Assembly (NCBI GenBank): GCA_963920705.1
Contig: CAWUCO010000167.1
Location: forward strand, 186,001-250,000
DNA from: Odiellus spinosus
Lineage: Eukaryota; Arthropoda; Arachnida; Opiliones; Phalangiidae
DNA: 64,000 nucleotides
Direction of reading: 5' to 3'
The translations under genes were made by a program, and so were the position numbers. Below, in pieces: positions 1 through 64,000 of the stretch. Every line of letters begins with the position of its first letter. Positions within the stretch are counted from its first letter, which is position 1. The notes under the pieces are model-generated. The model made no database searches. It was not told where the DNA came from and saw only the letters and a program-made list of their open reading frames with translations.

Positions 1-960
1 ATATTAGATGTTTTTAGAATTGACCATATTTTCCATGTTTTTCAACGGATTTTCCAAAACTCTTGTTTTTTAGATAGTCCAATATTTGCTCTTTCGATAG
101 GTGTTGATTTTGTCTAAATCGCTTAAAAATCAAATGTTTTGTGTCCATTTGAATCCAATAATCTTGGATTTCTAAGCGTTTTTGCTTAATTTTAACCAAT
201 TTTATATTTGTCACGTTTTGGCAATTTAGACAAAACCAGTCATTCGAAGAGCAGTTAATGGACAGTCTAAATAATAAGAGTTTTCAAAAATCCGTTGAAA
301 AACAAGAAAAATATGGCCAATTCAAGAAATCATACAATATCAAAATAGTCAAATTTCAGATTTTAAAAATTCGCTTTTTGATATTAGATGTTTTTAGAAT
401 TGACCATATTTTCCATGTTTTTCAACGGATTTTCCAAAACTCTTGTTTTTTAGATAGTCCAATATTTGCTCTTTCGATAGGTGTTGATTTTGTCTAAATC
501 GCTTAAAAATCAAATGTTTTGTGTCCATTTGAATCCAATAATCTTGGATTTTTAAGCGTTTTTGCTTAATTTTAACCAATTTTATATTTGTCACGTTTTG
601 GCAATTTAGACAAAACCAGTCATTCGAAGAGCAGTTAATGGACAGTCTAAATAATAAGAGTTTTCAAAAATCCGTTGAAAAACAAGAAAAATATGGCCAA
701 TTCAAGAAATCATACAATATCAAAATAGTCAAATTTCAGATTTTAAAAATTCGCTTTTTGATATTAGATGTTTTTTGAATTGACCATATTTTCCATGTTT
801 TTCAACGGATTTTCCAAAATTCTTGTTTTTTAGATAGTCCAATATTTGTTCTTTCGATAGGTGTTGATTTTGGATAATCGCTTAAAAATCAAATGTTTTG
901 TGTCCATTTGAATCCAATAATCTTGGATTTTTAAGCGTTTTTGCTTAATTTTAACCAATT
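1..960. repeat. Short (380-bp) monomer variants at the left edge
   Basis: The first two full repeats are 380 bp apart rather than 383. They share ACAAAACCAGTCATTCGAAG and GAGCAGTTAATGG near 232-260 and 612-640, where most monomers have ACAAAACCAAAGTCATTCGAAA and GAGCAATTAATGG. These two neighbours are almost identical to each other, so this looks like a very recent local duplication of a variant monomer. The variant was not seen elsewhere in the window. Confidence 0.75.
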
Positions 961-2759
961 TTATATTTGTCACGTTTTGGCAATTTAGACAAAACCAAAG
1001 TCATTCGAAAGAGCAATTAATGAACAGTCTAAATAATAAGAGTTTTCAAAAATCCGTTGAAAAGCAAGAAAAATATGGCCAATTCAAGAAATCATATAAT
1101 ATCAAAATAGTCAAATTTCAGATTTTAAAAATTCGCTTTTTGATATTAGATGTTTTTTGAATTGACCATATTTTCCATGTTTTTCAACGGATTTTCCAAA
1201 ACTCTTGTTTTTTAGATAGTCCAATATTTGCTCTTTCGATAGGTGTTGATTTTGTCTAAATCGCTTAAAAATCAAATGTTTTGTGTCCATTTGTATCCAA
1301 TAATCTTGGATTTTTAAGCGTTTTTGCTTAATTTTAACCAATTTTATATTTGTCACGTTTTGGCAATTTAGACAAAACCAAAGTCATTCGGAAGAGCAAT
1401 TAATGGACAGTCTAAATAATAAGAGTTTTCAAAAATCCGTTGAAAAACAAGAAAAATATGACCAATTCAAGAAATCATACAATATCAAAATAGTCAAATT
1501 ACAGATTTTAAAAATTCGCTTTTTGATATTAGATGTTTTTTGAATTGGCCATATTTTCCATGTTTTTCAACGGATTTTCCAAAACTCTTGTTTTTTAGAT
1601 AGTCTAATATTTTCTCTTTCGATAGTTGTTGATTTTGTCTAAATCGCTTAAAAATCAAATGTTTTGTGTCCATTTGAATCCAATAATCTTAGATTTTGAA
1701 GTGTTTTTTCTTAATTTTAACCAATTTTATATTTGTCACGTTTTGGCAATTTAGACAAAACCAAAGTCATTCGAAAGAGCAATAAATGGACAGTCTAAAT
1801 AATAAGAGTTTTCAAAAATCCGTTGAAAAACAAGAAAAATATAGCCAATTCAAAAAATCATACAATATCAAAATAGTCAAATTTCAGATTTTAAAAATTC
1901 GCTTTTTGATATTAGATGTTTTTAGAATTGACCATATTTTCCATGTTTTTCAACGGATTTTCCAAAACTCTTGTTTTTTAGATAGTCCAATATTTGTTCT
2001 TTCGATAGGTGTTGATTATGTCTAAATCGCTTAAAAATCAAATGTTTTGTGTCCATTTGAATCCAATAATCTTGGATTTTTAAGCGTTTTTGCTTAATTT
2101 TAACCAATTTTATATTTGTCACGTTTTGGCAATTTAGACAAAACCAAAGTCATTCGAAAGAGCAATTAATGGACAGTCTAAATAATAAGAGTTTTCAAAA
2201 ATCCGTTGAAAAACAAGAAAAATATGGCCAATTCAAGAAATCATACAATATCAAAATAGTCAAATTTCAGATTTTAAAAATTCGCTTTTTGATATTATAT
2301 GTTTTTTGAATTGACCATATTTTCCATGTTTTTCCACGGATTTTCCAAAACTATTGTTTTTTAGTTAGACCAATATTTGCTCTTTCGAGTGGTGTTAATT
2401 TTGTCTAAATCGCTTAAAAATCAAATGTTTTGTGTCCATTTGAATCCAATAATCTTGGATTTTTAAGCGTTTTTGCTTAATTTTAACCAATTTTATATTT
2501 GTCACGTTTTGGCAATTTAGACCAAACCAAAGTCATTCGAAAGAGCAATTAATGGACAGTCTAAATAATAAGAGTTTTCAAAAATCCGTTGAAAAACAAG
2601 AAAAATATGACCAATTCAATAAATCATACAATATCAAAATAGTCAAATTTCAGATTTTAAAAATTCGCTTTTTGATATTAGATGTTTTTAGAATTGACCA
2701 TATTTTCCATGTTTTTCAACGGATTTTCCAAAACTCTTGTTTTTTAGATAGTCCAATAT

Positions 2760-5700
2760 TTTCTCTTTCGATAGGTGTTGATTTTGTCTAAATCGCTTAA
2801 AAATCAAATGTTTTGTGTCCATTTGAATAAAATAATCATAGATTTTGAAGTGTTTTTGCTTAATTTTAACCAATTTTATATTTGTCACGTTTTGGCAATT
2901 TAGACAAAACCAAAGTCATTCGAAAGAGCAATTAATGGACAGTCTTAATAATAAGAGTTTTCAAAAATCCGTTGAAAAACAAGAAAAATATGGCCAATTC
3001 AAGAAATCATACAATATCAAAATAGTCAAATTTCAGATTTTAAAAATTCGCTTTTTGATATTAGATGTTTTTTGAATTGACCATATTTTCCATGTTTTTC
3101 AACGGATTTTCCAAAACTCTTGTTTTTTAGATAGTCCAATATTTGCTCTTTCGATAGGTGTTGATTTTGTCTAAATCGCTTAAAAATCAAATGTTTTGTG
3201 TCCATTTGAATCCAATAATCTTGGATTTTTAAGCGTTTTTGCTTAATTTTAACCAATTTTATATTTGTCACGTTTTGGCAATTTAGACAAAACCAAAGTC
3301 ATTCGAAATAGCAATTAATGGATAGTCTAAATAATAAGAGTTTTCAAAAATCCGTTGAAAAACAAGAAAAATATGGCAAATTCAAGAAATCATACAATAT
3401 CAAAATAGTCAAATTTCAGATTTTAAAAATTCGCTTTTTGATATTAGATGTTTTTTGAATTGACCATATTTTCCATGTTTTTCAACGGATTTTCCAAAAC
3501 TCTTGTTTTTTAGATAGACCAATATTTGTTCTTTCGATAGGTGTTAATTTTGTCTAAATCGCTTAAAAATCAAATGTTTTGTGTCCATTTGAATCCAATA
3601 ATCTTTGATTTTTAAGCGTTTTTGCTTAATTTTAACCAATTTTATATTTGTCACGTTTTGGCAATTTAGACAAAACCAAAGCCATTCGAAAGAGCAATTA
3701 ATGGACAGTCTAAATAATAAGAGTTTTCAAAAATCCGTTGAAAAACAAGAAAAATATGGCCAATTCAAGAAATCATACAATATCAAAATAGTCAAATTTC
3801 AGATTTTAAAAATTCGCTTTTTGATATTAGATGTTTTTAGAATTGACCATATTTTCCATGTTTTTCAACGGATTTTCCAAAACTCTTGTTTTTTAGATAG
3901 TCCAAAATTTGCTCTTTCGATAGGTGTTAATTTTGTCTAAATTGCTTAAAAATCAAATGTTTTGTGTCCAGTTGAATCCAATAATCTTTGATTTTTAAGC
4001 GTTTTTGCTTAATTTTAACCAATTTTATATTAGTCACGTTTTGGCAATTTAGACAAAACCAAAGTCATTCGAAAGAGCAATTAATGGACAGTCTAAATAA
4101 TAAGAGTTTTCAAAAATCCGTTGAAAAACAAGAAAAATATGGCAAATTCAAGAAATCATACAATATCAAAATAGTCAAATTTCAGATTTTAAAAATTCGC
4201 TTTTTGATATTAGATATTTTTAGAATTGACCATATTTTCCATGTTTTTCCACGGATTTTCCAAAACTCTTGTTTTTTAGATAGACCAATATTTTCTCTTT
4301 CGATAGGTGTTGATTTTGTCTAAATCGCTTAAAAATCAAATGTTTTGTGTCCATTTGAATAAAATAATCATAGATTTTGAAGTGTTTTTGCTTAATTTTA
4401 ACCAATTTTATATTTGTCACGTTTTGGCAATTTAGACAAAACCAAAGTCATTCGAAAGAGCAATTAATGGACAGTCTTAATAATAAGAGTTTTCAAAAAT
4501 CCGTTGAAAAACAAGAAAAATATGGCCAATTCAAGAAATCATACAATATCAAAATAGTCAAATTTCAGATTTTAAAAATTCGCTTTTTGATATTAGATGT
4601 TTTTTGAATTGACCATATTTTCCATGTTTTTCAACGGATTTTCCAAAACTCTTGTTTTTTAGATAGTCCAATATTTGCTCTTTCGATAGGTGTTGATTTT
4701 GTCTAAATCGCTTAAAAATCAAATGTTTTGTGTCCATTTGAATCCAATAATCTTGGATTTTTAAGCGTTTTTGCTTAATTTTAACCAATTTTATATTTGT
4801 CACGTTTTGGCAATTTAGACAAAACCAAAGTCATTCGAAATAGCAATTAATGGATAGTCTAAATAATAAGAGTTTTCAAAAATCCGTTGAAAAACAAGAA
4901 AAATATGGCAAATTCAAGAAATCATACAATATCAAAATAGTCAAATTTCAGATTTTAAAAATTCGCTTTTTGATATTAGATGTTTTTTGAATTGACCATA
5001 TTTTCCATGTTTTTCAACGGATTTTCCAAAACTCTTGTTTTTTAGATAGACCAATATTTGTTCTTTCGATAGGTGTTAATTTTGTCTAAATCGCTTAAAA
5101 ATCAAATGTTTTGTGTCCATTTGAATCCAATAATCTTTGATTTTTAAGCGTTTTTGCTTAATTTTAACCAATTTTATATTTGTCACGTTTTGGCAATTTA
5201 GACAAAACCAAAGCCATTCGAAAGAGCAATTAATGGACAGTCTAAATAATAAGAGTTTTCAAAAATCCGTTGAAAAACAAGAAAAATATGGCCAATTCAA
5301 GAAATCATACAATATCAAAATAGTCAAATTTCAGATTTTAAAAATTCGCTTTTTGATATTAGATGTTTTTAGAATTGACCATATTTTCCATGTTTTTCAA
5401 CGGATTTTCCAAAACTCTTGTTTTTTAGATAGTCCAAAATTTGCTCTTTCGATAGGTGTTAATTTTGTCTAAATTGCTTAAAAATCAAATGTTTTGTGTC
5501 CAGTTGAATCCAATAATCTTTGATTTTTAAGCGTTTTTGCTTAATTTTAACCAATTTTATATTAGTCACGTTTTGGCAATTTAGACAAAACCAAAGTCAT
5601 TCGAAAGAGCAATTAATGGACAGTCTAAATAATAAGAGTTTTCAAAAATCCGTTGAAAAACAAGAAAAATATGACCAATTCAAGAAATCATACAATATCA

Positions 5701-5820
5701 AAATAGTCAAATTTCAGATTTTAAAAATTCGCTTTTTGATATTAGATATTTTTAGAATTGACCATATTTTCCATGTTTTTCCACGGATTTTCCAAAACTC
5801 TTGTTTTTTAGATAGACCAA
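2760..5820. repeat. Higher-order repeat: two copies of a 4-monomer block (1,532 bp)
   Basis: Bases from about 2760 to 4291 recur at about 4292-5823, 1,532 bp (4 x 383) downstream. The match includes a distinctive linker variant with GAATAAAATAATCATAG, a monomer with GAAATAGCAATTAATGGATAG, and one with TATTAGTCACG. The order of variants is kept, so the four monomers were copied as a unit. Confidence 0.85.
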
Positions 5821-7049
5821 TATTTGCTCTTTCGAGTGGTGTTAATTTTGTCTAAATCGCTTAAAAATCAAATGTTTTGTGTCCATTTGAATCCAATAAT
5901 CTTGGATTTTTAAGCGTTTTTGCTTAATTTTAACCAATTTTATATTTGTCACGTTTTGGCAATTTAGACAAAACCAAAGTCATTCGAAATAGCAATTAAT
6001 GGATAGTCTAAATAATAAGAGTTTTCAAAAATCCGTTGAAAAACAAGAAAAATATGGCAAATTCAAGAAATCATACAATATCAAAATAGTCAAATTTCAG
6101 ATTTTAAAAATTCGCTTTTTCATATTAGATGTTTTTTGAATTGACCATATTTTCCATGTTTTTCAACGGATTTTCCAAAACTCTTGTTTTTTAGATAGAC
6201 CAATATTTGTTCTTTCGATAGGTGTTAATTTTGTCTAAATCGCTTAAAAATCAAATGTTTTGTGTCCATTTGAATCCAATAATCTTTGATTTTTAAGCGT
6301 TTTTGCTTAATTTTAACCAATTTTATATTTGTCACGTTTTGGCAATTTAGACAAAACCAAAGCCATTCGAAAGAGCAATTAATGGACAGTCTAAATAATA
6401 AGAGTTTTCAAAAATACGTTGAAAAACAAGAAAAATATGGCCAATTCAAGAAATCATACAATATCAAAATAGTCAAATTTCAGATTTTAAAAATTCGCTT
6501 TTTGATATTAGATGTTTTTAGAATTGACCATATTTTCCATGTTTTTCAACGGATTTTCCAAAACTCTTGTTTTTTAGATAGTCCAAAATTTGCTCTTTCG
6601 ATAGGTGTTGATTTTGCGTAATCGCTTAAAAATCAAATGTTTTGTTTCCATTTGAATCCAATAATCTTGGATTTTTAAGCGTTTTTGCTTAATTTTAACC
6701 AATTTTATATTTGTCACGTTTTGGCAATTTAGACAAAACCAAAGTCATTCGAAAGAGCAATTAATGGACAGTCTCAATAATAAGAGTTTTCAAAAATCCG
6801 TTAAAAACAAGAAAAATATGGCCAATTCAAGAAATCATATAATATCAAAATAGTCAAATTTCAGATTTTAAAAATTCGCTTTTTGATATTAGATGTTTTT
6901 AGAATTGACCATATTTTCCATGTTTTTCAACGGATTTTCCAAAACTCTTGTTTTTTAGATAGTCCAAAATTTGCTCTTTCGATAGGTGTTAATTTTGTCT
7001 AAATTGCTTAAAAATCAAATGTTTTGTGTCCATTTGAATCCAATAATCT

Positions 7050-7440
7050 TTGATTTTTAAGCGTTTTTGCTTAATTTTAACCAATTTTATATTTTTCACG
7101 TTTTGGCAATTTAGACAAAACCAAAGTCATTCGAAAGAGCAATTAATGGACAGTCTAAATAATAAGAGTTTTCAAAAATCCGTTGAAAAACAAGAAAAAT
7201 ATGACCAATTCAAGAAATCATTTTTCCAAAACTCTTGTTTTTTAGATAGTCCAATATTTTCTCTTTCGATAGGTGTTGATTTTGTCTAAATCGCTTAAAA
7301 ATCAAATGTTTTGTGTCCATTTGAATAAAATAATCATAGATTTTGAAGTGTTTTTGCTTAATTTTAACCAATTTTATATTTGTCACGTTTGGGCAATTTA
7401 GACAAAACCAAAGTCATTCGAAAGACAGTCTTATTAATAA
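7050..7440. repeat. Truncated monomer pair (96-bp and 12-bp deletions), copy 1
   Basis: At about 7221 the sequence jumps from AAGAAATCAT straight to TTTTCCAAAACTC. This removes 96 bp that include the palindrome centre and the inner part of arm 2. The next monomer lacks 12 bp, reading CATTCGAAAGACAGTC near 7425 where others have GAGCAATTAATGGACAGTC. No microhomology is obvious at the large junction. The lesion fuses the two arms into a shorter reading frame, a repeat artefact rather than a gene. Confidence 0.85.
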
Positions 7441-7644
7441 GAGTTTTCAAAAATCCGTTGAAAAACAAGAAAAATATGGCCAATTCAAGAAATCATACAA
7501 TATCAAAATAGTCAAATTTCAGATTTTAAAAATTCGCTTTTTGATATTAGATGTTTTTTGAATTGACCATATTTTCCATGTTTTTCAACGGATTTTCCAA
7601 AACTCTTGTTTTTTAGATAGACCAATATTTGTTCTTTCGATAGG

Positions 7645-10600
7645 TGTTAATTTTGTCTAAATCGCTTAAAAATCAAATGTTTTGTGTCCATTTGAATCCA
7701 ATAATCTTTGATTTTTAAGCGTTTTTGCTTAATTTTAACCAATTTTATATTAGTCACGTTTTGGCAATTTAGACAAAACCAAAGTCATTCGAAAGAGCAA
7801 TTAATGGACAGTCTAAATAATAAGAGTTTTCAAAAATCCGTTGAAAAACAAGATTAATATGGCAAATTCAAGAAATCATACAATATCAAAATAGTCAAAT
7901 TTCAGATTTTAAAAATTCGCTTTTTGATATTAGATGTTTTTTGAATTGGCCATATTTTCCATGTTTTTCAACGGATTTTCCAAAACTCTTGTTTTTTAGA
8001 TAGTCCAATATTTTCTCTTTCGATAGGTGTTGATTTTGTCTAAATCGCTTAAAAATCAAATGTTTTGTGTCCATTTGAATCCAATAATCTTAGATTTTGA
8101 AGTGTTTTTTCTTAATTTTAACCAATTTTATATTTGTCACGTTTTGGCAATTTAGACAAAACCAAAGTCATTCGAAAGAGCAATTAATGGACAGTCTAAA
8201 TAATAAGAGTTTTCAAAAATCCGTTGAAAAACAAGAAAAATATGGCCAATTCAAAAAATCATACAATATCAAAATAGTCAAATTTCAGATTTTAAAAATT
8301 CGCTTTTTGATATTAGATGTTTTTAGAATTGACCATATTTTCCATGTTTTTCAACGGATTTTCCAAAACTCTTGTTTTTTAGATAGTCCAATATTTGCTC
8401 TTTCGATAGGTGTTGATTTTGTCTAAATCGCTTAAAAATCAAATGTTTTGTGTCCATTTGAATCCAATAATCTTGGATTTTTAAGCGTTTTTGCTTAATT
8501 TTAACCAATTTTATATTTGTCACGTTTTGGCAATTTAGACAAAACCAAAGTCATTCGAAATAGCAATTAATGGATAGTCTAAATAATAAGAGTTTTCAAA
8601 AATCCGTTGAAAAACAAGAAAAATATGGCAAATTCAAGAAATCATACAATATCAAAATAGTCAAATTTCAGATTTTAAAAATTCGCTTTTTGATATTAGA
8701 TGTTTTTTGAATTGACCATATTTTCCATGTTTTTCAACGGATTTTCCAAAACTCTTGTTTTTTAGATAGACCAATATTTGTTCTTTCGATAGGTGTTAAT
8801 TTTGTCTAAATCGCTTAAAAATCAAATGTTTTGTGTCCATTTGAATCCAATAATCTTTGATTTTTAAGCGTTTTTGCTTAATTTTAACCAATTTTATATT
8901 TGTCACGTTTTGGCAATTTAGACAAAACCAAAGCCATTCGAAAGAGCAATTAATGGACAGTCTAAATAATAAGAGTTTTCAAAAATCCGTTGAAAAACAA
9001 GAAAAATATGGCCAATTCAAGAAATCATACAATATCAAAATAGTCAAATTTCAGATTTTAAAAATTCGCTTTTTGATATTAGATGTTTTTAGAATTGACC
9101 ATATTTTCCATGTTTTTCAACGGATTTTCCAAAACTCTTGTTTTTTAGATAGTCCAAAATTTGCTCTTTCGATAGGTGTTAATTTTGTCTAAATTGCTTA
9201 AAAATCAAATGTTTTGTGTCCAGTTGAATCCAATAATCTTTGATTTTTAAGCGTTTTTGCTTAATTTTAACCAATTTTATATTAGTCACGTTTTGGCAAT
9301 TTAGACAAAACCAAAGTCATTCGAAAGAGCAATTAATGGACAGTCTAAATAATAAGAGTTTTCAAAAATCCGTTGAAAAACAAGAAAAATATGACCAATT
9401 CAAGAAATCATACAATATCAAAATAGTCAAATTTCAGATTTTAAAAATTCGCTTTTTGATATTAGATATTTTTAGAATTGACCATATTTTCCATGTTTTT
9501 CCACGGATTTTCCAAAACTCTTGTTTTTTAGATAGACCAATATTTGCTCTTTCGAGTGGTGTTAATTTTGTCTAAATCGCTTAAAAATCAAATGTTTTGT
9601 GTCCATTTGAATCCAATAATCTTTGATTTTTAAGCGTTTTTGCTTAATTTTAACCAATTTTATATTAGTCACGTTTTGGCAATTTAGACAAAACCAAAGT
9701 CATTCGAAAGAGCAATTAATGGACAGTCTAAATAATAAGAGTTTTCAAAAATCCGTTGAAAAACAAGATTAATATGGCAAATTCAAGAAATCATACAATA
9801 TCAAAATAGTCAAATTTCAGATTTTAAAAATTCGCTTTTTGATATTAGATGTTTTTTGAATTGGCCATATTTTCCATGTTTTTCAACGGATTTTCCAAAA
9901 CTCTTGTTTTTTAGATAGTCCAATATTTTCTCTTTCGATAGGTGTTGATTTTGTCTAAATCGCTTAAAAATCAAATGTTTTGTGTCCATTTGAATCCAAT
10001 AATCTTAGATTTTGAAGTGTTTTTTCTTAATTTTAACCAATTTTATATTTGTCACGTTTTGGCAATTTAGACAAAACCAAAGTCAATCGAAAGAGCAATT
10101 AATGGACAGTCTAAATAATAAGAGTTTTCAAAAATCCGTTGAAAAACAAGAAAAATATGGCCAATTCAAAAAATCATACAATATCAAAATAGTCAAATTT
10201 CAGATTTTAAAAATTCGCTTTTTGATATTAGATGTTTTTAGAATTGACCATATTTTCCATGTTTTTCAACGGATTTTCCAAAACTCTTGTTTTTTAGATA
10301 GTCCAATATTTGCTCTTTCGATAGGTGTTGATTTTGTCTAAATCGCTTAAAAATCAAATGTTTTGTGTCCATTTGAATCCAATAATCTTGGATTTTTAAG
10401 CGTTTTTGCTTAATTTTAACCAATTTTATATTTGTCACGTTTTGGCAATTTAGACAAAACCAAAGTCATTCGAAATAGCAATTAATGGATAGTCTAAATA
10501 ATAAGAGTTTTCAAAAATCCGTTGAAAAACAAGAAAAATATGGCAAATTCAAGAAATCATACAATATCAAAATAGTCAAATTTCAGATTTTAAAAATTCG

Positions 10601-11530
10601 CTTTTTGATATTAGATGTTTTTTGAATTGACCATATTTTCCATGTTTTTCAACGGATTTTCCAAAACTCTTGTTTTTTAGATAGACCAATATTTGTTCTT
10701 TCGATAGGTGTTAATTTTGTCTAAATCGCTTAAAAATCAAATGTTTTGTGTCCATTTGAATCCAATAATCTTTGATTTTTAAGCGTTTTTGCTTAATTTT
10801 AACCAATTTTATATTTGTCACGTTTTGGCAATTTAGACAAAACCAAAGCCATTCGAAAGAGCAATTAATGGACAGTCTAAATAATAAGAGTTTTCAAAAA
10901 TCCGTTGAAAAACAAGAAAAATATGGCCAATTCAAGAAATCATACAATATCAAAATAGTCAAATTTCAGATTTTAAAAATTCGCTTTTTGATATTAGATG
11001 TTTTTAGAATTGACCATATTTTCCATGTTTTTCAACGGATTTTCCAAAACTCTTGTTTTTTAGATAGTCCAAAATTTGCTCTTTCGATAGGTGTTAATTT
11101 TGTCTAAATTGCTTAAAAATCAAATGTTTTGTGTCCAGTTGAATCCAATAATCTTTGATTTTTAAGCGTTTTTGCTTAATTTTAACCAATTTTATATTAG
11201 TCACGTTTTGGCAATTTAGACAAAACCAAAGTCATTCGAAAGAGCAATTAATGGACAGTCTAAATAATAAGAGTTTTCAAAAATCCGTTGAAAAACAAGA
11301 AAAATATGACCAATTCAAGAAATCATACAATATCAAAATAGTCAAATTTCAGATTTTAAAAATTCGCTTTTTGATATTAGATATTTTTAGAATTGACCAT
11401 ATTTTCCATGTTTTTCCACGGATTTTCCAAAACTCTTGTTTTTTAGATAGACCAATATTTGCTCTTTCGAGTGGTGTTAATTTTGTCTAAATCGCTTAAA
11501 AATCAAATGTTTTGTGTCCATTTGAATCCA
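7645..11530. repeat. Higher-order repeat: two copies of a 5-monomer block (1,915 bp)
   Basis: Bases from about 7645 to 9559 repeat at about 9560-11474, 1,915 bp (5 x 383) apart, and similarity stops near 11536. Shared markers include ACAAGATTAATATGG, TTAGATTTTGAAGTGTTTTTTC and the AAAGCCATTCG monomer. The second copy has AAAGTCAATCG where the first has AAAGTCATTCG. This block lies inside the larger 5,635-bp duplication, so at least two rounds of exchange are layered here. Confidence 0.85.
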
Positions 11531-12683
11531 ATAATCTTGGATTTTTAAGCGTTTTTGCTTAATTTTAACCAATTTTATATTTGTCACGTTTTGGCAATTT
11601 AGACAAAACCAAAGTCATTCGAAATAGCAATTAATGGATAGTCTAAATAATAAGAGTTTTCAAAAATCCGTTGAAAAACAAGAAAAATATGGCAAATTCA
11701 AGAAATCATACAATATCAAAATAGTCAAATTTCAGATTTTAAAAATTCGCTTTTTGATATTAGATGTTTTTTGAATTGACCATATTTTCCATGTTTTTCA
11801 ACGGATTTTCCAAAACTCTTGTTTTTTAGATAGACCAATATTTGTTCTTTCGATAGGTGTTAATTTTGTCTAAATCGCTTAAAAATCAAATGTTTTGTGT
11901 CCATTTGAATCCAATAATCTTTGATTTTTAAGCGTTTTTGCTTAATTTTAACCAATTTTATATTTGTCACGTTTTGGCAATTTAGACAAAACCAAAGCCA
12001 TTCGAAAGAGCAATTAATGGACAGTCTAAATAATAAGAGTTTTCAAAAATACGTTGAAAAACAAGAAAAATATGGCCAATTCAAGAAATCATACAATATC
12101 AAAATAGTCAAATTTCAGATTTTAAAAATTCGCTTTTTGATATTAGATGTTTTTAGAATTGACCATATTTTCCATGTTTTTCAACGGATTTTCAAAACTC
12201 TTGTTTTTTAGATAGTCCAAAATTTGCTCTTTCGATAGGTGTTGATTTTGCGTAATCGCTTAAAAATCAAATGTTTTGTTTCCATTTGAATCCAATAATC
12301 TTGGATTTTTAAGCGTTTTTGCTTAATTTTAACCAATTTTATATTTGTCACGTTTTGGCAATTTAGACAAAACCAAAGTCATTCGAAAGAGCAATTAATG
12401 GACAGTCTCAATAATAAGAGTTTTCAAAAATCCGTTAAAAACAAGAAAAATATGGCCAATTCAAGAAATCATATAATATCAAAATAGTCAAATTTCAGAT
12501 TTTAAAAATTCGCTTTTTGATATTAGATGTTTTTAGAATTGACCATATTTTCCATGTTTTTCAACGGATTTTCCAAAACTCTTGTTTTTTAGATAGTCCA
12601 AAATTTGCTCTTTCGATAGGTGTTAATTTTGTCTAAATTGCTTAAAAATCAAATGTTTTGTGTCCATTTGAATCCAATAATCT

Positions 12684-13075
12684 TTGATTTTTAAGCGTTT
12701 TTGCTTAATTTTAACCAATTTTATATTTTTCACGTTTTGGCAATTTAGACAAAACCAAAGTCATTCGAAAGAGCAATTAATGGACAGTCTAAATAATAAG
12801 AGTTTTCAAAAATCCGTTGAAAAACAAGAAAAATATGACCAATTCAAGAAATCATTTTTCCAAAACTCTTGTTTTTTAGATAGTCCAATATTTTCTCTTT
12901 CGATAGGTGTTGATTTTGTCTAAATCGCTTAAAAATCAAATGTTTTGTGTCCATTTGAATAAAATAATCATAGATTTTGAAGTGTTTTTGCTTAATTTTA
13001 ACCAATTTTATATTTGTCACGTTTGGGCAATTTAGACAAAACCAAAGTCATTCGAAAGACAGTCTTATTAATAAG
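12684..13075. repeat. Truncated monomer pair, copy 2
   Basis: The same 96-bp deletion (junction near 12855) and the same 12-bp deletion in the following monomer occur here, 5,634 bp after the first pair. Identical breakpoints show that this is a copy of the first event, not a second deletion. The pair is a useful marker for the large duplication. Confidence 0.85.
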
Positions 13076-15699
13076 AGTTTTCAAAAATCCGTTGAAAAAC
13101 AAGAAAAATATGGCCAATTCAAGAAATCATACAATATCAAAATAGTCAAATTTCAGATTTTAAAAATTCGCTTTTTGATATTAGATGTTTTTTGAATTGA
13201 CCATATTTTCCATGTTTTTCAACGGATTTTCCAAAACTCTTGTTTTTTAGATAGACCAATATTTGTTCTTTCGATAGGTGTTAATTTTGTCTAAATCGCT
13301 TAAAAATCAAATGTTTTGTGTCCATTTGAATCCAATAATCTTTGATTTTTAAGCGTTTTTGCTTAATTTTAACCAATTTTATATTAGTCACGTTTTGGCA
13401 ATTTAGACAAAACCAAAGTCATTCGAAAGAGCAATTAATGGACAGTCTAAATAATAAGAGTTTTCAAAAATCCGTTGAAAAACAAGATTAATATGGCAAA
13501 TTCAAGAAATCATACAATATCAAAATAGTCAAATTTCAGATTTTAAAAATTCGCTTTTTGATATTGGATGTTTTTTGAATTGACCATATTTTCCATGTTT
13601 TTCAACGGATTTTCCAAAACTCTTGTTTTTTAGATAGACCAATATTTGTTCTTTCGATAGGTGTTAATTTTGTCTAAATCGCTTAAAAATCAAATGTTTT
13701 GTGTCCATTTGAATCCAATAATCTTTGATTTTTAAGCGTTTTTGCTTAATTTTAACCAATTTTATATTTGTCACGTTTTGGCAATTTAGACAAAACCAAA
13801 GCCATTCGAAAGAGCAATTAATGGACAGTCTAAATAATAAGAGTTTTCAAAAATCCGTTGAAAAACAAGAAAAATATGGCCAATTCAAGAAATCATACAA
13901 TATCAAAATAGTCAAATTTCAGATTTTAAAAATTCGCTTTTTGATATTAGATGTTTTTAGAATTGACCATATTTTCCATGTTTTTCAACGGATTTTCCAA
14001 AACTCTTGTTTTTTAGATAGTCCAAAATTTGCTCTTTCGATAGGGTTTAATTTTGTCTAAATTGCTTAAAAATCAAATGTTTTGTGTCCATTTGAATCCA
14101 ATAATCTTTGATTTTTAAGCGTTTTTGCTTAATTTTAACCAATTTTATATTTTTCACGTTTTGGCAATTTAGACAAAACCAAAGTCATTCGAAATAGCAA
14201 TTAATGGATAGTCTAAATAATAAGAGTTTTCAAAAATCCGTTGAAAAACAAGAAAAATATGGCCAATTCAAGAAATCATACAATATCAAAATAGTCAAAT
14301 TTCAGATTTTAAAAATTCGCTTTTTGATATTAGATGTTTTTAGAATTGACCATATTTTCCATGTTTTTCAACGGATTTTCCAAAACTCTTGTTTTTTAGA
14401 TAGTCCAAAATTTGCTCTTTCGATAGGTGTTAATTTTGTCTAAATTGCTTAAAAATCAAATGTTTTGTGTCCATTTGAATCCAATAATCTTTGATTTTTA
14501 AGCGTTTTTGCTTAATTTTAACCAATTTTATATTTTTCACGTTTTGGCAATTTAGACAAAACCAAAGTCATTCGAAAGAGCAATTAATGGACAGTCTAAA
14601 TAATAAGAGTTTTCAAAAATCCGTTGAAAAACAAGAAAAATATGACCAATTCAAGAAATCATACAATATCAAAATAGTCAAATTTCAGATTTTAAAAATT
14701 CGCTTTTTGATATTAGATGTTTTTTGAATTGGCCATATTTTCCATGTTTTTCAACGGATTTTCCAAAACTCTTGTTTTTTAGATAGTCCAATATTTTCTC
14801 TTTCGATAGGTGTTGATTTTGTCTAAATCGCTTAAAAATCAAATGTTTTGTGTCCATTTGAATAAAATAATCATAGATTTTGAAGTGTTTTTGCTTAATT
14901 TTTACCAATTTTATACTTGTCACGTTTTGGCAATTTAGACAAAACCAAAGTCATTCGAAAGAGCAATTAATGGACAGTCTTAATAATAAGAGTTTTCAAA
15001 AATCCGTTGAAAAAAAAGAAAAATATGGCCAATTCAAGAAATCATACAATATCAAAATAGTCAAATTTCAGATTTTAAAAATTCGCTTTTTGATATTAGA
15101 TGTTTTTTGAATTGACCATATTTTCCATGTTTTTCAACGGATTTTCCAAAACTCTTGTTTTTTAGATAGACCAATATTTGTTCTTTCGATAGGTGTTAAT
15201 TTTGTCTAAATCGCTTAAAAATCAAATGTTTTGTGTACATTTGAATCCAATAATCTTTGATTTTTATGCGTTTTTGCCTAATTTTAACCAATTTTATATT
15301 TGTCACGTTTTGGCAATTTAGACAAAACCAAAGTCATTCGAAAGAGCAATTAATGGACAGTCTAAATAATAAGAGTTTTCAAAAATCCGTTGAAAAACAA
15401 GAATAATATGACCAATTCAAGAAATCATACAATATCAAAATAGTCAAATTTCAGATTTTAAAAATTCGCTTTTTGATATTAGATATTTTTAGAATTGACC
15501 ATATTTTCCATGTTTTTCAACGGATTTTCCTAAACTCTTGTTTTTTAGATAGTCCAATATTTGCTCTTTCGATAGGTGTTGATTTTGTCTAAATCGCTTA
15601 AAAATCAAATGTTTTGTGTCCATTTGAATCCAATAATCTTGGATTTTTAAGCGTTTTTGCTTAATTTTAACCAATTTTATATTTGTCACGTTTTGGCAA

Positions 15700-18600
15700 T
15701 TTAGACAAAACCAAAGTCATTCGAAAGAGCAATTAATGGACAGTCTAAATAATAAGAGTTTTCAAAAATCCGTTGAAAAACAAGAAAAATATGACCAATT
15801 CAAGAAATCATACAATATCAAAATAGTCAAATTACAGATTTTAAAAATTCGCTTTTTGATATTAGATGTTTTTTGAATTGGCCATATTTTCCATGTTTTT
15901 CAACGGATTTTCCAAAACTCTTGTTTTTTAGATAGTCCAATATTTTCTCTTTCGATAGGTGTTGATTTTGTCTAAATCGCTTAAAAATCAAATGTTTTGT
16001 GTCCATTTGAATCCAATAATCTTAGATTTTGAAGTGTTTTTTCTTAATTTTAACCAATTTTATATTTGTCACGTTTTGGCAATTTAGACAAAACCAAAGT
16101 CATTCGAAAGAGCAATTAATGGACAGTCTAAATAATAAGAGTTTTCAAAAATCCGTTGAAAAACAAGAAAAATATGGCCAATTCAAAAAATCATACAATA
16201 TCAAAATAGTCAAATTTCAGATTTTAAAAATTCGCTTTTTGATATTAGATGTTTTTAGAATTGACCATATTTTCCATGTTTTTCAACGGATTTTCCAAAA
16301 CTCTTGTTTTTTAGATAGTCCAATATTTGTTCTTTCGATAGGTGTTGATTATGTCTAAATCGCTTAAAAATCAAATGTTTTGTGTCCATTTGAATCCAAT
16401 AATCTTGGATTTTTAAGCGTTTTTGCTTAATTTTAACCAATTTTATATTTGTCACGTTTTGGCAATTTAGACAAAACCAAAGTCATTCGAAAGAGCAATT
16501 AATGGACAGTCTAAATAATAAGAGTTTTCAAAAATCCGTTGAAAAACAAGAAAAATATGACCAATTCAAGAAATCATACAATATCAAAATAGTCAAATTT
16601 CAGATTTAAAAAATTCGCTTTTTGATATTAGATGTTTTTTGAATTGACCATATTTTCCATGTTTTTCAACGGATTTTCCAAAACTCTTGTTTTTTAGATA
16701 GACCAATATTTGTTCTTTCGATAGGTGTTAATTTTGTCTAAATCGCTTAAAAATCAAATGTTTTGTGTCCATTTGAATCCAATAATCTTAGATTTTGAAG
16801 TGTTTTTTCTTAATTTTAACCAATTTTATATTTGTCACGTTTTGGCAATTTAGACAAAACCAAAGTCATTCGAAAGAGCAATTAATGGACAGTCTAAATA
16901 ATAAGAGTTTTCAAAAATCCGTTGAAAAACAAGAAAAATATGACCAATTCAAGAAATCATACAATATCAAAATAGTCAAATTACAGATTTTAAAAATTCG
17001 CTTTTTGATATTAGATGTTTTTTGAATTGACCATATTTTCCATGTTTTTCAACGGATTTTCCAAAATTCTTGTTTTTTAGATAGACCAATATTTGTTCTT
17101 TCGATAGGTGTTAATTTTGTCTAAATCGCTTAAAAATCAAATGTTTTGTGTACATTTGAATCCAATAATCTTTGATTTTTATGCGTTTTTGCTTAATTTT
17201 AACCAATTTTATATTTGTCACGTTTTGGCAATTTAGACAAAACCAAAGTCATTCGAAAGAGCAATTAATGGACAGTCTAAATAATAAGAGTTTTCAAAAA
17301 TCCGTTGAAAAACAAGAATAATATGACCAATTCAAGAAATCATACAATATCAAAATAGTCAAATTTCAGATTTTAAAAATTCGCTTTTTGATATTAGATA
17401 TTTTTAGAATTGACCATATTTTCCATGTTTTTCAACGGATTTTCCAAAACTCTTGTTTTTTAGATAGTCCAATATTTGCTCTTTCGATAGGTGTTGATTT
17501 TGTCTAAATCGCTTAAAAATCAAATGTTTTGTGTCCATTTGAATCCAATAATCTTGGATTTTTAAGCGTTTTTGCTTAATTTTAACCAATTTTATATTTG
17601 TCACGTTTTGGCAATTTAGACAAAACCAAAGTCATTCGAAAGAGCAATTAATGGACAGTCTAAATAATAAGAGTTTTCAAAAATCCGTTGAAAAACAAGA
17701 AAAATATGACCAATTCAAGAAATCATACAATATCAAAATAGTCAAATTACAGATTTTAAAAATTCGCTTTTTGATATTAGATGTTTTTTGAATTGGCCAT
17801 ATTTTCCATGTTTTTAACGGATTTTCCAAAACTCTTGTTTTTTAGATAGTCCAATATTTTCTCTTTCGATAGGTGTTGATTTTGTCTAAATCGCTTAAAA
17901 ATCAAATGTTTTGTGTCCATTTGAATCCAATAATCTTAGATTTTGAAGTGTTTTTTCTTAATTTTAACCAATTTTATATTTGTCACGTTTTGGCAATTTA
18001 GACAAAACAAAAGTCATTCGAAAGAGCAATTAATGGACAGTCTAAATAATAAGAGTTTTCAAAAATCCGTTGAAAAACAAGAAAAATATGGCCAATTCAA
18101 AAAATCATACAATATCAAAATAGTCAAATTTCAGATTTTAAAAATTCGCTTTTTGATATTAGATGTTTTTAGAATTGACCATATTTTCCATGTTTTTCAA
18201 CGGATTTTCCAAAACTCTTGTTTTTTAGATAGTCCAATATTTGTTCTTTCGATAGGTGTTGATTATGTCTAAATCGCTTAAAAATCAAATGTTTTGTGTC
18301 CATTTGAATCCAATAATCTTGGATTTTTAAGCGTTTTTGCTTAATTTTAACCAATTTTATATTTGTCACGTTTTGGCAATTTAGACAAAACCAAAGTCAT
18401 TCGAAAGAGCAATTAATGGACAGTCTAAATAATAAGAGTTTTCAAAAATCCGTTGAAAAACAAGAAAAATATGACCAATTCAAGAAATCATACAATATCA
18501 AAATAGTCAAATTACAGATTTTAAAAATTCGCTTTTTGATATTAGATGTTTTTTGAATTGGCCATATTTTCCATGTTTTTCAACGGATTTTCCAAAACTC

Positions 18601-21100
18601 TTGTTTTTTAGATAGTCCAATATTTTCTCTTTCGATAGGTGTTGATTTTGTCTAAATCGCTTAAAAATCAAATGTTTTGTGTCCATTTGAATCCAATAAT
18701 CTTAGATTTTGAAGTGTTTTTTCTTAATTTTAACCAATTTTATATTTGTCACGTTTTGGCAATTTAGACAAAACCAAAGTCATTCGAAAGAGCAATTAAT
18801 GGACAGTCTAAATAATAAGAGTTTTCAAAAATCCGTTGAAAAACAAGAAAAATATGGCCAATTCAAAAAATCATACAATATCAAAATAGTCAAATTTCAG
18901 ATTTTAAAAATTCGCTTTTTGATATTAGATGTTTTTAGAATTGACCATATTTTCCATGTTTTTCAACGGATTTTCCAAAACTCTTGTTTTTTAGATAGTC
19001 CAATATTTGTTCTTTCGATAGGTGTTGATTATGTCTAAATCGCTTAAAAATCAAATGTTTTGTGTCCATTTGAATCCAATAATCTTGGATTTTTAAGCGT
19101 TTTTGCTTAATTTTAACCAATTTTATATTTGTCACGTTTTGGCAATTTAGACAAAACCAAAGTCATTCGAAAGAGCAATTAATGGACAGTCTAAATAATA
19201 AGAGTTTTCAAAAATCCGTTGAAAAACAAGAAAAATATGACCAATTCAAGAAATCATACAATATCAAAATAGTCAAATTTCAGATTTAAAAAATTCGCTT
19301 TTTGATATTAGATGTTTTTTGAATTGACCATATTTTCCATGTTTTTCAACGGATTTTCCAAAACTCTTGTTTTTTAGATAGACCAATATTTGTTCTTTCG
19401 ATAGGTGTTAATTTTGTCTAAATCGCTTAAAAATCAAATGTTTTGTGTCCATTTGAATCCAATAATCTTAGATTTTGAAGTGTTTTTTCTTAATTTTAAC
19501 CAATTTTATATTTGTCACGTTTTGGCAATTTAGACAAAACCAAAGTCATTCGAAAGAGCAATTAATGGACAGTCTAAATAATAAGAGTTTTCAAAAATCC
19601 GTTGAAAAACAAGAAAAATATGACCAATTCAAGAAATCATACAATATCAAAATAGTCAAATTACAGATTTTAAAAATTCGCTTTTTGATATTAGATGTTT
19701 TTTGAATTGACCATATTTTCCATGTTTTTCAACGGATTTTCCAAAATTCTTGTTTTTTAGATAGACCAATATTTGTTCTTTCGATAGGTGTTAATTTTGT
19801 CTAAATCGCTTAAAAATCAAATGTTTTGTGTACATTTGAATCCAATAATCTTTGATTTTTATGCGTTTTTGCTTAATTTTAACCAATTTTATATTTGTCA
19901 CGTTTTGGCAATTTAGACAAAACCAAAGTCATTCGAAAGAGCAATTTATGGACAGTCTAAATAATAAGAGTTTTCAAAAATCCGTTGAAAAACAAGAATA
20001 ATATGACCAATTCAAGAAATCATACAATATCAAAATAGTCAAATTTCAGATTTTAAAAATTCGCTTTTTGATATTAGATATTTTTAGAATTGACCATATT
20101 TTCCATGTTTTTCAACGGATTTTCCAAAACTCTTGTTTTTTAGATAGTCCAATATTTGCTCTTTCGATAGGTGTTGATTTTGTCTAAATCGCTTAAAAAT
20201 CAAATGTTTTGTGTCCATTTGAATCCAATAATCTTGGATTTTTAAGCGTTTTTGCTTAATTTTAACCAATTTTATATTTGTCACGTTTTGGCAATTTAGA
20301 CAAAACCAAAGTCATTCGAAAGAGCAATTAATGGACAGTCTAAATAATAAGAGTTTTCAAAAATCCGTTGAAAAACAAGAAAAATATGACCAATTCAAGA
20401 AATCATACAATATCAAAATAGTCAAATTACAGATTTTAAAAATTCGCTTTTTGATATTAGATGTTTTTTGAATTGGCCATATTTTCCATGTTTTTCAACG
20501 GATTTTCCAAAACTCTTGTTTTTTAGATAGTCCAATATTTTCTCTTTCGATAGGTGTTGATTTTGTCTAAATCGCTTAAAAATCAAATGTTTTGTGTCCA
20601 TTTGAATCCAATAATCTTAGATTTTGAAGTGTTTTTTCTTAATTTTAACCAATTTTATATTTGTCACGTTTTGGCAATTTAGACAAAACAAAAGTCATTC
20701 GAAAGAGCAATTAATGGACAGTCTAAATAATAAGAGTTTTCAAAAATCCGTTGAAAAACAAGAAAAATATGGCCAATTCAAAAAATCATACAATATCAAA
20801 ATAGTCAAATTTCAGATTTTAAAAATTCGCTTTTTGATATTAGATGTTTTTAGAATTGACCATATTTTCCATGTTTTTCAACGGATTTTCCAAAACTCTT
20901 GTTTTTTAGATAGTCCAATATTTGTTCTTTCGATAGGTGTTGATTATGTCTAAATCGCTTAAAAATCAAATGTTTTGTGTCCATTTGAATCCAATAATCT
21001 TGGATTTTTAAGCGTTTTTGCTTAATTTTAACCAATTTTATATTTGTCACGTTTTGGCAATTTAGACAAAACCAAAGTCATTCGAAAGAGCAATTAATGG
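15700..21100. repeat. Higher-order repeat: two copies of a 7-monomer block (~2,680 bp)
   Basis: About 15700-18380 repeats at about 18380-21060 with offset 2,680-2,681 bp (7 x 383 = 2,681). Markers are GTGTACATTTGAATCC with TTTTTATGCG, the GATTATGTCTAAATCGC monomer and CAAGAATAATATGACC. The first copy has a 1-bp loss near 17815 (GTTTTTAACGG), which explains the small change in offset. Confidence 0.85.
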
Positions 21101-22102
21101 ACAGTCTAAATAATAAGAGTTTTCAAAAATCCGTTGAAAAACAAGAAAAATATGGCCAATTCAAGAAATCATACAATATCAAAGTAGTCAAATTTCAGAT
21201 TTTAAAAATTCGCTTTTTGATATTATATGTTTTTTGAATTGACCATATTTTCCATGTTTTTCCACGGATTTTCCAAAACTATTGTTTTTTAGATAGACCA
21301 ATATTTGCTCTTTCGAGTGGTGTTAATTTTGTCTAAATCGCTTAAAAATCAAATGTTTTGTATCCATTTGAATCCAATAATCTTAGATTTTGAAGTGTTT
21401 TTGCTTAATTTTAACCAATTTTATATTTGTCACGTTTTGGCAATTTAGACAAAACCAAAGTCATTCGAAAGAGCAATTAATGGACAGTCTAAATAATAAG
21501 AGTTTTCAAAAATCCGTTGAAAAACAAGAAAAATATGACCAATTCAAGAAATCATACAATATCAAAATAGTCAAATTTCAGATTTTAAAAATTCGCTTTT
21601 TGATATTAGATGTTTTTTGAATTGACCATATTTTCCATGTTTTTCAACGGATTTTCCAAAACTCTTGTTTTTTAGATAGTCCAATATTTTTTCTTTCGAT
21701 AGGTGTTGATTTTGTCTAAATCGCTTGAAAATCAAATGTCTTGTGTCCATTTGAATCCGATAATCTTGAATTTTTAAGCGTTTTTGCTTAATTTTAACCA
21801 ATTTTATATTTGTCACGTTTTGGCAATTTAGACAAAACCAAAGTCATTCGAAAGAGCAATTAATGGACAGTCTAAATAATAAGAGTTTTCAAAAATCCGT
21901 TGAAAAACAAGTAAAATATGGCCAATTCAATAAATCATACAATATCAAAATAGTCAAATTTCAGATTTTAAAAATTCGCTTTTTGATATTAGATGTTTTT
22001 TGAATTGACCATATTTTCCATGTTTTTCAACGGATTTTCCAAAACTCTTGTTTTTTAGATAGTCCAATATTTTTTCTTTCGATAGGTGTTGATTTTGTCT
22101 AA

Positions 22103-22210
22103 ATCGCTTAAAAATCAAATGTTTTGTGTCCATTTGAATCCAATAATCTTGGATTTTTAAGCGTTTTTGCTTAATTTTAACCAATTTTATATTTGTCACG
22201 TTTTGGCAAT
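22103..22210. repeat. Monomer linker with nested short inverted repeats
   Basis: The linker joins successive palindromes. It holds an outer 12-bp inverted repeat, CGCTTAAAAATC (22105-22116) with GATTTTTAAGCG (22152-22163). Inside it lie two hairpins: TCAAATG/CATTTGA with a 9-nt loop (22115-22137) and AATCCAA/TTGGATT with a 5-nt loop (22137-22155). A further TTAAGC/GCTTAA hairpin lies at 22157-22174. Many other monomers carry GATTTTGAAGTG instead of the right arm, without a matching change on the left. The structure is therefore possible in the DNA but shows no sign of selection for pairing. Confidence 0.7.
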
Positions 22211-22348
22211 TTAGACAAAACCAAAGTCATTCGAAAGAGCAATTAATGGACAGTCTAAATAATAAGAGTTTTCAAAAATCCGTTGAAAAACAAGAAAAAT
22301 ATGGCCAATTCAAGAAATCATACAATATCAAAATAGTCAAATTTCAGA
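22211..22348 (+). repeat. Monomer arm 1 (direct half of the palindrome)
   Basis: This arm contains TTAGACAAAACCAAAG, the TTCGAA site, CCGTTGAAAAACAAG and AATATCAAAA. Three A5 tracts start at 22274, 22286 and 22295, spaced 12 and 9 bp. That is close to one helical turn on average, so intrinsic curvature is predicted. Read as protein it gives a Lys-rich peptide containing KSVEKQEKYGQFKKS, which is the source of the recurring plus-strand frames. No start-site context or conserved frame supports coding. Confidence 0.85.
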
Positions 22349-22485
22349 TTTTAAAAATTCGCTTTTTGATATTATATGTTTTTTGAATTGACCATATTTT
22401 CCATGTTTTTCAACGGATTTTCCAAAACTCTTGTTTTTTAGATAGACCAATATTTGTTCTTTCGATAGGTGTTGATTTTGTCTAA
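22349..22485 (-). repeat. Monomer arm 2 (inverted half of the palindrome)
   Basis: The reverse complement aligns along its length with arm 1. It shares TTAGACAAAA, TCGAAAGA, CAAGAGTTTT, AATCCGTTGAAAAACA and AATATGGTCAATTC. T tracts starting at 22397, 22406 and 22418 mirror the phased A tracts of arm 1. In this frame the minus strand reads KSVEKHGKYGQF, a diverged version of the arm 1 peptide, as expected of an inverted duplicate. The foldback element inserted near the outer end of this arm in another monomer, at TTGATTTTG. Confidence 0.85.
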
Positions 22486-25400
22486 ATCGCTTGAAAATCA
22501 AATGTCTTGTGTCCATTTGAATCCGATAATCTTGAATTTTTAAGCGTTTTTGCTTAATTTTAACCAATTTTATATTTGTCACGTTTTGGCAATTTAGACA
22601 AAACCAAAGTCATTCGAAAGAGCAATTAATGGACAGTCTAAATAATAAGAGTTTTCAAAAATCCGTTGAAAAACAAGTAAAATATGACCAATTCAATAAA
22701 TCATACAATATCAAAATAGTCAAATTTCAGATTTTAAAAATTCGCTTTTTGATATTAGATGTTTTTTGAATTGACCATATTTTCCATGTTTTTCAACGGA
22801 TTTTCCAAAACTCTTGTTTTTTAGATAGTCCAATATTTTTTCTTTCGATAGGTGTTGATTTTGTCTAAATCGCTTAAAAATCAAATGTTTTGTGTCCATT
22901 TGAATCCGATAATCTTGAATTTTTAAGCGTTTTTGCTTAATTTTAACCAATTTTATATTTGTCACGTTTTGGCAATTTAGACAAAACCAAAGTCATTCGA
23001 AAGAGCAATTAATGGACAGTCTAAATAATAAGAGTTTTCAAAAATCCGTTGAAAAACAAGTAAAATATGGCCAATTCAATAAATCATACAATATCAAAAT
23101 AGTCAAATTTCAGATTTTAAAAATTCGCTTTTTGATATTAGATGTTTTTTGAATTGACCATATTTTCCATGTTTTTCAACGGATTTTCCAAAACTCTTGT
23201 TTTTTAGATAGTCCAATATTTTTTCTTTCGATAGGTGTTGATTTTGTCTAAATCGCTTAAAAATCAAATGTTTTGTGTCCATTTGAATCCAATAATCTTG
23301 GATTTTTAAGCGTTTTTGCTTAATTTTAACCAATTTTATATTTGTCACGTTTTGGCAATTTAGACAAAACCAAAGTCATTCGAAAGAGCAATTAATGGAC
23401 AGTCTAAATAATAAGAGTTTTCAAAAATCCGTTGAAAAACAAGAAAAATATGGCCAATTCAAGAAATCATACAATATCAAAATAGTCAAATTTCAGATTT
23501 TAAAAATTCGCTTTTTGATATTATATGTTTTTTGAATTGACCATATTTTCCATGTTTTTCAACGGATTTTCCAAAACTCTTGTTTTTTAGATAGACCAAT
23601 ATTTGTTCTTTCGATAGGTGTTAATTTTGTCTAAATCGCTTAAAAATCAAATGTTTTGTGTACATTTGAATCCAATAATCTTTGATTTTTATGCGTTTTT
23701 GCTTAATTTTAACCAATTTTATATTTGTCACGTTTTGGCAATTTAGACAAAACCAAAGTCATTCGAAAGAGCAATTAATGGACAGTCTAAATAATAAGAG
23801 TTTTCAAAAATCCGTTGAAAAACAAGAATAATATGACCAATTCAAGAAATCATACAATATCAAAATAGTCAAATTTCAGATTTTAAAAATTCGCTTTTTG
23901 ATATTAGATATTTTTAGAATTGACCATATTTTCCATGTTTTTCAACGGATTTTCCAAAACTCTTGTTTTTTAGATAGTCCAATATTTGCTCTTTCGATAG
24001 GTGTTGATTTTGTCTAAATCGCTTAAAAATCAAATGTTTTGTGTCCATTTGAATCCAATAATCTTGGATTTTTAAGCGTTTTTGCTTAATTTTAACCAAT
24101 TTTATATTTGTCACGTTTTGGCAATTTAGACAAAACCAAAGTCATTCGAAAGAGCAATTAATGGACAGTCTAAATAATAAGAGTTTTCAAAAATCCGTTG
24201 AAAAACAAGAAAAATATGACCAATTCAAGAAATCATACAATATCAAAATAGTCAAATTACAGATTTTAAAAATTCGCTTTTTGATATTAGATGTTTTTTG
24301 AATTGACCATATTTTCCATGTTTTTCCACGGATTTTCCAAAACTATTGTTTTTTAGATAGACCAATATTTGCTCTTTCGAGTGGTGTTAATTTTGTCTAA
24401 ATCGCTTAAAAATCAAATGTTTTGTGTCCATTTGAATCCAATAATCTTAGATTTTGAAGTGTTTTTGCTTAATTTTAACCAATTTTATATTTGTCACGTT
24501 TTGGCAATTTAGACAAAACCAAAGTCATTCGAAAGAGCAATTAATGGACAGTCTAAATAATAAGAGTTTTCAAAAATCCGTTGAAAAACAAGAAAAATAT
24601 GACCAATTCAAGAAATCATACAATATCAAAATAGTCAAATTTCAGATTTTAAAAATTCGCTTTTTGATATTAGATGTTTTTTGAATTGACCATATTTTCC
24701 ATGTTTTTCAACGGATTTTCCAAAACTCTTGTTTTTTAGATAGTCCAATATTTTTTCTTTCGATAGGTGTTGATTTTGTCTAAATCGCTTGAAAATCAAA
24801 TGTCTTGTGTCCATTTGAATCCGATAATCTTGAATTTTTAAGCGTTTTTGCTTAATTTTAACCAATTTTATATTTGTCACGTTTTGGCAATTTAGACAAA
24901 ACCAAAGTCATTCGAAAGAGCAATTAATGGACAGTCTAAATAATAAGAGTTTTCAAAAATCCGTTGAAAAACAAGTAAAATATGGCCAATTCAATAAATC
25001 ATACAATATCAAAATAGTCAAATTTCAGATTTTAAAAATTCGCTTTTTGATATTAGATGTTTTTTGAATTGACCATATTTTCCATGTTTTTCAACGGATT
25101 TTCCAAAACTCTTGTTTTTTAGATAGTCAAATATTTTTTCTTTCGATAGGTGTTGATTTTGTCTAAATCGCTTAAAAATCAAATGTTTTGTGTCCATTTG
25201 AATCCAATAATCTTGGATTTTTAAGCGTTTTTGCTTAATTTTAACCAATTTTATATTTGTCACGTTTTGGCAATTTAGACAAAACCAAAGTCATTCGAAA
25301 GAGCAATTAATGGACAGTCTAAATAATAAGAGTTTTCAAAAATCCGTTGAAAAACAAGAAAAATATGGCCAATTCAAGAAATCATACAATATCAAAATAG

Positions 25401-27744
25401 TCAAATTTCAGATTTTAAAAATTCGCTTTTTGATATTATATGTTTTTTGAATTGACCATATTTTCCATGTTTTTCCACGGATTTTCCAAAACTATTGTTT
25501 TTTAAATAGACCAATATTTGCTCTTTCGAGTGGTGTTAATTTTGTCTAAATCGCTTAGAAATCAAATGTTTTGTGTCCATTTGAATCCAATAATCTTGGA
25601 TTTTTAAGCGTTTTTGCTTAATTTTAACCAATTTTATATTTGTCACGTTTTGGCAATTTAGACCAAACCAAAGTCATTCGAAAGAGCAATTAATGGACAG
25701 TCTAAATAATAAGAGTTTTCAAAAATCCGTTGAAAAACAAGAAAAATATGACCAATTCAAGAAATCATACAATATCAAAATAGTCAAATTACAGATTTTA
25801 AAAATTCGCTTTTTGATATTAGATGTTTTTTGAATTGGCCATATTTTCCATGTTTTTCAACGGATTTTCCAAAACTCTTGTTTTTTAGATAGTCCAATAT
25901 TTTCTCTTTCGATAGGTGTTGATTTTGTCTAAATCGCTTAAATATCAAATGTTTTGTGTCCATTTGAATCCAATAATCTTAGATTTTGAAGTGTTTTTGC
26001 TTAATTTTAACCAATTTTATATTTGTCACGTTTTGGCAATTTAGACCAAACCAAAGTCATTCGAAAGAGCAATTAATGGACAGTCTAAATAATAAGAGTT
26101 TTCAAAAATCCGTTGAAAAACAAGAAAAATATGACCAATTCAAGAAATCATACAATATCAAAATAGTCAAATTACAGATTTTAAAAATTCGCTTTTTGAT
26201 ATTAGATGTTTTTTGAATTGGCCATATTTTCCATGTTTTTCAACGGATTTTCCAAAACTCTTGTTTTTTAGATAGTCCAATATTTTCTCTTTCGATAGGT
26301 GTTGATTTTGTCTAAATCGCTTAAAAATCAAATGTTTTGTGTCCATTTGAATCCAATAATCTTAGATTTTGAAGTGTTTTTGCTTAATTTTAACCAATTT
26401 TATATTTGTCACGTTTTGGCAATTTAGACAAAACCAAAGTCATTCGAAAGAGCAATTAATGGACAGTCTAAATAATAAGAGTTTTCAAAAATCCGTTGAA
26501 AAACAAGAAAAAAATGACCAATTCAAGAAATCATACAATATCAAAATAGTCAAATTACAGATTTTAAAAATTCGCTTTTTGATATTAGATGTTTTTTGAA
26601 TTGGCCATATTTTCCATGTTTTTCAACGGATTTTCCAAAACTCTTGTTTCTTAGATAGTCCAATATTTTCTCTTTCGATAGGTGTTGATTTTGTCTAAAT
26701 CGCTTAAAAATCAAATGTTTTGTGTCCATTTGAATCCAATAATCTTGGATTTTTAAGCGTTTTTGCTTAATTTTAACCAATTTTATATTTGTCACGTTTT
26801 GGCAATTTAGACAAAACCAAAGTCATTCGAAAGAGCAATTAATGGAGAGTCTAAACAATAAGAGTTTTCAAAAATCCGTTGAAAAACAAGAAAAATATGA
26901 CCAATTCAAGAAATCATACAATATCAAAATAGTCAAATTACAGATTTTAAAAATTCGCTTTTTGATATTAGATGTTTTTTGAATTGGCCATATTTTCCAT
27001 GTTTTTCAACGGATTTTCCAAAACTCTTGTTTCTTAGATAGTCCAATATTTTCTCTTTCGATAGGTGTTGATTTTGTCTAAATCGCTTAAAAATCAAATG
27101 TTTTGTGTCCATTTGAATCCAATAATCTTAGATTTTGAAGTGTTTTTTCTTAATTTTAACCAATTTTATATTTGTCACGTTTTGGCAATTTAGACAAAAC
27201 CAAAGTCATTCGAAAGAGCAATTAATGGACAGTCTAAATAATAAGAGTTTTCAAAAATCCGTTGAAAAACAAGAAAAATATGGCCATTTCAAGAAATCAT
27301 ACAATATCAAAATAGTCAAATTTCAGATTTTAAAAATTCGCTTTTTGATATTATATGTTTTTTGAATTGACCATATTTTCCATGTTTTTCCACGGATTTT
27401 CCAAAACTATTGTTTTTTAGATAGACCAATATTTGCTCTTTCGAGTGGTGTTAATTTTGTCTAAATCGCTTAAAAATCAAATGTTTTGTGTCCATTTGAA
27501 TCCAATAATCTTGGATTTTTAAGCGTTTTTGCTTAATTTTAACCAATTTTATATTTGTCACGTTTTGGCAATTTAGACAAAACCAAAGTCATTCGAAAGA
27601 GCAATTAATGGAGAGTCTAAACAATAAGAGTTTTCAAAAATCCGTTGAAAAACAAGAAAAATATGACCAATTCAAGAAATCATACAATATCAAAATAGTC
27701 AAATTACAGATTTTAAAAATTCGCTTTTTGATATTAGATGTTTT

Positions 27745-30468
27745 TAGAATTGACCATATTTTCCATGTTTTTCAACGGATTTTCCAAAACTCTTGTTTTT
27801 TAGATAGTCCAATATTTGCTCTTTCGATAGGTGTTGATTTTGTCTAAATCGCTTAAAAATCAAATGTTTTGTGTCCATTTGAATCCAATAATCTTAGATT
27901 TTGTTGTGTTTTTGCTTAATTTTAACCAATTTTATATTTGTCACGTTTTGGCAATTTAGACAAAACCAAAGTCATTCGAAAGAGCAATTAATGGACAGTC
28001 TAAATAATAAGAGTTTTCAAAAATCCGTTGAAAAACAAGAAAAATATGGCCAATTCAAGAAATCATACAATATCAAAATAGTCAAATTTCAGATTTTAAA
28101 AATTCGCTTTTTGATATTAGATGTTTTTAGAATTGACCATATTTTCCATGTTTTTCAACGGATTTTCCAAAACTCTTGTTTTTTAGATAGTCCAATATTT
28201 GCTCTTTCGATAGGTGTTGATTTTGGATAATCGCTTAAAAATCAAATGTTTTGTGTCCATTTGAATCCAATAATCTTGGATTTTTAAGCGTTTTTGCTTA
28301 ATTTTAACCAATTTTATATTTGTCACGTTTTGGCAATTTAGACAAAACCAAAGTCATTCGAAAGAGCAATTAATGAACAGACTTAATAATAAGAGTTTTC
28401 AAAAATCCGTTGAAAAACAAGAAAAATATGGCCAATTCAAGAAATCATATAATATCAAAATAGTCAAATTTCAGATTTTAAAAATTCGCTTTTTGATATT
28501 AGATGTTTTTTGAATTGACCATATTTTCCATGTTTTTCAATGGATTTTCCAAAACTCTTGTTTTTTAGATAGTCCAATATTTGCTCTTTCGATAGGTGTT
28601 GATTTTGTCTAAATCGCTTAAAAATCAAATGTTTTGTGTCCATTTGTATCCAATAATCTTGGATTTTTAAGCGTTTTTGCTTAATTTTAACCAATTTTAT
28701 ATTTGTCACGTTTTGGCAATTTAGACAAAACCAAAGTCATTCGAAAGAGCAATTAATGGACAGTCTAAATAATAAGAATTTTCAAAAATCCGTTGAAAAA
28801 CAAGAAAAATATGACCAACTCAAGAAATCATACAATATCAAAATAGTCAAATTTCAGATTTTAAAAATTCGCTTTTTGATATTAGATGTTTTTTGAATTG
28901 GCCATATTTTCCATGTTTTTCAACTGATTTTCCAAAACTATTGTTTTTTAGATAGACCAATATTTGCTCTTTCGAGTGGTGTTAATTTTGTCTAAATCGC
29001 TTAAAAATCAAATGTTTTGTGTCCATTTGAATCCAATAATCTTGGATTTTTAAGCGTTTTTGCTTAATTTTAACCAATTTTATATTTGTCACGTTTTGGC
29101 AATTTAGACAAAACCAAAGTCATTCGAAAGAGCAATTAATGGATAGTCTAAATAATAAGAGTTTTCAAAAATCCGTTGAAAAACAAGAAAAATATGGCCA
29201 ATTCAAGAAATCATACAATATCAAAATAGTCAAATTTCAGATTTTAAAAATTCGCTTTTTGATATTAGATGTTTTTTGAATTGACCATATTTTCCATGTT
29301 TTTCAACGGATTTTCCAAAACTCTTGTTTTTTAGATAGTCCAATATTTGCTCTTTCGATAGGTGTTGATTTTGTCTAAATCGCTTAAAAATCAAATGTTT
29401 TGTGTCCATTTGAATCCAATAATCTTAGATTTTGTAGTGTTTTTGCTTAATTTTAACCAATTTTATATTTGTCACGTTTTGGCAATTTAGACAAAACCAA
29501 AGTCATTCGAAAGAGCAATTAATGGACAGTCTAAATAATAAGAGTTTTCAAAAATCCGTTGAAAAACAAGAAAAATATGGCCAATTCAAGAAATCATACA
29601 ATATCAAAATAGTCAAATTTCAGATTTTAAAAATTCGCTTTTTGATATTAGATGTTTTTAGAATTGACCATATTTTCCATGTTTTTCAACGGATTTTCCA
29701 AAACTCTTGTTTTTTAGATAGTCCAATATTTGCTCTTTCGATAGGTGTTGATTTTGGATAATCGCTTAAAAATCAAATGTTTTGTGTCCATTTGAATCCA
29801 ATAATCTTGGATTTTTAAGCGTTTTTGCTTAATTTTAACCAATTTTATATTTGTCACGTTTTGGCAATTTAGACAAAACCAAAGTCATTCGAAAGAGCAA
29901 TTAATGAACAGACTTAATAATAAGAGTTTTCAAAAATCCGTTGAAAAACAAGAAAAATATGGCCAATTCAAGAAATCATATAATATCAAAATAGTCAAAT
30001 TTCAGATTTTAAAAATTCGCTTTTTGATATTAGATGTTTTTTGAATTGACCATATTTTCCATGTTTTTCAATGGATTTTCCAAAACTCTTGTTTTTTAGA
30101 TAGTCCAATATTTGCTCTTTCGATAGGTGTTGATTTTGTCTAAATCGCTTAAAAATCAAATGTTTTGTGTCCATTTGTATCCAATAATCTTGGATTTTTA
30201 AGCGTTTTTGCTTAATTTTAACCAATTTTATATTTGTCACGTTTTGGCAATTTAGACAAAACCAAAGTCATTCGAAAGAGCAATTAATGGACAGTCTAAA
30301 TAATAAGAATTTTCAAAAATCCGTTGAAAAACAAGAAAAATATGACCAACTCAAGAAATCATACAATATCAAAATAGTCAAATTTCAGATTTTAAAAATT
30401 CGCTTTTTGATATTAGATGTTTTTTGAATTGGCCATATTTTCCATGTTTTTCAACTGATTTTCCAAAA
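27745..30468. repeat. Higher-order repeat: two copies of a 4-monomer block (1,531 bp)
   Basis: About 27745-28937 recurs at about 29276-30468, offset 1,531 bp. Shared variants include TTTTGGATAATCGC, AATGAACAGACTTAAT, TTTTTCAATGGATTTTCC, AATAAGAATTTTC and TTTTTCAACTGATTTTCC. The blocks part at CAAAACTATTG (first) versus CAAAACTCTTG (second). Confidence 0.85.
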
Positions 30469-33400
30469 CTCTTGTTTTTTAGATAGTCCAATATTTTCTC
30501 TTTCGATAGGTGTTGATTTTGTCTAAATCGCTTAAAAATCAAATGTTTTGTGTCCATTTGAATCCAATAATCTTAGATTTTGAAGTGTTTTTGCTTAATT
30601 TTAACCAATTTTATATTTGTCACGTTTTGGCAATTTAGACAAAACCAAAGTCATTCGAAAGAGCAATTAATGGATAGTCTAAATAATAAGAGTTTTCAAA
30701 AATCCGTTGAAAAACAAGAAAAATATGGCCAATTCAAGAAATCATACAATATCAAAATAGTCAAATTTCAGATTTTAAAAATTCGCTTTTTGATATTAGA
30801 TGTTTTTTGAATTGACCATATTTTCCATGTTTTTCAACGGATTTTCCAAAACTCTTGTTTTTTAGATAGACCAATATTTGTTCTTTCGATAGGTTTTAAT
30901 TTTGTCTAAATCGCTTAAAAATCAAATGTTTTGTGTCCATTTGAATCCAATAATCTTTGATTTTTAAGCGTTTTTGCTTAATTTTAAACAATTTTATATT
31001 TGTCACGTTTTGGCAATTTAGACAAAACCAAAGTCATTCGAAAGAGCAATTAATGGACAGTCTAAATAATAAGAGTTTTCAAAAATCCGTTGAAAAACAA
31101 GAAAAATATGACCAATTCAAGAAATCATACAATATCAAAATAGTCAAATTACAGATTTTAAAAATTCGCTTTTTGATATTAGATGTTTTTTGAATTGGCC
31201 ATATTTTCCATGTTTTTCAACGGATTTTCCAAAACTCTTGTTTTTTAGATAGACCAATATTTGCTCTTTCGAGTGGTCTTAATTTTATGTAAATCGCTTA
31301 AAAATCAAAAGTTTTGTGTCCATTTGAATCCAATAATCTTGGATTTTTAAGCGTTTTTGCTTAATTTTAACCAATTTTATATTTATCACGTTTTTTGCAA
31401 TTTAGACAAAACCAAAGTCATTCGAAAGAGCAATTAATGGACAGTCTAAATAATAAGAGTTTTCAAAAATCCGTTGAAAAACAAGAAAAATATGACCAAT
31501 TCAAGAAATCATACAATATCAAAATAGTCAAATTTCAGATTTTAAAAATTCGCTTTTTGATATTAGATGTTTTTTGAATTGGCCATATTTTCCATGTTTT
31601 TCAACGGATTTTCAAAAACTCTTGTTTTTTAGATAGTCCAATATTTTCTCTTTCGATAGGTGTTGATTTTGTCTAAATCGCTTAAAAATCAAATGTTTTG
31701 TGTCCATTTGAATCCAATAATCTTAGATTTTGAAGTGTTTTTGCTTAATTTTAACCAATTTTATATTTGTCACGTTTTGGCAATTTAGACAAAACCAAAG
31801 TCATTCGAAAGAGCAATTAATGGACAGTCTTAATAATAAGAGTTTTCAAAAATCCGTTGAAAAATAAGAAAAATATGGCCAATTCAAGAAATCATACAAT
31901 ATCAAAATAGTCAAATTTCAGATTTTAAAAATTCGCTTTTTGATATTAGATGTTTTTTGAATTGACCATATTTTCCATGTTTTTCCACGGATTTTTCAAA
32001 ACTCTTGTTTTTTAGATAGACCAATATTTGCTCTTTCGAGTGGTGTTAATTTTGTCTAAATCGCTTAAAAATCAAATGTTTTGTGTCCATTTGAATCCAA
32101 TAATCTTGGATTTTTAAGCGTTTTTGCTTAATTTTAACCAATTTTATATTTTTCACGTTTTGGCAATTTAGACAAAACCAAAGTCATTCGAAAGAGCAAT
32201 TAATGGACAGTCTAAATAATAAGAGTTTTCAAAAATCCGTTGAAAAACAAGAAAAATATGACCAATTCAAGAAATCATACAATATCAAAATAGTCAAATT
32301 TCAGATTTTAAAAATTCGCTTTTTGATATTAGATGTTTTTTGAATTGGCCATATTTTCCATGTTTTTCAACGGATTTTCAAAAACTCTTGTTTTTTAGAT
32401 AGTCCAATATTTTCTCTTTCGATAGGTGTTGATTTTGTCTAAATCGCTTAAAAATCTAATGTTTTGTGTCCATTTGAATCCAATAATCTTGGATTTTTAA
32501 GCGTTTTTGCTTAATTTTAACCAATTTTATATTTGTCACGTTTTGGCAATTTAGACAAAACCAAAGTCATTCGAAAGAGCAATTAATGGACAGTCTAAAT
32601 AATAAGAGTTTTCAAAAATCCGTTGAAAAACAAGAAAAATATGGCAAATTCAAGAAATCATATTATATCAAAATAGTCAAATTTCAGATTTTAAAAATTC
32701 GCTTTTTGATATTAGATGTTTTTTGAATTGACCATTTTTTCCATGTTTTTCAACGGATTTTCCAAAACTCTTGTTTTTTAGATAGACCAATATTTGTTCT
32801 TTCGATAGGTGTTAATTTTGTCTAAATTGCTTAAAAATCAAATGTTTTGTGTCCATTTGTATCCAATAATCTGGGATTTTTAAGCGTTTTTGCTTAATTT
32901 TAACCAATTTTATATTTGTCACGTTTGGCAATTTAGACAAAACCAAAGTCATTCGAAAGAGCAATTAATGGACAGTCTAAATAATAAGAGTTTTCAAAAA
33001 TCCGTTGAAAAACAAGAAAAATATCGCCAATTCAAGAAATCAAACAATATCAAAATAGTCAAATTTCAGATTTTAAAAATTCGCTTTTTGATATTAGATG
33101 TTTTTTGAATTGACCATATTTTCCATGTTTTTCCACGGATTTTCCAAAACTCTTGTTTTTTAGATAGACCAATATTTGCTCTTTCGAGTGGTGTTAATTT
33201 TGTCTAAATCGCTTAAAAATCAAATGTTTTGTGTCCATTTGAATCCAATAATCTTGGATTTTTAAGCGTTTTTGCTTAATTTTAACCAATTTTATATTTG
33301 TCACGTTTTGGCAATTTAGACAAAACCAAAGTCATTCGAAATAGCAATTAATGGATAGTCTAAATAATAAGAGTTTTCAAAAATCCGTTGAAAAACAAGA

Positions 33401-33959
33401 AAAATTTGGCAAATTCAAGAAATCATACAATATCAAAATAGTCAAATTTCAGATTTTAAAAATTCGCTTTTTGATATTAGATGTTTTTAGAATTGACCAT
33501 ATTTTCCATGTTTTTCAACGGATTTTCCAAAACTCTTGTTTTTTAGATAGTCCAAAATTTGCTCTTTCGATAGGTGTTAATTTTGTCTAAATTGCTTAAA
33601 AATCAAATGTTTTGTGTCCATTTGAATCCAATAATCTTTGATTTTTAAGCGTTTTTGCTTAATTTTAACCAATTTTATATTTTTCACGTTTTGGCAATTT
33701 AGACAAAACCAAAGTCATTCGAAAGAGCAATTAATGGACAGTCTAAATAATAAGAGTTTTCAAAAATCCGTTGAAAAACAAGAAAAATATGACCAATTCA
33801 AGAAATCATACAATATCAAAATAGTCAAATTTCAGATTTTAAAAATTCGCTTTTTGATATTAGATGTTTTTTGAATTGGCCATATTTTCCATGTTTTTCA
33901 ACGGATTTTCCAAAACTCTTGTTTTTTAGATAGTCCAATATTTTCTCTTTCGATAGGTG

Positions 33960-33968
33960 TTGATTTTG
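33960..33968. repeat. Target-site duplication, left of foldback copy 1
   Basis: TTGATTTTG lies directly before the element and again directly after it. Uninterrupted monomers have GTGTTGATTTTGTCTAAATC with a single copy, so neighbouring repeats act as the empty site and show the duplication is exactly 9 bp. Confidence 0.9.
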
Positions 33969-34369
33969 AATTATGCCCATTAGCGCAGTTCCTATTTGCG
34001 CAGTTCCCACTAGCGCAGTTCCCATTTGCGCAGTTTCCCATTAGCGCCATTCCCATTAGCGCAGTTCCAATTTGCGCAGTTTCCCATTTGCGCAGTTTCC
34101 TATTTGCGCCGTTCCCATTAGCGCCGTTCCCATTAGTGCAGTTTCCTATTAGCGCAACTTCCCATTAGCGCAGTTCCTACTAGCGCAGTTCCCACTAGCG
34201 CCATTTCCCATTTCCGCCGTTTTCCAGTAGCGCCGTTTCCCAGTAGCGCCGTTTCCCAGTAGCGCCGTTTCCCAGCAGCGCCGTTTCCCAGTAGCGCCGT
34301 TTCCCAGTAGCGCCGCTTCCCAGTAGCGCCGTTTCCCATTAGCGCTCTTTCCCTGTAGCGCCGCTTCCA
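33969..34369. repeat. Left inverted arm of foldback copy 1 (16-bp tandem repeats)
   Basis: About 25 degenerate ~16-bp units read CCCATTAGCGCAGTT in the outer part and CAGTAGCGCCGTTTCC in the inner part (34213-34369). The inner units are more alike, suggesting more recent expansion. The arm is the inverted counterpart of 35069-35500. Reading frames of up to 73 codons on the minus strand come from the repeat and are not genes. Confidence 0.9.
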
Positions 34370-34543
34370 AACAACTGCTATGTCCTAGATGCTAAATCCA
34401 AAAACCATGTTTTCCTGAATACCGTACATTTGATTAAAAATATTATAGTTAGTTCATTTACGAAACAATACCCTCTTTCCTAAATTTTTTTAACCAAACC
34501 TTCACAAGGGCTTCCTGTTTCAGAACATATTGTCTCAAAAGAA

Positions 34544-34580
34544 CTAACCTAACCTAACCTTACCTAACCTAACCTAAACC
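34544..34580. repeat. (CCTAA)n telomere-type tract in foldback copy 1
   Basis: About seven 5-bp units: CTAAC three times, one CTTAC, CTAAC twice, then CTAAACC. CCTAA/TTAGG is the canonical telomere repeat of many arthropods. The tract is short and internal, so it is not a telomere here. It could be a tail, a captured interstitial telomere fragment, or chance expansion. Confidence 0.75.
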
Positions 34581-34957
34581 AAAGAATCGCGTTCAAAAAC
34601 TATGTTTTCTAAAAGAGAGTTAACAAATGAGCATTACCTAAATGGCAAATTTGTAATTTAGTAGTACCACTTTGTCCTTTATTTTACCATAAAAAATAAC
34701 TTGACCCCCTTTATAATTAAATATGTAATTAAATCCGACGTAAAATTTACAAAACTGACCCACAACACGGAATACAGCAAAATCATGCAAAACTGAACAG
34801 AAACACGTACGCAAAAATAACCCTAAAACCTATTTCGTTTTTTTTCCAATTTTTTCTATATTATCTGTAACTGCTAACAACACTTAAAACTAAAATGAAC
34901 AACAATTATTATTAAAATTTACATGAGGAAAATAAATCGAAAACTCTAACATATCAT

Positions 34958-35030
34958 TTTCCGAAAGTATACTCGAACCTAGAATCTTCTGGCTAGATGC
35001 CGTCTATGCTAACCACTCCGCTACCGAATC
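34958..35030 (-). pseudogene. tRNA-derived sequence with Pol III A and B boxes, copy 1
   Basis: On the minus strand TAGCGGAGTGG (35023-35013) fits the tRNA A-box consensus and GGTTCGAGT (34979-34971) fits the start of the B box. They begin 44 bp apart, the spacing of positions 8 and 52 in a short-variable-arm tRNA. A possible anticodon stem ATCT/AGAT encloses a 7-nt loop. The acceptor halves (GATTCGG and TTCGGAA) do not pair, the T stem is broken, and the loop lacks the usual T at position 33. It is therefore a decayed tRNA or a tRNA-type SINE head, not a working tRNA gene. The stretch AGAAGATTC-AGGTTCGA resembles arginine tRNAs from memory. A TTTT run about 15 nt downstream (34943-34940) could end a Pol III transcript. 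Confidence 0.55.
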
Positions 35031-35068
35031 ACGGCAAATCATTTAAAAAAACGTTTATCTCCATATCA

Positions 35069-35500
35069 GAAACGGCGCAAATGGGAAACGGCGCGAATGG
35101 GAAACGGCGCTACTGGGAAACGGCGCTAAAAGGAAACGGCGCTAATGGGAAACTGCGCTAATGGGAAACTGTGCTAATGGGAAACGGCGCGAATGGGAAA
35201 TGGCGCTAGTGGGAAACCGCGCGAATGGGAAATGGCGCTAGTGGGAAACGGGGCGAATGGGAAACGGCGCTACAGGGAACTGCGCTAATAGGAACTGCGC
35301 TAATGGGAAATTGCGCTAATGGGAAACTGCGCAAATGGGGACGGCGCAAATGGGAACGGCGCTAATGGGAAACTGCCCTAATGGGAAATTGCGCTAATGG
35401 GAACGGCGCAAATGGGAATGGCGCTAATTGGAAAATGCGCTAATAGGAACTGCGCTAATGGGAACTGCGCTAATAGGAACGGCGCTAAAGGGCACATACC
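35069..35500. repeat. Right inverted arm of foldback copy 1 (16-bp tandem repeats)
   Basis: Units of the type GGGAAACGGCGCTAAT repeat in the opposite orientation to the left arm. Variants alternate between GGCGC, TGCGC, GCGAA and GCAAA. A single strand could fold the two arms into a hairpin of about 400 bp with bulges. No reading frame of interest is present. Confidence 0.9.
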
Positions 35501-35509
35501 TTGATTTTG
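35501..35509. repeat. Target-site duplication, right of foldback copy 1
   Basis: This is the second TTGATTTTG, followed by the normal monomer continuation GTCTAAATCGC. Confidence 0.9.
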
Positions 35510-36420
35510 TCTAAATCGCTTAAAAATCAAATGTTTTGTGTCCATTTGAATCCAATAATCTTAGATTTTGAAGTGTTTTTGCTTAATTTTAACCAATTTT
35601 ATATTTGTCACGTTTTGGCAATTTAGACAAAACCAAAGTCATTCGAAAGAGCCATTAATGGACAGTCTAAATAATAAGAGTTTTCAAAAATCCGTTGAAA
35701 AACAAGAAAAATATGGCCAATTCAAGAAATCATACAATATCAAAATAGTCAAATTTCAGATTTTAAAAATTCGCATTTTGATATTAGATGTTTTTGGAAT
35801 TGACCATATTTTCCATGTTTTTCAACGGATTTTCCAAAACTCTTGTTTTTTAGATAGTCCAATATTTGCTCTTTCGATAGGTGTTGATTTTGTCTAAATC
35901 GCTTAAAAATCAAATGTTTTGTGTCCATTTGAATCCAATAATCTTGGATTTTTAAGCGTTTTTGCTTAATTTTAACCAATTTTATATTTGTCACGTTTTG
36001 GCAATTTAGACAAAACCAAAGTCATTCGAAAGAGCAATTAATGGACAGTCTAAATAATAAGAGTTTTCAAAAATCCGTTGAAAAACAAGAAAAATATGGC
36101 CAATTCAAGAAATCATACAATATCAAAATAGTCAAATTTCAGATTTTAAAAATTCGCTTTTTGATATTAGATGTTTTTTGAATTGACCATATTTTCCATG
36201 TTTTTCAACGGATTTTCCAAAACTCTTGTTTTTTAGATAGACCAATATTTGTTCTTTCGATAGGTGTTAATTTTGTCTAAATCGCTTAAAAATCAAATGT
36301 TTTGTGTCCATTTGAATCCAATAATCTTTGATTTTTAAGCGTTTTTGCTTAATTTTAACAAATTTTATATTTGTCACGTTTTGGCAATTTAGACAAAACC
36401 AAAGTCATTCGAAAGAGCCT

Positions 36421-38710
36421 TTAATGGAGTCTAAATAATAAGAGTTTTCAAAAATCCGTTGAAAAACAAGAAAAATATGGCCAATTCAAGAAAACATATA
36501 ATATCAAAATAGTCAAATTTCAGATTTTAAAAATTCGCTTTTTGATATTAGATGTTTATGAATTGACCATATTTTACATGTTTTTCAACGGATTTTCCAA
36601 AACTCTTGTTTTTTAGATAGTCCAAAATTTGCTCTTTCGATAGGTGTTGATTTTGCGTAATCGCTTAAAAATCAAATGTTTTGTTTCCATTTGAATCCAA
36701 TAATCTTGGATTTTTAAGCGTTTTTGCTTAATTTTAACCAATTTTATATTTCTCACGTTTTGGCAATTTAGACAAAACCAAAGTCATTCGAAAGAGCAAT
36801 TAATGGACAGTCTAAATAATGAGAGTTTTCAAAAATCCGTTGAAAAACAAGAAAAATATGGCCAATTCAAGAAATCATACAATATCAAAATAGTCAAATT
36901 TCAGATTTTAAAAATTCGCTTTTTGATATTAGATGTTTTTTGAATTGACCATATTTTCCATGTTTTTCAACGGATTTTCCAAAACTCTTGTTTTTTAGAT
37001 AGTCCAATATTTGTTCTTTCGATAGGTGTTGATTTTGTCTAAATCGCTTCAAAATCAAATGTTTTTTGTCCATTTGAATCCAATAATCTTGGATTTTTAA
37101 GCGTTTTTGCTTAATTTTAACCAATTTTATATTTGTCACGTTTTGGCAATTTAGACAAAACCAAAGTCATTCGAAAGAGCAATTAATGGACAGTCTAAAT
37201 AATAAGAGTTTTCAAAAATCCGTTGAAAAACAAGAAAAGTATGGCCAATTCAAGAAATCATACAATATCAAAATAGTCAAATTTCAGATTTTAAAAATTC
37301 GCTTTTTGATATTAGATGTTTTTTGAATTGACCATATTTTCCATGTTTTTCAACGGATTTTCCAAAACTCTTGTTTTTTAGATAGACCAATATTTGTTCT
37401 TTCGATAGGTGTTAATTTTGTCTAAATCGCTTAAAAATCAAATGTTTTGTGTCCATTTGAATCCAATAATCTTTGATTTTTAAGCGTTTTTGCTTAATTT
37501 TAACCAATTTTATATTTGTCACGTTTAGGCAATTTAGACAAAACCAAAGTCATTCGAAAGAGCAATTAATGGAGTCTAAATAATAAGAGTTTTCAAAAAT
37601 CCGTTGAAAAACAAGAAAAATATGGCCAATTCAAGAAAACATATAATATCAAAATAGTCAAATTTCAGATTTTAAAAATTCGCTTTTTGATATTAGATGT
37701 TTATGAATTGACCATATTTTACATGTTTTTCAACGGATTTTCCAAAACTCTTGTTTTTTAGATAGTCCAAAATTTGCTCTTTCGATAGGTGTTGATTTTG
37801 CGTAATCGCTTAAAAATCAAATGTTTTGTTTCCATTTGAATCCAATAATCTTGGATTTTTAAGCGTTTTTGCTTAATTTTAACCAATTTTATATTTCTCA
37901 CGTTTTGGCAATTTAGACAAAACCAAAGTCATTCGAAAGAGCAATTAATGGACAGTCTAAATAATGAGAGTTTTCAAAAATCCGTTGAAAAACAAGAAAA
38001 ATATGGCCAATTCAAGAAATCATACAATATCAAAATAGTCAAATTTCAGATTTTAAAAATTCGCTTTTTGATATTAGATGTTTTTTGAATTGACCATATT
38101 TTCCATGTTTTTCAACGGATTTTCCAAAACTCTTGTTTTTTAGATAGTCCAATATTTGTTCTTTCGATAGGTGTTGATTTTGTCTAAATCGCTTCAAAAT
38201 CAAATGTTTTTTGTCCATTTGAATCCAATAATCTTGGATTTTTAAGCGTTTTTGCTTAATTTTAACCAATTTTATATTTGTCACGTTTTGGCAATTTAGA
38301 CAAAACCAAAGTCATTCGAAAGAGCAATTAATGGACAGTCTAAATAATAAGAGTTTTCAAAAATCCGTTGAAAAACAAGAAAAGTATGGCCAATTCAAGA
38401 AATCATACAATATCAAAATAGTCAAATTTCAGATTTTAAAAATTCGCTTTTTGATATTAGATGTTTTTTGAATTGACCATATTTTCCATGTTTTTCAACG
38501 GATTTTCCAAAACTCTTGTTTTTTAGATAGACCAATATTTGTTCTTTCGATAGGTGTTAATTTTGTCTAAATCGCTTAAAAATCAAATGTTTTGTGTCCA
38601 TTTGAATCCAATAATCTTTGATTTTTAAGCGTTTTTGCTTAATTTTAACCAATTTTATATTTGTCACGTTTAGGCAATTTAGACAAAACCAAAGTCATTC
38701 GAAAGAGCAA
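36421..38710. repeat. Higher-order repeat: two copies of a 3-monomer block (1,145 bp)
   Basis: About 36421-37565 recurs at about 37566-38710. The offset is 1,145 bp, which is 3 x 383 minus 4 because of the ATGGAGTCT monomer. Shared markers are GATGTTTATGAATTG with ATTTTACATG, CGTAATCGC, AATAATGAGAG, CGCTTCAAAATC and CACGTTTAGGC. The pair is copied again at about 51328-53617 as part of the large duplication. Confidence 0.85.
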
Positions 38711-41700
38711 TTAATGGAGTCTAAATAATAAGAGTTTTCAAAAATCCGTTGAAAAACAAGAAAAATATGGCCAATTCAAGAAAACATATAATATCAAAAT
38801 AGTCAAATTTCAGATTTTAAAAATTCGCTTTTTGATATTAGATGTTTATGAATTGACCATATTTTCCATGTTTTTCAACGGATTTTCCAAAACTCTTGTT
38901 TTTTAGATAGACCAATATTTGTTCTTTCGATAGGTGTTAATTTTGTCTAAATCGCTTAAAAATCAAATGTTTTGTGTCCATTTGAATCCAATAATCTTTG
39001 ATTTTTAAGCGTTTTTGCTTAATTTTAACCAATTTTATATTTGTCACGTTTTGGCAATTAGACAAAAACCAAAGTCATTCGAAAGAGCAATTAATGAACA
39101 GTCTTAATAATAAGAGTTTTCAAAAATCCGTTGAAAAACAAGAAAAATATGGCCAATTCAAGAAATCATATAATATCAAAATAGTCAAATTTCAGATTTT
39201 AAAAATTCGCTTTTTGATATTAGATGTTTTTTGAATTGACCATATTTTCCATGTTTTTCAACGGATTTTCCAAAACTCTTGTTTTTTAGATAGACCAATA
39301 TTTGTTCTTTCGATAGGTGTTAATTTTGTCTAAATCGCTTAAAAATCAAATGTTTTGTGTCCATTTGAATCCAATAATCTTTGATTTTTAAGCGTTTTTG
39401 CTTAATTTTAACCAATTTTATATTTGTCACGTTTTGGCAATTTAGACAAAACCAAAGTCATTCGAAAGAGCAATTAATGGAGTCTAAATAATAAGAGTTT
39501 TCAAAAATCCGTTGAAAAACAAGAAAAATATGGCCAATTCAAGAAATCATACAATATCAAAATAGTCAAATTTCAGATTTTAAAAATTCGCTTTTTGATA
39601 TTAGATGTTTTTTGAATTGACCATATTTTCCATGTTTTTCAACGGATTTTCCAAAACTCTTGTTTTTTAGATAGACCAATATTTGTTCTTTCGATAGAAG
39701 TTAATTTTGTCTAAATCGCTTAAAAATCAAATGTTTTGTGTCCATTTGAATCCAATAATCTTTGATTTTTAAGCGTTTTTGCTTAATTTTAACCAATTTT
39801 ATATTTGTCACGTTTTGGCAATTTAGACAAAAACCAAAGTCATTCGAAAGAGCAATTAATGAACAGTCCAAATAATAAGAGTTTTCAAAAATCCGTTGAA
39901 AAACAAGAAAAATATGGCCAATTCAAGAAATCATATAATATCAAAATAGTCAAATTTCAGATTTTAAAAATTCGCTTTTTGATATTAGATGTTTATGAAT
40001 TGACCATATTTTCCATGTTTTTCAACGGATTTTCCAAAACTCTTGTTTTTTAGATAGTCCAATATTTGCTCTTTCGATAGGTGTTGATTTTGTCTAAATC
40101 GCTTAAAAATCAAATGTTTTGTGTCCATTTGTATCCAATAATCTTGGATTTTTAAGCGTTTTTGCTTAATTTTAACTAATTTTATATTTGTCACGTTTTG
40201 GCAATTTAGACAAAACCAAAGTCATTCGAAAGAGCCTTTAATGGAGTCTAAATAATAAGAGTTTTCAAAAATCTGTTGAAAAACAAGAAAAATATGGCCA
40301 ATTCAAGAAAACATATAATATCAAAATAGTCAAATTTCAGATTTTAAAAATTCGCTTTTTGATATTAGATGTTTATGAATTGACCATATTTTACATGTTT
40401 TTCAACGGATTTTCCAAAACTCTTGTTTTTTAGATAGTCCAAAATTTGCTCTTTCGATAGGTGTTGATTTTGCGTAATCGCTTAAAAATCAAATGTTTTG
40501 TTTCCATTTGAATCCAATAATCTTTGATTTTTAAGCGTTTTTGCTTAATTTTAACCAATTTTATATTTGTCACGTTTTGGCAATTTAGACAAAACCAAAG
40601 TCATTCGAAAGAGCAATTAATGGAGTCTAAATAATAAGAGTTTTCAAAAATCCGTTGAAAAACAAGAAAAATATGGCCAATTCAAGAAATCATACAATAT
40701 CAAAATAGTCAAATTTCAGATTTTAAAAATTCGCTTTTTGATATTAGATGTTTATGAATTGACCATATTTTCCATGTTTTTCAACGGATTTTAAAAAACT
40801 CTTGTTTTTTAGATAGTCCAATATTTGCTCTTTCGATAGGTGTTGATTTTGTCTAAATCGCTTAAAAATCAAATGTTTTGTGTCCATTTGTATCCAATAA
40901 TCTTGGATTTTTAAGCGTTTTTGCTTAATTTTAACTAATTTTATATTTGTCACGTTTTGGCAATTTAGACAAAACCAAAGTCATTCGAAAGAGCCTTTAA
41001 TGGAGTCTAAATAATAAGAGTTTTCAAAAATCTGTTGAAAAACAAGAAAAATATGGCCAATTCAAGAAAACATATAATATCAAAATAGTCAAATTTCAGA
41101 TTTTAAAAATTCGCTTTTTGATATTAGATGTTTATGAATTGACCATATTTTACATGTTTTTCAACGGATTTTCCAAAACTCTTGTTTTTTAGATAGTCCA
41201 AAATTTGCTCTTTCGATAGGTGTTGATTTTGCGTAATCGCTTAAAAATTAAATGTTTTGTTTCCATTTGAATCCAATAATCTTGGATTTTTAAGCGTTTT
41301 TGCTTAATTTTAACCAATTTTATATTTCTCACGTTTTGGCAATTTAGACAAAACCAAAGTCATTCGAAAGAGCAATTAATGGACAGTCTAAATAATGAGA
41401 GTTTTCAAAAATCCGTTGAAAAACAAGAAAAATATGGCCAATTCAAGAAATCATACAATATCAAAATAGTCAAATTTCAGATTTTAAAAATTCGCTTTTT
41501 GATATTAGATGTTTTTTGAATTGACCATATTTTCCATGTTTTTCAACGGATTTTCCAAAACTCTTGTTTTTTAGATAGTCCAATATTTGTTCTTTCGATA
41601 GGTGTTGATTTTGTCTAAATCGCTTCAAAATCAAATGTTTTTTGTCCATTTGAATCCAATAATCTTGGATTTTTAAGCGTTTTTGCTTAATTTTAACCAA

Positions 41701-44700
41701 TTTTATATTTGTCACGTTTAGGCAATTTAGACAAAACCAAAGTCATTCGAAAGAGCAATTAATGGAGTCTAAATAATAAGAGTTTTCAAAAATCCGTTGA
41801 AAAACAAGAAAAATATGGCCAATTCAAGAAAACATATAATATCAAAATAGTCAAATTTCAGATTTTAAAAATTCGCTTTTTGATATTAGATGTTTATGAA
41901 TTGACCATATTTTCCATGTTTTTCAACGGATTTTCCAAAACTCTTGTTTTTTAGATAGTCCAATATTTGCTCTTTCGATAGGTGTTGATTTTGTCTAAAT
42001 CGCTTAAAAATCAAATGTTTTGTGTCCATTTGTATCCAATAATCTTGGATTTTTAAGCGTTTTTGCTTAATTTTAACCAATTTTATATTTGTCACGTTTT
42101 GGCAATTTAGACAAAACCAAAGTCATTCGAAAGAGCCTTTAATGGAGTCTAAATAATAAGAGTTTTCAAAAATCCGTTGAAAAACAAGAAAAATATGGCC
42201 AATTCAAGAAAACAGATAATATCAAAATAGTCAAATTTCAGATTTTAAAAATTCGCTTTTTGATATTAGATGTTTATGAATTGACCATATTTTACATGTT
42301 TTTCAACGGATTTTCCAAAACTCTTGTTTTTTAGATAGTCCAAAATTTGCTCTTTCGATAGGTGTTGATTTTGCGTAATCGCTTAAAAATCAAACGTTTT
42401 GTTTCCATTTGAATCCAATAATCTTGGATTTTTAAGCGTTTTTGCTTAATTTTAACCAATTTTATATTTCTCACGTTTTGGCAATTTAGACAAAACCAAA
42501 GTCATTCGAAAGAGCAATTAATGGACAGTCTAAATAATGAGAGTTTTCAAAAATCCGTTGAAAAACAAGAAAAATATGGCCAATTCAAGAAATCATACAA
42601 TATCAAAATAGTCAAATTTCAGATTTTAAAAATTCGCTTTTTGATATTAGATGTTTTTTGAATTGACCATATTTTCCATGTTTTTCAACGGATTTTCCAA
42701 AACTCTTGTTTTTTAGATAGACCAATATTTGTTCTTTCGATAGGTGTTAATTTTGTCTAAATCGCTTAAAAATCAAATGTTTTGTGTCCATTTGAATCCA
42801 ATAATCTTTGATTTTTAAGCGTTTTTGCTTAATTTTAACCAATTTTATATTTGTCACGTTTAGGCAATTTAGACAAAACCAAAGTCATTCGAAAGAGCAA
42901 TTAATGGAGTCTAAATAATAAGAGTTTTCAAAAATCCGTTGAAAAACAAGAAAAATATGGCCAATTCAAGAAAACATATAATATCAAAATAGTCAAATTT
43001 CAGATTTTAAAAATTCGCTTTTTGATATTAGATGTTTATGAATTGACCATATTTTCCATGTTTTTCAACGGATTTTCCAAAACTCTTGTTTTTTAGATAG
43101 TCCAATATTTGCTCTTTCGATAGGTGTTGATTTTGTCTAAATCGCTTAAAAATCAAATGTTTTGTGTCCATTTGTATCCAATAATCTTGGATTTTTAAGC
43201 GTTTTTGCTTAATTTTAACCAATTTTATATTTGTCACGTTTTGGCAATTTAGACAAAACCAAAGTCATTCGAAAGAGCAATTAATGGACAGTCTAAATAA
43301 TAAGAGTTTTCAAAAATCCGTTGAAAAACAAGAAAAATATGGCCAATTCAAGAAATCATACAATATCAAAATAGTCAAATTTCAAATTTTAAAAATTCGC
43401 TTTTTGATATTAGATGTTTTTAGAATTGACCATATTTTCCATGTTTTTCAACGGATTTTCCAAAACTCTTGTTTTTTAGATAGTCCAAAATTTGCTCTTT
43501 CGATAGGTGTTGATTTTGCGAAATCGCTTAAAAATCAAATGTTTTGTTTCCATTTGAATCCAATAATCTTGGATTTTTAAGCGTTTTTGCTTAATTTTAA
43601 CCAATTTTATATTTGTCACGTTTTGGCAATTTAGACAAAACGAAAGTCATTCGAAAGAGCAATTAATGGACAGTCTAAATAATGAGAGTTTTCAAAAATC
43701 CGTTGAAAAACAAGAAAAATATGGCCAATTCAAGAAATCATACAATATCAAAATAGTCAAATTTCAGATTTTAAAAATTCGCTTTTTGATATTAGATGTT
43801 TTTTGAATTGACCATATTTTCCATGTTTTTCAACGGATTTTCCAAAACTCTTGTTTTTTAGATAGTACAATATTTGTTCTTTCGATAGGTGTTGATTTTG
43901 TCTAAATCGCTTAAAAATCAAATGTTTTGTGTCCATTTGAATCAAATAATCTTGGATTTTTAAGCGTTTTTGCTTAATTTTAACCAATTTTATATTTGTC
44001 ACGTTTTGGCAATTAGACAAAAACCAAAGTCATTCGAAAGAGCAATTAATGAACAGTCTTAATAATAAGAGTTTTCAAAAATCCGTTGAAAAACAAGAAA
44101 AATATGGCCAATTCAAGAAATCATATAATATCAAAATAGTCAAATTTCAGATTTTAAAAATTCGCTTTTTGATATTAGATGTTTTTTGAATTGACCATAT
44201 TTTCCATGTTTTTCAAAGGATTTTCCAAAACTCTTGTTTTTTAGATAGACCAATATTTGTTCTTTCGATAGGTGTTAATTTTGTCTAAATCGCTTAAAAA
44301 TCAAATGTTTTGTGTCCATTTGAATCCAATAATCTTTGATTTTTAAGCGTTTTTGCTTAATTTTAACCAATTTTATATTTGTCACGTTTTGGCAATTTAG
44401 ACAAAACCAAAGTCATTCGAAAGAGCAATTAATGGACAGTCTAAATAATAAGAGTTTTCAAAAATCCGTTGAAAAACAAGAAAAATATGGCCAATTCAAG
44501 AAATCATACAATATCAAAATAGTCAAATTTCAGATTTTAAAAATTCGCTTTTTGATATTAGATGTTTTTTGAATTGACCATATTTTCCATGTTTTTCAAC
44601 GGATTTTCCAAAACTCTTGTTTTTTAGATAGTCCAATATTTGTTCTTTCGATAGGTGTTGATTTTGTCTAAATCGCTTAAAAATCAAATGTTTTGTGTCC

Positions 44701-46867
44701 ATTTGAATCCAATAATCTTTGATTTTTAAGCGTTTTTGCTTAATTTTAACCAATTTTATATTTGTCACGTTTTGGCAATTTAGACAAAACCAAAGTCATT
44801 CGAAAGAGCAATTAATGGAGTCTAAATAATAAGAGTTTTCAAAAATCCGTTGAAAAACAAGAAAAATATGGCCAATTCAAGAAATCATACAATATCAAAA
44901 TAGTCAAATTTCAGATTTTAAAAATTCGCTTTTTGATATTAGATGTTTTTTGAATTGACCATATTTTCCATGTTTTTCAACGGATTTTCCAAAACTCTTG
45001 TTTTTTAGATAGTCCAATATTTCCTCTTTCGGTAGGTGTTGATTTTGTCTAAATCGCTTAAAAATCAAATGTTTTGTGTCCATTTGAATCCAATAATCTT
45101 GCATTTTTAAGCGTTTTTGCTTAATTTTAACCAATTTTATATTTGTCACGTTTTGGCAATTAGACAAAAACCAAAGTCATTCGAAAGAGCAATTAATGAA
45201 CAGTCTTAATAATAAGAGTTTTCAAAAATCCGTTGAAAAACAAGAAAAATATGGCCAATTCAAGAAATCATATAATATCAAAATAGTCAAATTTCAGATT
45301 TTAAAAATTCGCTTTTTGATATTAGATGTTTTTTGAATTGACCATATTTTCCATGTTTTTCAACGGATTTTCCAAAACTCTTGTTTTTTAGATAGACCAA
45401 TATTTGTTCTTTCGATAGGTGTTAATTTTGTCTAAATCGCTTAAAAATCAAATGTTTTGTGTCCATTTGAATCCAATAATCTTTGATTTTTAAGCGTTTT
45501 TGCTTAATTTTAACCAATTTTATATTTGTCACGTTTTGGCAATTTAGACAAAACCAAAGTCATTCGAAAGAGCAATTAATGGACAGTCTAAATAATAAGA
45601 GTTTTCAAAAATCCGTTGAAAAACAAGAAAAATATGGCCAATTCAAGAAATCATATAATATCAAAATAGTCAAATTTCAGATTTTAAAAATTCGCTTTTT
45701 GATATTAGATGTTTTTTGAATTGACCATTTTTTCCATGTTTTTCAACGGATTTTCCAAAACTCTTGTTTTTTAGATAGACCAATATTTGTTCTTTCGATA
45801 GGTGTTAATTTTGTCTAAATTGCTTAAAAATCAAATGTTTTGTGTCCATTTGTATCCAATAATCTGGGATTTTTAAGCGTTTTTGCTTAATTTTAACCAA
45901 TTTTATATTTGTCACGTTTTAGGAATTTAGACAAAACCAAAGTCATTCGAAAGAGCAATTAATGGACAGTCTAAATAATAAGAGTTTTCAAAAATCCGTT
46001 GAAAAACAAGAAAAATATGGCCAATTCAAGAAATCATACAATATCAAAATAGTCAAATTTCAGATTTTAAAAATTCGCCTTTTGATATTAGATGTTTTTA
46101 GAATTGACCATATTTTCCATGTTTTTCAACGGATTTTCCAAAACTCTTGTTTTTTAGATAGTCCAAAATTTGCTCTTTCGATAGGTGTTGATTTTGCGTA
46201 ATCGCTTAAAAATCAAATGTTTTGTTTCCATTTGAATCCAATAATCTTGGATTTTTAAGCGTTTTTGCTTAATTTTAACCAATTTTATATTTGTCACGTT
46301 TTGGCAATTTAGACAAAACCAAAGTCATTCGAAAGAGCAATTAATGGACAGTCTAAATAATAAGAGTTTTCAAAAATCCGTTGAAAAACAAGAAAAATAT
46401 GACCAATTCAAGAAATCATACAATATCAAAATAGTCAAATTTCAGATTTTAAAAATTCGCTTTTTGATATTAGATGTTTTTTGAATTGACCATATTTTCC
46501 ATGTTTTTCAACGGATTTTCCAAAACTATTGTTTTTTAGATAGTCCAATATTTTCTCTTTCGATAGGTGTTGATTTTGTCTAAATCGCTTAAAAATCAAA
46601 TGTTTTGTGTCCATTTGAATAAAATAATCATAGATTTTGAAGTGTTTTTGCTTAATTTTAACCAATTTTATATTTGTCACGTTTTGGCAATTTAGACAAA
46701 ACCAAAGTCATTCGAAAGAGCAATTAATGGACAGTCTTAATAATAAGAGTTTTCAAAAATCCGTTGAAAAACAAGAAAAATATGGCCAATTCAAGAAATC
46801 ATACAATATCAAAATAGTCATATTTCAGATTTTAAAAATTCGCTTTTTGATATTAGATTTTTTTTGA

Positions 46868-47791
46868 ATTGACCATATTTTCCATGTTTTTCAACGGATT
46901 TTCCAAAACTATTGTTTTTTAGATAGTCCAATATTTGCTCTTTCGATAGGTGTTGATTTTGTCTAAATCGCTTAAAAATCAAATGTTTTGTGTCCAATTG
47001 AATCCAATAATCTTGGATTTTTAAGCGTTTTTGCTTAATTTTAACCAATTTTATATTTGTCACGTTTGGCAATTTAGACAAAACCAAAGTCATTCGAAAG
47101 AGCAATTAATGGACAGTCTAAATAATAAGAGTTTTCAAAAATCCGTTGAAAAACAAGAAAAATATGACCAATTCAAGAAATCATACAATATCAAAATAGT
47201 CAAATTACAGATTTTAAAAATTCGCTTTTTGATATTAGATGTTTTTTGAATTGGCCATATTTTCCATGTTTTTCAACGGATTTTCCAAAACTCTTGTTTT
47301 TTAGATAGACCAATATTTGCTCTTTCGAGTGGTCTTAATTTTATGTAAATCGCTTAAAAATCAATAGTTTTGTGTCCATTTGAATCCAATAATCTTGGAT
47401 TTTTAAGCGTTTTTGCTTAATTTTAACCAATTTTATATTTATCACGTTTTTTGCAATTTAGACAAAACCAAAGTCATTCGAAAGAGCAATTAATGGACAG
47501 TCTAAATAATAAGAGTTTTCAAAAATCCGTTGAAAAACAAGAAAAATATGACCAATTCAAGAAATCATACAATATCAAAATAGTCAAATTTCAGATTTTA
47601 AAAATTCGCTTTTTGATATTAGATGTTTTTTGAATTGACCATATTTTCCATGTTTTTCAACGGATTTTCCAAAACTATTGTTTTTTAGATAGTCCAATAT
47701 TTGCTCTTTCGATAGGTGTTGATTTTGTCTAAATCGCTTAAAAATCAAATGTTTTGTGTCCAATTGAATCCAATAATCTTGGATTTTTAAG
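46868..47791. repeat. Local 2-monomer duplication at the left edge of large copy 2
   Basis: Sequence from about 46868 recurs 766 bp later at about 47634. Both carry CAAAACTATTG, GTGTCCAATTGAATCC and the shortened CACGTTTGGC. The second occurrence replaces the roughly 1.3 kb that large copy 1 has at 31578-32884. This marks a recombination junction between large copy 2 and the sequence just upstream of it. Confidence 0.7.
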
Positions 47792-48866
47792 CGTTTTTGC
47801 TTAATTTTAACCAATTTTATATTTGTCACGTTTGGCAATTTAGACAAAACCAAAGTCATTCGAAAGAGCAATTAATGGACAGTCTAAATAATAAGAGTTT
47901 TCAAAAATCCGTTGAAAAACAAGAAAAATATCGCCAATTCAAGAAATCAAACAATATCAAAATAGTCAAATTTCAGATTTTAAAAATTCGCTTTTTGATA
48001 TTAGATGTTTTTTGAATTGACCATATTTTCCATGTTTTTCCACGGATTTTCCAAAACTCTTGTTTTTTAGATAGACCAATATTTGCTCTTTCGAGTGGTG
48101 TTAATTTTGTCTAAATCGCTTAAAAATCAAATGTTTTGTGTCCATTTGAATCCAATAATCTTGGATTTTTAAGCGTTTTTGCTTAATTTTAACCAATTTT
48201 ATATTTGTCACGTTTTGGCAATTTAGACAAAACCAAAGTCATTCGAAATAGCAATTAATGGATAGTCTAAATAATAAGAGTTTTCAAAAATCCGTTGAAA
48301 AACAAGAAAAATTTGGCAAATTCAAGAAATCATACAATATCAAAATAGTCAAATTTCAGATTTTAAAAATTCGCTTTTTGATATTAGATGTTTTTAGAAT
48401 TGACCATATTTTCCATGTTTTTCAACGGATTTTCCAAAACTCTTGTTTTTTAGATAGTCCAAAATTTGCTCTTTCGATAGGTGTTAATTTTGTCTAAATT
48501 GCTTAAAAATCAAATGTTTTGTGTCCATTTGAATCCAATAATCTTTGATTTTTAAGCGTTTTTGCTTAATTTTAACCAATTTTATATTTTTCACGTTTTG
48601 GCAATTTAGACAAAACCAAAGTCATTCGAAAGAGCAATTAATGGACAGTCTAAATAATAAGAGTTTTCAAAAATCCGTTGAAAAACAAGAAAAATATGAC
48701 CAATTCAAGAAATCATACAATATCAAAATAGTCAAATTTCAGATTTTAAAAATTCGCTTTTTGATATTAGATGTTTTTTGAATTGGCCATATTTTCCATG
48801 TTTTTCAACGGATTTTCCAAAACTCTTGTTTTTTAGATAGTCCAATATTTTCTCTTTCGATAGGTG

Positions 48867-48875
48867 TTGATTTTG
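48867..48875. repeat. Target-site duplication, left of foldback copy 2
   Basis: TTGATTTTG directly before the element, matching the right-hand copy at 50408. Confidence 0.9.
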
Positions 48876-49276
48876 AATTATGCCCATTAGCGCAGTTCCT
48901 ATTTGCGCAGTTCCCACTAGCGCAGTTCCCATTTGCGCAGTTTCCCATTAGCGCCATTCCCATTAGCGCAGTTCCAATTTGCGCAGTTTCCCATTTGCGC
49001 AGTTTCCTATTTGCGCCGTTCCCATTAGCGCCGTTCCCATTAGTGCAGTTTCCTATTAGCGCAACTTCCCATTAGCGCAGTTCCTACTAGCGCAGTTCCC
49101 ACTAGCGCCATTTCCCATTTCCGCCGTTTTCCAGTAGCGCCGTTTCCCAGTAGCGCCGTTTCCCAGTAGCGCCGTTTCCCAGCAGCGCCGTTTCCCAGTA
49201 GCGCCGTTTCCCAGTAGCGCCGCTTCCCAGTAGCGCCGTTTCCCATTAGCGCTCTTTCCCTGTAGCGCCGCTTCCA
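48876..49276. repeat. Left inverted arm of foldback copy 2
   Basis: Tandem ~16-bp GC-rich units in the same order as in copy 1, with no unit gained or lost that I could see. That is notable for a tandem repeat and supports a recent origin of the duplication. Confidence 0.9.
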
Positions 49277-49450
49277 AACAACTGCTATGTCCTAGATGCT
49301 AAATCCAAAAACCATGTTTTCCTGAATACCGTACATTTGATTAAAAATATTATAGTTAGTTCATTTACGAAACAATACCCTCTTTCCTAAATTTTTTTAA
49401 CCAAACCTTCACAAGGGCTTCCTGTTTCAGAACATATTGTCTCAAAAGAA

Positions 49451-49487
49451 CTAACCTAACCTAACCTTACCTAACCTAACCTAAACC
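49451..49487. repeat. (CCTAA)n telomere-type tract in foldback copy 2
   Basis: The same seven-unit tract as in copy 1, including the single CTTAC variant unit. Confidence 0.75.
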
Positions 49488-49864
49488 AAAGAATCGCGTT
49501 CAAAAACTATGTTTTCTAAAAGAGAGTTAACAAATGAGCATTACCTAAATGGCAAATTTGTAATTTAGTAGTACCACTTTGTCCTTTATTTTACCATAAA
49601 AAATAACTTGACCCCCTTTATAATTAAATATGTAATTAAATCCGACGTAAAATTTACAAAACTGACCCACAACACGGAATACAGCAAAATCATGCAAAAC
49701 TGAACAGAAACACGTACGCAAAAATAACCCTAAAACCTATTTCGTTTTTTTTCCAATTTTTTCTATATTATCTGTAACTGCTAACAACACTTAAAACTAA
49801 AATGAACAACAATTATTATTAAAATTTACATGAGGAAAATAAATCGAAAACTCTAACATATCAT

Positions 49865-49937
49865 TTTCCGAAAGTATACTCGAACTTAGAATCTTCTGGC
49901 TAGATGCCGTCTATGCTAACCACTCCGCTACCGAATC
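49865..49937 (-). pseudogene. tRNA-derived sequence with Pol III boxes, copy 2
   Basis: The same tRNA-like sequence as in copy 1, but the B box now starts AGTTCGAGT because of the change at 49886. The first G of the B box is lost, which would be expected to weaken TFIIIC binding if the site worked at all. The A box is unchanged. Confidence 0.5.
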
Positions 49938-49975
49938 ACGGCAAATCATTTAAAAAAACGTTTATCTCCATATCA

Positions 49976-50407
49976 GAAACGGCGCAAATGGGAAACGGCG
50001 CGAATGGGAAACGGCGCTACTGGGAAACGGCGCTAAAAGGAAACGGCGCTAATGGGAAACTGCGCTAATGGGAAACTGTGCTAATGGGAAACGGCGCGAA
50101 TGGGAAATGGCGCTAGTGGGAAACCGCGCGAATGGGAAATGGCGCTAGTGGGAAACGGGGCGAATGGGAAACGGCGCTACAGGGAACTGCGCTAATAGGA
50201 ACTGCGCTAATGGGAAATTGCGCTAATGGGAAACTGCGCAAATGGGGACGGCGCAAATGGGAACGGCGCTAATGGGAAACTGCCCTAATGGGAAATTGCG
50301 CTAATGGGAACGGCGCAAATGGGAATGGCGCTAATTGGAAAATGCGCTAATAGGAACTGCGCTAATGGGAACTGCGCTAATAGGAACGGCGCTAAAGGGC
50401 ACATACC
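49976..50407. repeat. Right inverted arm of foldback copy 2
   Basis: Inverted ~16-bp units in the same order as the right arm of copy 1, ending GGGCACATACC directly before the target duplication. Confidence 0.9.
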
Positions 50408-50416
50408 TTGATTTTG
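50408..50416. repeat. Target-site duplication, right of foldback copy 2
   Basis: The second TTGATTTTG, continuing into GTCTAAATCGC of the interrupted monomer. Confidence 0.9.
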
Positions 50417-53400
50417 TCTAAATCGCTTAAAAATCAAATGTTTTGTGTCCATTTGAATCCAATAATCTTAGATTTTGAAGTGTTTTTGCTTAATTTTAAC
50501 CAATTTTATATTTGTCACGTTTTGGCAATTTAGACAAAACCAAAGTCATTCGAAAGAGCCATTAATGGACAGTCTAAATAATAAGAGTTTTCAAAAATCC
50601 GTTGAAAAACAAGAAAAATATGGCCAATTCAAGAAATCATACAATATCAAAATAGTCAAATTTCAGATTTTAAAAATTCGCATTTTGATATTAGATGTTT
50701 TTGGAATTGACCATATTTTCCATGTTTTTCAACGGATTTTCCAAAACTCTTGTTTTTTAGATAGTCCAATATTTGCTCTTTCGATAGGTGTTGATTTTGT
50801 CTAAATCGCTTAAAAATCAAATGTTTTGTGTCCATTTGAATCCAATAATCTTGGATTTTTAAGCGTTTTTGCTTAATTTTAACCAATTTTATATTTGTCA
50901 CGTTTTGGCAATTTAGACAAAACCAAAGTCATTCGAAAGAGCAATTAATGGACAGTCTAAATAATAAGAGTTTTCAAAAATCCGTTGAAAAACAAGAAAA
51001 ATATGGCCAATTCAAGAAATCATACAATATCAAAATAGTCAAATTTCAGATTTTAAAAATTCGCTTTTTGATATTAGATGTTTTTTGAATTGACCATATT
51101 TTCCATGTTTTTCAACGGATTTTCCAAAACTCTTGTTTTTTAGATAGACCAATATTTGTTCTTTCGATAGGTGTTAATTTTGTCTAAATCGCTTAAAAAT
51201 CAAATGTTTTGTGTCCATTTGAATCCAATAATCTTTGATTTTTAAGCGTTTTTGCTTAATTTTAACAAATTTTATATTTGTCACGTTTTGGCAATTTAGA
51301 CAAAACCAAAGTCATTCGAAAGAGCCTTTAATGGAGTCTAAATAATAAGAGTTTTCAAAAATCCGTTGAAAAACAAGAAAAATATGGCCAATTCAAGAAA
51401 ACATATAATATCAAAATAGTCAAATTTCAGATTTTAAAAATTCGCTTTTTGATATTAGATGTTTATGAATTGACCATATTTTACATGTTTTTCAACGGAT
51501 TTTCCAAAACTCTTGTTTTTTAGATAGTCCAAAATTTGCCCTTTCGATAGGTGTTGATTTTGCGTAATCGCTTAAAAATCAAATGTTTTGTTTCCATTTG
51601 AATCCAATAATCTTGGATTTTTAAGCGTTTTTGCTTAATTTTAACCAATTTTATATTTCTCACGTTTTGGCAATTTAGACAAAACCAAAGTCATTCGAAA
51701 GAGCAATTAATGGACAGTCTAAATAATGAGAGTTTTCAAAAATCCGTTGAAAAACAAGAAAAATATGGCCAATTCAAGAAATCATACAATATCAAAATAG
51801 TCAAATTTCAGATTTTAAAAATTCGCTTTTTGATATTAGATGTTTTTTGAATTGACCATATTTTCCATGTTTTTCAACGGATTTTCCAAAACTCTTGTTT
51901 TTTAGATAGTCCAATATTTGTTCTTTCGATAGGTGTTGATTTTGTCTAAATCGCTTCAAAATCAAATGTTTTTTGTCCATTTGAATCCAATAATCTTGGA
52001 TTTTTAAGCGTTTTTGCTTAATTTTAACCAATTTTATATTTGTCACGTTTTGGCAATTTAGACAAAACCAAAGTCATTCGAAAGAGCAATTAATGGACAG
52101 TCTAAATAATAAGAGTTTTCAAAAATCCGTTGAAAAACAAGAAAAGTATGGCCAATTCAAGAAATCATACAATATCAAAATAGTCAAATTTCAGATTTTA
52201 AAAATTCGCTTTTTGATATTAGATGTTTTTTGAATTGACCATATTTTCCATGTTTTTCAACGGATTTTCCAAAACTCTTGTTTTTTAGATAGACCAATAT
52301 TTGTTCTTTCGATAGGTGTTAATTTTGTCTAAATCGCTTAAAAATCAAATGTTTTGTGTCCATTTGAATCCAATAATCTTTGATTTTTAAGCGTTTTTGC
52401 TTAATTTTAACCAATTTTATATTTGTCACGTTTAGGCAATTTAGACAAAACCAAAGTCATTCGAAAGAGCAATTAATGGAGTCTAAATAATAAGAGTTTT
52501 CAAAAATCCGTTGAAAAACAAGAAAAATATGGCCAATTCAAGAAAACATATAATATCAAAATAGTCAAATTTCAGATTTTAAAAATTCGCTTTTTGATAT
52601 TAGATGTTTATGAATTGACCATATTTTACATGTTTTTCAACGGATTTTCCAAAACTCTTGTTTTTTAGATAGTCCAAAATTTGCTCTTTCGATAGGTGTT
52701 GATTTTGCGTAATCGCTTAAAAATCAAATGTTTTGTTTCCATTTGAATCCAATAATCTTGGATTTTTAAGCGTTTTTGCTTAATTTTAACCAATTTTATA
52801 TTTCTCACGTTTTGGCAATTTAGACAAAACCAAAGTCATTCGAAAGAGCAATTAATGGACAGTCTAAATAATGAGAGTTTTCAAAAATCCGTTGAAAAAC
52901 AAGAAAAATATGGCCAATTCAAGAAATCATACAATATCAAAATAGTCAAATTTCAGATTTTAAAAATTCGCTTTTTGATATTAGATGTTTTTTGAATTGA
53001 CCATATTTTCCATGTTTTTCAACGGATTTTCCAAAACTCTTGTTTTTTAGATAGTCCAATATTTGTTCTTTCGATAGGTGTTGATTTTGTCTAAATCGCT
53101 TCAAAATCAAATGTTTTTTGTCCATTTGAATCCAATAATCTTGGATTTTTAAGCGTTTTTGCTTAATTTTAACCAATTTTATATTTGTCACGTTTTGGCA
53201 ATTTAGACAAAACCAAAGTCATTCGAAAGAGCAATTAATGGACAGTCTAAATAATAAGAGTTTTCAAAAATCCGTTGAAAAACAAGAAAAGTATGGCCAA
53301 TTCAAGAAATCATACAATATCAAAATAGTCAAATTTCAGATTTTAAAAATTCGCTTTTTGATATTAGATGTTTTTTGAATTGACCATATTTTCCATGTTT

Positions 53401-56400
53401 TTCAACGGATTTTCCAAAACTCTTGTTTTTTAGATAGACCAATATTTGTTCTTTCGATAGGTGTTAATTTTGTCTAAATCGCTTAAAAATCAAATGTTTT
53501 GTGTCCATTTGAATCCAATAATCTTTGATTTTTAAGCGTTTTTGCTTAATTTTAACCAATTTTATATTTGTCACGTTTAGGCAATTTAGACAAAACCAAA
53601 GTCATTCGAAAGAGCAATTAATGGAGTCTAAATAATAAGAGTTTTCAAAAATCCGTTGAAAAACAAGAAAAATATGGCCAATTCAAGAAAACATATAATA
53701 TCAAAATAGTCAAATTTCAGATTTTAAAAATTCGCTTTTTGATATTAGATGTTTATGAATTGACCATATTTTCCATGTTTTTCAACGGATTTTCCAAAAC
53801 TCTTGTTTTTTAGATAGACCAATATTTGTTCTTTCGATAGGTGTTAATTTTGTCTAAATCGCTTAAAAATCAAATGTTTTGTGTCCATTTGAATCCAATA
53901 ATCTTTGATTTTTAAGCGTTTTTGCTTAATTTTAACCAATTTTATATTTGTCACGTTTTGGCAATTAGACAAAAACCAAAGTCATTCGAAAGAGCAATTA
54001 ATGAACAGTCTTAATAATAAGAGTTTTCAAAAATCCGTTGAAAAACAAGAAAAATATGGCCAATTCAAGAAATCATATAATATCAAAATAGTCAAATTTC
54101 AGATTTTAAAAATTCGCTTTTTGATATTAGATGTTTTTTGAATTGACCATATTTTCCATGTTTTTCAACGGATTTTCCAAAACTCTTGTTTTTTAGATAG
54201 ACCAATATTTGTTCTTTCGATAGGTGTTAATTTTGTCTAAATCGCTTAAAAATCAAATGTTTTGTGTCCATTTGAATCCAATAATCTTTGATTTTTAAGC
54301 GTTTTTGCTTAATTTTAACCAATTTTATATTTGTCACGTTTTGGCAATTTAGACAAAACCAAAGTCATTCGAAAGAGCAATTAATGGAGTCTAAATAATA
54401 AGAGTTTTCAAAAATCCGTTGAAAAACAAGAAAAATATGGCCAATTCAAGAAATCATACAATATCAAAATAGTCAAATTTCAGATTTTAAAAATTCGCTT
54501 TTTGATATTAGATGTTTTTTGAATTGACCATATTTTCCATGTTTTTCAACGGATTTTCCAAAACTCTTGTTTTTTAGATAGACCAATATTTGTTCTTTCG
54601 ATAGAAGTTAATTTTGTCTAAATCGCTTAAAAATCAAATGTTTTGTGTCCATTTGAATCCAATAATCTTTGATTTTTAAGCGTTTTTGCTTAATTTTAAC
54701 CAATTTTATATTTGTCACGTTTTGGCAATTTAGACAAAAACCAAAGTCATTCGAAAGAGCAATTAATGAACAGTCCAAATAATAAGAGTTTTCAAAAATC
54801 CGTTGAAAAACAAGAAAAATATGGCCAATTCAAGAAATCATATAATATCAAAATAGTCAAATTTCAGATTTTAAAAATTCGCTTTTTGATATTAGATGTT
54901 TATGAATTGACCATATTTTCCATGTTTTTCAACGGATTTTCCAAAACTCTTGTTTTTTAGATAGTCCAATATTTGCTCTTTCGATAGGTGTTGATTTTGT
55001 CTAAATCGCTTAAAAATCAAATGTTTTGTGTCCATTTGTATCCAATAATCTTGGATTTTTAAGCGTTTTTGCTTAATTTTAACTAATTTTATATTTGTCA
55101 CGTTTTGGCAATTTAGACAAAACCAAAGTCATTCGAAAGAGCAATTAATGGACAGTCCAAATAATAAGAGTTTTCAAAAATCCGTTGAAAAACAAGAAAA
55201 ATATGGCCAATTCAAGAAATCATACAATATCAAAATAGTCAAATTTCAGATTTTAAATATTCGCTTTTTGATATTAAATGTTTTTTGAATTGACCATATT
55301 TTCCATGTTTTTCAACGGATTTTCCAAAACTCTTGTTTTTTAGATAGTCCAATATTTGTTCTTTCGATAGGTGTTAATTTTGTCTAAATCGCTTAAAAAT
55401 CAAATGTTTTGTGTCCATTTGAATCCAATAATCTTTGATTTTTAAGCGTTTTTGCTTAATTTTAACCAATTTTATATTTGTCACGTTTTGGCAATTTAGA
55501 CAAAACCAAAGTCATTCGAAAGAGCAATTAATGGAGTCTAAATAATAAGAGTTTTCAAAAATCCGTTGAAAAACAAGAAAAATATGGCCAATTCAAGAAA
55601 TCATACAATATCAAAATAGTCAAATTTCAGATTTTAAAAATTCGCTTTTTGATATTAGATGTTTATGAATTGACCATATTTTCCATGTTTTTCAACGGAT
55701 TTTAAAAAACTCTTGTTTTTTAGATAGTCCAATATTTGCTCTTTCGATAGGTGTTGATTTTGTCTAAATCGCTTAAAAATCAAATGTTTTGTGTCCATTT
55801 GTATCCAATAATCTTGGATTTTTAAGCGTTTTTGCTTAATTTTAACTAATTTTATATTTGTCACGTTTTGGCAATTTAGACAAAACCAAAGTCATTCGAA
55901 AGAGCCTTTAATGGAGTCTAAATAATAAGAGTTTTCAAAAATCTGTTGAAAAACAAGAAAAATATGGCCAATTCAAGAAAACATATAATATCAAAATAGT
56001 CAAATTTCAGATTTTAAAAATTCGCTTTTTGATATTAGATGTTTATGAATTGACCATATTTTACATGTTTTTCAACGGATTTTCCAAAACTCTTGTTTTT
56101 TAGATAGTCCAAAATTTGCTCTTTCGATAGGTGTTGATTTTGCGTAATCGCTTAAAAATCAAATGTTTTGTTTCCATTTGAATCCAATAATCTTGGATTT
56201 TTAAGCGTTTTTGCTTAATTTTAACCAATTTTATATTTCTCACGTTTTGGCAATTTAGACAAAACCAAAGTCATTCGAAAGAGCAATTAATGGACAGTCT
56301 AAATAATGAGAGTTTTCAAAAATCCGTTGAAAAACAAGAAAAATATGGCCAATTCAAGAAATCATACAATATCAAAATAGTCAAATTTCAGATTTTAAAA

Positions 56401-59400
56401 ATTCGCTTTTTGATATTAGATGTTTTTTGAATTGACCATATTTTCCATGTTTTTCAACGGATTTTCCAAAACTCTTGTTTTTTAGATAGTCCAATATTTG
56501 TTCTTTCGATAGGTGTTGATTTTGTCTAAATCGCTTCAAAATCAAATGTTTTTTGTCCATTTGAATCCAATAATCTTTGATTTTTAAGCGTTTTTGCTTA
56601 ATTTTAACCAATTTTATATTTGTCACGTTTTGGCAATTTAGACAAAACCAAAGTCATTCGAAAGAGCAATTAATGGACAGTCTAAATAATAAGAGTTTTC
56701 AAAAATCCGTTGAAAAACAAGAAAAATATGGCCAATTCAAGAAATCATACAATATCAAAATAGTCAAATTTCAGATTTTAAAAATTCGCTTTTTGATATT
56801 AGATGTTTTTTGAATTGACCATATTTTCCATGTTTTTCAACGGATTTTCCAAAACTCTTGTTTTTTAGATAGTCCAATATTTGTTCTTTCGATAGGTGTT
56901 AATTTTGTCTAAATCGCTTAAAAATCAAATGTTTTGTGTCCATTTGAATCCAATAATCTTTGATTTTTAAGCGTTTTTGCTTAATTTTAACCAATTTTAT
57001 ATTTGTCACGTTTTGGCAATTTAGACAAAACCAAAGTCATTCGAAAGAGCAATTAATGGAGTCTAAATAATAAGAGTTTTCAAAAATCCGTTGAAAAACA
57101 AGAAAAATATGGCCAATTCAAGAAATCATACAATATCAAAATAGTCAAATTTCAGATTTTAAAAATTCGCTTTTTGATATTAGATGTTTATGAATTGACC
57201 TTATTTTCCATGTTTTTCAACGGATTTTAAAAAACTCTTGTTTTTTAGATAGTCCAATATTTGCTCTTTCGATAGGTGTTGATTTTGTCTAAATCGCTTA
57301 AAAATCAAATGTTTTGTGTCCATTTGTATCCAATAATCTTGGATTTTTAAGCGTTTTTGCTTAATTTTAACTAATTTTATATTTGTCACGTTTTGGCAAT
57401 TTAGACAAAACCAAAGTCATTCGAAAGAGCCTTTAATGGAGTCTAAATAATAAGAGTTTTCAAAAATCTGTTGAAAAACAAGAAAAATATGGCCAATTCA
57501 AGAAAACATATAATATCAAAATAGTCAAATTTCAGATTTTAAAAATTCGCTTTTTGATATTAGATGTTTATGAATTGACCATATTTTACATGTTTTTCAA
57601 CGGATTTTCCAAAACTCTTGTTTTTTAGATAGTCCAAAATTTGCTCTTTCGATAGGTGTTGATTTTTCGTAATCGCTTAAAAATTAAATGTTTTGTTTCC
57701 ATTTGAATCCAATAATCTTGGATTTTTAAGCGTTTTTGCTTAATTTTAACCAATTTTATATTTCTCACGTTTTGGCAATTTAGACAAAACCAAAGTCATT
57801 CGAAAGAGCAATTAATGGACAGTCTAAATAATGAGAGTTTTCAAAAATCCGTTGAAAAACAAGAAAAATATGGCCAATTCAAGAAATCATACAATATCAA
57901 AATAGTCAAATTTCAGATTTTAAAAATTCGCTTTTTGATATTAGATGTTTTTTGAATTGACCATATTTTCCATGTTTTTCAACGGATTTTCCAAAACTCT
58001 TGTTTTTTAGATAGTCCAATATTTGTTCTTTCGATAGGTGTTGATTTTGTCTAAATCGCTTCAAAATCAAATGTTTTTTGTCCATTTGAATCCAATAATC
58101 TTGGATTTTTAAGCGTTTTTGCTTAATTTTAACCAATTTTATATTTGTCACGTTTAGGCAATTTAGACAAAACCAAAGTCATTCGAAAGAGCAATTAATG
58201 GAGTCTAAATAATAAGAGTTTTCAAAAATCCGTTGAAAAACAAGAAAAATATGGCCAATTCAAGAAAACATATAATATCAAAATAGTCAAATTTCAGATT
58301 TTAAAAATTCGCTTTTTGATATTAGATGTTTATGAATTGACCATATTTTCCATGTTTTTCAACGGATTTTCCAAAACTCTTGTTTTTTAGATAGTCCAAT
58401 ATTTGCTCTTTCGATAGGTGTTGATTTTGTCTAAATCGCTTAAAAATCAAATGTTTTGTGTCCATTTGTATCCAATAATCTTGGATTTTTAAGCGTTTTT
58501 GCTTAATTTTAACCAATTTTATATTTGTCACGTTTTGGCAATTTAGACAAAACCAAAGTCATTCGAAAGAGCCTTTAATGGAGTCTAAATAATAAGAGTT
58601 TTCAAAAATCCGTTGAAAAACAAGAAAAATATGGCCAATTCAAGAAAACATATAATATCAAAATAGTCAAATTTCAGATTTTAAAAATTCGCTTTTTGAT
58701 ATTAGATGTTTATGAATTGACCATATTTTACATGTTTTTCAACGGATTTTCCAAAACTCTTGTTTTTTAGATAGTCCAAAATTTGCTCTTTCGATAGGTG
58801 TTGATTTTGCGTAATCGCTTAAAAATCAAACGTTTTGTTTCCATTTGAATCCAATAATCTTGGATTTTTAAGCGTTTTTGCTTAATTTTAACCAATTTTA
58901 TATTTCTCACGTTTTGGCAATTTAGACAAAACCAAAGTCATTCGAAAGAGCAATTAATGGACAGTCTAAATAATGAGAGTTTTCAAAAATCCGTTGAAAA
59001 ACAAGAAAAATATGGCCAATTCAAGAAATCATACAATATCAAAATAGTCAAATTTCAGATTTTAAAAATTCGCTTTTTGATATTAGATGTTTTTTGAATT
59101 GACCATATTTTCCATGTTTTTCAACGGATTTTCCAAAACTCTTGTTTTTTAGATAGACCAATATTTGTTCTTTCGATAGGTGTTAATTTTGTCTAAATCG
59201 CTTAAAAATCAAATGTTTTGTGTCCATTTGAATCCAATAATCTTTGATTTTTAAGCGTTTTTGCTTAATTTTAACCAATTTTATATTTGTCACGTTTAGG
59301 CAATTTAGACAAAACCAAAGTCATTCGAAAGAGCAATTAATGGAGTCTAAATAATAAGAGTTTTCAAAAATCCGTTGAAAAACAAGAAAAATATGGCCAA

Positions 59401-62400
59401 TTCAAGAAAACATATAATATCAAAATAGTCAAATTTCAGATTTTAAAAATTCGCTTTTTGATATTAGATGTTTATGAATTGACCATATTTTCCATGTTTT
59501 TCAACGGATTTTCCAAAACTCTTGTTTTTTAGATAGTCCAATATTTGCTCTTTCGATAGGTGTTGATTTTGTCTAAATCGCTTAAAAATCAAATGTTTTG
59601 TGTCCATTTGTATCCAATAATCTTGGATTTTTAAGCGTTTTTGCTTAATTTTAACCAATTTTATATTTGTCACGTTTTGGCAATTTAGACAAAACCAAAG
59701 TCATTCGAAAGAGCAATTAATGGACAGTCTAAATAATAAGAGTTTTCAAAAATCCGTTGAAAAACAAGAAAAAAATGGCCAATTCAAGAAATCATACAAT
59801 ATCAAAATAGTCAAATTTCAAATTTTAAAAATTCGCTTTTTGATATTAGATGTTTTTAGAATTGACCATATTTTCCATGTTTTTCAACGGATTTTCCAAA
59901 ACTCTTGTTTTTTAGATAGTCCAAAATTTGCTCTTTCGATAGGTGTTGATTTTGCGAAATCGCTTAAAAATCAAATGTTTTGTTTCCATTTGAATCCAAT
60001 AATCTTGGATTTTTAAGCGTTTTTGCTTAATTTTAACCAATTTTATATTTGTCACGTTTTGGCAATTTAGACAAAACGAAAGTCATTCGAAAGAGCAATT
60101 AATGGACAGTCTAAATAATGAGAGTTTTCAAAAATCCGTTGAAAAACAAGAAAAATATGGCCAATTCAAGAAATCATACAATATCAAAATAGTCAAATTT
60201 CAGATTTTAAAAATTCGCTTTTTGATATTAGATGTTTTTTGAATTGACCATATTTTCCATGTTTTTCAACGGATTTTCCAAAACTCTTGTTTTTTAGATA
60301 GTACAATATTTGTTCTTTCGATAGGTGTTGATTTTGTCTAAATCGCTTAAAAATCAAATGTTTTGTGTCCATTTGAATCAAATAATCTTGGATTTTTAAG
60401 CGTTTTTGCTTAATTTTAACCAATTTTATATTTGTCACGTTTTGGCAATTAGACAAAAACCAAAGTCATTCGAAAGAGCAATTAATGAACAGTCTTAATA
60501 ATAAGAGTTTTCAAAAATCCGTTGAAAAACAAGAAAAATATGGCCAATTCAAGAAATCATATAATATCAAAATAGTCAAATTTCAGATTTTAAAAATTCG
60601 CTTTTTGATATTAGATGTTTTTTGAATTGACCATATTTTCCATGTTTTTCAAAGGATTTTCCAAAACTCTTGTTTTTTAGATAGACCAATATTTGTTCTT
60701 TCGATAGGTGTTAATTTTGTCTAAATCGCTTAAAAATCAAATGTTTTGTGTCCATTTGAATCCAATAATCTTTGATTTTTAAGCGTTTTTGCTTAATTTT
60801 AACCAATTTTATATTTGTCACGTTTTGGCAATTTAGACAAAACCAAAGTCATTCGAAAGAGCAATTAATGGACAGTCTAAATAATAAGAGTTTTCAAAAA
60901 TCCGTTGAAAAACAAGAAAAATATGGCCAATTCAAGAAATCATACAATATCAAAATAGTCAAATTTCAGATTTTAAAAATTCGCTTTTTGATATTAGATG
61001 TTTTTTGAATTGACCATATTTTCCATGTTTTTCAACGGATTTTCCAAAACTCTTGTTTTTTAGATAGTCCAATATTTGTTCTTTCGATAGGTGTTGATTT
61101 TGTCTAAATCGCTTAAAAATCAAATGTTTTGTGTCCATTTGAATCCAATAATCTTGGATTTTTAAGCGTTTTTGCTTAATTTTAACCAATTTTATATTTG
61201 TCACGTTTTGGCAATTTAGACAAAAACCAAAGTCATTCGAAAGAGCAATTAATGAGCAGTCCAAATAATAAGAGTTTTCAAAAATCCGTTGAAAAACAAG
61301 AAAAATATGGCCAATTCAAGAAATCATACAATATCAAAATAGTCAAATTTCAGATTTTAAAAATTCGCTTTTTGATATTAGATGTTTTTTGAATTGACCA
61401 TATTTTCCATGTTTTTCAACGGATTTTCCAAAACTCTTGTTTTTTAGATAGACCAATATTTGTTCTTTCGATAGGTGTTAATTTTGTCTAAATCGCTTAA
61501 AAATCAAATGTTTTGTGTCCATTTGAATCCAATAATCTTTGATTTTTAAGCGTTTTTGCTTAATTTTAACCAATTTTATATTTGTCACGTTTTGGCAATT
61601 TAGACAAAACCAAAGTCATTCGAAAGAGCAATTAATGGAGTCTAAATAATAAGAGTTTTCAAAAATCCGTTGAAAAACAAGAAAAATATGGCCAATTCAA
61701 GAAATCATACAATATCAAAATAGTCAAATTTCAGATTTTAAAAATTCGCTTTTTGATATTAGATGTTTTTTGAATTGACCATATTTTCCATGTTTTTCAA
61801 CGGATTTTCCAAAACTCTTGTTTTTTAGATAGTCCAATATTTGTTCTTTCGATAGGTGTTGATTTTGTCTAAATCGCTTAAAAATCAAATGTTTTGTGTC
61901 CATTTGAATCCAATAATCTTGGATTTTTAAGCGTTTTTGCTTAATTTTAACCAATTTTATATTTGTCACGTTTTGGCAATTTAGACAAAAACCAAAGTCA
62001 TTCGAAAGAGCAATTAATGAACAGTCCAAATAATAAGAGTTTTCAAAAATCCGTTGAAAAACAAGAAAAATATGGCCAATTCAAGAAATCATATAATATC
62101 AAAATAGTCAAATTTCAGATTTTAAAAATTCGCTTTTTGATATTAGATGTTTTTTGAATTGACCATATTTTCCATGTTTTTCAACGGATTTTCCAAAACT
62201 CTTGTTTTTTAGATAGTCCAATATTTCCTCTTTCGGTAGGTGTTGATTTTGTCTAAATCGCTTAAAAATCAAATGTTTTGTGTCCATTTGAATCCAATAA
62301 TCTTGCATTTTTAAGCGTTTTTGCTTAATTTTAACCAATTTTATATTTGTCACGTTTTGGCAATTAGACAAAAACCAAAGTCATTCGAAAGAGCAATTAA

Positions 62401-64000
62401 TGAACAGTCTTAATAATAAGAGTTTTCAAAAATCCGTTGAAAAACAAGAAAAATATGGCCAATTCAAGAAATCATATAATATCAAAATAGTCAAATTTCA
62501 GATTTTAAAAATTCGCTTTTTGATATTAGATGTTTTTTGAATTGACCATATTTTCCATGTTTTTCAACGGATTTTCCAAAACTCTTGTTTTTTAGATAGA
62601 CCAATATTTGTTCTTTCGATAGGTGTTAATTTTGTCTAAATCGCTTAAAAATCAAATGTTTTGTGTCCATTTGAATCCAATAATCTTTGATTTTTAAGCG
62701 TTTTTGCTTAATTTTAACCAATTTTATATTTGTCACGTTTTGGCAATTTAGACAAAACCAAAGTCATTCGAAAGAGCAATTAATGGACAGTCTAAATAAT
62801 AAGAGTTTTCAAAAATCCGTTGAAAAACAAGAAAAATATGGCCAATTCAAGAAATCATATAATATCAAAATAGTCAAATTTCAGATTTTAAAAATTCGCT
62901 TTTTGATATTAGATGTTTTTTGAATTGACCATATTTTCCATGTTTTTCAACGGATTTTCCAAAACTCTTGTTTTTTAGATAGTCCAATATTTCCTCTTTC
63001 GGTAGGTGTTGATTTTGTCTAAATCGCTTAAAAATCAAATGTTTTGTGTCCATTTGTATCCAATAATCTTGCATTTTTAAGCGTTTTTGCTTAATTTTAA
63101 CCAATTTTATATTTGTCACGTTTTGGAAATTTAGACAAAACCAAAGTCTTTCGAAAGAGCAATTAATGGACAGTCTAAATAATAAGAGTTTTCAAAAATC
63201 CGTTGAAAAACAAGAAAAATATGGCCAATTCAAGAAATCATACAATATCAAAATAGTCAAATTTCAGATTTTAAAAATTCGCTTTTTGATATTAGATGTT
63301 TTTTGAATTGACCATATTTTCCATGTTTTTCCACGGATTTTCCAAAACTCTTGTTTTTTAGATAGACCAATATTTGCTCTTTCGAGTGGTGTTAATTTTG
63401 TCTAAATCGCTTAAAAATCAAATGTTTTGTGTCCATTTGAATCCAATAATCTTGGATTTTTAAGCGTTTTTGCTTAATTTTAACCAATTTTATATTTGTC
63501 ACGTTTTGGCAAATTAGACAAAACCAAAGTCATTCGAAAGAGCAATTAATGGACAGTCTAAATAATAAGAGTTTTCAAAAATCCGTTGAAAAACAAGAAA
63601 AATATGGCCAATTCAAGAAATCATACAATATCAAAATAGTCAAATTTCAGATTTTAAAAATTCGCTTTTTGATATTAGATGTTTTTTGAATTGACCATAT
63701 TTTCCATGTTTTTCAAACGGATTTTCCAAAACTCTTGTTTTTTAGATAGTCCAATATTTGTTCTTTCGATAGGTGTTGATTTTGTCTAAATCGCTTCAAA
63801 ATCAAATGTTTTGTGTCCATTTGAATCCAATAATCTTGGATTTTTAAGCGTTTTTGCTTAATTTTAACCAATTTTATATTTGTCACGTTTTGGCAATTTA
63901 GACAAAACCAAAGTCATTCGAAAGAGCAATTAATGGACAGTCTAAATAATAAGAGTTTTCAAAAATCCGTTAAAAACAAGAAAAATATGGCCAATTCAAG
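50408..64000. repeat. Satellite array, right block (about 35 monomers)
   Basis: The ~383-bp satellite resumes after the second foldback copy and runs off the right edge, so the array is not closed in this window. Up to about 62.9 kb it largely repeats the monomer order of the middle block, with whole monomers added in places. The last kilobase (about 62.9-64.0 kb) no longer matches the corresponding part of the middle block. No gene is visible. The final monomer has the one-base loss CCGTTAAAAACAAG near 63970. Confidence 0.97.

Follow-up and report, generated by a model that had tools for sequence, protein, structure and literature searches.

A non-autonomous foldback element of the Mutator-like (MULE) superfamily lies in satellite DNA of Odiellus spinosus, within a stretch of 64,000 nucleotides referred to here as the window. 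It is flanked by an 8-bp target site duplication (TSD), belongs to a family dispersed in the host genome, has a coding relative, and was copied by duplication of the surrounding array. Very probably, the element was inserted once in a satellite monomer by the transposase of a relative acting in trans, with an 8-nt stagger, and the array was duplicated later. Judged by its sequence, it is a foldback MULE of Phantom/Muta make-up and ordinary in kind. The part worth following is a one-sided base change in the TSD, seen across the family at the sixth position (+6), which sets this family apart as a variant, beyond just another member. Feature coordinates are collected in Table 1.

Table 1. Features of the foldback element and its surroundings (window positions)
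Feature	Position	Strand	Basis or remark
Left TSD copy, 8 bp, TTGATTTT	33960..33967	+	Satellite spacing and family sites
Foldback MULE, non-autonomous, 1533 bp, start GAATTATGCCC, end GGGCACATACC	33968..35500	+	Satellite spacing and 42 independent 8-bp insertions
Left terminal cap GAATTATG, differs from right cap	33968..33975	+	First base G in 40/42 sites
Left arm, 25 tandem units of 15-17 bp, core CC..TT.GCGC, outer units mixed 15/16, inner mostly 16	33976..34366	+
Loop, no coding match, (TTAGG)n-like tract at 34544-34577	34367..35085	+
Right arm, 26 tandem units of 14-17 bp, inverted	35086..35492	-
Right terminal cap, read inward GGTATGTG	35493..35500	-
Right TSD copy TTGATTTT, position 6 unchanged here	35501..35508	+
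Second copy of the same insertion, in duplicated stretch (offset 14907)	48875..50407	+	TSDs 48867-48874 and 50408-50415
First copy of duplicated satellite block, matches 47448-55152 (ungapped)	32541..40245	.

The 9-mer TTGATTTTG is present at 33960-33968 and again at 35501-35509, and occurs singly in the neighbouring satellite monomers. Satellite anchors across the insertion are 1924 bp apart, i.e., 383 + 1541, so the locus corresponds to one monomer plus the insert plus one duplication. The insertion into a satellite monomer proposed in the initial annotation is thus real, being attested both by the 9-mer and by the anchor spacing. From base composition, a 9-bp match at given ends would arise by chance with a probability of about 2e-5.

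The arms are built from the unit CCCATTAGCGCMGTT(T). Inverted arms of 16-bp repeats had been described; the arms themselves are well founded, but their outer units mix 15 and 16 bp. In register, the arms are identical at 342 of 400 columns, and they are 86% complementary over 395 nt; Tandem Repeats Finder lets the right-arm array reach to 35069. Of the 16 outer units, 13 have the length of their in-register partner, a level equalled by 94 of 100000 shuffles, and the likeness of the outer units is 0.873 in register versus 0.74-0.82 out of register (0 of 20000 shuffles as good). In both respects, therefore, the outer arm resembles one old inverted repeat. Among the inner units, likeness is greater within one arm than between arms, as if each arm had been evened out separately. 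The predicted DNA hairpin pairs 351 of 400 left-arm bases with the right arm at -442.5 kcal/mol, compared with -137.6 kcal/mol when the right arm is turned round; 10 shuffles averaged -155.5. With its long inverted arms of short tandem repeats and its loop, the element has the make-up of a type 2 foldback. Ten short frames of the loop, scanned for coding remnants, gave no Pfam match above cut-off. A tRNA/SINE or RNA gene was considered and rejected, as the window is without tRNA and the stretch 33900-35600 matches nothing in Rfam at E 1; part of the loop compared with Rfam gave one chance match (E 3.6). By eye, the minus strand at 34950-35040 loosely resembles a decayed tRNA with A-box- and B-box-like words, and neither ARAGORN nor Rfam gives a tRNA match there. 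The telomere-like tract of the loop recurs in the second copy at 49451-49484 and would fit an arthropod host.

The host assembly (443 Mb, 286 contigs) holds at least 179 matches to the element, a count for which 40 of 1042 candidates were scored. Allowing up to 2 mismatches, 83 right ends are present, of which 31 are exact, versus 1 for a reversed control pattern. Loci were fetched in sets of 36, 40, 1 and 2, with 5 of the 83 right ends outside the fetched set. After merging of duplicated loci, 47 independent insertions with both ends were available, excluding L001-L008, which coincide with other loci or with the window, and loci without an end pair within the set mismatches. Where loci were duplicates of one another, the end pair whose TSD copies mismatched least represented the cluster; this rule drops L047 and L017 (mismatch at position 4) and biases against the +6 effect. 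Family elements range from 425 to 3838 bp, and their targets are AT-rich with a weak preference for G at the first and A at the seventh position. The longest (L046:164-4001, 3838 bp) has non-LTR retrotransposon-like frames between its arms, where an endonuclease domain reaches a best E of 1.1e-4, below cut-off; MULEs are known to capture foreign sequence, and this content is in keeping with that. Exact arm patterns found no match in the viral contigs or prokaryote genomes scanned, and a literature text search with sequence words of the arms and the satellite returned no paper; it is possible that the family is undescribed.

The initial annotation had also related the element to Mutator-like transposases and called for a relative that carries one. 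This relationship is borne out by a 3531-bp relative (C1:9374109-9377639) that has both family ends, ATGTATAT on either side, and arms matching those of the window element at 89% (left) and 90% (right), the first 12 unit lengths of the right arm being the same. It encodes a MULE domain (PF10551, 30.0 bits, cut-off 27.6, E 7.4e-7, positions 48-97 of 99) and, upstream on the same strand, a FLYWCH zinc finger (PF04500, 26.3 bits, cut-off 23.6, E 8.4e-6). Both domains are on the minus strand, but the protein is in pieces in different frames, owing to introns or decay. Among the 72 MULE-domain matches listed for the genome, the one at C1:9375339-9375488 adjoins family copy L035; none of the others listed is near the family's 83 right ends. 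A MULE-type DDE domain in a same-ended element and a TSD within 8-11 bp are the marks of the MULE superfamily, and a FLYWCH finger together with the MULE domain is that of the Phantom/Muta group; the family presents both sets of features.

The window consists almost entirely of a 383-bp satellite, each monomer of which is made of two imperfect inverted halves; among the 62 monomers that are exactly 383 bp long, mean identity to the consensus is 98%. The satellite pattern found no match in the viral contigs scanned, and a literature search for a 383-bp satellite listed one plant report. Between block 32874-40235 and its duplicate there are 2 differences in 7362 bp, one of them inside the element, and the second element copy differs from the first by 1 mismatch in 1532 bp with the same flanks. 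A further stretch, 40476-44789, matches 56912-61225. A third copy (C168:362802-364350), 143 kb further along the contig, occupies the same insertion point in more diverged flanks. The two window copies are near-identical and have common flanks, and we read all three as one insertion amplified with the satellite array. The second copy, a marker of array growth, had been passed over in the initial annotation. Within the second block, about four monomers are doubled again (54899-56677 versus 56424-58202, offset 1525), which points to repeated unequal exchange. At 17 anchored satellite sites (855, 6599, 12233, 28208 and others), the sequence right after TTGATTTTG varies, reading CGTAATCG, GATAATCG or CGAAATCG and not TCTAAAT; these variable positions adjoin the base at which the element is inserted and are possible excision footprints. 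On another contig, an independent family insertion (L024, G000:C261:4669784-4672062) lies in the same satellite family.

Alternative readings of the insertion differ in how they fare against these data. The duplication had been annotated as 9 bp, with an element starting with A at 33969. The 9-mer is indeed exactly duplicated here, three family insertions (L018, L038 and L073) resemble 9-bp duplications, and Muta1 has TSDs of both 8 and 9 bp (PMC5225508). However, the first element base, before AATTATG, is G at 40 of the 42 independent 8-bp insertions, while only 14 of these have G after the right TSD. The G at 33968 is therefore the element's own, and a 9-bp TSD is very unlikely: the doubled 9-mer is an 8-bp TSD plus the element's G, and the left end lies at 33968. 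The duplication lengths of other copies and the position of the ends, both put forward in the initial annotation as ways to refute its claim, speak against it: the lengths are 8 bp at 42 of 47 independent sites (26 perfect) and 9 bp at 3, with no TSD at 2. The duplication length could not be fixed from a single insertion, in which a chance G turned 8 bp into an apparent 9. The ends 33969-35500 give 1532 bp, an exact multiple of the monomer (4 x 383); as the corrected length is 1533, this is taken as a coincidence. An origin from another superfamily with 8-bp TSDs (Merlin, P/Galileo or hAT) rather than from MULEs is highly improbable. Foldback arms also flank P-type transposases (Galileo, cited in PMC3169594) and Merlin TSDs are of 8-9 bp (PMC8101967), but the same ends and arms enclose MULE and FLYWCH domains, and the left end of the element reads GAATT, not the GG expected of Merlin, with GG only at the right end. 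Finally, next to no credence can be given to separate, site-specific insertions as the source of the two window copies: both are at the same base of the monomer, yet their flanks are common over 7.4 kb with the 2 differences given above, and other family copies lie in unlike sequences with only weak target preference.

A single MULE insertion followed by array duplication thus remains the preferred reading. The FLYWCH/MULE transposase of a relative would most likely act in trans, binding the terminal caps and, putatively, the 15/16-bp arm units. It would cut the element out and join it to a target opened by a presumed 5′ staggered cut of 8 nt, and gap filling would then produce the 8-bp duplication TTGATTTT. 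Later duplication of the satellite array would have copied the insertion. The fragmented protein of the coding relative, the 3 of 47 sites that are 9-bp-like and the 2 of 47 without TSD weigh against this scheme.

The TSDs of the family also differ from one another in a patterned way. Mismatches between the two copies occur at position 6 in 12 of the 42 8-bp sites, versus 7 at the other seven positions together, and 0 of 20000 draws reach 12 under random placement. All 12 sites have G in the right copy and A, C or T in the left copy; indeed, where the left base is not G (37 8-bp sites), it has become G in 12 and no other base in any. Adding the three 9-bp sites, of which one is changed and two are not, brings the tally to 13 changed among 40 informative insertions, 6 nt outside the right end. 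Right position 6 is G in 17 of 42 sites, compared with 19.6% in the flanks (P 0.0016), while left position 6, with 5 of 42, does not differ from the flanks. As the G excess is found at right position 6 only, the right TSD copy is probably the altered one. In L018, which has a 9-bp TSD, the changed base is again the sixth from the right end; on this one site, the distance of the change seems to be set from the right end. The change affects 9 of 21 insertions of the window's own end-type and 3 of 16 of the other. The window insertion is unchanged, with T at position 6, as are the coding relative, L086 and L087. These figures are from the final set of 42 8-bp sites and 12 changes, in which L018 is kept apart as 9 bp; an earlier set, in which L018 was taken as an 8-bp site and L011 was absent, had 12 changes in 39 sites. 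The mirror-image change at the left end, to C at left position 3, was seen in 1 of 35 and is unconvincing. As a cause, microhomology to the element's GA start is weak: the changed sites have A at position 7 in 9 of 12 cases, the unchanged sites in 9 of 22 (P 0.08, 39-site set).

The +6 G could also be due to later drift, to satellite-type variation or to a sequencing artefact, i.e., to processes other than transposition. Empty sites exist for few changed loci and are weakly informative. In L024, the left copy matches the satellite and G is found in 0 of 147 window monomers, but monomers with the G variant of this site occur at 8 other genome places, so that L024 says little about the direction of change. 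For L027, position 6 is C in the left copy and in two neighbouring repeat units, which are only 77-81% alike, and for L061 there is one 79% match with T, as in the left copy; for the remaining changed sites, the sequences examined contained no empty-site match. In addition, L047, a duplicate outside the count, shows the opposite pair (left G, right A), and both TSD copies carry G in its sister loci L050 and L051. Against such processes, 12 of the 19 TSD mismatches fall at one position, with the same base on the same side, beyond all 20000 random draws; the duplicated loci L014/L015 and L020/L021 each keep an identical change; and the 9-bp case L018 is changed at +6 too. Altogether, a cause other than transposition appears rather unlikely, although it keeps appreciable weight.

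It is quite possible, if still on the doubtful side, that this MULE mutates the site where it lands, turning the +6 base into G whatever it was before in about four in ten insertions of the window's end-type. Our best guess as to the cause is the misinsertion of C during gap repair. As a rule, DDE transposases join 3′ ends to the target with 5′ overhangs, and Rev1 is a protein-templated dCMP transferase. With such joining, the right TSD copy would keep the old top strand and gain a new bottom strand, so that G on top would imply that C entered the new strand regardless of the template base. The +6 template base may be flipped or blocked by the still-bound transposase and bypassed by a Rev1-type dCMP transferase, leaving C in the newly filled strand; replication would then sort out the mismatch, limiting the visible rate to near 50%. 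Severe target distortion with flipping has been described in the Mos1 structure (PMC5481204). The 1/35 mirror effect at the left end, the lower rate in the other end-type, the opposite pair of L047, the weak empty-site support and the G-variant monomers for the L024 site are points against this repair reading. A TSD is usually assumed to be two equal copies drifting at random. If the repair reading were true, the two copies would be unequal in a predictable way, and a one-sided change of fixed position and base would record the repair of the insertion gap in a form readable from an assembly. Such a record would make the post-integration step of MULEs accessible even where there is no purified system, and would bias transposable element software that requires perfect duplications. 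Literature text searches on position-specific TSD changes gave nothing on point, which is no proof of absence, and the available text of PMC5225508, where perfect TSDs only are counted, makes no mention of a +6 change for Muta1 or Muta5.

Foldback MULEs of this architecture are already known, namely Muta1, Muta5 and Tm1. Muta1 and Muta5 are MULEs of Aedes aegypti, where FLYWCH is predicted in 13 of 14 Muta families (PMC5225508). They resemble the present family in their 8- or 9-bp TSDs, in the pairing of FLYWCH with a DDE transposase, in terminal inverted repeats (TIRs) that combine a short terminal motif (Muta1, 10 bp; Muta5, 8 bp) with tandem units (of 12 bp with a 3-4 bp spacer, or of 15 bp), and in the many non-autonomous derivatives, which vary in interior and in number of units (PMC5225508). 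Muta1, which has been called a type 2 foldback, differs in having arms of 145 bp with 9 units, versus about 400 bp and 25-26 units here, and a terminal motif that is an imperfect palindrome, whereas two differing caps are found here (PMC5225508). Tm1 is a Mutator/foldback family of root-knot nematodes whose member Tm1-A has FLYWCH and is filed as Phantom (PMC3169594). It shares with the present family unlike short terminal motifs outside the inverted repeat, short arm units (about 14 bp in Tm1), a FLYWCH/MULE (Phantom-type) coding member and short MITE-like members. However, its TSDs are most often 9 bp (8-10), and its motifs CGGTTAA, CCTACCC and CGATTCAGTATCCGC contrast with the caps GAATTATG/GGTATGTG and the arm unit here (PMC3169594). 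Rehavkus, from arthropods and annelids, comprises MULE relatives that likewise combine minisatellite and TIRs, with a satellite-like repeat in the inverted termini in Tribolium, but it has a 9-bp TSD and a PHD finger (PMC6446971, PMC10218199). Membership in Rehavkus was rejected, as the TSD here is 8 bp in 42 of 47 insertions and the coding relative has FLYWCH and no PHD match in the four pieces scanned. Tetris, a foldback of Drosophila virilis, is likewise non-coding, with arm tandem repeats, a link to satellite DNA and TSDs of 8-10 bp; unlike the family described here, its units are of 220 bp and its arm repeats seeded a satellite, while in Odiellus spinosus the satellite received the element (PMC4079207).
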